A DNA stretch of 64,000 nucleotides from Blautia liquoris (GTDB lineage: Bacteria; Bacillota; Clostridia; Lachnospirales; Lachnospiraceae): assembly GCF_015159595.1 (NCBI RefSeq), contig NZ_CP063304.1, positions 2,542,001-2,606,000 of the forward strand. Direction: 5' to 3'. How positions within the stretch are numbered: position 1 is the first letter of the stretch; each line of letters opens with the position of its first letter. This document shows, one piece after another, positions 1 through 64,000 of the stretch. A program made the position numbers and the translations under genes. A model generated the notes under the pieces. The model was not told the DNA's origin. It saw only the letters and a list, made by a program, of their open reading frames with translations, and ran no database searches.

Positions 1-162
1 TTATGTAAAAATACAAAGGGTATATCAACACCTTTTTCGTCAAATGCCCCCTCCTTACCCGAACCCACAAGAACAGGCTCTGGATATTTGTAAGGTGTCA
101 AATATGACTGTATCCTTGTATCATCTAATCCTAGCATTGTTCGGCTCCCCTTTCAAGTTGAT

Positions 163-202
163 AAAGCTGCTCCTGAAAGCAAAAATTTCCGGGAGCAGCT
201 TT
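163..202 (-). terminator. Hairpin terminator downstream of the solute-binding protein gene
   Basis: An 11-bp perfect inverted repeat (163-173 with 192-202, arms AAAGCTGCTCC/GGAGCAGCTTT) lies 10 bp past the stop codon of the minus-strand lipoprotein gene. The T-run after the stem is short in both directions, so strength is uncertain. I see no gene in bases 1-160. Confidence 0.6.
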
Positions 203-211
203 TGTGCAATG

Positions 212-1993
212 TCATTTTACTGTCTTCTCATCAAGCATCTTTAAGATATCGTCAAAATTATCATCCGTCTGACTTTTCACATCCTTAACATATTTTTCCC
301 ATGCTTTATCGTCGTTAATGTCATTTTCACCGATAATAAACTGATGAGCCAACTCTTTCACTCTGTTCTCGCATGTTCCCCCATATGACAGCTGAGCCTT
401 GGAGGTCTGTTCTTCCGCAGATAAATAAGTTACAGGAGGTCTGTCATAAGGTGCTACTGAATCTTCTCCGCCATTCACACTAGATTCAACCCAATATTTA
501 CCCTCATAATAATTATTTGTTTTGTTCCACCAGGGTTCAGGTAGTGAAGCCACATCAAGCATCGCGTTAAAATCAATCGGATTAAAAGGAATTCCCGTCC
601 TGCAGACAGAAGACGACATCAATCCATACTCAGCAGACTTCGTCGCAGGTGCTTCAGCATTCATAATCTCATCACTGAATTCCTTTTTTTCTCCATCTAT
701 CTTATATGTCTCACCTTCGATTCCCCAATTCATAAGCTGAACCATCTGATCGGAATACTGATAATCAATCATAGCGACCGTATATTCCGGATATTCTGTA
801 TCGGCACTGATATAAATTCCCATTCCATTATTTAATGACTTGCCTGCTTGTCTGGATCCCCACTTCCACGGCGTTCCATAATCCGCATCTTCAGGGAGAA
901 ACGCAAGTCCCCATTCCATCTTGTCATCTACTTTTGCGTTGTTCCAACTTGCTACAGACCCCGCCCATAATGTAGGGCAGATACCTCCTACATTGGTAGT
1001 TGCTTTTGTCTGACCCTGATTAAAATCAGCAGTCGCAAACTCCGGATCTATATATCCTTTTTCATATAAGCCATTCAGATACTGTAACATCGTTCTAAAG
1101 TTGTCTTCTAAAGGCCCATATGCCCAGTTCTTTCCATTGTAATACAGGCAGTCCCATGTATGAAAGATTCCGACAAATCCGCGATATAAAGGATAATCCT
1201 TTGTGTTATTAATCATAACATAATCCAGATTTAAAGAACCATCATCGATCTTTTTCTGCATATTCTCACATAGATTTGTGTATTCATCCAAAGTAGTCGG
1301 CGGTTCCCATCCATTTTCTTTGAGAAGATCAAAACGATAGGCAAATGCGGTAAAAGACTGTGCTCCTTGTATATCATCTGGATTGTAGAACCCATCCATA
1401 AAATAGTACATTGACCCGTCCTCATTTTTTGCAAAATCCTCTCCGCCATTCGTATCTTGCATATAATCTGGATAGTATACCATATAATCTGTATAGTCCG
1501 ATAAATTCAGTAACGTTCCATCCTCTCCGTATTCATTAACTGCCACTCCTTTTGTCACACTTGCAATATCCGGAACACGACCAGACTGTAATACTACCAA
1601 TTCATTTTCCGAATAATCCGTTGCCGGGGTTCTGGTCCATGTTATATCCAGTTTACATCCCAGATACTGTTCCATTCTTTTCTGCCATTCTTTTTGAATC
1701 ATGGTATCGTCTGAAGATTGTTGATACTCAGCAATACTGACTTCTAATTTAAGCGTATTGTCCGGAAGCTTGGGCAATTTCATACCATTACTTGCCGCAG
1801 TTGCACCGGCGTCTAATTTATCTTTGGAAGTAGCTGCCTGATCAGACGACGATGCGTTTGAGGTTTGAGTTTCTTTTGAGGTTTCTGCTTCTTTTTGATT
1901 TTTCCCTCCATTACCACAGCCTCCAAGCAAGCCTAAAGTCATAACTCCTGTCAGTGCAATTGAAACAAACCTTTTACCATTTTTCTTTTTCAT
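212..1993 (-). CDS. Extracellular oligosaccharide-binding lipoprotein (LplA-type family 1)
   Basis: This 593-residue protein is the substrate-binding subunit of an ABC importer anchored to the outer face of the membrane. It begins with a lysine-rich signal peptide ending in a lipobox (LGGC, cysteine near residue 26), followed by a Ser/Thr/Lys-rich linker to about residue 70 and a long family-1 solute-binding domain typical of LplA/YtcQ proteins that bind pectin-type oligosaccharides. An AAAGGGA ribosome site precedes the ATG. It is the last gene of a three-gene operon after two permeases. No ATPase is encoded here, as is usual for systems that borrow a shared MsmX-type ATPase. The substrate cannot be read from sequence; the neighbouring glycosidases suggest a plant or host oligosaccharide. 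Confidence 0.9.
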   Translation of the reverse strand: MKKKNGKRFVSIALTGVMTLGLLGGCGNGGKNQKEAETSKETQTSNASSSDQAATSKDKLDAGATAASNGMKLPKLPDNTLKLEVSIAEYQQSSDDTMIQKEWQKRMEQYLGCKLDITWTRTPATDYSENELVVLQSGRVPDIASVTKGVAVNEYGEDGTLLNLSDYTDYMVYYPDYMQDTNGGEDFAKNEDGSMYYFMDGFYNPDDIQGAQSFTAFAYRFDLLKENGWEPPTTLDEYTNLCENMQKKIDDGSLNLDYVMINNTKDYPLYRGFVGIFHTWDCLYYNGKNWAYGPLEDNFRTMLQYLNGLYEKGYIDPEFATADFNQGQTKATTNVGGICPTLWAGSVASWNNAKVDDKMEWGLAFLPEDADYGTPWKWGSRQAGKSLNNGMGIYISADTEYPEYTVAMIDYQYSDQMVQLMNWGIEGETYKIDGEKKEFSDEIMNAEAPATKSAEYGLMSSSVCRTGIPFNPIDFNAMLDVASLPEPWWNKTNNYYEGKYWVESSVNGGEDSVAPYDRPPVTYLSAEEQTSKAQLSYGGTCENRVKELAHQFIIGENDINDDKAWEKYVKDVKSQTDDNFDDILKMLDEKTVK

Positions 1994-2026
1994 CTTTTTC
2001 CCTTTCTGCCGTAAGGCTATGTTCTG

Positions 2027-2923
2027 TTAACCTTTTACAGCCCCGACCTGCATTCCCTGTGCAAAATACTTTTGCACAAATGGATACATCAGGAGAATAG
2101 GGCCAATCGTTGCAATTACACAGGCATATTGAACATTCAACTGGTTCATCTGCCCATTACTTATCATCTGCTGGGCATCCGACATATTGGCTGTCCCAGA
2201 TGTAAATACAATTTTTCGCAGCAGCATTTGAATCGGCTGCTTATCAGGATTCTTTATATATAGCAAAGCTTCATAATAACTATTCCAAACTCCAACAACA
2301 GAAAACAGGCCAAATGTAGCATATAACGCCTTTGACAGGGGTACATAAATTCTGGTAAGAATCTGTAACTCACTGGCTCCGTCAATTTTTGCTGCTTCTC
2401 TTATCTCAGAAGAAATTCCCTGATAAAATGACCTGTAAACAAATACATTATACGCAGAAACTGCATTCGGTAAAATCAGAGACCACCAGGTATCATATAG
2501 CCCCAGATTCTGAATCAACAGATATGTAGGAACAGTTCCTCCACTAAAAAACATTGTAATCAGCAAAAAAATGGAAAGAGGTTTGCGTAAAACAAACTCG
2601 GGCACCATCATGACGTAAGCAAGTAAAGAAGTCAGTACCAAACTAAAAAATGCTGACCCAAATGCAATGACTAATGTATTCCAATAGGCGCCGAATATAT
2701 TTTCTTCCTTAAACAGCAATTTATAGCCATCAAATATAAGCTCCTTTGGAAAAAAAGTAACCTGCCCTGTAGTAATCATCCTATTGCTGGACAGTGAAGT
2801 AGCAACCACATTGAGGAAAGGATATAAAAAGATGACAGACATCAGCAGCATAAATGCGGCCAGAACCACATCAACACTCTTACTTCCAATATGTATTTTA
2901 TTTTTATTCTGTTTGGTCAACAT
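2027..2923 (-). CDS. Sugar ABC transporter permease (LplC/YtcP-type, MalG side)
   Basis: This 298-residue membrane protein is one of two channel subunits of the importer. It has six predicted membrane segments, the first around residues 17-40, and the permease EAA loop (EAAKIDGASELQILTRIYVP, about residues 170-190) that docks the ATPase. The C-terminus (QKYFAQGMQVGAVKG) is characteristic of the LplC/YtcP group. It lies 12 bp after the partner permease and 33 bp before the binding lipoprotein, so the three are one transcript. The ATPase is absent and must be encoded elsewhere. Confidence 0.93.
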   Translation of the reverse strand: MLTKQNKNKIHIGSKSVDVVLAAFMLLMSVIFLYPFLNVVATSLSSNRMITTGQVTFFPKELIFDGYKLLFKEENIFGAYWNTLVIAFGSAFFSLVLTSLLAYVMMVPEFVLRKPLSIFLLITMFFSGGTVPTYLLIQNLGLYDTWWSLILPNAVSAYNVFVYRSFYQGISSEIREAAKIDGASELQILTRIYVPLSKALYATFGLFSVVGVWNSYYEALLYIKNPDKQPIQMLLRKIVFTSGTANMSDAQQMISNGQMNQLNVQYACVIATIGPILLMYPFVQKYFAQGMQVGAVKG

Positions 2924-2935
2924 ACTTTTTACCTC

Positions 2936-3895
2936 CTACCACAAACTATTGTCAGGATTGATCCTGCGTGTTATTGTATTGGCACCGAAAACTAAAACAA
3001 AACATATGATAGAAACAAATAAATTCACCGCAGTAGAATAAGAAAATTTTCCTTCAACGATACCTTTTTGATAAACAAATGTGCCAATCACCTCCAGTTC
3101 ACTCCGATTTGTGGAGTTTTGCATCAGCAATATTTTCGTATAGTCGCTGTTTAAAACATTACCCACATTCATGATCAAGAGAACTGTTGTTGTAGGCATT
3201 ATGGTAGGCCATACAATATTTTTAATTTTCTGCCATCGATTTGCTCCATCAATATTCGCAACATCATACAAGGTAGTATCAACATTAGATAAAGCCGACA
3301 GATATATAATAGATCCCCAGCCAATTCCCTGCCAGACAGCAGAGCCTATATACATAAGAAGAAAATATTTACTTCCATTGTTCATATCAACTCTTGCCAT
3401 TCCAAAAAGCTCTCTTACATCGTTAAACAATCCATTCACAGAGCCGAAACCATTTAACATAGAGCAGATAACTACGACAGATATAAAATGAGGAATATAG
3501 GAAATTGTCTGCACTGATTTTTTGTAGAAGTTACCTTTTAGTTCATTTAATAAGATTGCGAATATAATCGGAGCCGGGAATGTAAACAATAATGTAAGAC
3601 TCCCGACTTTAAGAGTATTCCAAAGAATTTGCATACTGTTAACATTTTTAAAGAAGGTAATGAAATTCTTAAATAACGGCTGCAGCCAGTCACTTCCTCT
3701 TATCCCTCTTGCTGATTTATAATTCTTAAAAGCTATTAATATTCCATACATTGGAACATATTTAAATATAATGACCGCCAAAACAGGCAGCAATGCCATC
3801 AGGACTAATGATCTCTGTTTCCATATGAGCTTCCAAAAATTGTCTCGGCTTCTCACAGTGGTATCTGCCATAGAATTTCTTTTTTCCCTTCTCAT
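2936..3895 (-). CDS. Sugar ABC transporter permease (LplB/YteP-type, MalF side)
   Basis: This 319-residue membrane protein is the other permease subunit and the first gene of the operon. It has a basic N-terminus, a first membrane segment at about residues 28-50 (MALLPVLAVIIFKYVPMYG), and the EAA loop (DVANIDGANRWQKIKNIVWP). The start is set by GGAGGAG six bases before the ATG. It diverges from the YesM-like kinase gene across a 245-bp gap, the usual arrangement when a YesMN system controls the neighbouring transporter. Confidence 0.92.
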   Translation of the reverse strand: MRREKRNSMADTTVRSRDNFWKLIWKQRSLVLMALLPVLAVIIFKYVPMYGILIAFKNYKSARGIRGSDWLQPLFKNFITFFKNVNSMQILWNTLKVGSLTLLFTFPAPIIFAILLNELKGNFYKKSVQTISYIPHFISVVVICSMLNGFGSVNGLFNDVRELFGMARVDMNNGSKYFLLMYIGSAVWQGIGWGSIIYLSALSNVDTTLYDVANIDGANRWQKIKNIVWPTIMPTTTVLLIMNVGNVLNSDYTKILLMQNSTNRSELEVIGTFVYQKGIVEGKFSYSTAVNLFVSIICFVLVFGANTITRRINPDNSLW

Positions 3896-4061
3896 AATTC
3901 GCTCCTCCGAATAATACTTTTCATCATTACCGTTTTATTATAAGTGTTATAATGCTTAAATAAAATGGAATTTTTGCAATATATATATGCATTTTTATAT
4001 TATATTTTGGGGTTTAAAGATAGAGTATATACTTTATTCAGCTTTTTATGTATTTTTTACA

Positions 4062-4090
4062 TGTTCATCGAGAAAGAATTATAGTATAAT
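4062..4090 (+). promoter_or_regulatory. Candidate promoter of the YesMN operon
   Basis: A perfect -10 hexamer TATAAT (4085-4090) lies about 50 bp before the kinase start, with a weak -35-like TGTTCA 17 bp upstream (4062-4067). The call rests on sequence only. Confidence 0.45.
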
Positions 4091-4140
4091 GCTAGATGAT
4101 GTGTGGGTTATTACATGATTCACCTTTTAAAGGAGTGCAA

Positions 4141-5955
4141 ATGAAAAAGGAAAAGAAAACCATATTAATTTCTCTTTCAAAACATTTTAAAATAGTCATA
4201 ATCTTATTCTCAATATGCACGATAATAATCTCACTTTATAGTACTCTTCGATATTTTAAATTTCAAAACGCCTATATTGAGAAAAGTCTCGATTATTATT
4301 CAAACCAACTGGTAAAATCCGTTACGGAAGCATATACAAGTTACGAAAATATTTCTTATAATATAGCGTATAGTAAAAATGTTCATGATTACCTTACAAG
4401 CACAACCTCGGGAGATAGTTACACGTCTTATCAATCTCTGAGGGATCAGCTAAGCAATGCAAGGATGTTAAGTCCTTATATTGTAGATATAGCTCTATAC
4501 GGAAATGACAGGAGATTTGTATCCCTTTGCGGCGCTATAGAAAATTATGAAGATATGGCAAAGTCAATCTCTGACACACATTTTTCATTTCGTTCGTTAG
4601 GAATCGCACAAATAAATATGGCAAAGTGTCATATCATGTCAATTCCAATCTATTCGCTTGAAGGTAATCAGGATAATTATTTAGGTCTTTTGTTTTTGTC
4701 TATTGATGTCAATAGCCTTTTAGATAACAACATTAATTCAAATAACAACCAATACAATCCTCAGATCATCTTTACCCATGAAGACCAGCTGATCTATGGC
4801 TCAAAATCTATATATCATTCCCTGGAAACTAAAAACACACCACCTAAAAAAGAGACAAGCTTAGATAGAAAGTATGTAATAAACGAATATACCATTCCAA
4901 ACATCAATCATACTTTATATGTACTGATAAATAAGAGTATTGCGAATAAACAGTTATATGAAATTTCCAGGCAATTGCTTCTCTATATGATTTCCTTAAG
5001 TTTTATATTCTTTCTATTATTGTTTACCTTATATCACCCTTTGATTCGCTCGCTGAATCAATTGACTTCTTATATGAAGACGATTGCCGAAGGAGATCGA
5101 AGAATTTACCGAAAAGGATATGTCATCAAACAAGGGATCATCGCTTCGACGGAAATATATGATATACAAAGAGCATTCAAAAACATGATTGAACAAACAG
5201 AATTATTAAACCGCAAGATTTTCGACACGTATACACGAATGTATGAATTAGAAGATAACGCTCGAAAAACGGAAATTGCTTTTCTGAGAAGCCAAATCAA
5301 CCCGCATTTCTTATACAATACCTTGACAATGATTTGTGGTATGGCGGCTGAGAATGATACAGGCAAAATTATCTCCATTACCGAAGCATTGTCCAGAATA
5401 TATCGCTACAGTATCAAAGGTACAGAAAAAGTTCCGCTTAAAGAAGAAATGGAAATTGTGAAGAACTACCTGATGATACAAAAGGAAAGATTTGGGGATA
5501 GATTTCAAATTGAATATTCATTTTCAGAAAGCTCACTATATTGCATGATCCCTAGAATGATTATTCAACCTATAGTAGAAAACGCGATCGTGCATGGTTT
5601 GGAGAAAAGTTTAGAGCCAGGCAGATTATTAATCGGAGCCGGTTTAAATCCCAACTACGGATATCTGGCAATCTGGATCTATGATAACGGTGTGGGAATG
5701 TCATCTCAAAAGCTGGAATCGCTGCGGGAAAAAATTGCTTCATCACAGATCAATAACAGCAAAAACAATGGGGAATACAAGATTGCCAAAGACGCTCCAA
5801 TCAGTGACAGTATTGGTCTGCTAAATGTAAATAGCCGTATGGTCTTATATTACGGGACAAATTATACTCTGCTTCTCGATTCAGAGGAGGGTGTGGGGAC
5901 CAATGTGCAAATTCGTGTTCCATATGAAATGATGTTGGGGTCAAAAGTAATTTGA
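4141..5955 (+). CDS. YesM-family sensor histidine kinase
   Basis: This 604-residue membrane kinase is the sensor of a two-component system. It has an N-terminal membrane anchor (about residues 13-35), an extracellular sensor domain of about 240 residues, a second membrane segment near 275-300, a HAMP-like linker, a His_kinase domain with the phosphoacceptor in LRSQINPHFLYNTL, and a C-terminal ATPase domain with DNGVGMS. AAAGGAGTG directly before the ATG at 4141 decides the start; an in-frame ATG at 4096 lacks a site. The last residues (GSKVI) are encoded inside the end hairpin of an intergenic repeat that begins at 5936, so the natural C-terminus may have been changed. It forms an operon with the response regulator and an orphan binding lipoprotein. 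Confidence 0.93.
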   Translation: MKKEKKTILISLSKHFKIVIILFSICTIIISLYSTLRYFKFQNAYIEKSLDYYSNQLVKSVTEAYTSYENISYNIAYSKNVHDYLTSTTSGDSYTSYQSLRDQLSNARMLSPYIVDIALYGNDRRFVSLCGAIENYEDMAKSISDTHFSFRSLGIAQINMAKCHIMSIPIYSLEGNQDNYLGLLFLSIDVNSLLDNNINSNNNQYNPQIIFTHEDQLIYGSKSIYHSLETKNTPPKKETSLDRKYVINEYTIPNINHTLYVLINKSIANKQLYEISRQLLLYMISLSFIFFLLLFTLYHPLIRSLNQLTSYMKTIAEGDRRIYRKGYVIKQGIIASTEIYDIQRAFKNMIEQTELLNRKIFDTYTRMYELEDNARKTEIAFLRSQINPHFLYNTLTMICGMAAENDTGKIISITEALSRIYRYSIKGTEKVPLKEEMEIVKNYLMIQKERFGDRFQIEYSFSESSLYCMIPRMIIQPIVENAIVHGLEKSLEPGRLLIGAGLNPNYGYLAIWIYDNGVGMSSQKLESLREKIASSQINNSKNNGEYKIAKDAPISDSIGLLNVNSRMVLYYGTNYTLLLDSEEGVGTNVQIRVPYEMMLGSKVI

Positions 5956-6167
5956 CCCCTATGATACACGGATTGTTACGCTCTTCGAGCTCTCACAAGT
6001 CTCCGCTCCGCTTCGGTCCGTGCTAAACGAACATCCACTGGATGTTCAGCACCCTAAAAACATTCGAATTCCACCCTAATCGGGTTGCGTTCTCATGTTT
6101 TTACGGGTCCAAAGGTCATGTTTTTTCATGCGAGCATGAAACGCAGAACCTTTTGACCCTGGTATCA
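5936..6167. repeat. Structured intergenic repeat, copy A (about 232 bp)
   Basis: This stretch is nearly the reverse complement of 18188-18420. It starts with a 9-bp-stem hairpin (5937-5959, GGGGTCAAA/TTTGACCCC) and ends with TTTTGACCCTGGTATCA, so its ends carry inverted GGGTCAAAA-like sequences. Inside are several hairpins: CTCTTCGAG near 5981, GAACATCCACTGGATGTTC near 6039, and TTTTCATGC/GCATGAAA near 6125. No protein with coding character is seen. It lies between the kinase and the response regulator, in transcribed sequence. Confidence 0.85.
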
Positions 6168-6195
6168 TCAAATTACATAAGAGGGGATGTTGATT

Positions 6196-6972
6196 ATGTA
6201 TCAGGCAATTATTATCGATGACGAGAAATGGGTTATAAAAAGTTTAATTTCTACAATACGAGATCAACAATATTTTGAAATAACGGATGAATTCTACGAT
6301 GGTTTGTCCGGACTTAACTATATACGTTTAAACAAGCCGGAGCTTGCCTTTGTTGATGTGCGTCTTCCGGGCATAGGGGGACTGGAGCTTCTCCAAATTG
6401 CTCAGGAAGAAAAAATACCAACTCTTTTTATTATGATTAGTGGATATGCAGAATTTGCATATGCACAAAAAGCTATGTTTCATAATGCGATTGGTTATTG
6501 TCTCAAACCTTTTTCTAAAAACGAACTGATGGACTCCATGCAAAAGGCCTGCTCTCTCATTACAGGAAGGAAAGCTTGGAAAGGTGAGGAAGAAAAAGAC
6601 TGTAGTACGGATCCTTCTGATAAATTTAATCCCGAGCATCTGACCAGTTCACATAAATCCGTGCAAAAAATGATTGATTATACAGAGTCTCATTATCAGG
6701 AAGATATCTCAGTACAGGACGCTGCAAATTACTGTTCCCTTAACAGCAATTATGCCAGTCAATTATTTCACCAGGAGACCGGTATCACTTTTATAGGTCA
6801 CCTTACCAATCTGCGGATTTCACATGCAAAATGGCTGCTCATGTATACTGACCAAAATATCTACCTAATTGCTGCACAGGTTGGATTCAGTGATTATTTT
6901 TATTTTGCCAAAGTATTTAAAAAGATGACCGGAGATACTCCTACCCATTTTCGGAAAAATAATACTATTTAA
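6196..6972 (+). CDS. YesN-type response regulator with AraC DNA-binding domain
   Basis: This 258-residue protein has an N-terminal receiver domain (phosphoacceptor Asp in FVDVRLPGIGG, about residue 54) and a C-terminal AraC-type double helix-turn-helix (about 155-258). It is shorter than typical 500-residue YesN proteins because the middle region is missing. The ATG at 6196 is preferred because GAGGGG sits nine bases upstream; the ATG at 6187 touches that site. It is the partner of the kinase at 4141 despite the 240-bp repeat between them. It probably activates the divergent transporter and nearby glycosidase genes in response to an extracellular sugar. Confidence 0.92.
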   Translation: MYQAIIIDDEKWVIKSLISTIRDQQYFEITDEFYDGLSGLNYIRLNKPELAFVDVRLPGIGGLELLQIAQEEKIPTLFIMISGYAEFAYAQKAMFHNAIGYCLKPFSKNELMDSMQKACSLITGRKAWKGEEEKDCSTDPSDKFNPEHLTSSHKSVQKMIDYTESHYQEDISVQDAANYCSLNSNYASQLFHQETGITFIGHLTNLRISHAKWLLMYTDQNIYLIAAQVGFSDYFYFAKVFKKMTGDTPTHFRKNNTI

Positions 6973-6984
6973 CAGGAGGCAGCC

Positions 6985-8631
6985 ATGAATCCTTTTATAA
7001 ATAAAAAACTAATCCTTTTCCTGTGTCTGATTCTTTTTTTATCCGGTTGTGATTATAATACAGTTACAAGCACACTGCCAGATCAATCTGTGCTGCCAGA
7101 AACTTTGCAAAATCAATCTTTTGATCAGCATCTGGATATTAGTATCGGTTATTGGGATATAGAAAAAATGCTCAATGCATCGCACCCAGACGCCATAACC
7201 CAGTATATTGAGTCGCTTTTTAATGTTACATTTCATCCGATGTCTGTGACGTGGTCTAATTATAAGGACCGTTATCGAATTTTAAGCAGTACTCATAGTC
7301 TGCCCGATATATTCGCCACTCTGACATTGTCCTCTAACGATAATCATGATTCAGGTTCTTTTATTAATATGATTGAATCTAACTCTATCCGTGCTCTTCC
7401 CGAGGATATGTCATCTTACCCATTATTAAGCAACGTCCTGGCGCTTACCTCTTTTACCAAATATAAAGATGGGAACTATTATGCTATTCCTAGAAATTCA
7501 TTCACTGATCCTATCCTTGGATCAACCGATGCAGCCATGCTTGTACGACGGGATTGGATGGATACACTGGACATAAAAGATCCTCAATCTTTTGATGATT
7601 TTCTTTCTATGACATCTGCTTTTGTCCATGACGATCCAGATGGCAATGGAGCGGATGATACCATCGGTTATAATGTCAGCAATTTAACGGCACTTGGTAA
7701 ATGGCTGATACTGGGCATCTCTCCGGAATGTAACACATATGCCTGGATCTCTGAAGACGGACAATATATACCATCCTGGACCTCTGATAAATTTATGGAG
7801 GTTGTAAAATCTTATCGGAAACTCTATCAATCTGACAGCTTAGATCCGAATTTTTACAGCAAATCCCCACAAACAGTTCTGGAGGACTTTGCAAGCGGAC
7901 ATTTAGGTGCTTTGGAATACAAATCTTCGCCTTCTGCATTAATGGAATTAAAAGAGCGCTGGGATCAGCAAAATGATAAACCCTTTGAAACATGTGTCGA
8001 TGTACTTCCCATATTTCCTGCGTCGGACGGTATCCGCTATAGTAATTCCAGCAATATATTCTGGTCAGAATCCTATTTATCCTCGTCTGTGAGCGATGAA
8101 AAAGCAGAGCGTATACTATCTATCTTAGAATTTCTTCTTTCTGAAAATGGAAAAATGCTCTGTAAATACGGGATAGAAAATGTAGATTATGCTCTTAACG
8201 ATAACGGTAACTATACCTGCTTAATCGACACTAAAGGCGAAAATCTAAGTATTGTCCTCAAGAAAAAGTATCCCTCTCTTATGCTCTTTGAAACTTTAGC
8301 TGGATGGGGAAACGACTGGAAAGATTTTGAAAATAGTTCCCTTAATAATCTTCGTTATGGAAAACCATGTGTAGATCTCGCAAGGAAATCTGTCGAATGG
8401 TATCGTGACAATACAACGCAGTTAAAAAGAGATTATGTATTCCTAAACGCTCCGAAAGAATCTGTTGAGAGCCTGAACACCTCAGATGCGTTTCAGTCGT
8501 TTGTCAAATGCATTATAGGAGAGGATGATCCCGAACAAATGTGGAATCAGGTTCTTGCAGAAATGGATTCAAAGGGACTAAAAAATTATATCTCCATGCA
8601 AAACGAAAAGTATCGGGAACAGAAGGAGTAG
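6985..8631 (+). CDS. Orphan extracellular solute-binding lipoprotein, co-transcribed with YesMN
   Basis: This 548-residue lipoprotein has a short signal peptide with lipobox LSGC (cysteine at about residue 22) and a family-1 binding-protein fold. It contains a calcium-loop-like DDPDGNGADDTIGYN stretch (about 216-230) seen in many LplA-type proteins. It lies 12 bp after the response regulator behind an AGGAGG site, with no permease genes beside it. It may supply ligand to the divergent permeases as an alternative binding protein, or it may present ligand to the YesM sensor. The second role is inferred only from operon position. Confidence 0.87.
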   Translation: MNPFINKKLILFLCLILFLSGCDYNTVTSTLPDQSVLPETLQNQSFDQHLDISIGYWDIEKMLNASHPDAITQYIESLFNVTFHPMSVTWSNYKDRYRILSSTHSLPDIFATLTLSSNDNHDSGSFINMIESNSIRALPEDMSSYPLLSNVLALTSFTKYKDGNYYAIPRNSFTDPILGSTDAAMLVRRDWMDTLDIKDPQSFDDFLSMTSAFVHDDPDGNGADDTIGYNVSNLTALGKWLILGISPECNTYAWISEDGQYIPSWTSDKFMEVVKSYRKLYQSDSLDPNFYSKSPQTVLEDFASGHLGALEYKSSPSALMELKERWDQQNDKPFETCVDVLPIFPASDGIRYSNSSNIFWSESYLSSSVSDEKAERILSILEFLLSENGKMLCKYGIENVDYALNDNGNYTCLIDTKGENLSIVLKKKYPSLMLFETLAGWGNDWKDFENSSLNNLRYGKPCVDLARKSVEWYRDNTTQLKRDYVFLNAPKESVESLNTSDAFQSFVKCIIGEDDPEQMWNQVLAEMDSKGLKNYISMQNEKYREQKE

Positions 8632-8645
8632 TCCTTTCTGTTCCC
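8615..8645. terminator. Hairpin between convergent operons
   Basis: A 10-bp inverted repeat (GGGAACAGAA at 8615-8624 with TTCTGTTCCC at 8636-8645) spans the stop codon of the binding lipoprotein, just before the convergent fucosidase gene ends at 8654. There is no strong T-tract, so termination is plausible but weakly supported. Confidence 0.4.
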
Positions 8646-8653
8646 TGCTGTGA

Positions 8654-10084
8654 CTATCCATTAATTTTAAATACATATGCAGATTCACAAGGTTTACTTT
8701 CCGGAGCTTTTATATGTAATCCCCTGGCATCTCTGTGAAATTTCAGATGTTCCCCTGATCCAATTAGTTCAACACATTGAATGGTCTTTTTGTAAATACC
8801 GTTTGTCTTCAGACTATTAATATGGAATTCACCTGTCTTTGGCCATCCAAGTGCAATCGTATAAAGAGTATCCCCATGCGTAGTGAAGCGAAAATCCTGT
8901 GCAGTAAATATCTCGTTATGTTCATCTGGAGTGTTACAAAAATTCAGCTGTCCTTCGATTTTGTCAACATCAAAGTCAGTGTCTATTATGGCTGTCGGAC
9001 CTTCTTCAGCAATTGAGAATGGTCTGGTTTCATATATAGCTTCTCCATTTAAAGACAGCCATTCTCCAATCTCCTTAAGAATCTTTATTGCATCCGGATG
9101 AAATGATCCGTCAGCATACGGTCCTACATTTAACAGTAGGTTTCCATTTTTCGAGACAATGTCACAAAGTTGATGAATGATGCGTTCTGATGATTTATAT
9201 TTGGGTTCCTGAACCATGCACCATGTGATGTTATCTTCCAATCGATCATCGGACTGCCAGGGAAAATCTTTGGGTTTTGAAAATTGTCCGCGCTCAAAAT
9301 CATAGACACCGATTCCCTTTGGAAAATCCTCTTGCTTATAGGTGATGATACCGTCATGAATATTCCGTGAACCATAGTAATACTCTGCAACCTGGTAGCG
9401 ATAAGCCTCATCAATAATATACGCCCGGCTGTCAAAGTAAAGTACATCCGGGGCATATTGATCAATCACCTCACATATTTTTTTTGCCCAGGTCTTGCAA
9501 AAAGCCTGATCGGGATATCGATATGGGTCATAACGGTTAGTCTCCAGGGGCAAGGCTGGTCCATAAAACTTCTCATTATCCGGAATATAGACATCTGCCT
9601 CATTATCAGAAGACATAAACCATCCCCACAACCACTGGTGATGAAAGGAAGCCAGCATATGAATTCCCTCTGCCCGGAACTCTTTTGCACACTCTCCAAC
9701 AATATCCCTGTGTGGTCCATAATTAACACTGTTAACCGGATTTACTTTACTGTTCCACATAGAAAAATTATCGGAATGCTCTGTCACAGGTCCGGCATAC
9801 CTGGCTCCGGAAAGTCTGACAAGTTCTGCCCATTCTTTTGCACTAAATCTTTCTCCTTTCATCATCGGATAAAAGTCTTTATATCCAAAGTCATGAAGAT
9901 TGCCATAAGTCTTTTCATGATAAAGATTTTGCTCTGTCCCCTTCGCATACATATTTCTGGAATACCATTCATTCTGACAGGCCGGAACACTGTATGGGCC
10001 CCAATGAAAGAACAATCCGAATTTAGCATCCCTAAACCACTTCGGGGCTTCTCTGTATAAATTATCCCATGCAAGATTATTCAT
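8654..10084 (-). CDS. GH29 alpha-L-fucosidase
   Basis: This 476-residue enzyme hydrolyses alpha-L-fucosyl residues from glycans. The family signature FGLFFHWGPYSVP with NEWYSRNMY lies near the N-terminus. The catalytic nucleophile is expected in DVLYFDSR (about residue 225), and GNLLLNVGPYADG marks the barrel end, followed by a short beta-sandwich. There is no signal peptide, so it should act in the cytoplasm on imported oligosaccharides. The start is the ATG at 10084 behind GAGGAAG; a TTG at 10108 is in frame but has no site and would overlap the upstream gene. It follows the acetylesterase gene directly. Specificity cannot be read from sequence. Confidence 0.93.
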   Translation of the reverse strand: MNNLAWDNLYREAPKWFRDAKFGLFFHWGPYSVPACQNEWYSRNMYAKGTEQNLYHEKTYGNLHDFGYKDFYPMMKGERFSAKEWAELVRLSGARYAGPVTEHSDNFSMWNSKVNPVNSVNYGPHRDIVGECAKEFRAEGIHMLASFHHQWLWGWFMSSDNEADVYIPDNEKFYGPALPLETNRYDPYRYPDQAFCKTWAKKICEVIDQYAPDVLYFDSRAYIIDEAYRYQVAEYYYGSRNIHDGIITYKQEDFPKGIGVYDFERGQFSKPKDFPWQSDDRLEDNITWCMVQEPKYKSSERIIHQLCDIVSKNGNLLLNVGPYADGSFHPDAIKILKEIGEWLSLNGEAIYETRPFSIAEEGPTAIIDTDFDVDKIEGQLNFCNTPDEHNEIFTAQDFRFTTHGDTLYTIALGWPKTGEFHINSLKTNGIYKKTIQCVELIGSGEHLKFHRDARGLHIKAPESKPCESAYVFKING

Positions 10085-10104
10085 GTTGATTTTCTTCCTC
10101 GCTT

Positions 10105-11532
10105 TCAAGATATTGTAATTTTATTCTTATAGAAGGATAACGGCGGCAGATAGGTCACTTCATCCACCACAGGAAATCTTACAGGATCTGCTTTCCATGC
10201 AAAAGATAAATAAGCCTCCCCGTTAACCATCCTTCCCAGTTCAAGATATATATGGTTCCTATCTTCACGGTTTGCGCGAATGCTTTTAATCTCTATCTCC
10301 CCCTCTTCATCCTCTAAAGTAAATCCACTTTCGTTCCCCCGCCTTGAGTAAAGCAAGAAACACGTTTTTACATGAGCAAAAGAAAGCTTCAACCAGATTC
10401 CCCTTATACCCAGAACCTTTTTTTCTTCCATATCTGTAAACTCTACATTCTTTAAAGTCGGTGATTCATATTCTTCTGTGCCGTTCAGAACATTACTGCA
10501 CTGTTTTGCCAGTTTTTCTCCTAAAACCACATTTGCCTGGGCACTGTTATGGATTTCATCTGACAGATTCAAATTTGTAGTCGACAGCGTTGTGACACCT
10601 TCGATTTCGCGGGCTGCTCTTTTCTGCGCCTCACGCACTAACCCCCAGCCTCTGTCATAACTTCCATTGATCTGCCTGTTCAGCTGCATCGTAAAAAAAT
10701 GAATTTTATAACCTAATTCCTCTCGAACTGATTGAACAAAATCTTTGAAATGCTCATAATAGAATGGAGCGGATTCAGGATCCGTGTCTGAACACCCCTG
10801 ATACCACAAGATTCCGGCATATCTTCCCTTTGTCTTATGAATCTTACCTAGCATATTCTGATACAAATCTCCTTCGTTTGGTCTCCATCTTCTTATTGAA
10901 GAGCCGCCAAGAGCTGTTTGAATCAGTCCTACAGGCATATGCGTATACGCAGCATAACATTTCCCGAAGGAAAGATACGGGGATACGCCCGGTATACCCA
11001 TCTCTTCGTTTGCAATAGAGCCGGCATCCGTACTTTCATTCATAGGGTGACTGGCTAAATCCCATTGATCTCGATTTCGAAATAAATGGACAGATACATC
11101 CGGGGGATCCATACAATAATCTCTGCTGTATCCTGCTGAATTCGATTGACCTGCAATAATAAACAGATTCCCAACCCCTACATGAAGAACACAATCCCCG
11201 CGAAACATCCAGGACAGATCGCTTTGTACACTTCTAGTCTCCAAACCAGTTTCGATGCGGTATAGGCCGCCGGACGGTATGATAAGTGTTGTCTCAAATT
11301 CTCCTGTAAAATATTCCTTCTTTGTCACTTTGTTTGCTGCGCTCCAGGGAATCACTGCCATATTATCTTCTTCTTTTATCACCCTGATCACCGGCATTGC
11401 CGATTGTACTCCTACTTCCAGTGCAGCTGAATGCACTTTATAAGTACCTTTTAAAGTGATCTGTGCATACCCCTTTTCCTGCTGCAATATTTCCCAGTCT
11501 GATGGTCCTGCTAGTATCGTAACACCATGCAT
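10105..11532 (-). CDS. SGNH carbohydrate acetylesterase (sialate O-acetylesterase-like, SASA family)
   Basis: This 475-residue protein likely removes O-acetyl groups from sugars in the cytoplasm. The SGNH blocks are visible: nucleophile serine in FIIAGQSNSAG (about residue 130), the glycine block in TALGGSSIRRW, the WYQGCSDTD block, and the Asp/His pair in SDEIHNSAQANVVLGE. It has N- and C-terminal beta-sandwich extensions and no signal peptide. The start at 11532 is fixed by AAGGAGG six bases before the ATG. It is the first gene of a two-gene operon with the GH29 fucosidase, so the target is probably an acetylated, fucosylated oligosaccharide. The name 'sialate' reflects the family and is not evidence for sialic acid. 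Confidence 0.88.
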   Translation of the reverse strand: MHGVTILAGPSDWEILQQEKGYAQITLKGTYKVHSAALEVGVQSAMPVIRVIKEEDNMAVIPWSAANKVTKKEYFTGEFETTLIIPSGGLYRIETGLETRSVQSDLSWMFRGDCVLHVGVGNLFIIAGQSNSAGYSRDYCMDPPDVSVHLFRNRDQWDLASHPMNESTDAGSIANEEMGIPGVSPYLSFGKCYAAYTHMPVGLIQTALGGSSIRRWRPNEGDLYQNMLGKIHKTKGRYAGILWYQGCSDTDPESAPFYYEHFKDFVQSVREELGYKIHFFTMQLNRQINGSYDRGWGLVREAQKRAAREIEGVTTLSTTNLNLSDEIHNSAQANVVLGEKLAKQCSNVLNGTEEYESPTLKNVEFTDMEEKKVLGIRGIWLKLSFAHVKTCFLLYSRRGNESGFTLEDEEGEIEIKSIRANREDRNHIYLELGRMVNGEAYLSFAWKADPVRFPVVDEVTYLPPLSFYKNKITIS

Positions 11533-11577
11533 GATATACCTCCTTCGAAAAACACATAAGCTTTTTACCCTTGTATC

Positions 11578-11606
11578 ATTATAAGGTCGGCAATATGAAA
11601 TTTGAA
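11578..11606 (-). promoter_or_regulatory. Promoter of the esterase-fucosidase operon
   Basis: On the minus strand TTCAAA (11601-11606), a 17-bp spacer and a perfect TATAAT (11578-11583) lie 46 bp before the esterase start. The spacing is ideal and the -35 matches four of six consensus positions. Confidence 0.6.
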
Positions 11607-11655
11607 TCAAATATTATTAGTAAACTATGGATATTTTACAGATAATCAGAGCAAA

Positions 11656-11700
11656 AATAGTGGGCGGAATTGAATAATCTCATCAATTCCACCCACTATT
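11656..11700 (-). terminator. Terminator of the LacI-GH42-GH106-like operon
   Basis: An 18-bp inverted repeat (11656-11673 with 11683-11700, one G-T pair) with a 9-nt loop lies 32 bp past the minus-strand stop at 11732. It is followed on that strand by a run of T residues. This is a convincing intrinsic terminator. Confidence 0.85.
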
Positions 11701-11731
11701 ATAAAATAAACCAAGGTATCATCTACTATTT

Positions 11732-14700
11732 TCAGTTTACTGCCAATATCTCTACTCTCGATAAAATACCAAATGGACGAAGACACCATGCCTCACTCCA
11801 TTCACTTCCATTGGTCCGATAAGAGTCCGGACCGTACCATTTAAATTCCGGATTGCAGTTATGCAAAGTTCCAAATGTGTTATAGCGATTACCATATACT
11901 TTTATATCCAGTTTGTGTATTCCTGCCTTTAAGACACCCGCATGCTGTATATGCGGAGCAAAAGCAACCGGTCCTATCATCTTATCATCTATGGCTAATG
12001 ACAAAACTGGTGCTGCAAAGTGTGGAATCCGGACACTTATATCTGCATCTTCTTTTAATGTAAAGTGCATATGATATATCACACTCCCACCATAAAAGGG
12101 CAGTGTCTGCCGCGTAATATCGCCAAAGCAGAGTTGTTCTTCACGATCGACTATCACCGCTTTGGTTCCCCTGACCCATACTCCAAAATCTCCAAGCAGA
12201 TAAATACTTTCTAGATTTGTTTTTCTTCCAAATGGTATCTCAATACGCAGCGTATTGATCCCCTTCTTAAGCTCTGGAAGATTTACTACACGAATCCCTT
12301 CATCTACATAATATGCCCCTGTTTTATCAACGGTACAAGGCTTTTCGTTCCAGAACAGAACCAACTTTTCCGGCCGTTCCACTGCCATTGATATGGCAGG
12401 TAACCCGATTGCCGATTCTATTTCATAATATAGAGTTACCCGTTCCTTCTCCGGCACCATGCCTAGTCTCCAGGGCTGTATATAAGCATCCTGCCTTGGA
12501 GGATAACCCAATATCATTCTGATCTTATTATCCAGCCGCAGAATCTCTTCATCCGGCATCCATTCACCGTCATTCAATCGCCATCGTGCATGATCCAGCA
12601 GAAATACATTCGGTTCATCCAGTGTATAGGCATCCGGCTCATGTATTGTGCACAGCAGATGCTGCTTACTATTCTTCCCCTCATACTTCTCTTCCGCTAC
12701 TAAATTGTATGTCTCTGCACATTTTCCGGTTCTTATTTTATGGAAGTCTGATTCTTCTTTCCATATTTCTATCTTTTTATATATTTCGGCTTCTTTATCT
12801 TCATATGGCTCTAATTTCCACAGATAGCTATCTTCAGCATACATCTCTTTATCAATCAAGGTCCAGCCTTCCTGATAGTCTGTTTTTTCCATACAGATAT
12901 GTCCATCAAGGGCATTGTAAACAAATACTTTCCAAATTCCACGTATTTTTACGCAGGCTGTTTCCGATTGATCCGCTTTTTCTTTCTGGTCCAGGGCATG
13001 GCAGATAAATAACCATCTGGCTTCTCCTTCCTGGCGCATTTGGTAAAAAAGATTATCGAATGCTTTCCCATTTTGATGGTAAACGCCAACCTCCCTCATG
13101 GGTTCCATAGCAGACAGAAGTGCGTTTTTTTCATAAGATATCTGACATGCTTTTTGGGTAAGTCTGCTCACACTTATGTTCTCTTCTGCATCAACATAGG
13201 ATGGCACCTTCCCCATAAAAATAAGCTTTCCTCCACATGCAGCAAACTTCTCTACCAAATGAAGTGTCGTACTTCTGACAGTCAATAACTCTGGAACGAT
13301 AACTGCTTCATATCTCATCTTTCCTATTCGCAAAGTCCCGTCTTCCCCTGCAAAACAATCTTGTTCTGCCAGTAATGATTCTGACAAAAAATCAAAGTCA
13401 ATCAGACCAAATAATAGCCATGAAATCATATTTTTAAAATTTTCATCCATCTGTTCGCGCAGCATTCCTGTCTGTCCCACCGGTCCGTATGCAAGCCAAT
13501 AGGATTCGATTGGATGAATCACCGCTACCTTTACCCGTGCAGTACCTCTGGTAAGTACTGTATTCAAACGTGCAAAATAATTCTCGATATAAGAATACTG
13601 TTCCCACCAGGGTGATTGGTAGTTAATCGATGCCGGCCAATCTCTTTTTGCTTCACCTTCCATCGACATGAATGCAAGATGCGGTACTCGGACAGTAACA
13701 CCGAGGGCTGCCTGCCAGTCACCTTGAATCTTATGTCCTTTAAAATCATGATCCCACTGTGTCACACCATAAAGCTCACTCAATACACCTTCTCTTCCAT
13801 ATTGATGAGCTACAGAAGAAGCCTGTTTGATTGTTGAATATTCCGGATCATTACAGAGAATATCAACTCCGGGAAGCTGCTGTTTTCTATAACAGCGCAT
13901 GGCTTCTCCCAAACGAAGTGTCTGTGAATATAAAGTTGGCTCCGACATATAGTGACCTGTCATATAGATATGATGCGCTTCACACCAGTCAGCAATTGTA
14001 TCCGAATAAGCAGATACAAATCGTTCACAAAGATGATCGTGATACTGCAGGCGGTGCAGGGAAGGCACCCCTCCGGGTAGTTCAAACAGAATCTCCGGCA
14101 GTACGCAGAGCAAATCAATACCGTATGCGTTTTTGTATGTCTTTGGCAAGTCATCTGTAAAGCTTAAAGTGACATCCTCCGTACAACCGCCATCGCTGAG
14201 TGCCATCGAGCCTTTCACTTGCGGTTCATCTGTAAAAATTGCAGGAATAGATTTCCCAAATTCATCTGAGAGAACTTCATAATATCGTTCATGTGTTACT
14301 TTTATAAAGCATTCTACTGCCTCTTTATTCATCACATCCACATATGTCTGATCATTAAACCATGGGCTTTCTTTCATCAGCTCTACATACGCGAACCAGA
14401 GTGTCCCTTCAGATTTACTTACCCGGTCACAATCTGTGGATGGCTGCGGACCTAAAATCTGCCTGTATGCCGTAAGATAACCCTTCTCGATCTTAATACG
14501 ATAAGCACAAAGGTAATAACCCCCTGGTTTTTCACCTTTAGCCACTCGCAGATCGAATGTTTCCTTTGAGTTCTCCAGTTCTGGCTTTATTTCTGTTGTC
14601 AGAAGCAGATGCCTTGCCCGGTATCGCACATCTTCGGTAACTTTACCACCTGCTGTTCCGGATGGGTATCGGTCTTCATCATATAACCAGCACAACATAT

Positions 14701-14956
14701 TCTCAGTTTTTACCTTTTTATCCGCATACGTTACGAGATGCATAAAATCATCCTGTAAGTAAGGTGTCTCCATACCCGTACGTGGATGAATATGTATTCC
14801 TCCAAAACCCATCTCATGGAATACCTCTATCTGCTTATCAATTTTTTCTTCTGTAACTTCACAATTCCAGGCCCAAAATGGTGTTCCCCGATATTCACTT
14901 GATGGATTGCCAAAAAGTTCGTCATTTAATTCTTTTTTATTTTTTTTATAAAGCAT
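11732..14956 (-). CDS. Large glycoside hydrolase-like protein (GH106-like)
   Basis: This 1074-residue protein begins with RGTPFWAWN and a barrel-like region carrying FGGIHIHPRTGM, WLYDEDRYPSG, FTDEPQ and GHYMSEPT, a pattern shared by large clostridial and Paenibacillus proteins annotated as glycosyl hydrolases related to GH106 alpha-L-rhamnosidases. The C-terminal third has jelly-roll domains (GNRYNTFGTLHN near residue 1035). There is no signal peptide, so it is cytoplasmic. GAGGAAGG precedes the ATG. It follows the GH42 gene by 15 bp. Acidic residues in DED, TDEP and MSEP are candidate catalytic residues, which I infer. A rhamnosidase role is possible but the subfamily cannot be assigned. 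Confidence 0.65.
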   Translation of the reverse strand: MLYKKNKKELNDELFGNPSSEYRGTPFWAWNCEVTEEKIDKQIEVFHEMGFGGIHIHPRTGMETPYLQDDFMHLVTYADKKVKTENMLCWLYDEDRYPSGTAGGKVTEDVRYRARHLLLTTEIKPELENSKETFDLRVAKGEKPGGYYLCAYRIKIEKGYLTAYRQILGPQPSTDCDRVSKSEGTLWFAYVELMKESPWFNDQTYVDVMNKEAVECFIKVTHERYYEVLSDEFGKSIPAIFTDEPQVKGSMALSDGGCTEDVTLSFTDDLPKTYKNAYGIDLLCVLPEILFELPGGVPSLHRLQYHDHLCERFVSAYSDTIADWCEAHHIYMTGHYMSEPTLYSQTLRLGEAMRCYRKQQLPGVDILCNDPEYSTIKQASSVAHQYGREGVLSELYGVTQWDHDFKGHKIQGDWQAALGVTVRVPHLAFMSMEGEAKRDWPASINYQSPWWEQYSYIENYFARLNTVLTRGTARVKVAVIHPIESYWLAYGPVGQTGMLREQMDENFKNMISWLLFGLIDFDFLSESLLAEQDCFAGEDGTLRIGKMRYEAVIVPELLTVRSTTLHLVEKFAACGGKLIFMGKVPSYVDAEENISVSRLTQKACQISYEKNALLSAMEPMREVGVYHQNGKAFDNLFYQMRQEGEARWLFICHALDQKEKADQSETACVKIRGIWKVFVYNALDGHICMEKTDYQEGWTLIDKEMYAEDSYLWKLEPYEDKEAEIYKKIEIWKEESDFHKIRTGKCAETYNLVAEEKYEGKNSKQHLLCTIHEPDAYTLDEPNVFLLDHARWRLNDGEWMPDEEILRLDNKIRMILGYPPRQDAYIQPWRLGMVPEKERVTLYYEIESAIGLPAISMAVERPEKLVLFWNEKPCTVDKTGAYYVDEGIRVVNLPELKKGINTLRIEIPFGRKTNLESIYLLGDFGVWVRGTKAVIVDREEQLCFGDITRQTLPFYGGSVIYHMHFTLKEDADISVRIPHFAAPVLSLAIDDKMIGPVAFAPHIQHAGVLKAGIHKLDIKVYGNRYNTFGTLHNCNPEFKWYGPDSYRTNGSEWSEAWCLRPFGILSRVEILAVN

Positions 14957-14971
14957 AAATCCTTCCTCTCA

Positions 14972-16987
14972 TCATAATTTTGACCCTAGTATCATAACAT
15001 CATATGGATTCAAAACTACCTCTCCCTTGATTTTGTTACGTGAAAATACATCAAAATAATCCTCATTACCCAGATTAACAGCTGCCTTTTTATCCTCATG
15101 ATTGATTATAAAAATCAGTTTACAATCGTTCCCCTCTTTTACACAGATTTCTACGCGGTCCTTTGTCTCAAAAGAAGCGCCTATACCACACTCATTACAA
15201 ATACTTTTCATCATTTTATTCAGGAAAAGAGCCTCCGGGCACGTTCCTATATAATACGCCTTTCCATCTCCAAACTCATTGAGAGTAATACATGGTGTTC
15301 CCTCGTAGAAATCTTGTCCATACACCGCCAATGCCTCAGCGTTCTCCAGATGTATCTGATCACATAAAAAGCCACAACGAAATCTTTTCTTTGTTTTATC
15401 TGCGGACAATACAATTTGATTGCTTTCTTCCGGGTACAACGCATCCGTTTCCTCTACCCATATTCCAAGCATCTTTCTCAATTTTCCCGGATAGGCTCCA
15501 AAGACACATCTGTCATTCTCATCGACAAGTCCACTCATGTATGTAGTGATAAGTCTCCCGCCATTTTTCACAAATATCTCCAGCTTTTCTGCCACCCCTT
15601 CCTTGATCATATAAAGTAAGGGAGCAACGATAACTTTATAATTTGAAAAGTCACTGGTAAGTTTTAGCATATCCACAGAAATATTATTGTCATAGAATGC
15701 TTTATAATACTTATGTACCTGTTCCAAATAATCCATATCCTTTGTCGGTCCACTCGATAATTCTAATGCCCACCAATTTTCCCAATCAAAGATGATACCT
15801 ACATCGGATTTAATTTTAGCGTCCAGACTCCAATCCTCTAATTGTCTTAATTCTTTCCCAAGCCGACTCATTTCACAAAAAATTCGAGTATCTTCTCTGT
15901 CTGCATGTGAAATCATAGCGCCGTGAAACTTTTCCTGTCCGCCTATGGACTGACGCATCTGAAAGAAAAGACAGGTATCTGCCCCATGCCCGATACCTTG
16001 ATAAGCCAAGGTACGAATTTGTCCCGGTCTTTTAAGTTTATTATACGGCTGCCAGTTCTGTTGATTCGGTGATTGTTCTGCAATTATATATGACTGCCCG
16101 CCTTTCATAGCACGCATCAGATCGTGTTTCAGGGCCGGAAAACTTGGATCATCTTTTGGGGAAGGATAATTATCCCAGGCAGCTACATCCATAACATCTG
16201 TCATAGCAAATTGATTTAATTTTTTTATGTAGCCGGATATATTACTGAATACCGGAATATCCGGAGTGTATTTCCGAAGAATCTCTGCTTCGTTTAAAAA
16301 GCAGTCCTTTGTAGAATCGGTCATGAACCGCATATAGTCCAATTCTGCAGCAGGAAAGAATCGATAATCATCATTTAACTCCGAGGGGATATATATTTCA
16401 TCAAAATCATAGACTGTTCTGCCCCAGAAAGAGGTATTCCATTTATTATTTAAGTTTTCAACCGTTTGATATCTTTCTTTCAGCCAGTTTCTATACTTTC
16501 TTTGGCAAGTATCGCAGTAGCAATAGGTTCCATATTCATTTGCCACATGCCAGCCAAGCAGTCCCGGATAATTCTGATATCTTTTAGCCATTTCTTCTGC
16601 TATGGCGGCTGCGCGTTCCCGATACTTTTTACTATTCACGCAGAAAAACACTCTCATTCCATGCGTTCTTTTTCTTCCGGCAATATCCACTGGAAGAACC
16701 TCGGAATATTTTTTTGAAAGCCATGCAGGCTGCGCTGAAGTAGGTGTAGATAAAAATACATTGATATGGTTTGCCAATAACTTCTCCAGGATTTTGTCCA
16801 GCCATTCAAAACAATAAACACCCTCTTCGGGCTCTAATTTAGCCCATGAAAAAACCGGAAGCGTTACTAAATTAACACCTGCTTTGTGAAATAGCTCCAT
16901 ATCTCTGTCAATGGTATCTTCGTCCCATTGATCCGGATTATAATCGCCTCCATAAAATACAAAAGGAAACCGCTTATTCTTTTTCAT
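14972..16987 (-). CDS. GH42 beta-galactosidase
   Basis: This 671-residue enzyme cleaves terminal beta-D-galactosides, or possibly alpha-L-arabinopyranosides, in the cytoplasm. The GH42 start FYGGDYNPDQW is present. The acid/base Glu151 is in HVANEYG, a zinc-type cysteine cluster follows at C116, C156, C158 and C161, and the nucleophile Glu304 is in IIAEQSPNQQNW. A Rossmann-like trimerisation domain (about 385-590) and a small C-terminal domain follow. GGAGGAAG precedes an ATG that overlaps the LacI stop codon (ATGA). The final GSKL and stop lie in TGATACTAGGGTCAAAA, which matches one end of the repeat at 18188. Confidence 0.93.
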   Translation of the reverse strand: MKKNKRFPFVFYGGDYNPDQWDEDTIDRDMELFHKAGVNLVTLPVFSWAKLEPEEGVYCFEWLDKILEKLLANHINVFLSTPTSAQPAWLSKKYSEVLPVDIAGRKRTHGMRVFFCVNSKKYRERAAAIAEEMAKRYQNYPGLLGWHVANEYGTYCYCDTCQRKYRNWLKERYQTVENLNNKWNTSFWGRTVYDFDEIYIPSELNDDYRFFPAAELDYMRFMTDSTKDCFLNEAEILRKYTPDIPVFSNISGYIKKLNQFAMTDVMDVAAWDNYPSPKDDPSFPALKHDLMRAMKGGQSYIIAEQSPNQQNWQPYNKLKRPGQIRTLAYQGIGHGADTCLFFQMRQSIGGQEKFHGAMISHADREDTRIFCEMSRLGKELRQLEDWSLDAKIKSDVGIIFDWENWWALELSSGPTKDMDYLEQVHKYYKAFYDNNISVDMLKLTSDFSNYKVIVAPLLYMIKEGVAEKLEIFVKNGGRLITTYMSGLVDENDRCVFGAYPGKLRKMLGIWVEETDALYPEESNQIVLSADKTKKRFRCGFLCDQIHLENAEALAVYGQDFYEGTPCITLNEFGDGKAYYIGTCPEALFLNKMMKSICNECGIGASFETKDRVEICVKEGNDCKLIFIINHEDKKAAVNLGNEDYFDVFSRNKIKGEVVLNPYDVMILGSKL

Positions 16988-18015
16988 TCATCTTCCTCCC
17001 TTACATTCCTTACACTTTTCCTTACAATTAAAGATGTAGAAATCTCCATCTTAAAACTCCCGGCAGAAGACTCTTCCATCTTGTCTATTAACAGGTTCAC
17101 TGCTGCAACTCCCAACTTCTTTTTCGGAGAATAAATTGTTGTCAGCGGGGTTTCCATCATTTCACTCATCGGCATATTATCAAACCCTATGAGTGATACA
17201 TCTTCTGGCACTTTATAACCTAGTTTTTTTAAGGCCTGCAGCGCAAAAATAGCCATAATATCATTATCTGCAAAAAAAGCAGTCGGCATCTCCTTCAATT
17301 CTCCAAGTTCTTTCAGTAATTTGTCCCGCAGATTATTCCCAGCACTGGTGTTAAACTGCAGGATAAGCTTTTCTTCCAAGGTTAGATTTACCCTTTTCAT
17401 CGCCGAAAGAAAAGCATAGTATCGTTCTTCAAAGTTTTTTGCATTCTGTACGATATGAAGATATCCTATTTTTTTGTGTCCCAACTCTTTTAAATAGGAA
17501 ATCGCATCATAAACTCCCATTTCATTATTAATTGTCACACAATCACATGGGTGATTTAACATGTAATTATCAATCATTACGGTAGGTATACCTAGCTTTA
17601 AAAAGTTATTGATCTGACCTTCCTTCATCTCCGTGGCCAGCAACAATATTCCATCCGCATTGACTTCAGAAATCCTGATCAGTTCCTCTTCAAGTCTTTG
17701 TTCGTCTGTATACGTAATCATCAATTGAAAATCTCTGTTTTTTGCCTGATGCTCAACCCCCTCTATAATTTCTGAAAATACCTGTGAAAAATAATGTGCT
17801 TTATCGTCACCAATCACGTTCTTTCTGTATACAACAAAGAGAAGTGTCCCCTGTTTTTTCTCTTTTATATTGAACATGTCCTCGCAGCCCAATTCAACAA
17901 CGGCATCTTTTACTTTTTTTCTGGTTTCATCGCTGATTCCCGGTCTGCCATTCAAGACCAGAGAAACTGTTGACGGTGATAGATGTAATATTTCGGCAAG
18001 TTCTTTTACTTTCAT
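16984..18015 (-). CDS. LacI-family transcriptional regulator
   Basis: This repressor of about 343 residues has an N-terminal LacI helix-turn-helix (KVKELAEILHLSPSTVSLVLNGRPGIS) and a periplasmic-binding-protein-like effector domain with SLIGFDNMPMSEMM. The best start is the ATG at 18015, six bases after AGGATG; in-frame ATGs at 18024 and 18042 are also possible. It is the first gene of an operon with the GH42 and GH106-like genes and overlaps the GH42 start by 4 bp. It probably represses this operon and is released by a product of the pathway. Confidence 0.92.
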   Translation of the reverse strand: MKVKELAEILHLSPSTVSLVLNGRPGISDETRKKVKDAVVELGCEDMFNIKEKKQGTLLFVVYRKNVIGDDKAHYFSQVFSEIIEGVEHQAKNRDFQLMITYTDEQRLEEELIRISEVNADGILLLATEMKEGQINNFLKLGIPTVMIDNYMLNHPCDCVTINNEMGVYDAISYLKELGHKKIGYLHIVQNAKNFEERYYAFLSAMKRVNLTLEEKLILQFNTSAGNNLRDKLLKELGELKEMPTAFFADNDIMAIFALQALKKLGYKVPEDVSLIGFDNMPMSEMMETPLTTIYSPKKKLGVAAVNLLIDKMEESSAGSFKMEISTSLIVRKSVRNVREEDE

Positions 18016-18087
18016 TTTTTTCATCCTATTCCACAAACTCATTTTTTCTAAAATATTTAATAAATGTTTGTAAATTATATTAAATTC

Positions 18088-18115
18088 ATTATAATGCGAT
18101 TTAACTAAAAGTCAA
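18088..18115 (-). promoter_or_regulatory. Promoter of the LacI-GH42-GH106-like operon
   Basis: On the minus strand TTGACT (18110-18115), a 16-bp spacer and TATAAT (18088-18093) form a near-consensus sigma-A promoter 72 bp before the LacI start. The AT-rich leader between them may hold the LacI operator. Confidence 0.7.
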
Positions 18116-18187
18116 TATGAAATAATTAACTCTAATTATATTTGGTATTATTCTACATATTTCTTTTTCATTTTTGTCTATTTTATC

Positions 18188-18420
18188 TGATACCAGGGTC
18201 AAAAGGTCCTGCGTTTCATGCTTGCATGAAAAAGCATGACCTTGGGAGCCGAACAAACATGAGAAAGCAGCCCGATTAGGGTGTATTTCGAATGTTTGTA
18301 GGGTGCTGAACATCCAGTGGATGTTCGTTTAGCACGGACCGAAGCGGAGCGGAGACTTGTGAGAGCTCGAAGAGCGTAACAATCCGTGTATCATAAGGGG
18401 TCAAATTACTTTTGACCCCA
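18188..18420. repeat. Structured intergenic repeat, copy B (about 233 bp, inverted relative to copy A)
   Basis: This copy matches 5936-6167 on the opposite strand over nearly its full length. It begins TGATACCAGGGTCAAAAGG and ends with the hairpin GGGGTCAAA/TTTGACCCC (18397-18419). Internal hairpins include GAACATCCAGTGGATGTTC (about 18308-18326) and GCTCGAAGAGC. It fills the gap between the LacI promoter and the GH127 operon end. No mobility gene or convincing reading frame is present. Confidence 0.85.
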
Positions 18421-18440
18421 ACATCTTTTATCTATGAATA

Positions 18441-18473
18441 GTGTATCATTAGCGTCAAAATACCTTTTGACGC
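18441..18473. repeat. Solo end module of the intergenic repeat
   Basis: GTGTATCATTA is followed by a hairpin with 9-bp arms (18452-18460 with 18465-18473, GCGTCAAAA/TTTTGACGC). It has the same layout as the TGTATCATAAG-hairpin end of copy B 20 bp away. A G-C pair in copy B is a C-G pair here, a compensatory change that supports selection on the folded form. Confidence 0.65.
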
Positions 18474-18491
18474 TTTCATCATAATTATATC

Positions 18492-18535
18492 AAAAAAGAG
18501 ACCAAAACTCTTCAATAAAGTTTCAATCTCTTTTG
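18492..18535 (-). terminator. Terminator of the glycosidase-methyltransferase-GH127 operon
   Basis: On the minus strand AAAAGAGATTGAAACT pairs with AGTTTTGGTCTCTTTT, allowing G-U pairs, and is followed by a T-tract. It lies 25 bp past the GH127 stop codon at 18560. Confidence 0.75.
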
Positions 18536-18559
18536 CGATAAAGCAAATATTTAATAAAT

Positions 18560-20452
18560 TCATCTCTTTTGTAAAAACGTGATCTTTCTTAAAATCGTTC
18601 GAGCCATCGGCACCATGTCTATCTGCTTTTTCTCCTGCCCATCGGTAAAAATCCCGGTGATTCTCAATTCCCCCCATCTGTGTGCCGCCTTATCGGAAAC
18701 CACTTTAAATTCCGGCCAATCTTCTCTTGCAATCGCCAGTTCCTCGAGAGTCCTGTTGAGCGGATGGTATTCTTTTTCTGTGAAACCTGGCACCCACATT
18801 TCCTTTGTCACTTCTTCTTTTGCTGGCAGTTCCAGACAATACAGCAAGGGCCCGCAGGTGAGATATGTACGATGCTGAAAATCTGTACGAAACCGGATAT
18901 CTGCTTCAAAGTTTATTTCAATCTGTTCATCTTTCCACTCCTGATCCAATACAATTTCACGACATATCGCACCTGTATTTTCATAGACTTTACCGTTTAC
19001 CGTCATCTGCTTCGCCCAGCCCGGCAAACGTAAATGCAGGGAAAACCTTACCGGCTTTGCTGTCTTGATATAAAATATGGTATGCAGGTCGAGGGGATAG
19101 CTTGTAGTCTGTTCAATTCTTACTGGAACATGATCATAACTGCCCTGATATACATAAGGTCCGTAACCGGCCGCCAGGTATCCGTCCTCCACAATATGCA
19201 GCAGCGACTGAATGTAATAGGGCGTGATTCTGCCTGAATTCGGCACGCAGCACACAGCGGCATCCTGATGAGTCGGCGAATACTTGTATCTCGGATTCCA
19301 GTCCTGTTTTTTATCATCCGGATTCTTGTAACCATCTGCGGTATAACAATTATCCGTTTTCAGATACATAATCGAGCTGTCAGTCGGATGTTTCATCCCT
19401 TCTGCAGCATTGAAATACAACCATTCGATCCGTTCATTCCAGACTACATCTCCCGTTTTTACAGCCATCCTCTCATACGTGTGCAGCATTTCCTGCAAGG
19501 TACAAAACTCATACCCGGTCCAGGTGGCGTCAGCTGTCCTCCCCGCTATCCACTCATCTCCGATCGGGGCCCCGGACGGTGTCAGATAATATGGCAGTTT
19601 CTGCATCAGCTGATCAAGTAATATCTGGTATTCTTCTTTTTCCAAAGCAGCGATGATTAACGCACGAATATGTTCAAATGTATGTACCGCATGTCCTTTA
19701 AAAATATAGAACGGCTGGCGGATATTCGGGATCTGGATATCACACTCCGACTGCATATAAGCAGAATACTCTTCGTATAACCAGACGGCATACTCTAGAT
19801 ATGCTCTATTTTCTGTAATCTCGTATAACCATTCAAAGGAGTCTACGATGGTCAGTCCATGTCCTACACCTGCAAACGGTTCGTGAACATCGAAGGGATG
19901 CGACTGTTCCTGCGGGTAGCCCTTCATAATGCAATCCGCCGCCATGCATATCCTGTCCAGTATCGACTCATCCTGAAACCCTTCATAACACGCCAGCAGA
20001 CCGCGGAATAAACTTGACTGAGCCCATAGTTCTCCGTTCTCACCCGTGCATCTGAATCTTAATTTTTCATCATAGATCCCCAGATATCCATTCTCCTGGG
20101 TACTGAATATTTTTTCAAGATAGGCTTTCGTCTGCTTTATATATGTCTGATCTTCAAGCATAATCGCAGAACGGACATATCCGTCCCGCCAGTTAGACTG
20201 GCTTTCGCTGTTCCACCAGTAAAACTGCTCCTTATTTTCTTCCTGCATCTCTGGTGCTGCATTATCGTTACGCCCCAGTTTTCTAAGCTTGTCGCCGCCT
20301 TTTAGACGGTCATCACCATAAATATCGTGGTCTACAAGCAGTTCCGGCAGCAGTTCGTCCAAATGACCGATACATCCGGACATGTTTTCTTTCAGTTCTG
20401 TTTCCAGCCAGCCTTTCGGCTTAATCTCTCCGATTTTAATACGATTACTCAA
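18560..20452 (-). CDS. GH127-type beta-L-arabinofuranosidase (DUF1680 family)
   Basis: This 630-residue protein is an (alpha/alpha)6-barrel hydrolase of the GH127/DUF1680 group, which release beta-L-arabinofuranose or related furanosides. The zinc-thiolate set known for the family (Glu-x-Cys plus a Cys-Cys pair) is visible as Glu315, Cys317, Cys401 and Cys402 in YEFCTLQEM and AAVCCVPNSGR, so the active site looks intact. It has no signal peptide and is cytoplasmic. It starts with TTG behind AGGGG and overlaps the upstream stop as TTGA, indicating translational coupling. It is the last gene of a three-gene operon. DUF1680 proteins split into several GH families, so the exact sugar is uncertain. 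Confidence 0.85.
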   Translation of the reverse strand: MSNRIKIGEIKPKGWLETELKENMSGCIGHLDELLPELLVDHDIYGDDRLKGGDKLRKLGRNDNAAPEMQEENKEQFYWWNSESQSNWRDGYVRSAIMLEDQTYIKQTKAYLEKIFSTQENGYLGIYDEKLRFRCTGENGELWAQSSLFRGLLACYEGFQDESILDRICMAADCIMKGYPQEQSHPFDVHEPFAGVGHGLTIVDSFEWLYEITENRAYLEYAVWLYEEYSAYMQSECDIQIPNIRQPFYIFKGHAVHTFEHIRALIIAALEKEEYQILLDQLMQKLPYYLTPSGAPIGDEWIAGRTADATWTGYEFCTLQEMLHTYERMAVKTGDVVWNERIEWLYFNAAEGMKHPTDSSIMYLKTDNCYTADGYKNPDDKKQDWNPRYKYSPTHQDAAVCCVPNSGRITPYYIQSLLHIVEDGYLAAGYGPYVYQGSYDHVPVRIEQTTSYPLDLHTIFYIKTAKPVRFSLHLRLPGWAKQMTVNGKVYENTGAICREIVLDQEWKDEQIEINFEADIRFRTDFQHRTYLTCGPLLYCLELPAKEEVTKEMWVPGFTEKEYHPLNRTLEELAIAREDWPEFKVVSDKAAHRWGELRITGIFTDGQEKKQIDMVPMARTILRKITFLQKR

Positions 20453-21462
20453 AGGAATCCCCTTTCTGCAATGGCCTGATGAATTGCCAACACATTTTCC
20501 GAAGCGGAGTCCCTTGGTATCTCACAACCTGGGGATATCATGCTGCGGTTTTTATCTGCAATGCCCATGCAGCGCTCAACTTCCGACCGTACAAGCTGCG
20601 GCGTTCCGTTATAGAGTACCTGGACAGGATTAAAATTACCACAGATACTACTCTTTTCAGGCAAAATATCTGCAGCTGCTTCCATGTCAACCATAGAATC
20701 CAGATCGACGATATCTGCTCCGGTCTGGGCAACGTAATGTAACACCGGATTCAGATTACCGCAGATATGAAGCTTTACTTTAGCCCCCATGGCATGAACC
20801 GCCGAGATGAGTTTCTGTTGATAAGGCAATGCAAACTCTTCATATAGGGAAGGACCGATCAGAGAGGAGGCGGCATCACCGATACCGATGATCTCCGCTC
20901 CCGCTTCTATCTGGGCTCGGGCAAAACGCAGCCCCTGTTCCATACAGATATCCATCAGTTGATTCATGGCATCCGGCTCTTCCATCAAGTTCATAAAGAA
21001 TTCCTGCATTCCCATTAAGTCACAGCTTTCTGCGAATGCACCCTCAATCCAGCCGATGACCGGAATATCGTTTTGCACCCGCTCCTTTAAAAAGCGAACG
21101 GCCTCGACTCTGTCATTCATACGTCGGCACTGAAAGGGTTCAATGACCTTGAGCGTATCTATATCTTCGATATTTTTGATTCGCCGCACCTTAGGATACG
21201 GAACGTTCTCTGAGGGAATCACTACCTCTGTGCCAAAACCTTCTGTTTCACGCATCGGATCAGAAATCACACATACCATGTCGATCCCATATTTTTCATG
21301 GCAGCGCAGTGCACCCTCGCTTAACTTCCGATAATCGCTGCAGAATTCTCCAAAGCTTACACCAGCTTCTTTTGCCGCGAACATCATCGTCAGGCTCAAA
21401 TTGGGTAAATAGTCAACCGGTTTTCCGGCCAGTCGGTTCATTACTCTCTCATATGAATTCAT
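20449..21462 (-). CDS. URO-D superfamily methyltransferase (MtaA/MtbA-like)
   Basis: This 337-residue protein has the uroporphyrinogen decarboxylase fold, but it carries the zinc-ligand pattern of corrinoid-dependent methyltransferases: His232-x-Cys234 in KLHICGNLNP and Cys313 in SPGCEIPRDSASEN (numbered from this start). Haem-pathway decarboxylases lack these residues, so a methyl-transfer role is more likely than HemE. It sits between an unassigned glycosidase and the GH127 gene, overlapping the latter by 4 bp. AAAGGAG five bases before the ATG at 21462 fixes the start. No corrinoid protein or activating enzyme is nearby. A possible role is removing methyl ethers from methylated sugars; this is my inference from context. 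Confidence 0.82.
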   Translation of the reverse strand: MNSYERVMNRLAGKPVDYLPNLSLTMMFAAKEAGVSFGEFCSDYRKLSEGALRCHEKYGIDMVCVISDPMRETEGFGTEVVIPSENVPYPKVRRIKNIEDIDTLKVIEPFQCRRMNDRVEAVRFLKERVQNDIPVIGWIEGAFAESCDLMGMQEFFMNLMEEPDAMNQLMDICMEQGLRFARAQIEAGAEIIGIGDAASSLIGPSLYEEFALPYQQKLISAVHAMGAKVKLHICGNLNPVLHYVAQTGADIVDLDSMVDMEAAADILPEKSSICGNFNPVQVLYNGTPQLVRSEVERCMGIADKNRSMISPGCEIPRDSASENVLAIHQAIAERGFL

Positions 21463-21463
21463 A

Positions 21464-23542
21464 TTAACTCCTTTCACCTGTCTCGCAAACGACGGGAAAT
21501 GTTGTTCTTTTTCCGTCTATCTTTAATATGCCTGGTTTCGGCGTACATACCTCGACCGCTCCGTCTTCCAATCGAATGAATAAAAAGTCTTCACCGGTAA
21601 ACTTGACATGCCTGCCATGTAAACAACAGTCTACCTGCAGCGGATTTTTGCTGTTCAATTCTCCGCTGCCGGTAAAAATAGCGCTGCCATCTTGAAACAG
21701 GCAGCCATTCTTCCACCGGTTCGGCCTTACCTCTGCTGCAAGAATTTCCTCTGCAAGGACTTCTGGCTTCGGAATCCTGCAATCCCTGGTCGCTCTTTCT
21801 ATTATCTGGCAATCTGATTCCGATAAAAGAGTGCCATTATTGTATCTAGTACCTGTTCCATAAACAAGCAATTGATCTGGCGAAAGCTGCTGTAAAAAAA
21901 CAAAACACCGGGGATCCATGCTCTCAGGCATCATCAGCACGACCATATCATAAGTCTGGTTCCCATATACCGCTTTACCATTCTCGATCTTCAGACTGCC
22001 ATTGGCAATTTCCGTCGTCGGTACTAAATCAAACAGCAGTTTCTCATACAGTTTCGCTGCAGTACGAAATACCTTCTCCATATTCTTGTTCTGTGATGTC
22101 CAGCCAGGATGTGGATTGTCATACAGGCGCCAGTTTGTGAGAGCCTCCATGCCAAACAGCATCAAGACCCGCGAATCCGGCTGGGACGTTTGATGATCGT
22201 CAAGCAGGCGGACCCGGCTGTCCATCTTTTCTAGTTCCTCGAGCAGACCCGGCTGATATAATTGAAGAACATTTGGCTCATTGGGGCATTCATAGCCAAG
22301 ATAGTGGGTTCTTCCGCCAAACCTAACATTATTCCAGGTTTCTTTGTAATATGTTTTTATATCCAAAGTACCCATGGAGTACCACATATTGTACCAGATG
22401 CTGCTGCCCCACTTGTGAGCCAGGGCAGTCCGGATCGGCATCAAAACGGTTTCATCGGTTTGTGCAATATCGCGGACTGCGTCCCACCAATAGAACCCGT
22501 TTTTAAAGACTTCGAAATTCAACGCTGAAACACTCCCCCACCAGGTCGGATGAACGCCATAGAACGCATCCGGTCCAAGAATCTCTTTTACGGCCTTTAG
22601 CATCTTTCTGTCATTATCAGCCATGATCTGGCGCAGATTCTCATTGTAACGATTAATTGCTGCAATACTCTTCTCTTCTTGTCCGGCAGGTGCATAGTAT
22701 AAACACAGCATATCCTGATACATATCTCTGCCGCCATAGATCTTTCGATAATGTCCGGCCATCGCATCTGAGACAGACAGATGACGGATAAGCAAATTAT
22801 TATTATGTTCATTCGGTCTGTCTTCTTGTACTTCCAGAATTACATCGTAACCCCACTCATCGCTGAATACTCCGTCGACATGCGCTGCTTTCGCCGTTTT
22901 GAGCATTGTTCGGTAGTAATCCATTAAATGTGGGGAAGCAAGATCTGGAATCGGCTGCAAAGTTCCTACAATGGCCAGTGCGGTTTTGCCCGCACTCTCC
23001 ATTCCGCCCTGAATCGATAACGTGTTTTTTGGTCTGCCTTCCGCCGTCTTTTGTAAAGAATTATTGATTATCACCCTGTCCTTAATCACCTGACAGCTTT
23101 CCGGCACGTATTCTGTGTCTGAGTGTTTTTGAAATGCCCAGGCGCCCAGAACAACATCCGGCCCGTTCTCACCACTTACGCGCCAGAAATGATATACAGG
23201 TTCAATGTCAAGTTCCACGGATGCGTTGCCGTTTTCATCCAATTGTACTTCTACCATGTGTGCAAGCCAGGCCCGGTCCTTAGGGTACTGTTTAAAAAAA
23301 CCCGCTCCTTCCTTGCGGATACAAGTCTCTGCATACAGCTTTTTCCCTTTTTTGTGCAGATAATCGGCACATTCACGGAAGTGTCCCTGCAGCACCTCAT
23401 CATCAAAGGGAGCCCGTACCCAGTGGTCTGCAACACTGATTGCATCTGCACCAAAACGGTCGGTTAAGTCGGCAAGTTTTTCGATAAGATTGCTTTTCAT
23501 CGAATGGTCATCCCATTTCCAGTATATGATAGATTGATTCAT
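21464..23542 (-). CDS. Unassigned glycoside hydrolase-like protein
   Basis: I do not recognise the exact family of this 692-residue protein. It starts MNQSIIYWKWDD and shows a barrel-like N-terminal part with DGVFSDEWGYDV, FYGVHPTWWGS and HKWGSSIWYNMWYSMG (about residues 240-400). A Rossmann-like segment follows (VLMLFGMEALTNWR, MVVLMMPES), as in GH42-type enzymes that carry a glutaminase-like domain, with a small beta C-terminus. It has no signal peptide. AGGAGG five bases before the ATG at 23542 decides the start. It is the first gene of the operon with the methyltransferase and GH127. The Asp/Glu in FSDEWG are candidate catalytic residues. A cytoplasmic glycosidase is the best guess. Confidence 0.65.
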   Translation of the reverse strand: MNQSIIYWKWDDHSMKSNLIEKLADLTDRFGADAISVADHWVRAPFDDEVLQGHFRECADYLHKKGKKLYAETCIRKEGAGFFKQYPKDRAWLAHMVEVQLDENGNASVELDIEPVYHFWRVSGENGPDVVLGAWAFQKHSDTEYVPESCQVIKDRVIINNSLQKTAEGRPKNTLSIQGGMESAGKTALAIVGTLQPIPDLASPHLMDYYRTMLKTAKAAHVDGVFSDEWGYDVILEVQEDRPNEHNNNLLIRHLSVSDAMAGHYRKIYGGRDMYQDMLCLYYAPAGQEEKSIAAINRYNENLRQIMADNDRKMLKAVKEILGPDAFYGVHPTWWGSVSALNFEVFKNGFYWWDAVRDIAQTDETVLMPIRTALAHKWGSSIWYNMWYSMGTLDIKTYYKETWNNVRFGGRTHYLGYECPNEPNVLQLYQPGLLEELEKMDSRVRLLDDHQTSQPDSRVLMLFGMEALTNWRLYDNPHPGWTSQNKNMEKVFRTAAKLYEKLLFDLVPTTEIANGSLKIENGKAVYGNQTYDMVVLMMPESMDPRCFVFLQQLSPDQLLVYGTGTRYNNGTLLSESDCQIIERATRDCRIPKPEVLAEEILAAEVRPNRWKNGCLFQDGSAIFTGSGELNSKNPLQVDCCLHGRHVKFTGEDFLFIRLEDGAVEVCTPKPGILKIDGKRTTFPVVCETGERS

Positions 23543-23612
23543 CTTCTCCTCCTGAACAGATTTTATCAATAAGATACAGGCATTGATTCGTACAACGTTT
23601 TTGTATAAACCT

Positions 23613-23618
23613 ATTATA
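23613..23618 (-). promoter_or_regulatory. Candidate -10 element of the glycosidase-methyltransferase-GH127 operon
   Basis: A perfect minus-strand TATAAT lies 71 bp before the first gene. The -35 region 17-18 bp upstream is poor, as expected for an activator-dependent promoter; the AraC protein encoded just upstream is a candidate activator. Confidence 0.45.
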
Positions 23619-23671
23619 GTGCAGCCTTTTGTAGAAAACATTGCTTATATTGGGATGTTTTAGCATTATAT

Positions 23672-23771
23672 TGGTCAAAAAGTCCTGCTTTTTCATGCTT
23701 GCATGAAAAAGCAGGACTTTGGGACTCGAACAAACATGAGAAAGCAACCCGATTAGGGTGTATTCTGATAC
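23672..23771. repeat. Partial copy C of the intergenic repeat with a 19-bp perfect palindrome
   Basis: This stretch matches the first part of copy B, including CAAACATGAGAAAGC and CCCGATTAGGGTGTAT, but lacks the remaining 130 bp. Its core is a perfect 19-bp inverted repeat (23680-23698 with 23701-23719) around a TT loop; copies A and B have mismatches there. It abuts the AraC stop codon and may act as its terminator. Confidence 0.75.
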
Positions 23772-24658
23772 TACAAAGTTGTATGCACCTCACATTGTTT
23801 TTTTGTCTTAGATGGAGAAACTCCGGTTTTGCGTTTATAAACCCTGCTAAAATAGCTAAAATCATTGAATCCAACAGCAAATGCCACCTCACTGATACTC
23901 ATATCAGTTTCTTTAAGCAGCTCTTTCGCATGACTGATGCGCACGTCGTGCAGATATTCTATCACAGTCTGATGTAAGGTCTTCTTAAAGATCTTACATA
24001 AATAGAATTTGCTGATGTAGGCTGCTTCCGCTATCTGTTCTATGGTCAGGTTCTCCATATAATGATGATTTATATAATCTACGACATTATTGATACGGCT
24101 GTTATTCTTTATCTTCATCTCACGTTCCGAATTGGTCAGTACACGTACCATATATTGGCGCAGTAAGATAACCAGGATTTCCATGATATTTCCCTTGATT
24201 GCTAATTCGTACCCGCTTTCTTCCTTCTCCATCTCATTAACAGCCATTACGATATGTCCCGCCAGTTGTTCGTTACGACCTAGACTGTTTTCAAATATAA
24301 TTTCCTTGCCAAGAATCGGCTGCATGTACCTGCTTTCTGACATATCAAAAAACCCGCTTTTAAGTATTTCTACATTAAAGATAATACAGTAAAGCCGCAA
24401 GGGCACCTGAATATGGGAACAAATGTGAAGCTCATAAGGATTTATCATGATAATTTCCCCTGCTCCTGTATGAAACAGATGGCCTTCACATTCTACATCC
24501 ATAGCCCCCTCAATGACGTAGGTGATCTCTATATGTTCATGCCAGTGTAAATCGAATAATTCACCCGGCTTATTATACTCGAAGTAAAAAGCCCTCACGG
24601 GTATATTCTTGTCCGGCATCAAAACATCTTCATGTGTATTGATCCGCTTATTATTCAT
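23771..24658 (-). CDS. AraC-family transcriptional regulator with cupin sensor
   Basis: This 295-residue regulator has an N-terminal cupin-type ligand domain (HWHEHIEITYVIEGAMDVECEG, about residues 36-60) and a C-terminal AraC double helix-turn-helix (about 190-290; LTIEQIAEAAYISKFYLCKIFKK and SISEVAFAVGFNDFSYFSRVYKR). It lies upstream of the glycosidase-methyltransferase-GH127 operon on the same strand and probably controls it. It is divergent from sodA. A repeat copy touches its stop codon. Confidence 0.92.
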   Translation of the reverse strand: MNNKRINTHEDVLMPDKNIPVRAFYFEYNKPGELFDLHWHEHIEITYVIEGAMDVECEGHLFHTGAGEIIMINPYELHICSHIQVPLRLYCIIFNVEILKSGFFDMSESRYMQPILGKEIIFENSLGRNEQLAGHIVMAVNEMEKEESGYELAIKGNIMEILVILLRQYMVRVLTNSEREMKIKNNSRINNVVDYINHHYMENLTIEQIAEAAYISKFYLCKIFKKTLHQTVIEYLHDVRISHAKELLKETDMSISEVAFAVGFNDFSYFSRVYKRKTGVSPSKTKKQCEVHTTL

Positions 24659-24778
24659 ATTTTCATCGCCTTTCAGATGAATCGTACTCTGAATAGAAGT
24701 ATATCACAAGATACCCATAATTTCCTCTTTTAACATGAATTCGTTAAAATCCTTCCCCCGCAAATCTCAAAAAAATAC

Positions 24779-24826
24779 TTGACAATTTTAGTCAAGATTG
24801 GTATACTCTGGTTAGTTTATACTAAC
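24779..24826 (+). promoter_or_regulatory. Promoter and candidate operators of sodA
   Basis: A near-consensus promoter has TTGACA (24779-24784), a 17-bp spacer and TATACT (24802-24807). Two inverted repeats overlap it: CTTGAC/GTCAAG around the -35 (24778-24796) and GTTAGT-TTAT-ACTAAC over the expected start point (24811-24826). The second resembles sites bound by DtxR/MntR-type metal regulators; that assignment is my inference. Confidence 0.75.
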
Positions 24827-24877
24827 AATGTAAATTTGAGAACTTGAACCTACTCTTACAAGACAGGAGGTATCTTC

Positions 24878-25504
24878 ATGTATACACAATATAAATTACC
24901 CTATTCCTACTATTCTCTGGAGCCATATATTGATGCACAGACAATAGAAACCCACTACGCCAAACATCATGCTGTCTACACAAAGAATCTGAATGATGCT
25001 GTGGCAAAGGCGGGTATTGAAAAAAATATTGAATCCCTATTATCTTCACTGTGGGATATCAGCGACAATTCATTACGTCAGACCCTCCGGAACAATGGAG
25101 GTGGATTCTACAATCACAATCTTTACTTTTCCACCATCGGCCCAGACGGCGGCGGGGAGCCTTCCGGTGCATTTGCAAGTCTGCTCAATGATGCGTTTGG
25201 AAGTTTTTCATCTTTTCAGGAAAAACTGAATGAGCTGGCTGTCAGTCGATTTGGTTCCGGATGGGCCTGGCTGTCTGCCAATTTTGATGGCAGGCTGAGG
25301 CTCTCTTCCAGCCCGAATCAGGACAATCCTCTGATGGAAGACTGGGGATATGTTCCGATTCTTGGGATTGATGTCTGGGAACATGCTTACTATCTGAAAT
25401 ATAAAAATGTCCGTGCCAACTACATAAAAGCATTTTATAATATCATCAACTGGAAGTCTGTAGCGGATAATTATGAGCGCATTCAAGACAGTAAACTGAC
25501 TTAA
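24878..25504 (+). CDS. sodA: Superoxide dismutase, Mn/Fe type
   Basis: This 208-residue enzyme converts superoxide to hydrogen peroxide and oxygen. The metal ligands are in place: His in ETHYAKHH (about residue 26), His in GGFYNHNLYF (about 82), and Asp and His in GIDVWEHAYYLKY (about 168 and 172). The Gln of SSSPNQDNPL and the GG before the NH ligand favour manganese over iron, by family rules. AGGAGG precedes the ATG. It is a single gene with its own promoter. The aromatic stretch usually written SLFW is NLYF here, a mild deviation. Confidence 0.95.
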   Translation: MYTQYKLPYSYYSLEPYIDAQTIETHYAKHHAVYTKNLNDAVAKAGIEKNIESLLSSLWDISDNSLRQTLRNNGGGFYNHNLYFSTIGPDGGGEPSGAFASLLNDAFGSFSSFQEKLNELAVSRFGSGWAWLSANFDGRLRLSSSPNQDNPLMEDWGYVPILGIDVWEHAYYLKYKNVRANYIKAFYNIINWKSVADNYERIQDSKLT

Positions 25505-25511
25505 CAAAAAC

Positions 25512-25551
25512 AAGGGGCTCACAGCTTATTCAATCAGGCTGCAAGTCCCTT
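25512..25551. terminator. Bidirectional hairpin between sodA and the LytTR gene
   Basis: An imperfect inverted repeat (AAGGGGCTCACAGCTT with AGGCTGCAAGTCCCTT) lies in the 46-bp gap between the two convergent genes. It is plausible as a shared terminator but has an internal mismatch and no long T-run. Confidence 0.4.
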
Positions 25552-26306
25552 CACTCATCCTTAATATCTTCAGAATCATAAACATGAAAGCGTGTGATAT
25601 ACTCTGCAAATTCTCTTTTCAGGGAATCCATATAAGTCACGCCGACCGGAACAAGCTCCCCGGTCTTTAAAATTAGGTTATGGCGACAAAACTTTGCAAT
25701 ATAGGGTAAATGCACAAGGAAAGACCGGTGAGACCGTACGAAATCATCTCCACGAAGCTTCACTTCTAATTGTTCCATCCTTCCATAGAATTTTGCCGTT
25801 TTTTCATCACCGTAATGTATGGTAACACGTCTTTGCCAGATTTCAAAATAGGAAATCTGACGCATTGGGATTACACCAGTCTCACCGTCGAATTCAAAGG
25901 TAAACAGTCGGTCTTCCGACAATGCAGCCAGCTTTGCCGCCCTAAGAAAAGTAGACTCGAATTTTTTATAACTCGTGGCCCCTTTTAACAGATACCGAAC
26001 CGCATTCACATCGAAGGCGTCATATACATATTCTTCACTGATTGTCAAAAAAACAATCTGAGCCTTGCATCCGTAGTTCCGCATTTGATGCGCAACTTCC
26101 ATTCCATTCATTCCATTCATCATGATATCTAAATAGAGAATATCAATTTGATCCGGTGTTTCGGCGTAGTGAAAAAGTAAGGATTCCCCACTTTCAAAGC
26201 AGGAAATCATAACCTCCAATTGGTTTTTCTCAGCAATCCCGGAGATGAGTTTTGCACACTTCCGGACGGAATCTCTGTCATCGTCACATAGAATTATCTT
26301 TAACAT
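25551..26306 (-). CDS. LytTR-type response regulator
   Basis: This 251-residue regulator has a receiver domain (acidic pocket CDDD near residue 8; phosphoacceptor Asp in ILYLDIMMNGMNG, about residue 58) and a C-terminal LytTR DNA-binding domain (about 145-240; FVRSHRSFLVHLPYIAKF) as in AgrA, ComE and VirR. No histidine kinase is adjacent, so it is an orphan in this window. It lies directly downstream of the sortase genes. Its own promoter and the pilus promoter carry matching 9-12-9 direct repeats typical of LytTR binding sites, so it probably controls itself and the pilus operon. Confidence 0.93.
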   Translation of the reverse strand: MLKIILCDDDRDSVRKCAKLISGIAEKNQLEVMISCFESGESLLFHYAETPDQIDILYLDIMMNGMNGMEVAHQMRNYGCKAQIVFLTISEEYVYDAFDVNAVRYLLKGATSYKKFESTFLRAAKLAALSEDRLFTFEFDGETGVIPMRQISYFEIWQRRVTIHYGDEKTAKFYGRMEQLEVKLRGDDFVRSHRSFLVHLPYIAKFCRHNLILKTGELVPVGVTYMDSLKREFAEYITRFHVYDSEDIKDE

Positions 26307-26444
26307 ATTTTCCCTTCATCCCTCATGATATATGCCCGTATTCAAAAAAGGGTTCGACTATAAGTATTCATCTTTTGTATCCTTTACTTCTTTCACCTTT
26401 TTTTATTGCAGTCATGCTGACGAAACAAAGGATAACAACTTTTT

Positions 26445-26512
26445 ATTATAAGTAATATCTTTGTCTAACAAACATATAACATCCTGAATTGGTGTTTTGA
26501 TGTATTTAATTT
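26445..26512 (-). promoter_or_regulatory. LytTR-type promoter of the regulator gene
   Basis: On the plus strand CCTGAATTG (26483-26491) and ATTTAATTT (26504-26512) are 21 bp apart start to start. On the transcribed side there follow 10 nt, a weak -35 (TTTGTT, 26467-26472), 16 nt and TATAAT (26445-26450). The same layout and the shared sequence CCTRAATTGG-N4-TTGATGT occur before the pilus operon. The distance to the start codon (177 bp) is also similar. Confidence 0.7.
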
Positions 26513-26525
26513 CCATATTTACCCA

Positions 26526-27182
26526 TCAAACCCGTTCACCAGTCACAATCAGGCGTTTTTTCTCTCCGCTAACCAGATAAGTACAAGTCAGTAACGTAAC
26601 CAGATCCTTATCTTCTTGTATCTGCAGTTTTCCGGTATCCGTCTCATCGATGACTTCTTTTTTGTTCACCTTATAGGAAAGAGTTCCCTCTAAATTATGG
26701 ATGTAAAATACATCCCCAAAATCTAAATGACTAATTTTACTAAACCATTCATGGTTTGCAAAGCCGGAATGTCCCGCCAGAACACAATGGGTTCCAATTC
26801 CGCCCATGGGAAGTGATGTCCCTTGAATGACCGCAATCCCACGCCCTAAGTTCTCTTCTGTCGCGCCAAGGTATATGGGCAGTTCCATCTTCAGGGAAGG
26901 CAGTTCAAGCACTGCAAAAATATCATTTGACTTGTCCCACTGCAGATCCTGTTGGAAGTCTTTTTTTGTATTTTCTTCGAACTCTTTTTCTATCTTCTGT
27001 ATATCTCGAATTGCCTCTTTTTTCTCGTCTTCTGGCATTGTCGTAACAGATTCCCGATAACTGGAAACCAGTATACTGTCATTTTGTGCGCTCAGATATT
27101 TTGCAATCTGCGGATAGCAAAACATACCAATCCCCAATATCAGCAGGCTCCAGCCGATCATTCGTTGTCTCTTCTTTTTCAT
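26526..27182 (-). CDS. Sortase, pilus-associated (third sortase gene)
   Basis: This 218-residue transpeptidase has an N-terminal membrane anchor (about residues 8-28) and a sortase barrel with catalytic His in LAGHSGFANHEWF (about 138), Cys in TLLTCTY (about 199) and Arg in RLIVTGER. It lacks the C-terminal membrane segment and the DPF/DPW lid of typical pilin polymerases, so it may be the housekeeping-like enzyme that attaches the finished pilus or the tip to the wall; that role is inferred. The start overlaps the previous sortase stop by 4 bp. Confidence 0.92.
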   Translation of the reverse strand: MKKKRQRMIGWSLLILGIGMFCYPQIAKYLSAQNDSILVSSYRESVTTMPEDEKKEAIRDIQKIEKEFEENTKKDFQQDLQWDKSNDIFAVLELPSLKMELPIYLGATEENLGRGIAVIQGTSLPMGGIGTHCVLAGHSGFANHEWFSKISHLDFGDVFYIHNLEGTLSYKVNKKEVIDETDTGKLQIQEDKDLVTLLTCTYLVSGEKKRLIVTGERV

Positions 27183-28021
27183 CTGCTGTCATCTTCCTTA
27201 CTCTTTCTGCGTCTTTTTCTTACCACCAACAGCAGAAGCAATCCACCGCCAACAATTACTCCCACAAGAAGCTTGTCCTGATTCATTGCCCCTGATTCCG
27301 TAGAGATCCGGTCAAGTTCTGTGCTTGACGGTTCGTCCACGCGTCTGGCATGTACCAGAAGTCGTTCGTTGTTTATCATATACGGATGGCATGTCAACAG
27401 CGTCATAAGATCCCAGCCCGGTTCAATATGAAGCTTGTCAATATCCATTGGTTTAATCACCTCCGTGCTATAAACCTCATAATAGAGTTTTTCATCGAGG
27501 CTCTTAACCCAGAAAACATCTCCTTTTTTCAGCTTATCGAGATCTCTGAATAACTTAGCCTCAGGCAGGCCACGATGTCCGGTCAGTACGCAATGGGAAG
27601 ATTCGCCGCCCACCGGCATAGACGTTCCCTCCATCCAGCCGACGCCGACTTGCAAAATCGCTTCACTCATGCCGTCATAAATCGGTAAAAAGACATCAAT
27701 CTGAGGAATTTCAATATAGGCGAGAATCTCTCCGATATTTAAAAAGCTCTGATTGTTTTGCGTCGTCTCCCCGGAGAAGGGATCTTGAATCGTTAGATTG
27801 GAATCGGAAAGCTGCTGATTATATTTTCTCGCCGCTTGTAGCTTTTTCTCCTTCTCTTCCTCAGAGAGTTTTTTTAATTCTTCTTCATAATTCGATATTA
27901 CGACCGTTTGATTTTTCTGGTTAATTGCATTGGAAATTACAGGATACAGTACAACCGATGCTCCTGCAATAAAAAACAAAACTAAAAATATGCGCCATAC
28001 TTTATTTCCAATTTTCTTCAT
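27179..28021 (-). CDS. Class C sortase (pilin polymerase candidate)
   Basis: This 280-residue sortase has membrane segments at both ends (about residues 10-30 and 250-270) and a basic C-terminus, as in SrtC enzymes that link pilins. Catalytic His is in LTGHRGLPEAKLF, Cys in TLLTCHPYMINNERL, and Arg in LLVHARRVDE. The motif DPF (in LTIQDPFSGE, about residue 80) matches the lid that covers the active site in class C sortases. It is the only one of the three with this motif and is therefore the best polymerase candidate. It overlaps the preceding sortase gene by 20 bp. Confidence 0.94.
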   Translation of the reverse strand: MKKIGNKVWRIFLVLFFIAGASVVLYPVISNAINQKNQTVVISNYEEELKKLSEEEKEKKLQAARKYNQQLSDSNLTIQDPFSGETTQNNQSFLNIGEILAYIEIPQIDVFLPIYDGMSEAILQVGVGWMEGTSMPVGGESSHCVLTGHRGLPEAKLFRDLDKLKKGDVFWVKSLDEKLYYEVYSTEVIKPMDIDKLHIEPGWDLMTLLTCHPYMINNERLLVHARRVDEPSSTELDRISTESGAMNQDKLLVGVIVGGGLLLLLVVRKRRRKSKEDDSR

Positions 28022-28871
28022 AGGTTCTTTTCTTTACTCTTGTTTGAATGAATTTTATAAAAAGTATCAGAATTGCAAAAAAAACGATGACAAACAGATA
28101 TTCCTGATACTTGACGAGTGGCGAAATCTTTCTGTCCTGACTTTTTGCTTTTACGCCTTCGTTATATTCGGTTCGGTGGGCGCGAACCAGCATTCGATGG
28201 CTGTTAATCATATAGGGATCACAGGTGATCAAGGTTACCAGATCACGGCCTTCTTCAATCTCCAGCGCTGAGATGTCCGTTGGCAAAACCACGCGGACAC
28301 TCTCTACTTCGTATGCCAGTGTCTCTTGAGCGGCATGTAAGAAAAACACATCTTTGATCTCCATCTGATCCAGATCGCGAAACATCCTTGCCGATGGGAG
28401 TCCGCGGTGTGCACTGATTACACAGTGCGTGCTATCCCCCCCGACCGGAAGTGAAGTTTTCGGCATCAGCCCTGCCCCCCGACTCAGGATCTCGTCGGAT
28501 TCTCCATAGTAAATCGGCAATTCTATATCAATCCTGGGAATCTCAACATATCCCAGTACTTCACCAATATTTTTCATTTCAATGTTGACACGTTCCATGG
28601 CCTCCTTCTCCCGCGGCGTAATTGTTTCCGATCTGCTGCCTTCAAGATCTTTCACATACGCATTATAGCGTACCGCTTCTTCCCGCTGTCTTTGCCTTTC
28701 CCCTTCCTCCATCCGATCCATCTTCTCGTCATAATTCGAAATCACCTGAGTCTGACTTCTGTGGTTTATATTGCTGGAAATCAACGGATAGAGAAAAGTC
28801 AGCAGTCCAATAAAAAAGACAACCAGAAAAATTGTTCTTCCACACAGAATATGTAATATTCTTTTTTTCAT
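28002..28871 (-). CDS. Class C sortase
   Basis: This 289-residue enzyme has N- and C-terminal membrane segments and the sortase catalytic set: His in ISAHRGLPSARMF, Cys in TLITCDPYMINSHRM, and Arg in LVRAHRTEY. The lid region (about 75-95) has no DPF/DPW motif. It is the first of three overlapping sortase genes and follows the backbone pilin across a 147-bp gap with two strong hairpins. It probably attaches one of the two surface proteins to the pilus. Confidence 0.94.
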   Translation of the reverse strand: MKKRILHILCGRTIFLVVFFIGLLTFLYPLISSNINHRSQTQVISNYDEKMDRMEEGERQRQREEAVRYNAYVKDLEGSRSETITPREKEAMERVNIEMKNIGEVLGYVEIPRIDIELPIYYGESDEILSRGAGLMPKTSLPVGGDSTHCVISAHRGLPSARMFRDLDQMEIKDVFFLHAAQETLAYEVESVRVVLPTDISALEIEEGRDLVTLITCDPYMINSHRMLVRAHRTEYNEGVKAKSQDRKISPLVKYQEYLFVIVFFAILILFIKFIQTRVKKRTYEENWK

Positions 28872-28907
28872 GGCACCTCCCTAAAGTTCTCTGTCAACCC
28901 AAAAGTA

Positions 28908-28983
28908 TTCTGCAGCCATGTCAAACATACTGTTCACGCTGCAGAACACTTCTCGATTGACAGCTTCCCTCGAAGCTGTCAAT
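28908..28983. promoter_or_regulatory. Two hairpins between the backbone pilin and the sortase genes
   Basis: There is a 9-bp inverted repeat (28908-28916 with 28938-28946, TTCTGCAGC/GCTGCAGAA) and a perfect 11-bp one (28956-28966 with 28973-28983, ATTGACAGCTT/AAGCTGTCAAT). Neither has a T-tract, so they look less like full terminators than like a processing or attenuation site that lowers sortase expression relative to pilin. That role is inferred. Confidence 0.6.
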
Positions 28984-29018
28984 GCGATTTCTATAGTTAT
29001 GTAGGATCCGTCAATCGG

Positions 29019-30884
29019 TTAATCTGCGTTTGTACGCTTTCCTTTTTTCAGGAAGTACGCCGCCACAATCATCATCGTAATACCTCCGACGGTAAGGATG
29101 AGCGATCCGATTCCGCCGGTCTGAGGAATCTGAAGCCCTTTGTTATTCTCAACTTTTATAAAGATTTCCCCATTATAACTTTCCTTGGTAATTGAGAAGG
29201 ATTCCGGAGTTTTTAACAGATTATACTGTGAACCGTTCAGGCTTGGTGCCTTTGTCTCTACCAGCCAATAGTATCCCCCCTTTAAACCTTTAATTTCAAA
29301 AACACCATCACTTTGGGATTTCATGACAACATCCGCACCGACAACAGGGGTTACAAATTTCGATGTGTCATTTGCATCAATCAAAGCCTGTGTCCATTTT
29401 AACAAATCAGTACCCGTTGCATTTTTTGAAATCTTAAACTCAGCGCCGGGCAGCATAATCGTATTATCCTTGCCATCTACCTTTTTAAACTGTGCGCCAC
29501 CGGTCCAGACCGTTGGAATTGTCGGCGGCTCCACCGGACCCTGGGGATCGTCCTCTGTGTCCGTTCCTGTGTTGTTTGTAAAGTTCAGCTTTGCATCATT
29601 CGGAATCTCCGAACCCATAACCGCTGTATCATTAATGCTGGTTGCATAGGAAATTGTAATCTTCTGCCCTTCAAAATCCTTGATCGAAGCAGGGTTAAAC
29701 GCAACCGTCAAGACATTGGATGCATAGTTTACCGTATAATGTGTTCCCGCTGTTAAGACGGTGCCGTCAGCCGCTTTCACCTGAAATCCGTCTGCTGAAG
29801 CAGTTCCCTTAAAATCAAGACGAGTATCAATCGTATCTGTGACATTGAACTTTGTATAAGTTTCTATATCTTTTGGTACGCTTACCTTAATCGACCAGTT
29901 AACGGTCTCACCGACCTGGGAGGTCCCGCCGGCGTCTTCTTCTTTTTCAATCGATGGTCTTGCTTCATTCTTGATTTTAATCAAAGGACCATCTTGAAAT
30001 GTATAATTGGGACCATTCGTTGCTGTAATCTGACCTGCGGACACTTCAAAGGACACAGGTCTGGTATCCAGTAAATAGCCATTTGGTGCCACAGTCTCCA
30101 CCAACTGGTATTTTCCCGCCGAGATATTTTGCAGCGTCAGTCCGGCATCCGTAATTGTGATGGATCCGTTATTGCCAAGAGAAGTGTCCTTTACATAGCC
30201 AGGGGCAAGCGGATTTCCGCCCTCATCCACTCTATCTTCGACCCATTTCCGGATTTCAAATGTTGCATCACCGATGGGGTTATTCTCCGTGTTCACTTTT
30301 AAAAGCTCCAGATCCGGGGAATCCACCACGTTCTTAGGATATACATGGAGTGCCTTAGCACCAATTCCAAAATTCTCTGTACCATTTGCCTTTGTAACCG
30401 GAAGTGACAGCATGAACGGAACCCCTAAATATTCTGTTACGTTCAGCTCATCCGCATTTTGCTCAGCGAATATATACGTTCCTTCTGATAGAAAATGTGC
30501 TGTTGTCATACCGTTCGAATCCGTCGGGTCAAGCTCTCCGGTAAGTCCTCCAACCAGACCTGGGTTGGCATCAAAGTAACTTTTTATTGCATCATAGTTT
30601 GTAAGTGCACCAATAGCATCCAATTCTGCATCGGTAGCTGTGTCTCTTATCTGCCAAAATTCAAAGACAACCCCTTCCAGCCCTTCGGCACCGGCCAGAT
30701 TGGTTCCGGTAAAATCAGTGATTTCCTCGCCGTCATGATCTTCCAAGGAGGTTCCTTGTGCTACCTTCATCTTGTGAATGACCACGTCTGTAAGTGGTAC
30801 CTCTGGGTCAGCATATGCCGGAATCACTGCACTTAAGGCCACCACCAAAGCACATAACAACCCCGTTATTTTCTTCTTGAACAT
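29019..30884 (-). CDS. Major pilus backbone protein with CnaB domains and IPQTG sorting signal
   Basis: This 621-residue surface protein is the likely polymerised pilin. It has a Sec signal peptide (cleavage near AYA-DPE, residue 25), an N-terminal domain, a pilin motif VYPK with the linking Lys at 184, a CnaB domain ending in the E-box YQLVETVAPNGYLL, a middle domain (GETVNWSIKVSVPKD) as in fimbrial isopeptide-forming proteins, and a third domain with YWLVETKAP. The C-terminal signal is IPQTG (about residue 586), a hydrophobic helix and a basic tail. AGGAGG fixes the ATG at 30884. It follows the tip protein gene by 54 bp and precedes three sortases. Confidence 0.94.
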   Translation of the reverse strand: MFKKKITGLLCALVVALSAVIPAYADPEVPLTDVVIHKMKVAQGTSLEDHDGEEITDFTGTNLAGAEGLEGVVFEFWQIRDTATDAELDAIGALTNYDAIKSYFDANPGLVGGLTGELDPTDSNGMTTAHFLSEGTYIFAEQNADELNVTEYLGVPFMLSLPVTKANGTENFGIGAKALHVYPKNVVDSPDLELLKVNTENNPIGDATFEIRKWVEDRVDEGGNPLAPGYVKDTSLGNNGSITITDAGLTLQNISAGKYQLVETVAPNGYLLDTRPVSFEVSAGQITATNGPNYTFQDGPLIKIKNEARPSIEKEEDAGGTSQVGETVNWSIKVSVPKDIETYTKFNVTDTIDTRLDFKGTASADGFQVKAADGTVLTAGTHYTVNYASNVLTVAFNPASIKDFEGQKITISYATSINDTAVMGSEIPNDAKLNFTNNTGTDTEDDPQGPVEPPTIPTVWTGGAQFKKVDGKDNTIMLPGAEFKISKNATGTDLLKWTQALIDANDTSKFVTPVVGADVVMKSQSDGVFEIKGLKGGYYWLVETKAPSLNGSQYNLLKTPESFSITKESYNGEIFIKVENNKGLQIPQTGGIGSLILTVGGITMMIVAAYFLKKGKRTNAD

Positions 30885-30938
30885 AACTTTTTCCTCCTGT
30901 TTTTTATTCTGTAGCATTTTTATAAAAAATGACATGTG

Positions 30939-33900
30939 TCAATTTCTATCCGTAGATTTTTTTTTGCGTCGTTTGGCTATGATAGCCAGCAGCATCAGTC
31001 CCCCACCGATAAACAACAGGTAATATGTCCCGTGTCCTCCGGCAGCTGGCAGCTTAGCGGATCTCTTATTCTCAATCTCATATCCGCAGGTATAGGCCCC
31101 AGCTTCCTGTCCGGTCAATGTAATCGGCTGCAGGGTCACACTTCCGAGAGACACTGTAACGTTTCCTTCTGAATCGAATTCCAATATTACATCTTTGGTT
31201 AACAGATTATACCCGGAAGGTGCTTTTGTCTCCGTTAGCTTATATGTTCCGGGCTTCTGCCATGGAATATCGAAGCTGCCCTGTGCATTTGTTTCCAGGA
31301 GCAGACTGCTTACCTCATCACCATCCGAATCGAGTACCTTTTCCGAATCCTCCGCATTGCTAAGTGTAAATCTGGCCTTATCCGCCGTTATCGGCGTCCC
31401 GTCAGAGTCTACCTTCAACATCCGAATCGGTTTGATGGCAAGCGTATTCGTAAGCTCCATCCCAATAATTCCCGAAACGTCTGTCTTATAGCTTACCTCT
31501 GTTTCGTAGCCGGGTACCGCCCGTTCCTGCACTTCATACGTATACTCATACCCCTTATGCAGGCCGAAATCGAAGTTCCATTCTTGGTCTTCATCCGGTG
31601 TTACCTGTATGGTCTCAATATCTTGAATAAAATCTCCTTTAGCACCCGTCTGCGTATTCCGTTCATACTGCTTCAGTGTCAGCTCAATCGCAGAGGGACG
31701 CAGTCCCAACAGGTTGTCCATATCTGACCATAGCTTTTCGCCTTTGGGATTGATCCAGTAATCCAGATCGCGTTCATACAGGAAGGTATGGGTATAACTG
31801 ATCCTATCGGCTTTATCCAACTCTACACTGATTTCCTTATCCTGTGGCTGCCCGGAAGAAAGAGTCTCCCTGAACTTCCAATAAGGAGAAATTCCTGCCG
31901 GAAGTGGCTGACTGGCTCCTTCATAGCTCTTAATCTCTACCGTATCATAGCCAAATGTGGGCTCCGCAATGACTGCTCCCGACACATCCAAGGGGATTCC
32001 ATACAAATCTTTCTGGGAAATACGCACATACTGACTGTCATCATTACTCTTGCGGACATTGTCGGAAGTGTCTGCATACAGCTCTTCATTTGGCGGCGAT
32101 GCAGTTTCCCCTTCCCCATTATGTAAGGCATTGGCGAGTGTGTAAAAGTTATCTGTCACAAAAGATGCCCCAACGTAGTCCGTTCTTTCATACTCCCGCA
32201 CGCTGGCAGCATTCTGTGAATAGCGGAGATTCTCACCCCAGAGAATCAGCCTTCCATTATCCGTTACATCTACTGTAAATGTTTCGTCTCTCGCCTCTGT
32301 ACCGGATACCAGTTCCCCGCTCAGCAATTCTCCCTTTTGTGTATAAGCAGGATTGTTATACAGCGCCATAAATTCACTGTCCGTCAGTTCACCGACATCG
32401 ATATTGAAATCATTGTTTCCGCTGTCATACGGAATGAATACATATTTTAAACTGGCTACATTTGAGTACAGGTCTGCCAGCAAGCTGTCACTATGGTATG
32501 AGGCCGGAAGATGGACAGTAACTGTCGCGGTTTCCATACTGTCATCGTCATCGGTTTTATATACTTTGCGCTGCGGTTTCTCTGCATAGATATCAATCAT
32601 ATCGATGGTAGGAGCTCCCCGCATATACATGACCTCATAGGTATACCGGTCATACAGACCCGAAGTTGTACTGCCGTTTTGATCGTATTTGTTCTGATAG
32701 TCCCATCCCCAGGCAATCGCACCGGAACCATCATTTCCCCATTTGAAGAGGTTGCCATCCGCATCGATAAACGCATATGCGGAAAGGCTGCAGTCCATCT
32801 GGGCAATATAGGGCACTTCCTTAAACGCCAGATCAATCCACAGCTTTTCATCCGGATCCGTCGCCGGCATGGCTTCGATCCCAGGGGCAATCACCTTTCC
32901 GCTGCTGTCCACCTTATAGTATTTACCATTGGTCAATCCACTCACACCGTCGGCCGAGGCTGCACGGACACACTTAATCCGTTCTCCGTCAACACTAAGC
33001 ACTGTTCCGTCAGCATCCTTCAGCATGTATTTTTCGTCATAAATCGTCGGATGTAAATCATTCAGAGCGTTAATACCATAGCCGAATCTGGTGGTAGGCC
33101 GAATATCTCCTCCCAAATAGACCGGAAGCTTTGCGCTGGAATCATAGATCTGTGTATCTCCATCTCCGATAATCTTTGGTACCTGCTGTGCTGCAGCGGA
33201 TCGAATCAGCTCATCGTTAGAATCCTCATAACCTCCTTCACGGCCAAATCCGAAATAGTATCCGGAGCCCCAGCCCCAGGGTCTTCCATGCTGGTCGATA
33301 AAATAGCAGACCATTTCACTGGCAGTTACCACTGTGGCTTTCGGCTGATAACCATATTCCGCCACCTCCGCGCTGTCAAGAACAATCTTTTGCGGTGCCA
33401 TCTTGATTACAGCACTGTTGGCAACGATGCCATCGCCATAAGTACGTCCCCACTCCCATGCGTCGCCATTTTCATCAGCCACAACTGTGCGGTCATGGCC
33501 TCCATCCTGCAGTCGTGCATAGGAGGTATCCACATCTATAATCCGTGGCATTCCGCTCTCCGAACGGTCTATCATCACAAAATTATGGTTAGATAATACA
33601 GTATTGCCAAATCCCTGTTCGCCATTGGCATTTGTACCACAGGTCCATAAATCCCCTTTATCGTCCAGAATCTTGGCCGAGACCTCTCCGATAACCACTT
33701 TCACAATCTTTCTCGTTCCATCTGAAAAATCCGGATGAATCGTAATCTTGGTGGGAGTACCCACATTTGAGATACCTCCAGTACCCAATTTTCCACTTGG
33801 ATAGTTCGACCCCCATACCCAAAGCTCGTCATTTTCATCAAGTGCTGCGCAGGCACCTTGTCCCAGATATGCATCGCTTGGGAAAATATGCTTAATCCTG

Positions 33901-34721
33901 GGCAGTCCGGGAACCTGTTGCGGTGTATAATTATGTGTACTATAAGAATTATTCCCCATTTGATAAGTCGAACCATCTCCCCATGCATAAACGATGCCAT
34001 CATCACTTAAGGCGTATCGGGTTTCATAACTGGATCCGATTTCGGTAATTGTTATATTATTATTTACAAAGTAGGGAATCCGCTTCATGCCACCATAGTA
34101 ATTCGGCGCCGCAATGACACCGGTAACATTTTCAACCGTTCCTCCGATTCCCAATTCTCCATAGAGATTGTATCCAAACGACCAAATCTTCCCGGCCGCA
34201 TCAAGGGCCATTCCTCCCATACAGCCGTTTGAAAACTGCTTGAATTTTACCAAAGAAATCTGACCATAGCGGTTTGCATCTGCAGCACTTTCGCCTGGGG
34301 TATTTCCGGCAAACGGTGCTATGGGCATCAGTTCCTCCTGTTTGACAGGAAGTTGCTCTTCCTGTTCTTCATCTTGTTCTTCTTTCGTTTCTTCTGTTTT
34401 TGTTTCTTCTGTTTTTGTTTCTTTTGTTTCTTCCTTTATAGATTCTTCCTCAGAAGTTTCTGCACTTTGCTTTCCTTTTTCGCTGCTGTTTTGACTCTCC
34501 TGCACGCCGTCGTGTTCTTTAGTTCCCGATTCATAGTTCTCCTGTGCTAAATTCTGTTCTTCTGTTTCCGACGATTCAATGTCAGTATCACTCGTCACCT
34601 CTGCCGGCATATCACTCACTTCTCCGGCACGAACCGGTTCCTGAACTCCCGTGTATAGCAGTAGAAAAATAAGCAAAAAACATAAAATACGCTTTCTTTT
34701 TTGGCTTTTTCGTGTTTTCAT
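30939..34721 (-). CDS. Pilus tip adhesin with RCC1-type beta-propeller and CnaB domains
   Basis: This 1260-residue secreted protein has a signal peptide (residues 1-32) and a Glu/Thr/Lys-rich low-complexity stalk (about 45-135). Seven RCC1-like repeats follow (about 155-690; cores such as GKIWSFGYN, GIVYAWGDG, DELWVWGSN, GDLWTCGTN, GDAWEWGRT, GRPWGWGSG and GNLFKWGND), with an insertion of about 150 residues between the sixth and seventh. Seven repeats fit one closed seven-bladed propeller. The C-terminal part has CnaB-type domains (YEVQERAVPGYE; KLTETKAPSGY), then sorting signal LPAAG (about 1224), a helix and a basic tail. It is the first gene of the pilus operon, the usual place for the tip protein. 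The ligand is unknown. Confidence 0.9.
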   Translation of the reverse strand: MKTRKSQKRKRILCFLLIFLLLYTGVQEPVRAGEVSDMPAEVTSDTDIESSETEEQNLAQENYESGTKEHDGVQESQNSSEKGKQSAETSEEESIKEETKETKTEETKTEETKEEQDEEQEEQLPVKQEELMPIAPFAGNTPGESAADANRYGQISLVKFKQFSNGCMGGMALDAAGKIWSFGYNLYGELGIGGTVENVTGVIAAPNYYGGMKRIPYFVNNNITITEIGSSYETRYALSDDGIVYAWGDGSTYQMGNNSYSTHNYTPQQVPGLPRIKHIFPSDAYLGQGACAALDENDELWVWGSNYPSGKLGTGGISNVGTPTKITIHPDFSDGTRKIVKVVIGEVSAKILDDKGDLWTCGTNANGEQGFGNTVLSNHNFVMIDRSESGMPRIIDVDTSYARLQDGGHDRTVVADENGDAWEWGRTYGDGIVANSAVIKMAPQKIVLDSAEVAEYGYQPKATVVTASEMVCYFIDQHGRPWGWGSGYYFGFGREGGYEDSNDELIRSAAAQQVPKIIGDGDTQIYDSSAKLPVYLGGDIRPTTRFGYGINALNDLHPTIYDEKYMLKDADGTVLSVDGERIKCVRAASADGVSGLTNGKYYKVDSSGKVIAPGIEAMPATDPDEKLWIDLAFKEVPYIAQMDCSLSAYAFIDADGNLFKWGNDGSGAIAWGWDYQNKYDQNGSTTSGLYDRYTYEVMYMRGAPTIDMIDIYAEKPQRKVYKTDDDDSMETATVTVHLPASYHSDSLLADLYSNVASLKYVFIPYDSGNNDFNIDVGELTDSEFMALYNNPAYTQKGELLSGELVSGTEARDETFTVDVTDNGRLILWGENLRYSQNAASVREYERTDYVGASFVTDNFYTLANALHNGEGETASPPNEELYADTSDNVRKSNDDSQYVRISQKDLYGIPLDVSGAVIAEPTFGYDTVEIKSYEGASQPLPAGISPYWKFRETLSSGQPQDKEISVELDKADRISYTHTFLYERDLDYWINPKGEKLWSDMDNLLGLRPSAIELTLKQYERNTQTGAKGDFIQDIETIQVTPDEDQEWNFDFGLHKGYEYTYEVQERAVPGYETEVSYKTDVSGIIGMELTNTLAIKPIRMLKVDSDGTPITADKARFTLSNAEDSEKVLDSDGDEVSSLLLETNAQGSFDIPWQKPGTYKLTETKAPSGYNLLTKDVILEFDSEGNVTVSLGSVTLQPITLTGQEAGAYTCGYEIENKRSAKLPAAGGHGTYYLLFIGGGLMLLAIIAKRRKKKSTDRN

Positions 34722-34781
34722 CTAACTCCCTCCTGTCTAAGCACACTATAGTCAGAATTTAACATGAATTTTACACTATTT

Positions 34782-34818
34782 ACCTGAATATAAGTGTATA
34801 AAACACTTTTATTCAGGT
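34782..34818. promoter_or_regulatory. 15-bp inverted repeat in the pilus mRNA leader
   Basis: ACCTGAATATAAGTG (34782-34796) and CACTTTTATTCAGGT (34804-34818) form a stem with one mismatch and a 7-nt loop. It lies downstream of the predicted -10 and 61 bp before the tip-protein start. It could be an RNA hairpin or an operator for another regulator. Confidence 0.55.
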
Positions 34819-34849
34819 TTTAATGTTAATAATTTCACTATTATCAATA

Positions 34850-34917
34850 ATAATACAGTAAAAAAATACGAAATAGTATTGAAGTGTCCTAAATTGGCAA
34901 CTTGATGTCTTAAATGA
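34850..34917 (-). promoter_or_regulatory. LytTR-type promoter of the pilus operon
   Basis: CCTAAATTG (34888-34896) and CTTAAATGA (34909-34917) are direct repeats spaced 9-12-9. Read on the minus strand they fit the LytTR half-site pattern at 8 of 9 and 7 of 9 positions. Below them lie 10 nt, a weak -35 (34872-34877), 16 nt and TATTAT (34850-34855), the same layout as before the LytTR gene. The rest of the 34,722-35,070 gap holds the leader hairpin and the terminator of the upstream operon. Confidence 0.7.
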
Positions 34918-34950
34918 TGATATTTGTCTAATTTTCATATATTTTGGCCA

Positions 34951-34985
34951 TGCAAAAAGGAACTGCGATTGCAGTTCCTTTTTGC
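34951..34985 (-). terminator. Terminator of the nucleoside operon
   Basis: A long inverted repeat (GCAAAAAGGAACTGC with GCAGTTCC and a T-run) with a 4-nt loop lies 86 bp past the last gene of the operon. The A/T-rich stem base supplies a T-tract on both strands. It also insulates the pilus promoter. Confidence 0.85.
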
Positions 34986-35070
34986 AGATCATTTATTCTT
35001 TTGTTCTATAATTATTTTAAAAACTATTTTTTCACCTTAATCACTGCTAATCTCAGTCCTTCTTATGCTT

Positions 35071-35679
35071 TTAAGTGATACGCTGCAAGATTTTATCTGC
35101 AATTCCAACCGTACCCTGTATTATATACCCATTCACGAACATAGACACAAAGGTAGCCCACCCAAGTCTTCCACCCAGCGCAAAGCCCGCTGCTGTCAAT
35201 ATGATATCCAATATAATTCTTACCTTTCTGATATTAAGCCGGAATTTTTCCGAAAAATAAACCATCAGAGCGTCGATCCCCGCCTCTCCCAGGCATGCCG
35301 AGATGTAAATACCAATTCCCACTCCCACAAACAGAATTCCTCCGCTAACTGCCAGCATTCTAAGCCAGAACAAAGCTTGGCCATCACCTTGAATATATGG
35401 TGCAAACCAATTGACAAAAGCACCTACCAGCACACTGTTTAAGATTGTGCCAATTCCAATTCTGCTCCGGTCCAGGAACAACAGCACCAACAGTATGCTA
35501 AGCATCAAAAGTTGAGAAGCCAGACCCAAAGAGATGTGGAACACATTGCTCAAACCGGACTGAAAAATCGACAGCGGATCCAGTCCGAACCCTGCTCTTA
35601 CCAGGAGATCTATGCCAAGTCCCATAATCGCACTCCCAAGGATTACGATCATTATTCTCATGAACAATTTCTTCTTCAT
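35071..35679 (-). CDS. YczE/YitT-type integral membrane protein
   Basis: This 202-residue protein has about five membrane segments and the conserved features of the YczE family (GLGIDLLVRAGFGLDPLS near the N-terminus; GIGIYISACLGEAGIDAL in the middle). Family members have no settled function. It is the last gene of the 13-gene nucleoside operon, 4 bp after the alcohol dehydrogenase, so a role in export or import of a pathway product is possible but only inferred. Confidence 0.85.
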   Translation of the reverse strand: MKKKLFMRIMIVILGSAIMGLGIDLLVRAGFGLDPLSIFQSGLSNVFHISLGLASQLLMLSILLVLLFLDRSRIGIGTILNSVLVGAFVNWFAPYIQGDGQALFWLRMLAVSGGILFVGVGIGIYISACLGEAGIDALMVYFSEKFRLNIRKVRIILDIILTAAGFALGGRLGWATFVSMFVNGYIIQGTVGIADKILQRIT

Positions 35680-35683
35680 GTGC

Positions 35684-36838
35684 TCACATCAGACTCCGGA
35701 ATGCATCCTCAATCTCCTCTTTCGAAGGTTGATAGAGATTGTGACGCAAGCTGGTATCCAACAGCGTCTTGTCTGCCAGAAGGGAGAAATCCTCTTCCTT
35801 TACACCAAGTTCTGCCAGACAACGTTTTGTCCCTACATCCTCTGACAGCTTTTCAATCCGTGCAATCAGATAGTCTGCCTGTTCCTGCATTTTCATACCA
35901 TTACATTCCACTGGAAATACCAGACCGCTTAATTTTGCGTAGCGCTCTATGGCACGCTTATCTTTCATATTCAGACGCGAAGCCGTAGGCATGAGTATTG
36001 CATTGCACAGCCCATGGGGCAGATCATACACAGCACTCAGCTGATGAGACATGGAATGAATCAACCCGCAGCCCGCATTTCCGAAAGACAGGCCTGCAAG
36101 AAACTGAGCCACGGACATCGCCTCCCTCGATTCCTGATCCGGACGATGCACAGCATCTTTTAGGTGTCCAAAAATCAGACGAACCGCACTCACAGCAAGT
36201 TCACAGGTAATCAGAGCGCCATCCGTGGAGACGTAGGACTCTACCGCATGTGTCAGAGCATCCATGCCGGTTCCTGCGGTAAGAGAAGGCGGCATATCCA
36301 TCATCAGCTCATAGTCCTCTACAGACAGAACCGGAATTACGTTTTGATCAAAGTTACCGTATTTCTCATTCTTTTTCTCGTCAACAACCACGTAATCCAT
36401 TGTACATTCACTTCCGGTTCCCGCTGTTGTCGTGACAGCGATGAGCGGATAGGTACAGCGGCTCTTATTGACACCCCGGTAATCCTCGATTTTACCGCCA
36501 TTTGCAGCAAGTACCGAGACTGCCTTAGCGCAGTCATGCGCAGAGCCGCCTCCCACAGAAATCAAAAAGTCACACTGATTCGCGGCGAATTGTTCCGCTC
36601 CCCGATTCACATTGTCCGTCGTCGGATTGGGCTTAAAATCGCTGTAGATGTAGTATCCTGTTCCTTCTGCATCCAGTGTATCCGTCACCTTGCTGACAAG
36701 TCCTGTGCTTCTCAACTTGTGATCCGCTACAAGAAATGCCTTTTTCAGGTTTCTCTTATGAATTTCTCTTTCGATTCCCCGAATACACCCAAATCCAAAC
36801 AATGTGCAGCTGGGTGAATCATATTCAAATATACTCAT
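35684..36838 (-). CDS. Iron-containing alcohol dehydrogenase (group III)
   Basis: This 384-residue NAD(P)-dependent enzyme interconverts aldehydes and alcohols. It has the nucleotide motif SVGGGSAHDCAKA (about residues 94-106), TAGTGSE, and metal ligands in MDALTHAVESY (Asp/His), GLIHSMSHQL and DLPHGLCNA, as in FucO and AdhE. In this operon the natural substrate would be the small aldehyde released by the class II aldolase: acetaldehyde, glycolaldehyde or methylthioacetaldehyde. Reduction would regenerate NAD+. It overlaps the EutH-like gene by 4 bp (ATGA). Confidence 0.93.
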   Translation of the reverse strand: MSIFEYDSPSCTLFGFGCIRGIEREIHKRNLKKAFLVADHKLRSTGLVSKVTDTLDAEGTGYYIYSDFKPNPTTDNVNRGAEQFAANQCDFLISVGGGSAHDCAKAVSVLAANGGKIEDYRGVNKSRCTYPLIAVTTTAGTGSECTMDYVVVDEKKNEKYGNFDQNVIPVLSVEDYELMMDMPPSLTAGTGMDALTHAVESYVSTDGALITCELAVSAVRLIFGHLKDAVHRPDQESREAMSVAQFLAGLSFGNAGCGLIHSMSHQLSAVYDLPHGLCNAILMPTASRLNMKDKRAIERYAKLSGLVFPVECNGMKMQEQADYLIARIEKLSEDVGTKRCLAELGVKEEDFSLLADKTLLDTSLRHNLYQPSKEEIEDAFRSLM

Positions 36839-37914
36839 GCTAATTTCTCCTTGGTCAATTTATTATTTTTTGTCGCAAAGTAAGCCAGTACAACTGCCAA
36901 TACTCCGCCCGTCAGTTTCGTTATCATCATAGGAACGACCATCTGTGAATCAACAGACCGGGTATATGCATAATGGGCCGTAAGGATGCAGATGGAATGC
37001 GTGTACCACGCGGCGGACAGCACAATTCCCCGCCGATCCATATCCTTGATCATCACAAAGACGGAAATCACATTCACACAGGAGATGGGGATCGCCGCCA
37101 CGGACACATCATTGATATGCAAAAGCTTTCCGACCGCAGAAAGCGGCCGTTTCAGTAAACGGATGAACAGATAAGCCAGCGGTATACTTCCCAGCTGAAT
37201 GACACACATGTCTGTCACAACTGCCAGAGCGTCTTCAATAGCGCCCAGCCCGGGTATAATGGAAATCTTCGTGATATATGTAAATGCAGCAATTCCCAGA
37301 CTTAAAATCGTGATGGCTTTCAAAAACCATGCAAAAGCCATAAACCCTCTGATCACCCGTTCCTTTAACACCAAAAATCCAACGATCACAAGGGCGGAAA
37401 TAAAGAGTACCGGAACCGTATTCAAAAGCAGGAGCGGAAGACGTATTCCCATAGCCAACCCTCCCGCCACAGAGCCCACCGGAATGGTCACAATGCCAAT
37501 CAAAACCCCTGTGACAAAGTCGTCTTGCTTCTCTGGGGTAATCAGTCCAAGAGCCACCGGAATGGTATAGACTAAAGTAGCGCCCAGTGTAGAGGAGACA
37601 ATCAGCCCGGAATAAAGCCCGATCTCCTGCTTTTCAACCATCGCCATAGCAAGGGGATATCCCCCCATGTTGTTGGCAAGGATACATCCGAACATGGCAG
37701 GATCAATTCCAAACACTCGAAAGACCGGGGCCACCACGGCGTTGCTGACCTGGCCGAGAACGGGAGCCAGGCAGATGATTCCCACCATGCTAAGCGCCGT
37801 AGAGCCCATACATAGGAATCCTTCCTCGAATTTATCGCCCAGCTTTAATCGATTTCCGCTTATATAATCCACAGCACCGATCAATGCCCCGATCGCTATG
37901 AGAATATTCAGCAT
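36835..37914 (-). CDS. eutH: EutH-like transport protein
   Basis: This 359-residue membrane protein with about ten segments matches the EutH ethanolamine-facilitator family along its length. Shared features are FEEGFLCMGSTALSMVGIICLAPVL (residues about 30-54), LANNMGGYPLA, YSGLIVSSTLGATLVYTIPVALGLI, GIVTIPVGSVAGGLAMG, and VGKLLHINDVSVAAIPISC. No other eut gene or microcompartment shell gene is present. It sits between the deaminase and the alcohol dehydrogenase in a nucleoside operon, overlapping both, so its cargo here may be a small alcohol, aldehyde or amine from the pathway. The family call is firm; the substrate is not. Confidence 0.85.
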   Translation of the reverse strand: MLNILIAIGALIGAVDYISGNRLKLGDKFEEGFLCMGSTALSMVGIICLAPVLGQVSNAVVAPVFRVFGIDPAMFGCILANNMGGYPLAMAMVEKQEIGLYSGLIVSSTLGATLVYTIPVALGLITPEKQDDFVTGVLIGIVTIPVGSVAGGLAMGIRLPLLLLNTVPVLFISALVIVGFLVLKERVIRGFMAFAWFLKAITILSLGIAAFTYITKISIIPGLGAIEDALAVVTDMCVIQLGSIPLAYLFIRLLKRPLSAVGKLLHINDVSVAAIPISCVNVISVFVMIKDMDRRGIVLSAAWYTHSICILTAHYAYTRSVDSQMVVPMMITKLTGGVLAVVLAYFATKNNKLTKEKLA

Positions 37915-39227
37915 TCCCGCACCTTCGCTTTTTTCCGATGACAGATACGATTTACACGCTTTGTAACCTCATACAACACACGTTCCCGGTCTATCGTGAG
38001 AAACTCCCCATTCTTATAGACAGTCTCTCCGTCTATCACGGTCATATACAGATCCGAACTCTGGGCGGAATACACCAGATTGGCCAAGAGATTGTGTGTC
38101 GGCAGCAAATGCGGTTTGTCCATATCCAATATGATAAAGTCTGCCCGCTTCCCCATCTCAATTACACCGCAGTCCTTTCTCCCTTGCGCATGGGCACCAT
38201 TTACCGTTGCCATTTTCAAAATCATCGCCGGGGGCAGCATCGTACTGTCATGAAATGCACCTTTCCCTGCAAGAGAAGCCAGATGCATCTCCTCCATCAT
38301 ATTCAAGTTGTTATTGCTTGCCGCCCCATCTGTGGCAATGATCACATTGATTCCATCATCTACATAAGTGCTGATCGGTGCAATTCCGCTTCCAAGCTTC
38401 ATATTTGAGGATATGCAGTGCGAAATAGAGGCACCGGATTTTGCCATAATCTTTCGATCCTCGTTTTCAAGATATACACAATGTGCTGCCAGTACCGGAT
38501 TTTCAAAGATACCGCAGCTCTTTAAGTATTGAACGGGTGACATTTCGTTATGGCGCTCCTTGCACTCTCTGTGCTCTTTTTGTGTTTCTGATATATGGGT
38601 GTGGACAATCAGCCCCTGATCCTTTGCAAGCTCTGCCACGGCTCTCACCAACGTATCACTTGATGTGTACTCCGCATGCAATCCAGCGTCCACTTGTATG
38701 CGATCGTCTTTTCGTTGTCTTGTTTGTTTTAAAAGTGTCAGGGTATCTTTCCAGCCCTTTAAGTTCTCCGGTTTCGTCTGCTCATCCGACGAGGACAGCC
38801 CATGGCAGATATTTGCCTTGATTTTTGCCCCATCTAACGCGCGGGCAATATCCAGAATATGAAAGTACATATCCGAGATAGACACACAACCGCTGGAGAT
38901 TAGTTCCATAGCACCCAACAGTGCTCCGTAATAACAATCCTCTCCTTTCAGATTCTCCTCGAACGGAAACATCTTTTTTGTCAGCCAGTCACTCAAGCTT
39001 AAGCCTTCCCCCAGGCCGCGTGCCATCGTCATAGGCACATGGCAGTGGGTGTTATAAAATCCTGGCATCATCACTTTCCCTTTGCCGCTGATAAACGCTC
39101 CCGCGTATCTCGTCACCTCTTTGGTCCCTACATAACTGAAACGGCCGTTTTCCACCAACACATTCGTGTGCTCCACTGGCTGAAATTCTTTATCTAAAAT
39201 CGTGATATCCTTTATTAACATAGGCAC
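37908..39227 (-). CDS. Amidohydrolase, MTA/adenosine/5'-deoxyadenosine deaminase-like
   Basis: This 439-residue metal-dependent deaminase belongs to the SsnA/MtaD branch of the amidohydrolases. Metal and catalytic motifs are visible: HCH in FYNTHCHVPMTMARGLGEGLS (about residue 62), His in IVHTHISETQKEH (about 207), His in AAHCVYLENED, and Asp in IATDGAASNNN (about 310). Known relatives deaminate methylthioadenosine, S-adenosylhomocysteine or 5'-deoxyadenosine to the inosine forms. Next to inosine-type phosphorylases and an MtnA-like isomerase, a DadD-like role in 5'-deoxynucleoside salvage is likely; guanine or adenosine deamination is the alternative. Confidence 0.85.
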   Translation of the reverse strand: MPMLIKDITILDKEFQPVEHTNVLVENGRFSYVGTKEVTRYAGAFISGKGKVMMPGFYNTHCHVPMTMARGLGEGLSLSDWLTKKMFPFEENLKGEDCYYGALLGAMELISSGCVSISDMYFHILDIARALDGAKIKANICHGLSSSDEQTKPENLKGWKDTLTLLKQTRQRKDDRIQVDAGLHAEYTSSDTLVRAVAELAKDQGLIVHTHISETQKEHRECKERHNEMSPVQYLKSCGIFENPVLAAHCVYLENEDRKIMAKSGASISHCISSNMKLGSGIAPISTYVDDGINVIIATDGAASNNNLNMMEEMHLASLAGKGAFHDSTMLPPAMILKMATVNGAHAQGRKDCGVIEMGKRADFIILDMDKPHLLPTHNLLANLVYSAQSSDLYMTVIDGETVYKNGEFLTIDRERVLYEVTKRVNRICHRKKAKVREC

Positions 39228-39232
39228 CTCTT

Positions 39233-39988
39233 TTATTCATCAATCTCAACACTGATCACAGCGTCCAGTGCAATCTCAATCTCCTGATTCACCGCCTGAG
39301 CTACCATATTCTCGTCTGGCTGATATCCTTCTACGCCCACCAATTCAAATGCAGGCGCATCCGCCGCGAGAATCGCTCCCGCTTTCACTTTGTGCAGGCT
39401 TGCCACAACAAGTAAACCTGCCACCTCATTCTCCATGGCAATCACACCTGCTTTCATATACAGGCGAACCATCGATTCCAGAAGTCCCGGATAAAACAGT
39501 GCCTGCGTGAGGACAATCCCGCTATGTGTTTCTATCTGCAGATGATTTGCACTATTCTCAAGCGCTCTTTGCACATCGGCATCGGCAATCGCGGGATAAG
39601 ACATCGGAATCATTTTCTCCGTCACACCGTCCTCTCGGCAAGCCGCTTTGGCAATCACAATACTGCCCGCCGTAATCTCCTTTTGCATTCCGCCACAGGT
39701 TCCAACACGGATGATAACCTTGGCTCCGGCTCTGCACAGACTTTCGAACCCGATTACAGCACCGCCCTCACCCACGCCATGCGAGGTGACTGTGACAGGT
39801 ATGCCCTTCCAACTGCCCACATACGTATGATATTCTCTGTTTTTAGCCAGACATTTCATGTCATCCAATTTACGCGCAATCTTCTCTGCACGTGCAGGAT
39901 CCCCACAGGTAATGACTCTGGGATAAATATCGCCTTCGCAGAGTGCAATACATGGCAGAACATCTCTTTTTTTCTTTTCCATATTCAA
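39233..39988 (-). CDS. Nucleoside phosphorylase (hexameric PNP/UP family)
   Basis: This 251-residue enzyme splits nucleosides with phosphate to a base and ribose-1-phosphate. Family motifs are CGDPARAEKIA (phosphate loop), IIRVGTCGGMQ (about residue 92) and VIAMENEVAGL (ribose binding, about 180). It lies 8 bp downstream of the permease NupQ and 5 bp before the deaminase. It is one of three different phosphorylases in the operon, which implies a broad or divided nucleoside range. The base specificity cannot be read reliably. Confidence 0.9.
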   Translation of the reverse strand: MNMEKKKRDVLPCIALCEGDIYPRVITCGDPARAEKIARKLDDMKCLAKNREYHTYVGSWKGIPVTVTSHGVGEGGAVIGFESLCRAGAKVIIRVGTCGGMQKEITAGSIVIAKAACREDGVTEKMIPMSYPAIADADVQRALENSANHLQIETHSGIVLTQALFYPGLLESMVRLYMKAGVIAMENEVAGLLVVASLHKVKAGAILAADAPAFELVGVEGYQPDENMVAQAVNQEIEIALDAVISVEIDE

Positions 39989-39996
39989 TACCTCTT

Positions 39997-40890
39997 CTAT
40001 TTCTTTTTTAATTTTTTATTTCCAAAAGCAGATAATGCTATGATCGTTGCAATGTAGGGGATCGTCAGTGTCAGCTGCGACGGAATTACATTCTGCAGTG
40101 ACACACCAATCGCCTGACAGAATCCAAAAAACAGGCTCGAAACAATGATGAGAATCGGCTGATTCTGTCCCATACTTGCCGCTGCCATCGCAATGTAACC
40201 TCTTCCGGAACTCATATTCTCTGAAAACAGAGTCACTTGTCCCATACTGAGCACCGCTCCGCCAAGACCGCAGAGTGCACCAGATACCAACACCGCAATC
40301 ATCTGAATCTTCAGGCCTTTGATTCCCATACTGCCTGCCGCCTCTTTATTCTTCCCAACACTTTGAACATGAAAGCCCTGTACTGTCCGGTATAGATAGA
40401 CAAACATCGCCGCCGCCAATATGTAGGATAAATAGTCAATGAAAGTCAGATGCTCCAAAACACGTCCGACAAAGAAGATATCCTTTACTACAGGAATCGC
40501 AATCTTAGGCAGAGGTTTCAGGGCAGGGTTTGAAAAGCTTCCCTTTACTCCCAGAATGGTATACAAAAGCACACTGGTCAGTCCGCTGACCAAAAGATTC
40601 ACAGAAGTGCCAATCACCATGTCTGCAGCTCGATACTTAACCTGCAAAATTGATACCAGAGAAGATATAGCTGCTCCCGCCAATACACTGCACAACACTG
40701 CAACATACACATTTCCCGTGTAATAATTGACGACGATACCGACAAAAGAACCGATCAGTATCTGACCTTCCAGCGCAATGTTGAATACACCTACCTGGCT
40801 GCAGATCGCGGAACCAAGCGCCGCCAAAAGCACCGGGGTCGTAGACCGTATGGTTGAATTGATGATAACTGCTAATAGATTCGTATTCAT
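39997..40890 (-). CDS. nupQ: Nucleoside ABC transporter permease (NupQ-like)
   Basis: This 297-residue permease has about eight to nine membrane segments and the BPD_transp_2 hallmark (SAICSQVGVFNIALEGQILIGSF, about residues 27-49) found in nucleoside importers such as Bacillus NupQ (YufQ). It ends FGNKKLKKK. It overlaps its partner permease by 4 bp. With the BMP lipoprotein, ATPase and second permease it forms a complete importer for nucleosides, possibly including 5'-modified ones. Confidence 0.92.
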   Translation of the reverse strand: MNTNLLAVIINSTIRSTTPVLLAALGSAICSQVGVFNIALEGQILIGSFVGIVVNYYTGNVYVAVLCSVLAGAAISSLVSILQVKYRAADMVIGTSVNLLVSGLTSVLLYTILGVKGSFSNPALKPLPKIAIPVVKDIFFVGRVLEHLTFIDYLSYILAAAMFVYLYRTVQGFHVQSVGKNKEAAGSMGIKGLKIQMIAVLVSGALCGLGGAVLSMGQVTLFSENMSSGRGYIAMAAASMGQNQPILIIVSSLFFGFCQAIGVSLQNVIPSQLTLTIPYIATIIALSAFGNKKLKKK

Positions 40891-41978
40891 GACGTCTCAA
40901 CCCCTCCATTCTCCTGTCTTTTCTTAAGTTTTCGTCTCTTTAAAAAATCCATTCCCAATTTAGCTGACACAAACAATGTGATACTACTCTGGATTACCGT
41001 AGACATCTGAAGCGGAATGCTTGAGGATCGCTGAATCGCCTGTCCTCCGACCTGCAGGCCGGAAAGAAAGATAGATACTGCAAGAATGCCAATCAGATGC
41101 AAATTCGCAATCAGTGCCGCCATCAATCCCGTCCATGCATAGCTGGTACTCGTAAACATATTGTCTGTATAGCGGTATTTCGTGCCAAAGATCTCACAGA
41201 TTCCGGCGACTGCCGCGATCGCACCACTAAGAGCCATGGTCTTTAACATAACCTTTCGTTCGAATACCCCGCCATAGCGGGCAAATCCGGGATTCAATCC
41301 CGTCATCTTCGACTCATAGCCAAAGACAGTTTTCCTCTCCATAAAGTAAAACAGGATTGTCACAATTACTGCGAGGATAATTCCAAAGTTCAGTGTATTG
41401 GAAGAGCTGAACTGAAGAAACCTTGTACTCTTTGGGATCGTCTTCGTCATAAGCGACAGTCCATCTCCCGAGTGGTCCTTGAAGGGATAGCTGACCAGAT
41501 AAGAGGCGATATAATTTGCCACGTAGTTGAGCATCAGCGTACAGATTACGATGGAGCTGTTAAATTTCATATTCAATACAGCCACAAGCGATGCATACAG
41601 GCCGCCTGCAATCATACCAATAACGATTGATAAAGGCAGCAGCAAAAATCCCGGAAGGGGCACATAGATCGCCACAATGGTCGCGGCAAATGCTCCCGTT
41701 ATCATCTGCCCTTCCACGCCGATATTGATATATCCGGCGCGCCATGCCGCCGCGGTGGCAATACCGCAGATGATAATCGGTGTTGCTCTCGTCAGTGTCT
41801 GTGTCAGATAATAGGGATCAAAAAATGATTTTTCGAACATATTCCTGTATATGACGATCGGATTTTCTTTGGACAACAGGATAAACACTGCCCCTACCAG
41901 CAGCCCCAGCAAAGTTGCCACAACGGGTTGAATCATGATTTTTGCAAACTGTTTTATATAGGACTTAAACTTGTTCAT
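40887..41978 (-). CDS. nupP: Nucleoside ABC transporter permease (NupP-like)
   Basis: This 363-residue permease is the longer of the pair. It has the family stretch AAAWRAGYINIGVEGQMITGAFAA (about residues 77-100) and about ten membrane segments. Its start overlaps the ATPase gene by 14 bp. The order BMP lipoprotein, ATPase, NupP, NupQ is the same as in Bacillus nupNOPQ, which imports nucleosides. Confidence 0.92.
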   Translation of the reverse strand: MNKFKSYIKQFAKIMIQPVVATLLGLLVGAVFILLSKENPIVIYRNMFEKSFFDPYYLTQTLTRATPIIICGIATAAAWRAGYINIGVEGQMITGAFAATIVAIYVPLPGFLLLPLSIVIGMIAGGLYASLVAVLNMKFNSSIVICTLMLNYVANYIASYLVSYPFKDHSGDGLSLMTKTIPKSTRFLQFSSSNTLNFGIILAVIVTILFYFMERKTVFGYESKMTGLNPGFARYGGVFERKVMLKTMALSGAIAAVAGICEIFGTKYRYTDNMFTSTSYAWTGLMAALIANLHLIGILAVSIFLSGLQVGGQAIQRSSSIPLQMSTVIQSSITLFVSAKLGMDFLKRRKLKKRQENGGVETS

Positions 41979-43470
41979 CGTGACCTCCCATCATCAGATA
42001 GCCTGCCTTCTCAGCGTCAACCTGATCTCTGTCGAATTCGCCTCGAATTTGTCCGTCGTAAATCACATAGACCCGGTCAGACAACGACAATACCTCTGAT
42101 AATTCTGAGGATACAAGGAGAATACCATCTCCACTGTTTCTCTTTTTGACAAGCTGGTCGTGAATAAACTCCTGTGCGCCAATATCAACACCCCTCGTGG
42201 GTTCCGCCGCGATCAAAAACTTCGACTGATGTTCAACTTCTCTGGCTACAATCAGTTTCTGGATATTACCTCCTGAAAGAGCACCTGCCCGGTCTCTTAT
42301 ATCGCTGTATTTCACGCTGTATTTCTTTAGCAATTCCATTGTGAATTCTCGACTATGTCGTTTATTCATAATTCCATGCGCCGAGAACACCGGTTGATGT
42401 TCATATCCCATAAGTGCCGTCTCCTCCAGATCTGCATTTACCGCACAGCCAAAATCATAACGGTCTTCCGGAATGTGTGCACAACCCGTATCTCTTATTT
42501 CCCGAACCCCTTTTTGCGAAATGTCCTGCCCATTCAGTTCTATCTTTCCCTTCGACGCGTGCAAAAGACCGGTAAGACATTGAATCAGTTCCGTCTGCCC
42601 ATTTCCGGACACACCGGCCAGACCGACAATCTCTCCCTCCTGAATATGCAGGCTTAAGCCTTTGATTATTGGAACACCTTCACTCTCATAATATAGATCC
42701 TGTACCTCAAGGACTTTATCCCCTGGTGTCTTCTTCGGAATCTTTCGAGCCGCTATCCCCTTTCCGACCATCAGGCAGGAAAGTTCCTTGATATCCGTTT
42801 CGCAGATTTTTCGTTCACCGACGTATTGCCCTTTACGCATAACCACCGCCCGGTCTGCCACATCCATCACCTCCTGAAGTTTGTGGGTGATAATGATGAT
42901 GGTTTTCCCCAGACTGGCAAGATGCTTTAAAGTCTTTAGAAGTTCGTCAATTTCCTGAGGAACCAGCACGGCGGTAGGCTCATCAAAGATAATAATGTCT
43001 GCGTCTTGATACAACACTTTCAAGATCTCGATTCGTTGGCGCATACCCACGGAACATTCCTCCACCTGCAAATCAGGATCAATATGTAATCCATACTCAG
43101 AACTTAAGTTTTGTACAATCCCCCTCGCTTTTTTTCTGTCAAAAAAGCCGCTTTTGGCGGGTTCTTTCCCATAGACAATATTTTCCGTCACAGTATAGTC
43201 ATTAAAAAGCATAAAGTGCTGCTGCACCATGCCGATGCCATGTGCTATAGCATCTTGTACCGATTGGATATTGATCTTTTCACCGTTCATGAAAATCTCC
43301 CCTGCATCCGCCTGGTTTAAGCCGTACAGAATCTTCATGATTGTCGTTTTTCCAGCACCGTTCTCACCGATTACTGCCAATATCTCTCCTTTGTTCAATC
43401 CAAAGCTAACATTGTCGTTTGCAATGGTCGGACCGAATGTTTTTGTAATATTCTTTAATTCCAGGAACAT
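41965..43470 (-). CDS. nupO: Nucleoside ABC transporter ATPase, double domain (NupO-like)
   Basis: This 501-residue protein has two ABC domains. The first has Walker A GENGAGKTT (about residue 36), signature-like CSVGMRQRIEI and Walker B IIIFDEPTAVL. The second has GVSGNGQTEL, the signature ALSGGNIQKLIVAREV and AAEPTRGVD. Degenerate second-domain Walker A is normal in this family. The start at 43470 (MFLELKNITK) is set by AGGAGG; an upstream in-frame ATG at 43512 lacks a site. It energises the nucleoside importer. Confidence 0.94.
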   Translation of the reverse strand: MFLELKNITKTFGPTIANDNVSFGLNKGEILAVIGENGAGKTTIMKILYGLNQADAGEIFMNGEKINIQSVQDAIAHGIGMVQQHFMLFNDYTVTENIVYGKEPAKSGFFDRKKARGIVQNLSSEYGLHIDPDLQVEECSVGMRQRIEILKVLYQDADIIIFDEPTAVLVPQEIDELLKTLKHLASLGKTIIIITHKLQEVMDVADRAVVMRKGQYVGERKICETDIKELSCLMVGKGIAARKIPKKTPGDKVLEVQDLYYESEGVPIIKGLSLHIQEGEIVGLAGVSGNGQTELIQCLTGLLHASKGKIELNGQDISQKGVREIRDTGCAHIPEDRYDFGCAVNADLEETALMGYEHQPVFSAHGIMNKRHSREFTMELLKKYSVKYSDIRDRAGALSGGNIQKLIVAREVEHQSKFLIAAEPTRGVDIGAQEFIHDQLVKKRNSGDGILLVSSELSEVLSLSDRVYVIYDGQIRGEFDRDQVDAEKAGYLMMGGHDEQV

Positions 43471-43550
43471 GTATGATTCCTCCTGCTGTAAAAGGAAGCG
43501 ATGATCTGCCATAGAGATCGACGATACACCACTTCCCTTTGTCCTATTGA

Positions 43551-44594
43551 TTATTGAACATAGCCTTCTTCATCTGGCACTACAGACAGATCAATTTCTT
43601 TATTCTTGATTTTATCTGCAGTGTCCTTCAGCGTCTCTATATCCTCGTCTGAAAGTTTATCACTTCTTGGATTTTCGCTGTCATGAGTTACAAATACCGC
43701 TCCAATCGCACCTTCCTCAATTCCCAGGGACTCATTGTCTGTACTCCACTCTCCGCCGAAATACTGATCCATCAGATACTGCATCGTTGCGTAGGTATCC
43801 TTGATCTGACTTGTCACGATCCACGGATTGTCCGGGGATGTCAAATCGACATCTTGACCCGATGTGTAGAATTCCTTTTCCTTGGCCGCCTCGAACACTC
43901 CTTTATCACCTCCCGCTGCTGCAGAGTTGATAAACTGACATCCTTGCTCGTACTGCTGGATCGCATATTCTTTTGCTTTTGCGGGATCATTATAACCTCC
44001 CACATAGTTAAAGATAAACTTTACATTCTCCTTCTCGGACTTTACACCTTCCATATATCCCCATCTCCACTTAAAACTACTGGGTCCTTGGGATACATGC
44101 ACCGCGCCGAAGACATTTGTGTCGTCATCCGTCACCATTCCGGCAATCTTTCCAATCAGGTATGCGCCCTCCTGCTCCCGATACGAAATACACTTTACAT
44201 TGTCAACATCCACTTCCGAATCAATCATCGCATAATCCGCTTTATCCGGATATTCCGTGGCAACCTTACTGATCGCGTCCGTAGCCTGCCAGCTTCCGCC
44301 AATCAGAAGATCTACACCTTCCTCCACCAGTGCCCGACAATTATCCTCATACGCAGCCGCGTCCTCACACTCTGCGATGATCGGCTCAAACCCATATTTT
44401 TCTGCGCTGGCTTTTAACCCGTCAATCATGTTCAGTACAAATACCTGTGTTCCGGCCACATCGCTGACAAGAGCAACCTTCTTTTTCTTTCCCTCATCTT
44501 TTTTATCGTCTTGTTTTTTCGAATCCCCACACCCTGTCATGATCGCCATTGTCATGCAGAGTCCAACTGCTACCAGTTTTCTGAATTTTTTCAT
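43551..44594 (-). CDS. nupN: BMP-family nucleoside-binding lipoprotein (NupN-like)
   Basis: This 347-residue lipoprotein has a signal peptide with lipobox IMTGC (cysteine at about 22), a Lys/Asp-rich linker and a BMP/PBP1-type domain (KVALVSDVAGTQVFVLN; GGYNDPAKAKEYAIQQYEQG; SAAAGGDKGVF). Family members bind nucleosides outside the membrane. It is the first transporter gene, after the PNP gene. Specificity for 5'-deoxynucleosides would be a testable point of interest. Confidence 0.92.
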   Translation of the reverse strand: MKKFRKLVAVGLCMTMAIMTGCGDSKKQDDKKDEGKKKKVALVSDVAGTQVFVLNMIDGLKASAEKYGFEPIIAECEDAAAYEDNCRALVEEGVDLLIGGSWQATDAISKVATEYPDKADYAMIDSEVDVDNVKCISYREQEGAYLIGKIAGMVTDDDTNVFGAVHVSQGPSSFKWRWGYMEGVKSEKENVKFIFNYVGGYNDPAKAKEYAIQQYEQGCQFINSAAAGGDKGVFEAAKEKEFYTSGQDVDLTSPDNPWIVTSQIKDTYATMQYLMDQYFGGEWSTDNESLGIEEGAIGAVFVTHDSENPRSDKLSDEDIETLKDTADKIKNKEIDLSVVPDEEGYVQ

Positions 44595-44656
44595 TGTTTT
44601 CCTCCTCCATAAAATGATAAATAGGCATTTTTCAGCGTGATATCGCTTTCATCTTC

Positions 44657-45484
44657 TTATATATTTCTCACAATATGCTTCAGATATTCTTTAAACTCCT
44701 GTGCGGATTGGGCCGCAATCTGATCCACTTCCCTGCCATCCACCGGGTTATCATCGATTCCAGCCGCCATGTTGCTGATCAGGGAGATGGCAAGTGTCCT
44801 CATTCCACAGTGAGCAGCCGTAAGAGCCTCTGTAACGGTTGACATTCCGGCCGCATCTGCTCCTGCTGCTCTTAGAAAGCGAATCTCTGCAGGCGTTTCA
44901 AAATGGGGGCCCACCTGATAGGCATACACGCCTTCCTGTATTCGAAGATGACATTGTGGTGCCAAACTTTTCGCAAGTTTTCGCAAATCTTTATCATAGG
45001 CGTTACTCACATCGAAGAAACGTGGACCAATCCGGTCATCGTTCACCCCTCGAAGCGGAGACGCACCCGCTAAATTGATGTGGTCCTTGATGATCATCAG
45101 GTCCCCTGGCCGATAGCCCGTGTTGATGCCCCCCGCTGCATTGGTAAGGATGACTGTCTTTACACCCAGCAGTTTGAACAGACGGATGGGTGCCGTCAGC
45201 TGTTCATAGTCATAACCCTCATAATAATGGAATCGTCCCGACATGCAAACAATCTTCTTCCCGCACAATTCTCCCAAAATCAACTTACCGGCATGTGATT
45301 TCACTGTGCTGACCAGGAAACCTGGAATCTCTTCATATGGAATTTCCACCGGGTGTTTGATATCTTCGGAAAGTCTTCCAAGCGCCGAGCCCAGGATCAG
45401 CGCAATCTGCGGCTCGAAATCAATCTTACTTTTCACATAATCAGCGCTTTTCTCAAAATATTCAAGATTAAAATTGTATTTCAT
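44657..45484 (-). CDS. punA: Purine nucleoside phosphorylase (trimeric type)
   Basis: This 275-residue enzyme converts purine nucleosides plus phosphate to base and ribose-1-phosphate. Motifs include ALILGSALG (phosphate loop), GRFHYYEGYD, LTNAAGG, GPHFETPAEIRFLR, and ISNMAAG with the purine-contacting Asn. The usual Pro in MSTVPE is Thr here (MSTVTE), a small deviation. The ATG at 45484 is preferred over the GTG at 45496, which touches the AAAGGAG site. It overlaps the uridine phosphorylase gene by 17 bp. It is a good candidate for inosine, 5'-deoxyinosine or methylthioinosine made by the deaminase. Confidence 0.92.
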   Translation of the reverse strand: MKYNFNLEYFEKSADYVKSKIDFEPQIALILGSALGRLSEDIKHPVEIPYEEIPGFLVSTVKSHAGKLILGELCGKKIVCMSGRFHYYEGYDYEQLTAPIRLFKLLGVKTVILTNAAGGINTGYRPGDLMIIKDHINLAGASPLRGVNDDRIGPRFFDVSNAYDKDLRKLAKSLAPQCHLRIQEGVYAYQVGPHFETPAEIRFLRAAGADAAGMSTVTEALTAAHCGMRTLAISLISNMAAGIDDNPVDGREVDQIAAQSAQEFKEYLKHIVRNI

Positions 45485-46259
45485 TCGTACTTTCACTCCT
45501 TTTCCTCTTTTTTATCAGGATTCTTATCCCTTCTGTCACTGTTTGAATGGCAAGATCCAGATCCCTTGTCGTCTTGGAGGAAAGTCCTGCCCTCTCCCTC
45601 TCTTTGTTCCATATAACATGCAGGACAGCTCCGGCCCGAAGTCTCCTGACTTGAGATACAATAAACACTGCGGCACACTCCATCTCAGATGCGAGAGCTC
45701 CGGCGCGAATCCACGCATCGTAATGTTCCTTCAAGTCTCTTTCTGCCGGCATCCGATCGGGCATGTGCTGGCCATAATAGGAGTCCTTACTCTGAACAAT
45801 GCCCTTATGCACTTTCACGCCGACTTTCTCTGCCGCCTCATCGAGCGCACGCACCACATCAAAATTTGCTGCCGCCGGGAATTCGCCATACACATACTCC
45901 TTTGTGGTACCTTCCTGGCGAATAGCAGCTGTCGGAAGAATAAGTTCTCCACTTCGAACTTCCGGCTGCATTCCCCCACAGGTTCCCAGACGAATCACCG
46001 TATCCACCCCAATCATTGCCAACTCTTCTACTGCTATGGTAGCCGACGGACCGCCCATGCCCGTGGAGATGACCAAAATCTTTTCTCCGTCCAAATACCC
46101 CTCATAGCTTGTATACTCCCTATGTACAGACAGGGGTTTTGGATTTTCGAGATATCCGGCAATTACTGCGACACGCTCAGGGTCTCCCGGCAAAATTGCA
46201 TATTTGGCACCAATCCCAGAGTCCAGATCGATACTGCTGCCATATACCTTCTCGTTCAT
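45468..46259 (-). CDS. udp: Uridine phosphorylase
   Basis: This 263-residue protein has the uridine phosphorylase features LPGDPERVAVIAGYL, TGMGGPSATIAVEELAMIG (about residues 75-93), RLGTCGGMQPEVRSG, KDSYYGQH and ASEMECAAVF. It would release uracil and ribose-1-phosphate, or act on related pyrimidine nucleosides. It lies 15 bp after the isomerase gene and overlaps the PNP gene. Together with the two other phosphorylases it removes any need for a sugar kinase. Confidence 0.92.
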   Translation of the reverse strand: MNEKVYGSSIDLDSGIGAKYAILPGDPERVAVIAGYLENPKPLSVHREYTSYEGYLDGEKILVISTGMGGPSATIAVEELAMIGVDTVIRLGTCGGMQPEVRSGELILPTAAIRQEGTTKEYVYGEFPAAANFDVVRALDEAAEKVGVKVHKGIVQSKDSYYGQHMPDRMPAERDLKEHYDAWIRAGALASEMECAAVFIVSQVRRLRAGAVLHVIWNKERERAGLSSKTTRDLDLAIQTVTEGIRILIKKRKRSESTNEIQF

Positions 46260-46274
46260 AATTACCTCCCAAAG

Positions 46275-47327
46275 TTATTTTCCCTCTGTTTGAAAATAGG
46301 CACCCAGCTGATACGGTGAAAATACACCCAAATCCGTCACCACACCATTGCACAACTTGGGCGGTGTGATATCAAATGCCGGATAATAAGCCTTTACCCC
46401 CTCCTTTGTAACCTTTGTTCCCATAGCATCCATGACCAGGTTGGGATCACGGTACTCAATCTTCACACTATCAATAGTCTCATGCGCCGGACTTGGTGTG
46501 CCTGTCACAAAATAAGGAATATTATGATATGCAGCCGCCAGGGCAATCTGAAAAGTTCCAACCTTATTCACCACATATCCATCCATGCTTATCACATCCG
46601 CGGCAGAGGTAAACACATCGACCTGTTTATCCTTCATAATAAAACCTGGCATATTATCCGTGATGACAGCAACATCGACACCCATATCACAGGCAACACT
46701 TGCCGTCAGCCGGGCACCTTGAAAATATGGCCTCGTCTCTGCACAGATCATCTTTATATCATTGCTTTGTCTGTGGCATTCCCGAATCAGCGTGCCGATA
46801 ATCGTCTCCGCAAAACATTGGGTCATAATCGTGCCTTCCTGTGGAATCAGATCTGCAAGATATTTTCCGACCTTCTCATACTTGCGGTAATTATTATTGA
46901 TGTAATGAAATGCGTACTCGCGCAAAGGCTCCACGATTTCACGCGCACATTCATCTTTCTTTACGTGATCTTTTACCACTTCCACTGCACCATCTACAAT
47001 CTGCACCATCTTTGATACCGTTGTGGGGCGGGCATGGGAAAGCGTGTATGCTGCCTTTTCCATATAGATCACCAACTCATCGCCTGCCATCTCTTTGGCC
47101 TCATGTGCAGCCAGTGCCATGCCCATAGCTGCAGCTGTATAGGGTCCTCCACTTTGCGTTACCATATCGGCAATCGCCTGCGCAACCTCCCCATGAGTTT
47201 TGCAAATTACATACTCCGTTTTAATCGGATATATCCTTCGATCAAGAATTCGAACGACACCATCCTCGTACCATGCCACATTCTCATACTGCAGAAGAAA
47301 ACCCATTCCTTCATCCGCTCGCTGCAT
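46275..47327 (-). CDS. MtnA-like aldose-1-phosphate isomerase (eIF2B-alpha family)
   Basis: This protein of about 350 residues belongs to the MtnA/ribose-1,5-bisphosphate isomerase family, which opens aldose-1-phosphates to ketose-1-phosphates. The two catalytic residues known for MtnA are present: Cys in IMTQCFAETIIGT (about residue 164) and Asp in VAVITDNMPGF (about 228). ARLTA and KVGTFQIALAAAYHNIPYFV complete the signature. The ATG at 47327 has better spacing from GGAG than the one at 47333. It overlaps the aldolase stop region. Likely substrates are methylthioribose-1-P, 5-deoxyribose-1-P or ribose-1-P from the phosphorylases. Confidence 0.88.
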   Translation of the reverse strand: MQRADEGMGFLLQYENVAWYEDGVVRILDRRIYPIKTEYVICKTHGEVAQAIADMVTQSGGPYTAAAMGMALAAHEAKEMAGDELVIYMEKAAYTLSHARPTTVSKMVQIVDGAVEVVKDHVKKDECAREIVEPLREYAFHYINNNYRKYEKVGKYLADLIPQEGTIMTQCFAETIIGTLIRECHRQSNDIKMICAETRPYFQGARLTASVACDMGVDVAVITDNMPGFIMKDKQVDVFTSAADVISMDGYVVNKVGTFQIALAAAYHNIPYFVTGTPSPAHETIDSVKIEYRDPNLVMDAMGTKVTKEGVKAYYPAFDITPPKLCNGVVTDLGVFSPYQLGAYFQTEGK

Positions 47328-47329
47328 TA

Positions 47330-47944
47330 TCATCTCTCCTTCATATATTTCACATATTTGTCATCAATCAACCTAACATCGCCATTGCTCAAAGCGAGAC
47401 TATATATCTTTGCCGAATCCTCGACGTACACTGCTCTTGTATATGCCTGCTCCAGATTCTCACCCACAGCAAGCACCCCATGATTAGCCATCAGGCATGC
47501 ATTCCGCTCCTTTAGCTTTTTCACTGCCTCGACGCCGACCTTTACTGTACCCGGAACTGCAAAATCTGCCACTTCAATATCGCCGCCCAAGAAAGGGACC
47601 ATCTCGATTAATATCACCGGGATCTTCCAATGATTCACGGCAAATGACGTGGCATACGGGGAATGGGTATGAATAACAGCCGATACCTCCGGCTTACAAC
47701 GATAGACCTCTGCATGCATACGCCACTCAGATGAGGGTCTTTTCAAACCTTCCAAAATCTCACCATCAAGGGTCATCCGCACCAAATCTTCTTCCGTCAT
47801 TGTGTCATAAGGTATGGAACCGGGTGTTATGTACATGTCGCCCGTAGCATGGTCAAAATAACTTAAGTTTCCACTGGTTCCGGCAAATAACGCTTCATGA
47901 TAGGATCTCTTCGTTACTTCCAGAAGTTCTTCTCTTATTTTCAA
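47330..47944 (-). CDS. Class II aldolase (fuculose-1-phosphate aldolase / Ald2-like)
   Basis: This zinc aldolase of about 205 residues cleaves ketose-1-phosphates into DHAP and an aldehyde. Key features are SGNLSYFD, the acid Glu in SSEWRMHAEVY, zinc His pair in AVIHTHSPYATSFA and His in MANHGVLAVG. A GGAGG site overlaps the in-frame ATG at 47962, so the TTG at 47944 ten bases later (KIREELLEVTKRSY) is the likely start. It is the first gene of the 13-gene operon. Beside an MtnA-like isomerase it is the expected aldolase of a DHAP shunt. MtnB-type dehydratases share this fold, so that is the main alternative. Confidence 0.88.
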   Translation of the reverse strand: MKIREELLEVTKRSYHEALFAGTSGNLSYFDHATGDMYITPGSIPYDTMTEEDLVRMTLDGEILEGLKRPSSEWRMHAEVYRCKPEVSAVIHTHSPYATSFAVNHWKIPVILIEMVPFLGGDIEVADFAVPGTVKVGVEAVKKLKERNACLMANHGVLAVGENLEQAYTRAVYVEDSAKIYSLALSNGDVRLIDDKYVKYMKER

Positions 47945-47998
47945 AAATAAATATACCTCCATCTTTTTGTTTTGTGTTGTTTTGTATTTAATGTCAAC

Positions 47999-48027
47999 AT
48001 AATACCACACTCCTTATAATTCCGCAA
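47999..48027 (-). promoter_or_regulatory. Candidate promoter of the nucleoside operon
   Basis: On the minus strand TTGCGG (48022-48027), a 17-bp spacer and TATTAT (47999-48004) lie 54 bp before the TTG start of the aldolase gene. The adjacent AT-rich stretch to 48180 shows no clear operator. Confidence 0.5.
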
Positions 48028-48180
48028 CCATTTTTCGTTATTATTTTTATTTTTTTTGTAATTTTCCTTGGTATCTTATGGACTTTTTTCAACATTACTT
48101 TTATTTTTCCCAAATTATGTGAGGTGATTTTATAACATTCATCCATATATCCTGATAATCAGAATCTTTTTGTACAATAT

Positions 48181-48235
48181 AACAGGCGTTGTTTCATGTC
48201 CCGTCAGATGTACGGTCCATAAAACAACGCCTGTT
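48181..48235. terminator. 14-bp perfect hairpin after the DeoR gene
   Basis: AACAGGCGTTGTTT (48181-48194) pairs exactly with 48222-48235, with a smaller stem (CCGT/ACGG) inside the loop. It lies 18 bp past the DeoR stop codon. T-residues after the stem are few, so it is either a terminator or a structured site between the regulator and its target operon. Confidence 0.5.
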
Positions 48236-48253
48236 AAATCTCACAATATTCCA

Positions 48254-49018
48254 TTATTTTTCACTCTCAATAATATGTATCTCGTATTCTTTTAGGTGCG
48301 TCCTCCAGTCTTCCGATACCTTTTCATCGGTAATCAAGATATCAACACTTTCGATCGGGCTAGTTCGCACGAATGCAGATCGGTCAAACTTTGTGTGATC
48401 TGCTATCAGGCATGCATTATCCGTGCATTCCAATATACTCCGATGAAGCTCAGCAATCATATCCTCTGAATCATGAATCCCATAGACCATATCCAAACTG
48501 GTACACGAAATAAATGACTTGTCGAAACAGTGTTGTTTTAAATACTTAATTGTCTCAATTCCAAAGAATGCCTGACTCTTTTGATCAAAGTCACCGCTCG
48601 GAACACAAAGCTGTATATTTCTGTATTGGGATACTGCCTCCATCACAGGTAAAGAATTAGTCATCACAGTCAACGGAATATCGGATAAAAATTCACATAA
48701 TGCAAATACCGTTGTGCTGTGATCCAAAAAAATGCAGTCATTAGGGTGTATAAGCTGCACCGCCTGCTTTGCCATCCGTTGTTTTTCCTCACGCATAACG
48801 AAGGACTTGATTTTCTGGGGAACCGTTATATTCTTTCGAAACGAAAGCGAAGCTCCTCCATATGTTTTAATCAGAAATCCTTCGTTGCTCAGTAATTCGA
48901 AATCGCGTCGGATCGTCTCCGTACTGACAGAGAACAGCTCCGCCATCTCTGCTACCGTCACATTTTTCTTTGTCAATAAAATTTCTTTTATTTTTTCTCT
49001 GCGTTCAATCGATAACAT
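48254..49018 (-). CDS. DeoR-family transcriptional regulator
   Basis: This 254-residue repressor has the DeoR helix-turn-helix at its N-terminus (MLSIERREKIKEILLTKKNVTVAEMAELFSVSTETIRRDF) and a sugar-phosphate sensing DeoRC domain (FLDHSTTVFALCEFL; IADHTKFDRSAF). The ATG at 49018 follows GAGGAAAG; upstream in-frame starts lack sites. It sits just upstream of the nucleoside operon and downstream of the aldolase sugar operon, so it could control either. DeoR proteins typically respond to sugar phosphates, and ribose-1-P or 5-deoxyribose-1-P would fit. Confidence 0.93.
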   Translation of the reverse strand: MLSIERREKIKEILLTKKNVTVAEMAELFSVSTETIRRDFELLSNEGFLIKTYGGASLSFRKNITVPQKIKSFVMREEKQRMAKQAVQLIHPNDCIFLDHSTTVFALCEFLSDIPLTVMTNSLPVMEAVSQYRNIQLCVPSGDFDQKSQAFFGIETIKYLKQHCFDKSFISCTSLDMVYGIHDSEDMIAELHRSILECTDNACLIADHTKFDRSAFVRTSPIESVDILITDEKVSEDWRTHLKEYEIHIIESEK

Positions 49019-49262
49019 CTTCTTTCCTCGTTTCATATATATTAAGTGATCGTAAATTAAGCTTTTGCTGTGAACTGCAATAGAGCTACTTTTATTCATA
49101 ATAACATAAAATCCATCTTAATCACAAGATATAGTATAAAACAAATCAATGAAGTGGAAAGAAAGAAACAGGCTTCATCAGTGGCTCGTTCGGCGATTCC
49201 TTATTTGACCCGCTAAATGTTTCCGAAACTGATATCCTCTAATTCAACTGGCCACACATAAT

Positions 49263-50117
49263 TTAAAGAGAGAACTTATTGGGATTTAATAGTCTTATTT
49301 TATCTACAACAAACCTTATCATGTCATCTTTATTACTCTGCAGCAAGCTCACGCCGTCATCTTTCATCTTTCCAGCAGTAATGGTTGATTCCATGCTTCG
49401 ATACAGTGCTCTAAAGTATTCTGTTGCAATATTAAACTTGCTCATACCAAGATTTACTGCCTCTTGTATCTGTTCTCTGGGTATATCGGAACAACCATGT
49501 AATACTAATGGAATATTCAGAGCTGATCGAAGTTCTGAAATTCTCCTAAAATCAAGATTCGGTGTTTTTACATAAGTCCCATGTGCATTACCAACGGCAA
49601 CTGCGAGAGAATCACATCCGGTCTTTTCTACGAATTGAACTGCCTGATCAACATTGGTATAGTGCTGCGAATTAGTGATGTCATCTACACTACTTCCACT
49701 CCCTACATGACCTAATTCTGCTTCGACATCAATTCCAAAAACCTTGGCAACTCTGACCACATCTTTTGTCAATGTAATATTTTCATCATATTTTAGGGAA
49801 GACCCGTCGATCATGACAGATGGAAACCCGTCGCGAATTCCGCTTAACGCGATTTCATAAGTGTTGGAGTGATCTAGGTGTACTCCAATTGGAACACTCA
49901 CCTTTTTTGCCATATCACACGCTGTATATGCAATATACTTTAGTGCCACATAATCACAAAGTCCAGGGTAAAACTGAATAATCAGGGGTACCTTTTCCTG
50001 CTCCGCTGCAAGAATCGCATATTTAATTGTTTCAACATTGATTGTATTGATGGCTGCAACACCATATTTGTGTTCCGTTGCATGTATTAAAATGTCTTTT
50101 ACCTTAACTAAAGCCAT
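49263..50117 (-). CDS. Class II fructose-bisphosphate/tagatose-type aldolase
   Basis: This 284-residue zinc aldolase is of the Fba/GatY/KbaY type. Zinc and catalytic features are VPIGVHLDHSNTYE (about residues 76-89), VEAELGHVGSG, VAVGNAHGTY and PLVLHGCSDIP. It would split a ketose phosphate into DHAP and an aldehyde. It is the last gene of an operon with a sugar kinase, an isomerase-like protein and a reductase, so its substrate is probably the phosphorylated sugar made by those enzymes. Confidence 0.92.
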   Translation of the reverse strand: MALVKVKDILIHATEHKYGVAAINTINVETIKYAILAAEQEKVPLIIQFYPGLCDYVALKYIAYTACDMAKKVSVPIGVHLDHSNTYEIALSGIRDGFPSVMIDGSSLKYDENITLTKDVVRVAKVFGIDVEAELGHVGSGSSVDDITNSQHYTNVDQAVQFVEKTGCDSLAVAVGNAHGTYVKTPNLDFRRISELRSALNIPLVLHGCSDIPREQIQEAVNLGMSKFNIATEYFRALYRSMESTITAGKMKDDGVSLLQSNKDDMIRFVVDKIRLLNPNKFSL

Positions 50118-50129
50118 GATCTGTTCCTC

Positions 50130-51077
50130 CTATAACTCCAGACGATCAATGGTATCGTCGATTGTTTTCATCTCTTCATCAGATAACTTCCATTCAAATG
50201 TTTCCAGATTTTCATATGCATGTTCTTTACTGCGCACGCCTACAAGTGCAGTTCCAACATAATCCTTTTGCGTGCTCCAGTTTAGTGCGACTTGCGATAC
50301 CTGTTTGTCATGATTGCCGGCGATTCTGTCTAAAACTTTTAATAACTCCATTATCTTTGAAAACTTAGGTTCCTTAAAGAAATCATAAAAGCTGCCCCGC
50401 ACATCTCCTTTGCCAAACTGTGGCACCTTCCGGTACTTTCCGGATAAAACGCCCCCGCCCATGGAGCCATAAGTTAAGGTATCAATCCCTTTCTCCCTTC
50501 CCCACAACATCAGATCAAGAGAGCTTTTCTCTACCATAGAAAACGGAGGCTGCTGCACATCAATCTGTCCAAACTTCTCCGCTTCTTCTATCTGTTCTTT
50601 TGAGAAATTAGACACGCCTATATGTCTTATAAATCCTCTTTCTTTTAGCGACATAAGTGCAGACATGGTCTCGGCGATTGGCGTCGACACATCTGGCCAG
50701 TGAACAAAGTAGAAATCAATATAATCAGTATTTAAATTCATAAGAGAGCTTTCAATTTCCCTCATGAGATTCTTATAACTCGCATTTCTGATATAATCGC
50801 AAGTGTTGATATCCGGAATTAAACCACATTTTGTAGAAATCATAATCTTAGAACGATCTATCTCTTTTATAATTTTTCCAACGATTTTCTCCGAAGTGCC
50901 GTTTCCATAGCAGGGTGCTGTATCAATTAGATTAACGCCTTTATCCAGTAATACATAAATCGCTCTCAATGCTTTATCTAAGTCAAAGCCTCCGAATGAG
51001 TCCCCTCCAAGAGCCCAGGTCCCTATTGCCAAAGCCGAAACATCCACATCTGCTCTTTCAAAATGTTTATACCTCAT
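50130..51077 (-). CDS. Aldo/keto reductase
   Basis: This 315-residue NADPH-type oxidoreductase has the AKR barrel with the catalytic set visible: Asp in NLIDTAPCYGNGTSEKIVG (Asp about 52, Tyr about 57), Lys in MISTKCGL, and His in IDFYFVHWPDVS. The cofactor region is near ALVGVRSKEHAYENL. It lies between the cupin and the class II aldolase genes. It may reduce the aldehyde released by the aldolase or oxidise the sugar before isomerisation. Confidence 0.92.
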   Translation of the reverse strand: MRYKHFERADVDVSALAIGTWALGGDSFGGFDLDKALRAIYVLLDKGVNLIDTAPCYGNGTSEKIVGKIIKEIDRSKIMISTKCGLIPDINTCDYIRNASYKNLMREIESSLMNLNTDYIDFYFVHWPDVSTPIAETMSALMSLKERGFIRHIGVSNFSKEQIEEAEKFGQIDVQQPPFSMVEKSSLDLMLWGREKGIDTLTYGSMGGGVLSGKYRKVPQFGKGDVRGSFYDFFKEPKFSKIMELLKVLDRIAGNHDKQVSQVALNWSTQKDYVGTALVGVRSKEHAYENLETFEWKLSDEEMKTIDDTIDRLEL

Positions 51078-51094
51078 CTTATAATCCTCCTCTT

Positions 51095-51592
51095 CTATAA
51101 TACAATCTCTGCCTGATCATCCTCTGATAATTCATGGGCAATCATATCATTATGAAATGTTCGTCCCGGAAGCATACAAACAATATGTACCTCCTCTTTG
51201 GTAACTGGAAATTGTGTTCCGTGAACAATCAGTGGATTCAGCTTGACGAATGTACCACATGGTACAAAAAAAGCTTCAAGATCTCTGGCCGAAAACGGTT
51301 CATTTGGAATTCCCGCAAAGATTATCACATCACCGTCCAGCGGTAAGATTCCCTCACATGTCTTTGCATGCGCCTCCAGAAATTTCACAATATTTCTTTC
51401 CTGTTTACGGACATCACATACAGATATCGCAGGCATTGTTTCTACGCCGAAATCGAGAGAAATAAGGTCAGCAAAAAATCCCTGACGAAAGATTGACCTT
51501 TCCCTCATCTCATCATTATTAAGAAGATTCATAGAAATACCATATTTCAAAAAACTACGATCCGATAAAGATTTTACTTTAATTTTTCGCAT
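51095..51592 (-). CDS. AllA-like cupin protein (DUF4867-type)
   Basis: This 165-residue protein looks like a ureidoglycolate-lyase-type cupin: CEGILPLDGDVIIFAG (about residues 80-95), FFVPCGTFVKLNPLIVHGTQFPV (about 108-130) and TFHNDMIAHEL. Proteins of this size are found in clostridial sugar operons without known function; DUF4867 is my best family match from memory. It lies between the isomerase-like and reductase genes. A role as sugar epimerase or lactonase-like helper is possible but not supported by specific residues. Confidence 0.6.
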   Translation of the reverse strand: MRKIKVKSLSDRSFLKYGISMNLLNNDEMRERSIFRQGFFADLISLDFGVETMPAISVCDVRKQERNIVKFLEAHAKTCEGILPLDGDVIIFAGIPNEPFSARDLEAFFVPCGTFVKLNPLIVHGTQFPVTKEEVHIVCMLPGRTFHNDMIAHELSEDDQAEIVL

Positions 51593-51606
51593 AGATGTTT
51601 CCCTCC

Positions 51607-52995
51607 TTACAGGCTATATATTCCCTGTTCCTGTGCATCATCAAAGTGGATGTCCAGATAACGTGCAGCCTCTCTTAGCACTGGCAGATAATGTCCATAT
51701 GTGCAGCCCAAATGGTGAATATATGGTCCAAACATCAGTTTTTCCTCCCAACGTTTCCAGTCGTCTGTCTCCATCCAGACATAGGTACCATTTGTCTTTG
51801 GTCCTTCTGTTGTTTTCGCCTCTCCCGAAAAAAGATAGTATTCACCATTCAAATCATCGAATCTGCAGACCGTGAGATCCCCCTGTTTTAACATAAAGCG
51901 TTCCTGACCATCTACAATCTTTGCCTGTGATTTCTCATCTTTCAATGAATACGGGAAGGGCCCGCAATGCCACAAAAGTTCTGCATTGTCATTTTGTGGG
52001 TGTCTGATTGTTAAGTCGGCGAGGAATTCAGATTCTTCAAACAAATTACAGGCTCTCAAAATAGCCAGGGAGATTGCCCCGTTAATGTCTGTTTCACAGG
52101 CAAGGGGCATACCAATATCCGCCAACTCTCCTAACACTGTGCAGGGACACAGGCCTATCATTTTTGGAAAAGCAGACCAACACTCGAATGCACCCACACT
52201 GCAGTCTTTTTCTTTTAGTGTCTGTTCTATTGCAATTTTCATAGCAGCAACTTTTTGCATCTGCTCTTTTTCCATTTGGGCAGAGCTCATGCGACTGGTT
52301 AAGTCCTTGTAATATGCCAAAAAAGTTTTCTCATTTCCTGCAATAACCTGATCCATCTTTCTTACAATCTCAAAAGGCGAAACCGGAACCACAGTAATTC
52401 CAAAACGCTGCAATAAAGCTGCCTCATTCGTCATAACACTCATAAATGTCTCTGGACGCTGGCCAATCTTCGCAATCCTCAATCCCTTCAGACTCGTTAT
52501 AACAGCTGCAGTCCGTATGAAATTTTCATATCCTTTAGAAAACTCCTCGCTATCCGTCTCGCAATTAAAGATATAACTATATTTAACGCCATAACGGGCA
52601 AGTGCTTTTGTCGCAGCAAACATGCCACACTGTGTATCACGTCCCCTTTGGACATCCGTATTAGGTCTTTCGTCCCGGTTCCCCCATATTAACGTTGGAA
52701 GCATGAATTCCTTAGCAATCTTGGCAACAACCGTTTCTTCTCCAAAATCACAAAAAGGAATAAATAACGCATCAATGCGGGCTGATTTAAACTTTTTAAT
52801 TACTTTCTTTGCACCCTCATAATCATATACGATCCCGTTTTCACACAGGTCATCAATGTCTACAAGATCAACATGATCACTTTTTATCGACCTGATTACA
52901 TTCATAAAACTCTTTTTTTGTCTGCATGCTTCTTCCATGCTTAAGAAACTTCTTTTTGTGGGTGCCACCCCCAATATGAGCTTTTCATTATACAT
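51607..52995 (-). CDS. L-fucose/L-arabinose isomerase-family protein
   Basis: This 462-residue protein resembles the fucose/arabinose isomerase superfamily, with an N-terminal Rossmann-like half (ARIDALFIPFCDFGEETVVAK) and a C-terminal catalytic half (CSVGAFECWSAFPKMIGLCPC; IRHPQNDNAELLWHCGPFP; GCTYGHYLPVLREAARYL). Metal-binding Glu, Asp and His are plausible in FECW, CETDING and WHCG. AGAGGTG precedes the ATG at 52995, which overlaps the kinase gene by 8 bp. It likely converts an aldose to a ketose inside the cell. The sugar is unknown. Confidence 0.85.
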   Translation of the reverse strand: MYNEKLILGVAPTKRSFLSMEEACRQKKSFMNVIRSIKSDHVDLVDIDDLCENGIVYDYEGAKKVIKKFKSARIDALFIPFCDFGEETVVAKIAKEFMLPTLIWGNRDERPNTDVQRGRDTQCGMFAATKALARYGVKYSYIFNCETDSEEFSKGYENFIRTAAVITSLKGLRIAKIGQRPETFMSVMTNEAALLQRFGITVVPVSPFEIVRKMDQVIAGNEKTFLAYYKDLTSRMSSAQMEKEQMQKVAAMKIAIEQTLKEKDCSVGAFECWSAFPKMIGLCPCTVLGELADIGMPLACETDINGAISLAILRACNLFEESEFLADLTIRHPQNDNAELLWHCGPFPYSLKDEKSQAKIVDGQERFMLKQGDLTVCRFDDLNGEYYLFSGEAKTTEGPKTNGTYVWMETDDWKRWEEKLMFGPYIHHLGCTYGHYLPVLREAARYLDIHFDDAQEQGIYSL

Positions 52996-53950
52996 TTTCA
53001 ACACCTCTTTCATATTTGTTTACACGCTCATCCAGCTCATCTGAGTGAATAAGACCTGTTTTCATAAACTCTATAGCTGTATCGTAATCTGGTATCCCGG
53101 CTCTTCCTCCAATTTTTGTACATTTTATCGCCGATACCGCACTTGCAAATCTTGTTGTCTCTTCCGCAGAGAACCCCTTTAACAATCCCACAACAAAAGC
53201 ACCATGGAAGACATCTCCGGCTCCTAACGTGTCCTCAACTTTAACTTTATATGCAGACACTTCAAAATACCCTTCTCTGCAAAATCCACAAGAACCTTTT
53301 TCTCCAAATGTAAAAACAACGATCTTAGGACCCCTGACATAGATGCTTTCCAGATTCTTTCTAAATTGATCCGGATTATCAAACAGTTCGCTATAAACAA
53401 ATTCTGAACCGACAAAGACATCAATCATCGGAATAAGGGCCGGTAAATCATCTGTATAAGAATCAGCATCTATCATGATCTTAATTCCTTCTTCTCTGGC
53501 CGCTTTCACAGCCATTACTGTTGTATCATTAATTGATGATATAAACAGATATCTTGTATCTTTTAAAATCTCTTTGTCAAACTCGATTGTGCTGAGATTC
53601 TTTGCAGTTCCTCTGCGATATAAGATACTTCGTCCCATCGTGTTTTTGTCACTGATTACTACTGAAAAACCAGTTGTCGCATCTTGTCGGACAAGCAATC
53701 TGCCTGTATGAATGCCGTGCTCTTTAAAATCCCTGATGCAAAGCTGTCCAAACAAATCATCTCCCACCGCACCACTAATCGAACATTTCGCGCCCAGTCT
53801 TGCTGCTGCGATAATTCCTGTTGAAACCTTGCCTCCTCCCTGCCAACTCAATCTGTTAACCGGCCCGGATGTATTAGGCAAGGGATATTCATCCAGATTG
53901 ACAGCCAGATCCCAACAAGGCATATCAATTCCCACAACATCAAATCCCAT
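52988..53950 (-). CDS. PfkB-family carbohydrate kinase
   Basis: This 320-residue ribokinase-type enzyme phosphorylates a sugar with ATP. It shows the N-terminal WQGGGKVSTGIIAAARLG (about residues 36-53) and the C-terminal PfkB signature VEDTLGAGDVFHGAF with catalytic Asp (about 250). It lies two bases after the MFS transporter gene and overlaps the isomerase-like gene, so it probably phosphorylates the imported sugar or its keto form before aldol cleavage. Confidence 0.93.
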   Translation of the reverse strand: MGFDVVGIDMPCWDLAVNLDEYPLPNTSGPVNRLSWQGGGKVSTGIIAAARLGAKCSISGAVGDDLFGQLCIRDFKEHGIHTGRLLVRQDATTGFSVVISDKNTMGRSILYRRGTAKNLSTIEFDKEILKDTRYLFISSINDTTVMAVKAAREEGIKIMIDADSYTDDLPALIPMIDVFVGSEFVYSELFDNPDQFRKNLESIYVRGPKIVVFTFGEKGSCGFCREGYFEVSAYKVKVEDTLGAGDVFHGAFVVGLLKGFSAEETTRFASAVSAIKCTKIGGRAGIPDYDTAIEFMKTGLIHSDELDERVNKYERGVENV

Positions 53951-53952
53951 AT

Positions 53953-55134
53953 CTACCCTCTCCTTTTTACAGAACCAACTTGAATAATTCTAAAATAAGT
54001 TAAAATAAATCCGCTCAATACGAACAAAATTATGGATACAAATAAGAATGCTTTTCTAAAGCCTATGTAGTCTACAGTTAATCCGCCTATGAATGACCCC
54101 AGAACAGCACCCATTCCCATCTGTACTGTGCCAAGAATTCCCTGCCCTTGCGAAAGTTTCCCCTCTCTTACATTCTTCCCAATATACAAAGCCGCGCAAT
54201 AATATGTAGTCATATAAGTTGTTCCCTGTAAAAGTTGTGCCAGAGCAGCTGAAAAAATGGATTCACCTGTAAAAATAAAGATTCTTATCGCAGTCATAAA
54301 ACATGAAAACAGTAAAACTGGTATTTCCCCGACTCTCTGCCTTATTTTATCAATAACCAGAAGAACCGGAACTTCACTCAATGCAGACAGACAATTCATG
54401 ATCCCAATTTCTCTTTGTGAATACCCTTGTTGAATCAGATATGGTCCCATAAATCCCGAGTAAAAGCTAAGTCCGATCTGGCATATCAAGACAGAAAACA
54501 AAACCAGATATATTTCATTCGAAAGGAAAATATTACTTATTGATATTATCTTGATTGGTTTTATCCTTTTTTTCGTCGATTTAATTTTGTTAAGCTTATC
54601 ATCTTTAGGAAGAAAAGAGATCAAAAGTAGTAAAAGAGCATAACTACAACTGCTGAGTGCAAACTGCATCTGCGGATACCTTTTCAAAATAATTCCCGCA
54701 AAAACTGCCATTGCTGCATAACCAAGGGTGCCTCCTAACCTCACCCATGAGAAACTGATCCCAAGAGAGCCCGTGAGACTGATAAGCAACGCATCACTTA
54801 AAGGAATTATGCTCAAAGTGAAAATATTCACCAAAACCGTAGCAAATATATAGCTCGCGAAACTATTTCCTATGTAATATGCGCACATTGCAAAACAGCT
54901 GCCGGCTACCGCCACGGAAAGTACAAGCTTTCGTTTTCCTCTGGAATCACTGAGTTTTCCCCAAAAAGGCTGCACGAAGATTGCTGTTATCGGGCCAATC
55001 ATTAATAATATTCCAATCCTTGTCGGCGAAATTCCTTTCGTGGAATAATACGAACTAATAAAGGGTGTATAAAAGACCCCACTGATATAGACAAAAGCAT
55101 TGATAAAGAACAAAAGAAGTCCTTGTTTTCTCAT
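53953..55134 (-). CDS. MFS transporter (sugar importer candidate)
   Basis: This 393-residue protein has twelve predicted membrane segments and the MFS loop motif WGKLSDSRGKRKLVLS (about residues 59-74). It resembles the MFS_1_like/LacY-type permeases of small sugars. It is the first gene of the kinase-isomerase-cupin-reductase-aldolase operon, which suggests that it imports that sugar. The gap to the response regulator gene upstream is 110 bp of AT-rich sequence, and no strong promoter stands out there. Confidence 0.88.
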   Translation of the reverse strand: MRKQGLLLFFINAFVYISGVFYTPFISSYYSTKGISPTRIGILLMIGPITAIFVQPFWGKLSDSRGKRKLVLSVAVAGSCFAMCAYYIGNSFASYIFATVLVNIFTLSIIPLSDALLISLTGSLGISFSWVRLGGTLGYAAMAVFAGIILKRYPQMQFALSSCSYALLLLLISFLPKDDKLNKIKSTKKRIKPIKIISISNIFLSNEIYLVLFSVLICQIGLSFYSGFMGPYLIQQGYSQREIGIMNCLSALSEVPVLLVIDKIRQRVGEIPVLLFSCFMTAIRIFIFTGESIFSAALAQLLQGTTYMTTYYCAALYIGKNVREGKLSQGQGILGTVQMGMGAVLGSFIGGLTVDYIGFRKAFLFVSIILFVLSGFILTYFRIIQVGSVKRRG

Positions 55135-55244
55135 ACTTTTAGAATCGCTCTCTTTCCCTCCCTGTAATTTGTTAGTCTAAGAATACCATCTTCTTTTAAT
55201 TTTTCTTATAACTTTTTTTACATATCAATATGATTATTTTTTCT

Positions 55245-56801
55245 TCATAGTTCTTTGGAAACAGACTCACGATATTGTTCAGGAGTCATCTTAAAGTTTT
55301 TTCTGAAAGTATGGATATAATGTGATACATCATTATATCCGACCTCCATGGCAACTTGTCCAATTTTTAAATGACGATTTTCCAGTAATACCTTTGATTT
55401 TTCCAGTCTATAATCGATCAGGTACTTTGAAAAAGTCTTTCCCGTTTTTTTGCTGAACAGACGGCTTAAATATGAATAATTCATAAAATACTTTGATTCA
55501 GCCAGCTCCCGCAAAGTTATATCTCGATAATAATTTCGATTGATATAATTGAGAATGTCCTCAATAATTCCACTGTTCATTTCTTTTGTCTTTCTGGATC
55601 CCTTACAGACATAAGTAACTGTTTCGTCAATCCATTTTTCAAGATCCAAGATCCGGTTAAACCCATATAAATCATATCGCCTTGAAAAACTCAATTTGCT
55701 GTCTCCATTACTTGCATCTGTCTCTATATCCATTCTGTTTTCAAAATCACTGATTATTTTTAATAGAGATATCACAACCTCATATAGATTTTGCACTGAT
55801 CCGCCTGAATCTATAATTTCGTCAAATGTATGATGGATATCTTTCATTACACTCATATGATCTCCGGTACAGAGTTCATCCATAATCCTAAATTCCCATT
55901 TTTTCTCTACAATATTCCTCTTTTCAGGCATACGATTGAATAGATATAACTTGTTCCATCCATCAATCAGCCGTTGATTAATGGAATAAATAGATTCCTT
56001 GTATGCCTTATACAAATCCCTGTTGTTCTGATAGATACGACTTAATCCAGCTGTCACATTGTGGCTGTGACAGACATACAAATAATTGATAAAATCACTA
56101 ATCTGCAAAGAAATCAGTTTCTGATCATCCCTCGCATCAATCAGAAAAAGAATATAGATATACTCATTATTAATTCTGCTGAAGAAACCTGTCATCCTGC
56201 AAGAATAGATTTTACTTTTTATCATTGCATCAAAATTTTCTATTTCTTTACGACACTCGGTCTGAAAAATCAAGACCTGAAATTCATCTGCTTTCCTTGT
56301 CAGGAATTCCGGTATAATCTGTTTTTGAAGATCTTCATTTTCCTCCAGCGTTTTCATCGTAATATACTGTTTATATACATCATCTTGAGCTTTAAGTTTT
56401 AATCTTGCACTGGCCTTTCTTTCATCTTCAATTTTCTCCGTTACTTTTTGTAAAGGGGAAATCAGATTGCTTTTAAATACCGGTTTTATAATATAATCCT
56501 TTACACTATATTTTATTGCTTCACGTGCATACTCAAATTTTTCATGTCCTGTGATCAAAATTACGTATACATTTGGAATGTTCGTATAAACATACCTTGC
56601 AAGGCCGAGTCCATCCATCCCAGCCATCTCAATATCAGAAAGGACAAGCTGTATATCATGATTTAATGTCAGAAAATCAATCGCATCTTCTGCACTTTCC
56701 ATCTCCTTACATACACGAACTTCCAGAGAGCTTTCATTAATAATTTTGGCAATGCTTTTTCTCGCATAAAATTCATCTTCAACCACAATAGCCTTAATCA
56801 T
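55245..56801 (-). CDS. YesN-type response regulator, full length
   Basis: This 518-residue regulator has a receiver domain (EDEFYARKS; phosphoacceptor Asp in LVLSDIEMAGMDG, about residue 55), a long middle region (about 130-400) and a C-terminal AraC helix-turn-helix pair (RDITLRELAESKYFMNYSYLSRLFSKK; LKIGQVAMEVGYNDVSHYIHTFRKN). It overlaps the kinase gene by 4 bp. It is about twice the length of the other YesN protein in this window and has the usual family length. It probably regulates the adjacent ABC transporter operon and perhaps the MFS operon. Confidence 0.94.
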   Translation of the reverse strand: MIKAIVVEDEFYARKSIAKIINESSLEVRVCKEMESAEDAIDFLTLNHDIQLVLSDIEMAGMDGLGLARYVYTNIPNVYVILITGHEKFEYAREAIKYSVKDYIIKPVFKSNLISPLQKVTEKIEDERKASARLKLKAQDDVYKQYITMKTLEENEDLQKQIIPEFLTRKADEFQVLIFQTECRKEIENFDAMIKSKIYSCRMTGFFSRINNEYIYILFLIDARDDQKLISLQISDFINYLYVCHSHNVTAGLSRIYQNNRDLYKAYKESIYSINQRLIDGWNKLYLFNRMPEKRNIVEKKWEFRIMDELCTGDHMSVMKDIHHTFDEIIDSGGSVQNLYEVVISLLKIISDFENRMDIETDASNGDSKLSFSRRYDLYGFNRILDLEKWIDETVTYVCKGSRKTKEMNSGIIEDILNYINRNYYRDITLRELAESKYFMNYSYLSRLFSKKTGKTFSKYLIDYRLEKSKVLLENRHLKIGQVAMEVGYNDVSHYIHTFRKNFKMTPEQYRESVSKEL

Positions 56802-58618
56802 CTAATCACCTTTCCTTCTTCGAAACCCAGACATTTCAATCTGATTTCCACATTCGTCCCTGAACTTACAACACTTCTCACTCTTATAAAGCACTCATTG
56901 CCATAATAGTTTTTTATTCTGGCATTAACATTCTTAAGTCCTATACTTTTTGACCATTCTTCTTCATCCAGTACCGTCTGGCTGTCAGTCTCATTCTGAA
57001 GAATATGATTGATTTCAGTTAATTGATTATTTTCAATTCCTTTTCCATCATCCTGCAGATTTATAATCAGATACTGATCACGACGTTTTGCTGATATTCG
57101 AACATGTATCTGTTCTTTTCCGCCTTTTGAATACGCATGCTTGAACACATTTTCAAGTAAGGGCTGTAATATAAATTTGATGATTCTTTCGTTCATAAGA
57201 CTTTCGGGAACATCATACTGTACCTCGATATTGTCACGAAATCGAACCTTCTGTATTTTTATGTAGGCATCCACGATATTAATTTCATCTTTCAACTTTA
57301 CGAACTTTGTTCCCCGCACATTATATCGCATGATCATGGACAAATTTTGTGTCACTTCCACAACATCCGGAACATTTTCCAGCTCCGCAATAGATCCAAT
57401 TACATTCAAAGTATTAAATAAAAAATGAGGATTTATCTGATAACGCAGTGCAATCGCCTGTGTAGTTCTTTGATTCTTCTCATATATGATTTCTTTTTCA
57501 ATGTAATTGTTTATTTGACGGACGAGATTGTTATAGCTTATCATGACACTATGAACACTCTTGCTGGTCCTCATTCCTTCATAATTGACAATCTGCAAAG
57601 ATTCCGGAGAAGTGTAATTACTGATCTTTCTTTCAAAATAAGTCAGAGGTCTTGTCACCATTACGTTCGTCCACAGAAAAAACACTAAGATAGTAATTAA
57701 AACACCTATCATCAAAAATACATTAACCTGATTTGATTTATTAAGAGTGCTTAACATCTGTCTTTCGGATTCAAACTGCACAATCGTAAGTCCTGTTATC
57801 ATATTATATTTTTTTATAACATAACCTTTTTCACCATTGATCATTGTTTTTGTCGTGCCATAAGGATATTTTTTATTCATCACTTTCCTGGATAGTTCGC
57901 TTACAGGGTTTCTGGCTGTCGACTCAGGTGATTCGCCTTCATCAATCTTAATAACAGGCCTGTCTCCATAAAAAAGAATATAGCATCCATCTTGTCCTTT
58001 GATACTGTCCTTCACAACCTTTTCCAAAGCATTATAATCTATATCAACACAGATCACTGCCAATTCACTGTTAAGATAAGCATAAATAGGATGTATAGCT
58101 GTAAATACTTTGCCTGCAGCAAGATTACTGCATCTTTCATAAGGCTGCGTGTAATAGGTTCCCGTAAAACCATTCCTGATATTTGCTGATTTCTCTTCCT
58201 GAACAAAATCGAGATATTTCTCAAATACAGATGCCTGATTACTATATACATTTCCTTTTTCCGTAATAATAGCAGCCTGGGCAACTACTGAATATAACCC
58301 AACAATATGTTTCAGGGCATTATCCATATACATTGTTTCCTCAAACTTGGTTTTCTTATCGTCCATAACCTGATCCGTGAGTAAGATTTTACGTGCAGTA
58401 AAGTCAAAGTAATGTATCTGATTAAGAGTTTCCATACATCCTAAGGAGTTGTTAAGGGATGCTTCAACGCTGTCACTGGAATTTTCCATCCTATTAACTT
58501 CGCTTTGAATGATATCTTCTCGTTTCGAAAAATATGAAGAAATAATGACCGCAAATCCTATAAACAGAACAATTATTATCCACATAAAGATTTTACTTTC
58601 TTTATAATCCTTCTTCAT
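56798..58618 (-). CDS. YesM-family sensor histidine kinase
   Basis: This 606-residue kinase has membrane segments at about residues 10-30 and 293-313 enclosing an extracellular Cache-like sensor (GFTGTYYTQPYERC, VICVDIDYNALEKVV). A HAMP-type linker, the phosphoacceptor region ALRYQINPHFLFNTLNVIG and an ATPase domain with DDGKGIE follow. GGAGG six bases before the ATG at 58618 decides the start. It is separated from the upstream ABC operon by a strong terminator, so its expression depends on read-through or a promoter inside the permease gene. Confidence 0.94.
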   Translation of the reverse strand: MKKDYKESKIFMWIIIVLFIGFAVIISSYFSKREDIIQSEVNRMENSSDSVEASLNNSLGCMETLNQIHYFDFTARKILLTDQVMDDKKTKFEETMYMDNALKHIVGLYSVVAQAAIITEKGNVYSNQASVFEKYLDFVQEEKSANIRNGFTGTYYTQPYERCSNLAAGKVFTAIHPIYAYLNSELAVICVDIDYNALEKVVKDSIKGQDGCYILFYGDRPVIKIDEGESPESTARNPVSELSRKVMNKKYPYGTTKTMINGEKGYVIKKYNMITGLTIVQFESERQMLSTLNKSNQVNVFLMIGVLITILVFFLWTNVMVTRPLTYFERKISNYTSPESLQIVNYEGMRTSKSVHSVMISYNNLVRQINNYIEKEIIYEKNQRTTQAIALRYQINPHFLFNTLNVIGSIAELENVPDVVEVTQNLSMIMRYNVRGTKFVKLKDEINIVDAYIKIQKVRFRDNIEVQYDVPESLMNERIIKFILQPLLENVFKHAYSKGGKEQIHVRISAKRRDQYLIINLQDDGKGIENNQLTEINHILQNETDSQTVLDEEEWSKSIGLKNVNARIKNYYGNECFIRVRSVVSSGTNVEIRLKCLGFEEGKVIR

Positions 58619-58654
58619 AAAAAGCCTCCAATTCATACCGAATATCAAAAAAAC

Positions 58655-58681
58655 CTATAGGGACGCATAGCGTCCCTATAG
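58655..58681 (-). terminator. Terminator between the ABC operon and the kinase gene
   Basis: A perfect 12-bp stem (CTATAGGGACGC at 58655-58666 with 58670-58681) and a 3-nt loop are followed on the minus strand by G and a run of seven T residues. It lies 16 bp past the permease stop codon. Confidence 0.9.
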
Positions 58682-58696
58682 ATATTTATTGAATTG

Positions 58697-59548
58697 TTAT
58701 GATTTCACCGCACCTTGTGTCAAGCCGGATATAATATGCTTTTGCGCACATGCATAGACAACCAATACAGGAACCATAGAAAGCAGAAACGATGCGAAAG
58801 CAAGGTTGTAATCATTGGAATATTGCCCGGTAAAATTATACTGGAACAATGGGAGGGTAAACATTTCAGGTGACTGATTTAATAAAAGAAGCGGCATCTG
58901 AAAGTCATTCCAAATCCAAAGAACATTCAAAACCAAAATCGTTGCAAGCATTGGTTTGATAAGCGGCAGCACTACTTTAAGATATCCTGTAAAGGTGGTG
59001 CATCCATCAATATAGGCAGCTTCCTCCAGATCTCTCGGGACTGATTTCACATAATTTACCATAAGATAAACCCCCTGAGAGGACGCCAGTGTCACATGCA
59101 TGATGATCAGTCCTGTTATGCTGCATAAATTCATTCTTCCCAGATACATGACCAAAGGTACCATGATCACCTGAAACGGGACGAAGATTCCTATCAGCAA
59201 CGTGTAATAGATGATTGAGTAATACTTGCTTTGTTCCATATTTCGTGCTATTGCATAGCCACACATTGGAATAATGATTATAATCAGTAGTACCGATGTT
59301 ACGGTAACTTTAATTGAATTAGCAAAAGACGACGCTGCATTTCCTCTTTCAAAAACACCTTTAAAATTTCCAAGGTAAAATCCAGTCGGCAATGAGAAGA
59401 AGTTTTCCGCCGACTGTGTCGGTGTTTTAAAAGCAGTGATCACTGTTAAGAATAATGGATATAAAATCACCAGCAATCCGACAAACAGAAAAATATAACA
59501 AACTGCCTTTATTGCAATATTACTCTTACTTTTGTTCATATCACTCAC
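58697..59548 (-). CDS. Sugar ABC transporter permease (MalG-type)
   Basis: This 283-residue permease has six membrane segments and the EAA loop EEAAYIDGCTTFTGYLKVVLP (about residues 188-208). The C-terminal QKHIISGLTQGAVKS is typical of MalG-type subunits. It overlaps the partner permease by 8 bp. It is the last gene before the terminator. No ATPase gene accompanies it in the window. Confidence 0.94.
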   Translation of the reverse strand: MSDMNKSKSNIAIKAVCYIFLFVGLLVILYPLFLTVITAFKTPTQSAENFFSLPTGFYLGNFKGVFERGNAASSFANSIKVTVTSVLLIIIIIPMCGYAIARNMEQSKYYSIIYYTLLIGIFVPFQVIMVPLVMYLGRMNLCSITGLIIMHVTLASSQGVYLMVNYVKSVPRDLEEAAYIDGCTTFTGYLKVVLPLIKPMLATILVLNVLWIWNDFQMPLLLLNQSPEMFTLPLFQYNFTGQYSNDYNLAFASFLLSMVPVLVVYACAQKHIISGLTQGAVKS

Positions 59549-60446
59549 CTACCTGACTCTTACCAGATGCTTTTAACGATAGTGCTGCTACTATTGCTAC
59601 TATGACAAAAAGTACCATTGATTCCGCAATAGACCTAGAAAACTTCCCCTCGGCTACAGCATGTCTGTAAATCAACAATCCAACTGCTTCTGTGGCCTGT
59701 GCCGGACCCCCATTCGTCATAACCTTAATGTAATCAAAGATCGTAAGACCTGCTTTTGTCTGTGTTATGACTACTATATTGATAGTGGGCAGCAAATAAG
59801 GCATTGTTATATGACAGAATCGTGCCCATCTTCCTGCTCCATCCATTGTTGCTGCCTCTTGGAGGTCCTTCGGTATACTTTGTAATCCTGCCAGAAAAAG
59901 TACCATCGGCTGAGCACACCCCTGCCAGAGATTGACTATAAGAATTCCAACAACAGCCAGCTTTGGATTTGCCAAAATACTGCTGGATAAAGATTTGTTT
60001 CCAATGGATGCTCCAAATTGTGGAATTGCCCTCAAAAACAATTCATTCCATATAAGTCCCACCGTAATCATACTTAATACTGCCGGGACAAAATACACAG
60101 ATCTGAAAAACGTTGAAAACCTTTTGACACTGTTTAGAGCAAGAGCACATATCAACGCAACTAGAGTCACACCAATCACGATAGCAACTGTGTACTTAAT
60201 ATTAAACAATAAAGCTTTTCTGAATCTACTATCAGATAATACCGCCAAATAGTTCTTGATTCCAACCATATTATAACTTTTAGAAATACCATTCCAGTCA
60301 GTAAAACTATAAAACAAGCCGATAAACATCGTGACCAGAAAAAATACTATATATAATACCATCATGGGCAAAGTGAAAAGGAACATGGTTCTTTTTCTTT
60401 CTTTGTTGCCTCCATGACTACCACTAAAACCTTTTGTTCTTTTCAT
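59541..60446 (-). CDS. Sugar ABC transporter permease (MalF-type)
   Basis: This 301-residue permease has a basic N-terminus, a first membrane segment near residues 20-42 and the EAA loop LQEAATMDGAGRWARFCHITMP (about 195-215). It follows the binding lipoprotein by 22 bp. It forms the channel with the MalG-type subunit. Confidence 0.94.
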   Translation of the reverse strand: MKRTKGFSGSHGGNKERKRTMFLFTLPMMVLYIVFFLVTMFIGLFYSFTDWNGISKSYNMVGIKNYLAVLSDSRFRKALLFNIKYTVAIVIGVTLVALICALALNSVKRFSTFFRSVYFVPAVLSMITVGLIWNELFLRAIPQFGASIGNKSLSSSILANPKLAVVGILIVNLWQGCAQPMVLFLAGLQSIPKDLQEAATMDGAGRWARFCHITMPYLLPTINIVVITQTKAGLTIFDYIKVMTNGGPAQATEAVGLLIYRHAVAEGKFSRSIAESMVLFVIVAIVAALSLKASGKSQVGE

Positions 60447-60468
60447 TTTACCCCACCAGCTCCCCTGT

Positions 60469-61764
60469 TTACTCGCTTAAAGAATCCTGATAGTCAGCAG
60501 ATAATTCTTTCAAAAAATCATCAATATTTCCACCCAATAATACTCCCTGCAGCTTACTTCGCTTTGTATCCTCGAATCCAGTCGGCGTAGGAAATCCATC
60601 CGATTCAGATCCATGTTCATCCACGTAATCGAAGAATTCTTTAAATTGTGGGACGTCATAACTGATATCTTTCACACAGGATGGGCTCTTGTCATTATCT
60701 GTATAAATCTGAGCTCCCTCCTTACTGGCACAAAACGCAAGAAATTTATCGATTGCATCCATTTTCTTCGGATCATCTTTTACCTTGGCATTGACACAAA
60801 GCCCCGTATCCGGGGTTACGATTGCTTTCATATCTCCTTTATCGTTTGGCATCATTACCATGGATACATTCAAATCCGGATTGCTGTTTAACAATGCAGG
60901 AAGCGCCCAGCTTCCCTGAGGAAACATCCATGCCTTTCCTGTCGCAAACTCATTAATCCCCTGTTCATATCCGAGTGCCAGAGAATCCTCACTGGCATAC
61001 TTCATAAGTTCTACCATCTTCTCCAGAGATTCTTTATACTCGGGAATTGTAGTGAAATCAGTCTCTTTTTTGTTCATCTTTTTAAATATATCAGTATGTT
61101 CGCCTAGATCTTTACTCTCAATATTTCCCCACAACTGGGAAATCACCCATGCTTCTTTGCCAGGAAGAACGAAGGCATTTTCTCCTTTATCTTTAATTTT
61201 TTTTGCAAGTTCGATCAGTTCCCCCCATGTTTTCGGCGGCTCATATCCTGCCTCCTTAAATTTATCGACATTGTAATATAGGCCCATAAAATTCAGGTTA
61301 TAAGGCATCATGAATATCCCTTTGTCTGTTTTTACTGAATCAATATACTGAGAATCTATGTTTTCTAAATACTCTTTATCTGAGAGATCCAGTAAAAGTC
61401 CCTCTTCGGAAAACTGAATAAACTGTGCGTTTGTCGGCCAATGATTCATCAAATCCGGTAAATTATCACTGCTGGCTCTTGTCATCAAAACTTGATCAGA
61501 GTCTGGGACAAGATTTTGGTTGATTTTAATTCCAGGATTTTTACTCTCAAAGGCTTTGATTACTTTATCGTAAGTTTCTCCTGCCTCACGTTTGCCTTGA
61601 ACAAACTCTATTTCAATCGTTCCTTTTTTACTACTTTCTCCACTTGCAGATATATCTGCCTTTGATGATCCCTTATCCTCATTTGATTTATCTCCGCAGC
61701 CACCCGCTGTAACAAACATCGCTGCGGCACATAAGCATGTAGCAATTTTCATATATCTCTTCAT
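60469..61764 (-). CDS. Extracellular sugar-binding lipoprotein (family 1)
   Basis: This 431-residue lipoprotein has a signal peptide with lipobox TAGGC (cysteine at about 23), a charged linker and a standard family-1 fold (GTIEIEFVQGKREAGETYDKVI; LYYNVDKFKEAGYEPPKTWGEL). It delivers a sugar to the two permeases downstream. It is shorter than the LplA-type proteins at the left of the window, which suggests a smaller ligand. Confidence 0.94.
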   Translation of the reverse strand: MKRYMKIATCLCAAAMFVTAGGCGDKSNEDKGSSKADISASGESSKKGTIEIEFVQGKREAGETYDKVIKAFESKNPGIKINQNLVPDSDQVLMTRASSDNLPDLMNHWPTNAQFIQFSEEGLLLDLSDKEYLENIDSQYIDSVKTDKGIFMMPYNLNFMGLYYNVDKFKEAGYEPPKTWGELIELAKKIKDKGENAFVLPGKEAWVISQLWGNIESKDLGEHTDIFKKMNKKETDFTTIPEYKESLEKMVELMKYASEDSLALGYEQGINEFATGKAWMFPQGSWALPALLNSNPDLNVSMVMMPNDKGDMKAIVTPDTGLCVNAKVKDDPKKMDAIDKFLAFCASKEGAQIYTDNDKSPSCVKDISYDVPQFKEFFDYVDEHGSESDGFPTPTGFEDTKRSKLQGVLLGGNIDDFLKELSADYQDSLSE

Positions 61765-61787
61765 GACTAGTCCTCCTCGTTCTCCGG

Positions 61788-62588
61788 CTACTTCTGAAAG
61801 GCCGGATGATCTTTTGCATCCAGAAGCAAAAAGTCGTGATCTTCCAGTTCATATGTTTCAAGTGCCGGGGTATTCGGACCGCCGCGGTCAATCTTGCATG
61901 CACGTTTTATAGGACATGCCCATTTTACGGCATTTGTAATAATCTTTTGGATTTCAGGCTGATAATAAATTGGGAAGGTCTCATGTCCATCCTGCAGATA
62001 AAAGATTTTGCCCTCGCCTCTGTGCCAGGTACATCCACTTCTGAAAACTTCTCCGCCCTGGTACCATGATAAAAAGATAAGTTCATCAGGATTTGGTATG
62101 CCAAAGGGCTCACCATATGTCTCATCATGAGGTACGACGAAAGTCTCGCCAATTCCCTGTGTAATGGGATGATTTGGAGCCAAATTCCAAAGTCTCACTT
62201 TTTCTCCCGCTTCGCGCCAGCGAACCCAGTAGGTTTCTGTGCCCAATAACTTTTGGAAAAGTTTTGAAGCGTGAGCTGAATGAAGAGCTATCAGACCCAT
62301 TCCCTCCAACACCCGTTTTGCACAGCGATCTACCACTTCATCACTAACATCCGGATGCTTTGCATGTCCCCACCATATCAACACATCCGTATCATCCATA
62401 ACTTCCTGAGTCATAATTTCTTCATGATCTTCTAAAGTTGCAATTCTGAGTGTTCCAATATCGCTGTCCTTTTCCAGAAAACTTCTCAGTGCCCCATGAA
62501 TACTTTCAGGATATACTGTTTTCAGCTGTGGTATTGTACTCTCGTGAAAGTTTTCATTGTATATTGTCACATTAATCTTTCTATCCAT
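61788..62588 (-). CDS. ThuA-like protein
   Basis: This 266-residue protein matches the ThuA family (class I glutaminase-like fold): VTIYNENFHE, DVLIWWGHAKHPDVSD, LIALHSAHASKLFQKLLGT, WNLAPNHPITQGIGE and YLQDGHETFPIYYQPEIQKIITNAVKWA. ThuA works with the Gfo/Idh-type ThuB in trehalose, maltitol and related disaccharide use, probably through 3-keto intermediates. It lies between a sugar transporter and two Gfo/Idh genes, which fits that role. The catalytic residues of the family are not settled. Confidence 0.9.
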   Translation of the reverse strand: MDRKINVTIYNENFHESTIPQLKTVYPESIHGALRSFLEKDSDIGTLRIATLEDHEEIMTQEVMDDTDVLIWWGHAKHPDVSDEVVDRCAKRVLEGMGLIALHSAHASKLFQKLLGTETYWVRWREAGEKVRLWNLAPNHPITQGIGETFVVPHDETYGEPFGIPNPDELIFLSWYQGGEVFRSGCTWHRGEGKIFYLQDGHETFPIYYQPEIQKIITNAVKWACPIKRACKIDRGGPNTPALETYELEDHDFLLLDAKDHPAFQK

Positions 62589-62614
62589 AATATCATTCTC
62601 CTTTATTCTTTTCG

Positions 62615-63667
62615 TTATGATTCGAAGTAAACAGGTTCCCCGGTTTCTCCGGACTCAAAGACTGCTTCCATAAGCTGCATCACTCTCTTGACCTCAGTCA
62701 TCTTAATCAGGCTTTCTTCTTTTCCTTCTATCACCCTCATGACATTCTGATAAAACTCTCTGATATCACTTTCTATAAGGGGCAGCTCTTCTCTATGGAT
62801 ATTCTCTTCTCGTCTGGGAGCCATTGTTTTTGTCGGCCCTGCCGCAGTCAAGACAGGCATCACATCATCCGCACCATTGCCCCGTGCACATACAATTTCA
62901 CCTTTCTGTGCAAAATTTTTAATTTCAGCTGTGCCCTCAGATCCTAACACATACCATCTTGGCAATGAAATAAAATTGCTTGTTCCCGCTTCAACTAGCG
63001 CAACAACTCCAGATTCCATTGTAAGTTCCACAGTAAATCCATCATCCACCATCAGATTCGTGACGTGTGTCAAGGCAGCATATACTTTCTTAATTTTCTC
63101 ACCCCTGAACATTTGAGTGATCTGATCAAAGAGATGTACTCCCCAGTCGAGAACCATCCCGCCCCCATGCTCTTGAAATTGTCTCCAGTGGTCAGCCGGT
63201 ATTCCTATGGATCCATGAACCCGTGATTCTATCCGCCATAAACCTCCAAGTTTATCCGTCTTTATAAGGTCTCTCACCATCTTGTAGTCCTGATCCCAGC
63301 GTCGATTCTGATGTATGGTCAAAAACTTTCCAGTACAGTTTGCTGCATCAATCATCTCCTGAACTTCCACACTTGATATCGCTGCCGGTTTTTCACAGAC
63401 AACATTTTTCCCGGATTCCAAAGACAAAATGCTGAGTTTCTTATGAAGATCATTCGGGGTCGCGACTAAAACAAGATCACTTCTCTGGTCGTCCAGAAGT
63501 TCGTCAAGATCTTTATAAACTCGAAGTCCCTTATCCTCAGCATCTTTCTGTTGCTTCTCATCAATATCATATATCCCGGAAATTGACAAATCGTCTATTT
63601 TCTGAATCAAATCATAGTGCCAATGTCCCATGCCTCCGAATCCAATGATTGCTATTTTATGTTCCAA
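62615..63667 (-). CDS. Gfo/Idh/MocA-family oxidoreductase
   Basis: This 350-residue NAD(P)-dependent sugar dehydrogenase has the Rossmann motif IGFGGMGHWHYD near the N-terminus, the EKP motif in VVCEKPAAIS (about residue 93) and a C-terminal sheet domain with DWGVHLFDQITQM, where the His is a likely catalytic residue (about 178). It lies between the ThuA-like gene and a second family member. A role in oxidising or reducing a glycoside or keto-sugar is likely. Confidence 0.93.
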   Translation of the reverse strand: MEHKIAIIGFGGMGHWHYDLIQKIDDLSISGIYDIDEKQQKDAEDKGLRVYKDLDELLDDQRSDLVLVATPNDLHKKLSILSLESGKNVVCEKPAAISSVEVQEMIDAANCTGKFLTIHQNRRWDQDYKMVRDLIKTDKLGGLWRIESRVHGSIGIPADHWRQFQEHGGGMVLDWGVHLFDQITQMFRGEKIKKVYAALTHVTNLMVDDGFTVELTMESGVVALVEAGTSNFISLPRWYVLGSEGTAEIKNFAQKGEIVCARGNGADDVMPVLTAAGPTKTMAPRREENIHREELPLIESDIREFYQNVMRVIEGKEESLIKMTEVKRVMQLMEAVFESGETGEPVYFES

Positions 63668-63693
63668 CCTATATATGCCCCTTTCTTCTGTCT

Positions 63694-64000
63694 TCAGAAT
63701 TTAATTTTTTCTCCTGTTTTGGCTGACTCCAGTACCTTTTCAAGAAGTCCGGCATTGATCAATCCATCTTGCAAAGTAGCGGCAAGTCCATCCGCCCGCC
63801 CATTAATAATATCCGCAAAACTCTGAAGCTGATCACTCATGCAGTGATCTGGTACAGGAACTGTCATAAAGCAATGGCCATCACGCATTGGGCGATTTCC
63901 CATATTGATTTCGATCGAATCCCCTGTCTCATCTTCAAGGTTATACCTCAGTGAGCCTTTTTCTCCATATATCTCAATACGCTGATAATTACCACGCCCA
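63694..64000 (-). CDS. Second Gfo/Idh/MocA-family oxidoreductase, C-terminal part only
   Basis: The frame is open from the stop at 63694 to the right edge of the window, so only about 101 C-terminal residues are visible. They end LQSFADIINGR, LAATLQDGLINAGLLEKVLES, the usual C-terminus of the family, and include the strand sequence IEIYGEKGSLRYNLED. It is transcribed with, and 26 bp upstream of, the complete family member. Start and N-terminal Rossmann domain lie outside the window. Confidence 0.85.
   Translation of the reverse strand, partial: GRGNYQRIEIYGEKGSLRYNLEDETGDSIEINMGNRPMRDGHCFMTVPVPDHCMSDQLQSFADIINGRADGLAATLQDGLINAGLLEKVLESAKTGEKIKF

Follow-up and report, generated by a model that had tools for sequence, protein, structure and literature searches.

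Several well-studied sortase pili bind by VWA heads. Such heads are found in tip adhesins of the RrgA, SpaC and EbpA type, which resemble in operon position, size, CnaB/SpaA stalk, sorting signal and class C sortases a protein encoded on a stretch of 64,000 nucleotides of the Blautia liquoris genome (contig NZ_CP063304.1), hereafter called the window. In contrast to these adhesins, the window protein possesses as its head an RCC1 propeller with an insertion and a signal of the LPxAG type, and a Pfam search of the head disclosed no VWA match. In sortase-pilus assembly as it is generally understood, the sorting signal of the tip pilin is cleaved and attached by class C sortases to a lysine in the VYPK motif of the shaft subunit next to it; tip pilins, by which assembly is started, seldom have VYPK (PMC5536039).

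The architecture, the fold and the operon of the window locus were computed. The gene of the putative tip protein and the parts of its product outside the head are as follows (window coordinates):

30939-34721, minus strand: RCC1-propeller protein, putative pilus tip, 1260 amino acids plus stop, open reading frame call with N-terminal signal peptide, MKTRKSQKRKRILCFLLIFLLLYTGVQEPVRA
31443-31745, minus strand: CnaB domain, residues 993-1093 (Pfam Cna_B, 1e-9)
31152-31427, minus strand: SpaA prealbumin-like domain, residues 1099-1190 (Pfam SpaA, 1e-9)
30942-31052, minus strand: LPAAGGHG sorting signal, transmembrane stretch and basic tail, residues 1224-1260

The boundaries of the uninterrupted reading frame lie exactly at 30939 and 34721 on the minus strand. 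A typical signal peptide at the N-terminus is followed by an acidic low-complexity linker (about residues 34-140). Pfam assigned the RCC1-like domain PF25390 to residues 158-495 with an E-value of 7e-37 and 128 bits, below the family's own cut-off of 150; PF00415 (RCC1 repeats, 50.1 bits against a cut-off of 21.7) and PF13540 (37.2 against 22) exceeded theirs. E-values as low as those of the domains of this protein place the matches far beyond chance. Sequence matches in the PDB were HERC2, RCC1, UVR8 and RPGR for the head and pilins for the tail.

Within the stalk, K996, E1066 and N1092 of the CnaB domain are invariant in three homologues and correspond to the isopeptide triad pattern; the same holds for K1103, E1164 and N1218, assigned to the SpaA domain. 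Judged by these residues, both domains probably carry stabilising isopeptide bonds. The sorting signal begins with LPAAG at residue 1224 and ends with the tail KRRKKK. It is an LPxAG variant, non-canonical when compared with LPXTG, and scored over the cut-off of TIGR01167 and slightly below that of the Pfam anchor family. The reading frame, the Pfam matches and the predicted structure bear out the initial annotation in its description of an RCC1-like propeller and an LPAAG signal. Its claim of CnaB stalk domains stood in so far as a CnaB-type stalk is present; this stalk consists of one CnaB and one SpaA domain and not of a run of several CnaB domains.

On the minus strand the tip gene is followed by the shaft gene, three class C sortase genes and a LytTR gene:

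29019-30935, minus strand: shaft (major) pilin of the SpaH/EbpB family, 638 residues (NF033902, 1e-59)
28002-28871, minus strand: class C sortase 1, TLITC (NF033745, 3e-75, 252.5 bits)
27179-28021, minus strand: class C sortase 2, TLLTC and DPF (NF033745, 7e-78, 261.3 bits)
26526-27182, minus strand: class C sortase 3, short, without C-terminal membrane segment (NF033745, 1e-55, 188.8 bits)
25551-26306, minus strand: LytTR response regulator, also present next to the orthologous operon of genome G204
34951-34986: perfect 16-bp hairpin with T-rich tail, terminator-like, in the gap that separates the tip gene from the YitT-like gene upstream
34782-34818: inverted repeat of 16 bp (94%) in the probable leader, 61 bp ahead of the start of the tip gene

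All three sortases exceeded the curated NCBIfam cut-off of NF033745, which is 160 bits. The shaft pilin, whose listed reading frame is separated from the tip stop codon by 3 bp, contains the VYPKN pilin motif (Y199), the E-box VETVAPNGY and the sorting signal IPQTGGIG; YPK is absent from the tip protein. With the tip gene directly upstream of a VYPKN shaft and three class C sortases, the linkage to a pilus that had been assumed from the start proved to be strong. The terminator-like hairpin precedes the tip gene by 230 bp, a position suggesting that this gene is the first of its own transcript, and the LytTR gene is a possible regulator of the operon. Slipped-strand or invertible control of the tip was also considered. 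There is a 15-bp repeat (34383-34429) within the part of the tip gene that encodes its N-terminus, and upstream there are two short hairpins; they gave no clear sign of phase variation. Elsewhere in the same genome (contig 2404000-2423000, L266, 7301-15544) there is a second pilus-type locus without RCC1, which encodes two sortases, a shaft pilin and a tip-like protein of 1567 amino acids that carries LPGSG and a weakly matched adhesive domain of the pectate-lyase-like kind (PF20585).

We consider it quite probable that the locus specifies a two-component pilus, assembled by sortases and tipped by an adhesin with an RCC1 propeller. The tip position is inferred from the sorting and pilin signals and from established pilus assembly: since the protein has no VYPK-type motif, only the capping position is available to it. 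The tip protein would be secreted through its signal peptide, and a class C sortase would cleave LPAAG and link the protein to the VYPKN lysine of an initial shaft subunit. Others would then be added below, so that the tip, lacking VYPK, caps the fibre, while the neck described below and the CnaB and SpaA domains would hold the propeller outward.

The structure of the head was predicted with AlphaFold2, using six family members. Three parts were delimited:

32610-34265, minus strand: seven-bladed RCC1-type propeller, residues 153-704 (AlphaFold2 model)
32811-33263, minus strand: insertion between blades 6 and 7, residues 487-637 (about 150 residues)
32151-32609, minus strand: neck, a beta-sandwich domain without Pfam family, residues about 705-857 (pLDDT about 70-86 over the core)

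The head model gave a mean pLDDT of 68.6 and a pTM of 0.71, with values mostly between 75 and 96 in blades 1-6. In the predicted structure these blades occupy residues of about 159-486 and blade 7 residues of about 638-705, which agrees with the seven RCC1-type repeats and the large insertion between the sixth and the seventh that had been read from the sequence. Comparisons by Foldseek and VIA-align matched the model to RCC1-type propellers, best to UVR8 (Z 39.2, rmsd 2.5 Å, 354 residues aligned). As the alignment spans model residues of about 14-565, i.e., the complete ring, the predicted head forms a closed seven-bladed propeller that can be superposed on UVR8 all round. An open ring, which the initial annotation had named as an outcome that would tell against it, was not obtained. 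The RCC1-like domains of UVR8, RPGR and HERC2 reached Z values of 34-39, followed by BLIP-II (Z 21.7, rmsd 2.7, 245 aligned) and, lower still, Photorhabdus lectins (Z 17-19). Prediction of residues 858-990 was poor, and the model of the whole stalk was weak (pLDDT 52.5). For its last domain (SpaA), RrgA was the best match in fold (Z 11.3, rmsd 2.8, 104 aligned), with many pilins coming next.

The insertion, predicted with low to medium pLDDT and thus confident only in part, carries the conserved motifs DGDTQ and HPT-x-YD-x-KY; no Pfam family was matched by residues 487-637. Conservation of the head is highest in blade 6, at both edges of the insertion, in blade 7 and in the segment that follows (663-705), where mean identity to the window protein is 0.52-0.68, compared with 0.33-0.48 in blades 1-5. 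The middle of the insertion (residues 570-619) is variable among homologues. Because the insertion was modelled with partial confidence, the candidate binding face rests on this conservation, which indirectly supports the notion that the insertion belongs to it. By means of a conserved surface made up of blade 6, the insertion, blade 7 and the following segment, the head may bind a ligand, by which the cell would attach to a surface, a partner cell or a polymer. Candidate ligands include glycans, mucin, plant polymers and partner cells. The conservation around blades 6 and 7 and the insertion could instead reflect a contact between head and neck and no ligand site. It is also conceivable that the propeller acts not as an adhesin but as an inhibitor, a sequestering domain or a part of an enzyme complex, as BLIP-II, a secreted bacterial RCC1-type propeller inhibiting beta-lactamases, is among the structural matches and the conserved motifs of the insertion are polar and aromatic. 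We regard this as very improbable, since the insertion has no enzyme family match and presentation on a pilus end or a long repeat stalk would fit reach and attachment better.

Attempts were also made to identify homologues of the tip. Family-level searches comprised 200 and 397 Lachnospiraceae genomes sampled evenly from a larger group. Within these samples the full-length tip occurred only in the window genome, all other hits being separate RCC1 or stalk matches, and a check of six genomes of the genus likewise revealed the tip gene only there. A genome of the same genus (G204, 58% complete) has a contig of 5.7 kb with genes for a shaft of 89% identity, for three sortases and for the LytTR regulator. 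Since this contig starts inside the shaft gene, any tip gene of G204 would lie outside the visible sequence. RCC1 proteins were detected in 46 of 250 Lachnospiraceae genomes, mostly in unrelated contexts. None of 39 RCC1 loci inspected in this family combined RCC1 with a sorting signal in a pilus operon; at one of them (L071) there was only a weak sortase-like neighbour. In other Lachnospiraceae the tip slots are occupied by VWA or other heads on similar stalks. The order-level search yielded one close propeller, in a Clostridiales genome (G380), whose protein stops right after the propeller without a sorting signal and whose 18-kb contig contains no sortase.

Single-sequence queries of genome_contigs and viral_contigs with the window protein gave no match. 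An alignment query of genome_contigs found the loci L194 and L195, and the same query of viral_contigs none. The scan of genome_contigs, for which two short patterns were used, missed the homologues in genomes G1125, G1080, G1265 and G1255 described below, and its sensitivity is therefore limited. Among the matches listed, plasmid and phage records contained only generic RCC1 proteins with less than 60% identity and a coverage of at most about 38% of the query.

L194 belongs to the Eggerthellaceae genome Nt197P3bin52 and has two tip-shaft pairs in tandem ahead of three class C sortases; Nt197 denotes the termite Neocapritermes taracua (PMC7024585). A search of 138 Eggerthellaceae genomes added G1125 (L264) and G1080 (L265), each with an RCC1 tip, a shaft and three sortases. 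The full-length homologues of these three loci exhibit 44-46% identity to the window protein and occupy the same operon slot. The homologue survey proposed for gut Firmicutes did not find the pilus form chiefly there but mainly in Actinomycetota, another phylum. In G1125, a second shaft pilin is encoded after the three sortases of the RCC1 pilus operon (L264, 1115-3085). As assembled, the G1080 tip has its N-terminal part in a different frame (L265, 9000-10020), due to a mutation or an assembly error.

A class-level search of 197 Coriobacteriia genomes added G1265 and G1255, in which the same head and neck occur without a visible pilus. The G1265 protein (L279, 2671 residues) consists of the same head, neck and CnaB domain, then 11 DUF11 repeats and LPKTG, and no sortase was found in the 20 kb fetched around its gene; the G1255 protein is truncated by the contig end just past the CnaB domain. 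That this head recurs on a stalk of DUF11 repeats suggests that it would act as a distal binding part whatever its anchor. At the end of another Coriobacteriia contig (L282, 7034-8230) an RCC1 protein outside the tip family has a wall anchor of the VPTTGD type, and such anchoring of RCC1 proteins to the wall may be widespread in Coriobacteriia. Head relatives without a visible pilus, as in L279, would also suit a non-pilus adhesin whose LPAAG is fixed straight to peptidoglycan by the housekeeping sortase, as would the deviation of LPAAG from canonical LPXTG and the LPXTG-anchored RCC1 proteins that bee bifidobacteria possess (PMC4449606). Such an arrangement is unlikely given that the order of tip, shaft and three sortases is kept in two phyla, with a tandem duplication of the tip-shaft pair, that the end of the stalk is homologous to pilins and pilus adhesins, and that some other operons likewise combine an LPxAG-type tip with an LPxTG shaft.

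For the preferred pilus arrangement, four operons were compared. In all of them the tips end with LPxAG and the shafts with [IP]PxTG, with GxG after both; perhaps different sortases process the two signals. The shafts contain YPKN and the tips lack VYPKN, the Egg1B tip having two YPK triplets, one in the insertion and one in the stalk. In a tree of 49 sortases, window sortases 1 and 3 fell into starred clades with their positional counterparts from Eggerthellaceae. The nearest rows of sortase 2 outside the genus were also the Eggerthellaceae counterparts, on a branch that is open. This grouping by position indicates that the sortases of these operons have a common history. The shaft tree is in agreement, as it grouped the window and G204 with G1080 (support 94/93). 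Of the heads compared, those of the two Coriobacteriia proteins are the closest to the window head (63 and 61% identity), and the clade of these heads was supported by 96/95 with G380 as outgroup and by 98/96 without it. A conflict between the head tree and the sortase tree appeared only with the distant G380 root (AU p 0.0005) and was gone without G380, so that it was discarded. The patchy distribution suggests that a transfer between phyla took place.

The paralogues of L194 show 69% identity in the head, 80% in the neck and 89% at the end. That they vary most in the head is consistent with heads diversifying for binding, and it speaks against a head that is mainly a structural cap starting assembly without a specific ligand. 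It is true that assembly begins with the tip pilin in the general model (PMC5536039), but a conserved head of 550 residues is unneeded for a cap, nor would a cap require reuse on a DUF11 stalk, and we give this explanation hardly any credence. As to the adhesin, we lean, by a narrow preference, towards an RCC1 head whose site at blades 6-7 and the insertion makes it a mobile adhesive module, shared between phyla, directed at one ligand type and representing a new class of adhesin heads. In this case its mountings would be sortase pili in Lachnospiraceae and Eggerthellaceae, the stalk of 11 DUF11 repeats with LPKTG in Coriobacteriia, and an unanchored secreted form in Clostridiales. By these natural swaps between pilus, DUF11 stalk and secreted form, the part that would bind can be told apart from the part that anchors, and the termite-gut actinobacterium, with its tip duplicates in tandem, provides a pair for testing the divergence of head specificity.

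A literature search of open papers did not reveal a described sortase pilus with an RCC1 or beta-propeller head, which is consistent with the earlier remark that RCC1 repeats in pilus tips are little described. One lead to RCC1 and sortase (PMC8013792) was rejected, as 'rCC1' there means recombinant CEACAM1. Among pilus heads, a propeller of the RCC1 type bearing a conserved insertion would constitute a further class, and a compact recombinant domain could serve to search directly for its ligand.

UVR8, RPGR and HERC2 possess the closed seven-bladed fold predicted for the window head but are eukaryotic intracellular proteins, their kinship with it being one of fold only. BLIP-II (PDB 1jtd), a protein-binding propeller of the RCC1 type that is secreted by bacteria, is similar in fold, but is a single secreted inhibitor of 273 residues without anchor, pilus or the insertion of the window head. 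The RCC1 proteins of honeybee Bifidobacterium are wall-anchored with RCC1 domains of about seven repeats, like the window tip, but contain two to four such domains per protein and Flg_new repeats and form large tandem families; the passages on them describe no sortase pilus (PMC4449606), whereas in the window tip a single propeller with a conserved insertion is combined with a CnaB/SpaA stalk and encoded in a pilus operon. PilX2 of Saccharibacteria TM7x, a putative minor pilin, has a seven-bladed RCC1 propeller like the window tip and is set apart by its description as part of a type IV pilus (PMC12206443), the putative pilus here being sortase-assembled; the two are probably separate inventions of a similar device. 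Judged by the literature covered, the RCC1 propeller is probably a head type that is new among described sortase pili, mounted on a known machine.

Follow-up and report, generated by a model that had tools for sequence, protein, structure and literature searches.

Organization of the operon

The window analysed here, 64,000 nucleotides of contig NZ_CP063304.1 (positions 2,542,001 to 2,606,000) of Blautia liquoris, an anaerobe of gut type whose nearest relatives place it in the Lachnospiraceae, contains a set of thirteen leftwards-transcribed genes between positions 35071 and 47962 (Table 1). The genes, their order and their families as assigned with Pfam and NCBIfam bear out the original prediction of a thirteen-gene operon, as does the clear terminator at its end. 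Neighbouring genes are separated by −29 to +15 bp, with the exception of gaps of 62 bp and 38 bp flanking the BMP lipoprotein gene. The ATPase of the ABC transporter is related to those of sugar importers in NCBIfam. There are two departures from the earlier gene list. The aldolase had been given the ATG at 47962 as its start, and the sequence context indicates that the start is most likely the TTG at 47944, which is preceded by GGAGG and has a counterpart in a related locus (L034); the ATG sits at the edge of the same ribosome-binding site. A DeoR-family regulator gene upstream was also not included, although it is part of the locus; it is syntenic in three related loci (L033–L035; 72–75% identity), and the local DeoR-family protein probably controls the operon.

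Table 1. Features of the operon and its flanks (positions in the window)
Feature	Coordinates	Strand	Basis
DeoR/GlpR-family transcriptional regulator; separate transcription unit, upstream	48254..49099	-	NCBIfam AgaR/SrlR/DeoR-type matches, all below cut-off; synteny
Promoter-like site TTGCGG-17 bp-TATTAT, extended -10 (TGG)	47999..48027	-	Sequence reading and conservation
Class II (fuculose-1-phosphate/DrdA-type) aldolase, probable TTG start	47330..47944	-	PF00596
MtnA-superfamily isomerase from a clade of its own, with TQSGGP loop and QCF[AG]E motif	46275..47333	-	PF01008
Uridine phosphorylase-like (UP), without 5′-OH histidine	45468..46259	-	TIGR01718, 259.7 bits (cut-off 280.3)
Trimeric-type purine nucleoside phosphorylase (PNP), human His257 to Gly	44657..45496	-	TIGR01700 and NF006054, above cut-off
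BMP/PnrA-type substrate-binding lipoprotein	43551..44594	-	PF02608
ABC transporter ATPase, two ATPase domains	41965..43512	-	NCBIfam ABC_ATP_B6, 382.7 bits, under cut-off
ABC permease 1	40887..41978	-	NF047929, under cut-off
ABC permease 2	39997..40890	-	NF047928, under cut-off
Third phosphorylase (UP3), UP/DeoD family	39233..39988	-	PF01048
MTA / 5′-deoxyadenosine-type deaminase (amidohydrolase, Amidohydro_1)	37908..39227	-	Nearest solved structure TM0936
EutH paralogue, predicted small-molecule permease	36835..37914	-	PF04346
Iron-containing alcohol dehydrogenase resembling lactaldehyde reductase; proposed to reduce the aldehyde	35684..36838	-	TIGR02638, 361.6 bits (cut-off 523)
YczE/YitT-like membrane protein	35071..35679	-	NF052291, 111 bits (cut-off 205)
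Intrinsic terminator closing the operon	34951..34986	-	16-pair hairpin and T run

The -10 region of the promoter-like site is conserved in the relatives, and TGTGGTATT.TGTTGA is kept in all of L033–L035. An Rfam scan of positions 33000–53000 returned no RNA elements and hence no riboswitch that could serve the operon. A hairpin between the DeoR and aldolase genes was considered as a regulatory RNA and rejected; we read it as the terminator of the DeoR gene, and L034 has a counterpart with a T run.

The isomerase clade

The isomerase had been described as MtnA-like, which is apt for its fold. A predicted model (VIA) scores Z ~35 to MTR-1-P isomerases and ~28 to R15P isomerases, and the MtnA reference residues (catalytic Cys and Asp, Arg94, Gln199 and Asn250-Lys251) are kept as Cys173, Asp246, Arg102, Gln205 and Asn256-Lys257. 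However, it is not an ordinary MtnA: the RGA phosphate loop (B. subtilis positions 51–53) and the CNAG motif are both absent, and the match to TIGR00512 is 198 bits (cut-off 279). Because the RGA loop is lost, the MtnA-type substrate is only putative. Assignment as a ribose-1,5-bisphosphate isomerase is not supported, with a TIGR00511 score of 141.5 bits against a cut-off of 314 and the lower of the two fold scores.

The protein belongs to a clade of 82 loci in several phyla in which the motif changes are fixed or nearly fixed. The phosphate loop has changed from RGA to QSG and the catalytic-Cys motif from CNAG to CF[AG]E, and glutamate 176 is fixed. The characterised isomerase of the E. coli DHAP shunt is of the classical RGA type and is 28% identical to that of the operon; that it shows neither of these motif changes counts against the pathway proposed below.

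Loss of the 5′-OH histidine in three phosphorylases

All three phosphorylases lack the histidine that holds the nucleoside 5′-OH, although their catalytic residues are otherwise almost completely conserved; the deo-operon phosphorylases of the same genome retain this histidine. In PNP this residue is His257, which binds the 5′-OH (PMC12648331); the operon PNP has Gly at this position, which is not expected for a PNP acting on ordinary nucleosides, and its deo counterpart has His. The other ten active-site residues checked are all present in the operon protein, and the same pattern, ten of eleven kept with only the His257 equivalent lost, is seen in the shunt-linked PNPs. The histidine is missing in 36 of 37 shunt-linked PNPs (that of L106 retains it) and present in 28 of 31 control PNPs; in other Lachnospiraceae it is also found in some of the PNPs encoded next to a classical MtnA (L024, L136). 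The replacing residue is often small. The shunt PNPs form one clade, so the loss is perhaps one ancestral event rather than 36, and for this reason we do not take a single-site Fisher test on PNP as proof. In addition, 17 of 106 conserved columns differ between the clades.

In UP, the equivalent of EcUP His8 is kept in 30 of 30 controls and missing in five of five shunt-linked proteins; in the operon UP it is replaced by Ser or Gly, depending on the alignment. We note that a pyrimidine-type UP fits poorly with 5′-deoxyadenosine or MTA as substrate. The nearest solved relative of the third phosphorylase is Plasmodium PNP (3fow/1nw4), in which His7′ binds the 5′-OH (PMC10911062), and three of three sequences of the third phosphorylase have Cys at this position (Cys13 in the operon protein). 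Judged by these residues, the three phosphorylases appear adapted to substrates without a 5′-OH.

Aldolase, dehydrogenase, deaminase and EutH

The aldolase has the SSE glutamate and the metal ligands His97, His99 and His160 (numbered from codon 47959), and the three histidines are invariant in 54 sequences. It falls outside the DrdA/FucA clade, in a sister clade. PDB comparisons do not settle its specificity, because S. pneumoniae FucA scores no differently from B. thuringiensis DrdA. The third-best NCBIfam match, at 134 bits against a cut-off of 300, is the ribulose-1-phosphate aldolase of haloarchaea. The best model for the iron-containing alcohol dehydrogenase is lactaldehyde reductase. Residue mapping shows a complete catalytic set in the deaminase, with His and Gly in place of Arg136 and Arg148 of TM0936, the carboxylate pair of S-adenosylhomocysteine deaminase. 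In this feature the protein departs from S-adenosylhomocysteine deaminases of the TM0936 type; of 29 shunt-linked deaminases, 13 have both arginines. A second EutH in the genome (C1:517914) scores higher than the operon paralogue. Most related loci have no EutH; in L044 it lies next to the isomerase.

Related loci and interchange with MTR kinase

In a search of genomes for the same set of neighbours, which had been suggested as a check, the gene order was found by tblastn to recur in L033 (DeoR-ALD-ISO-PNP-BMP-ATP-permease-permease-UP3-DEA-EutH-ADH) and L034 (ALD-ISO-UP-PNP-BMP-ATP-permease-permease-UP3), and its beginning in L035; the arrangement is therefore not due to chance. The proteins are approximately 68–87% identical to their counterparts in these loci. 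The aldolase, isomerase, UP and PNP genes are adjacent in the operon, so that isomerase and class II aldolase lie beside an entry enzyme as in a DHAP shunt.

Among 81 related isomerase loci, 33 have only a PNP, 29 have only an MTR kinase and two have both, with about five switches between these entry types on the tree. MTR kinase is present together with phosphorylases in L034 and L035, which are among the nearest loci; the L035 copy scores above cut-off and has two nucleoside hydrolases alongside it in the cluster. The characterised family member DrdK uses 5-deoxyribose and MTR, and not ribose (PMC6079011).

Predicted pathway and substrate

We propose, with a probability of roughly 0.68 and from sequence comparisons, that the operon imports and dismantles 5′-deoxy (5′-modified) nucleosides, the likeliest being 5′-deoxyadenosine and/or 5′-methylthioadenosine, by a DHAP shunt with phosphorylase entry. 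The BMP-type ABC importer would bring the nucleoside into the cell, where the deaminase would convert 5′-deoxyadenosine (or MTA) to 5′-deoxyinosine (or MTI), and the three phosphorylases would free the base and yield 5-deoxyribose-1-phosphate (or MTR-1-P). The isomerase would then form 5-deoxyribulose-1-phosphate, the aldolase would cleave this to DHAP and acetaldehyde (or methylthioacetaldehyde), and the alcohol dehydrogenase would reduce the aldehyde to ethanol or methylthioethanol. Gene content and conservation support the route anticipated from the first reading of the operon, with its phosphorolytic entry, deaminase, aldehyde reduction and dedicated importer. Targeted searches of the genome found no MTR kinase, so the entry is indeed truly kinase-free, as predicted. 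The same searches identified deoB, a deo PNP, an adenosine deaminase and a UP, a complete classical ribonucleoside route. They also identified an MTA/SAH nucleosidase, which provides a competing fate for internal 5′-deoxyadenosine and MTA.

The original prediction had left two substrate options, and of these 5′-deoxynucleosides are favoured because of the lost 5′-OH histidine, the interchange with an MTR/5-deoxyribose kinase and the intact deo pathway. With ordinary ribonucleosides (uridine, inosine, guanosine or adenosine), ribose-1-P would be isomerised to ribulose-1-P and cleaved to DHAP and glycolaldehyde, with reduction to ethylene glycol by the alcohol dehydrogenase. BMP-type importers commonly serve nucleosides, the PNP and UP fall in inosine/guanosine and uridine families, and both the haloarchaeal match of the aldolase and the lactaldehyde reductase-like dehydrogenase fit this scheme. 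It amounts to the haloarchaeal route minus kinase and phosphatase, and haloarchaea do convert guanosine to DHAP and ethylene glycol (PMC9700705). However, the histidine is lost from three separate phosphorylases, the characterised relative of the interchanging kinase does not use ribose, and deoB, the absence of which would have favoured ribonucleosides, is present; ribonucleosides thus seem an unlikely substrate.

The substrate could instead carry another 5′-substituent (e.g. 5′-amino, 5′-halo or a larger group), with the isomerase changes as the adaptation and EutH handling, for example, ethanolamine in the amino case. The near-fixation of the isomerase motifs across the clade, the space left by small residues at PNP position 257, the EutH paralogue found close to the isomerase, or directly next to it, in two lineages and the retention of UP are all consistent with this; natural 5′-deoxyuridine is not known as a waste product. 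Against it, EutH is missing from most related loci and the MTR kinase partners suit 5-deoxyribose and MTR, and we consider it rather improbable. We give a small chance to the related proposal, also drawn from sequence features, that the isomerase clade and the altered phosphorylases may serve an unrecognised nutrient, a 5′-modified nucleoside with a C5 substituent other than H or SCH3. A 5′-amino nucleoside, for instance, would yield aminoacetaldehyde and, through the dehydrogenase, ethanolamine; such a substrate would account both for the presence of a EutH paralogue and for glutamate 176 being fixed. Finally, the operon could act mainly in base salvage or detoxification, with the isomerase and aldolase merely disposing of the sugar phosphate. 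B. thuringiensis lacking the drd isomerase or aldolase is more susceptible to added 5-deoxyribose (PMC6079011), but the dedicated importer and alcohol dehydrogenase in the same apparent transcript indicate uptake and catabolism, and compounds of this kind support growth of E. coli that has the shunt (PMC10986504), so that such a main role seems very unlikely.

Relationship to known pathways

The type of pathway is itself known, and it is the entry module and the isomerase clade that are unusual. Kinase-free entry had been put forward as new, but a shunt with MtnP, MtnA, Ald2 and an alcohol dehydrogenase has been demonstrated in R. rubrum and R. palustris (PMC5893883). These share with the operon the phosphorylase entry, an MtnA-superfamily isomerase, a class II aldolase and an alcohol dehydrogenase, but their MTA phosphorylase acts on MTA itself with no deaminase step, and PMC5893883 does not describe the genes as a single operon that also encodes an ABC importer and has three phosphorylases. 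A phosphorylase-isomerase-aldolase cluster of Clostridium phytofermentans, predicted for 5′-deoxyadenosine, similarly has a phosphorylase in place of the kinase; in the available text of PMC6079011 it is an MTA-phosphorylase-like trio, and that text mentions neither a deaminase nor an ABC nucleoside importer. B. thuringiensis drdKIA and the mtnK-mtnA-ald2 operon of E. coli ATCC 25922/S88 also yield DHAP and an aldehyde through isomerase and aldolase, and the latter includes a transporter gene as here, but both enter by nucleosidase and kinase. Deamination followed by phosphorolysis of the inosine-type nucleoside is found in P. aeruginosa (MTA deaminase and MTI phosphorylase) and M. jannaschii (DadD, MtiP and MJ0454), although the downstream fates differ and no aldolase step is shown in PMC6302742.

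The haloarchaeal non-carboxylating pentose bisphosphate pathway also leads from a nucleoside to DHAP and a two-carbon alcohol (PMC9700705), but it requires an R1P kinase and an RuBP phosphatase, with guanosine passing through ribose-1,5-bisphosphate. Genes for neither enzyme are among the thirteen of the operon. The fluorometabolite route of Streptomyces is biosynthetic and actinobacterial, and we know of no import operon associated with it. Its likeness lies in the phosphorolysis of a 5′-modified nucleoside, followed by a 5-fluoro-5-deoxyribose-1-P isomerase and an aldolase giving DHAP and fluoroacetaldehyde, as mentioned in PMC6079011 and PMC6302742. In searches confined to an open-access library, we found no description of a deaminase and PNP entry joined to an aldolase exit.

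SAM-dependent enzymes unavoidably produce 5′-deoxyadenosine and MTA as waste, and anaerobes are particularly rich in radical-SAM enzymes. If the proposed substrate is correct, this widespread importer-equipped operon would make these compounds nutrients that are exchanged in gut and other anaerobic communities. Two questions become testable: whether anaerobes grow on exogenous 5′-deoxynucleosides by phosphorolysis, and whether loss of one histidine retunes different phosphorylases to 5′-deoxy substrates. More speculatively, a UP that tolerates 5′-deoxy sugars could free 5-fluorouracil from the drug intermediate 5′-deoxy-5-fluorouridine.

Organisation of the locus

The thirteen genes of the original prediction are all present on the minus strand in the order proposed (aldolase, MtnA-superfamily isomerase, uridine phosphorylase (UP), PNP, BMP lipoprotein, ATPase, two permeases, third phosphorylase, deaminase, EutH, Fe-ADH and YczE-like protein), and family searches concur with the names given. 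The predicted span holds for this gene set, with the aldolase start better placed at a TTG at 47944, 11 bp behind GGAGG; the same kind of start is seen in L034, one of three loci from the nearest relatives (L033–L035). Genes overlap or are separated by short gaps, the two larger ones (62 and 38 bp) flanking the lipoprotein gene, and the terminator claimed at the operon end was located as a hairpin. The DeoR-family regulator is part of the locus.

Features in the 64-kb window
Feature	Position	Strand	Remarks
Clostridiales-1 RNA (RF01699)	5962-6167	-	
Clostridiales-1 RNA (RF01699)	18188-18393	+	
Sortase	27179-28021		near surface protein
Pilin-like protein	29019-30935		adjoins surface protein
Surface protein, 1260 residues	30939-34721	-	RCC1-type propeller repeats, Cna-B and SpaA domains
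Terminator hairpin	34951-34986		16 pairs; end of operon
Thirteen-gene operon	35071-47962	-	span as predicted
Promoter-like site	48027-47999		partly conserved in relatives
DeoR-family regulator	48254-49099		syntenic in L033-L035
Second sugar locus	49263-62588	-	directly upstream of the operon locus

Phosphorylases and substrate

The most likely reading of the operon is a DHAP shunt entered through phosphorylases and acting on 5′-deoxy or otherwise 5′-modified nucleosides, which would have a deaminase, an importer and an aldehyde reductase of its own. The main support is that three different operon phosphorylases have all lost the same function yet retain the remainder of their active sites. The nucleoside 5′-hydroxyl is hydrogen-bonded by His257 in human PNP (PMC12648331) and by His7′ in Plasmodium PNP (PMC10911062). 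At the 5′-OH histidine positions the operon PNP has Gly, the UP Ser/Gly, and the third phosphorylase, whose nearest solved relative is the Plasmodium enzyme, Cys. Of the 37 PNPs encoded beside an isomerase of this clade, which themselves form one clade, 36 lack the His257 equivalent and show varied replacements. Among 31 control PNPs it is present in 28, and every one of the six encoded next to deoB has it. The two sets differ at 17 of 106 conserved columns, and the His is also retained by some PNPs whose genes lie near a classical MtnA gene. Ten further active-site residues are retained in almost all shunt-linked PNPs. At the equivalent of E. coli UP His8, the corresponding 5′-OH-binding residue, all 30 control UPs covering the region have His and none of five shunt-linked UPs does.

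Ordinary ribonucleosides are unlikely substrates of the operon. They already have a complete route in this closed 3.52-Mb genome, since a separate classical nucleoside locus at ~1.81 Mb encodes phosphopentomutase, PNP, adenosine deaminase and uridine phosphorylase (the last two named by sequence reading). Phosphopentomutase cannot use 5-deoxyribose-1-phosphate because the 5-hydroxyl for phosphorylation is absent. An MTA/SAH nucleosidase (also named by sequence reading) lies at 98.7 kb. The genome encodes eight phosphorylase-superfamily genes, seven BMP lipoproteins, two EutH proteins and one MtnA-superfamily protein in total; no MTR kinase was found in it. Elsewhere in the genome lies a second deaminase-PNP pair (L116, C1 near 3289459-3290199), whose PNP carries Tyr in place of His257 and has no neighbouring isomerase gene.

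SAH is disfavoured as a substrate of the deaminase, which conserves all metal ligands and catalytic residues of its nearest solved relative, TM0936, since the two TM0936 arginines that bind the SAH homocysteine carboxylate are replaced by His and Gly. Deamination ahead of phosphorolysis has precedent in P. aeruginosa and M. jannaschii (PMC6302742). Three Lachnospiraceae loci (L022, L024 and L029) cluster a deaminase, PNP and classical MtnA, with no aldolase seen within the 4-kb stretch.

Phosphorylase and kinase entry

A search of genomes for the same neighbours, proposed in the original prediction, took 80 isomerase relatives from 84,980 species genomes; with one further locus, 81 were analysed. 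PNP occurs without a kinase at 33 of these, a 5-methylthioribose-kinase-family gene at 29, both at two, a deaminase without PNP at three and neither at 14, although many contigs end early and absences are therefore soft. Five kinases, each from another locus, exceed the MTRK equivalog cut-off. L033 has phosphorylases with no kinase seen within the stretch examined, whereas L034 and L035 have an MTR kinase in addition; L035 also has two Pfam-confirmed nucleoside hydrolases. Nucleoside and kinase labels swap about five times on the isomerase tree, where the window's clade is placed among kinase-type loci, and are likewise intermixed on the aldolase tree. Most simply, these patterns would mean that the same 1-phosphate can be made by either a phosphorylase or a kinase; kinase-free entry is already published and not new to this operon. 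DrdK, the characterised B. thuringiensis member of the kinase family, uses 5-deoxyribose and 5-methylthioribose, with no activity on ribose (PMC6079011). The isomerase clade is patchily distributed, occurring in 15 of 391 genomes of the window's class. At L044:2542-5900, an MTR kinase, isomerase and EutH paralogue are consecutive, a second lineage tying EutH to this clade.

Isomerase and aldolase

The isomerase AlphaFold model (mean pLDDT 89) matches MTR-1-P isomerases over its full length (Z ~35) and ribose-1,5-bisphosphate isomerases at Z ~28. Catalytic Cys173 and Asp246 and the remaining phosphate ligands are kept, but QSG stands in place of the RGA loop and CF[AG]E in place of the CNAG motif, and both changes are fixed or almost fixed in 82 loci. 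The usual motifs occur in the B. subtilis enzyme and in 28 classical MtnA proteins of the same bacterial family. Unlike this clade, the shunt isomerase of E. coli S88, which has a characterised counterpart in ATCC 25922, also belongs to the classical type. Judged by these motifs the clade is distinct, and it is both the main novelty and the greatest uncertainty of the operon reading.

The aldolase has both the SSE glutamate and the three histidines that bind the metal, the latter invariant in 54 sequences. It resembles DrdA, the B. thuringiensis aldolase, and FucA to about the same degree, and falls in a sister clade common to kinase-type and nucleoside-type loci.

Other features

The second sugar locus encodes a fructose/tagatose-bisphosphate-type aldolase, aldo-keto reductase, PfkB kinase, MFS transporter, two-component system, ABC sugar importer and ThuA-like protein. 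The 1260-residue surface protein has an LPXTG-like C-terminus (LPAAG) and, with the pilin-like protein and sortase nearby, is a candidate for a propeller-bearing pilus or surface fibre.
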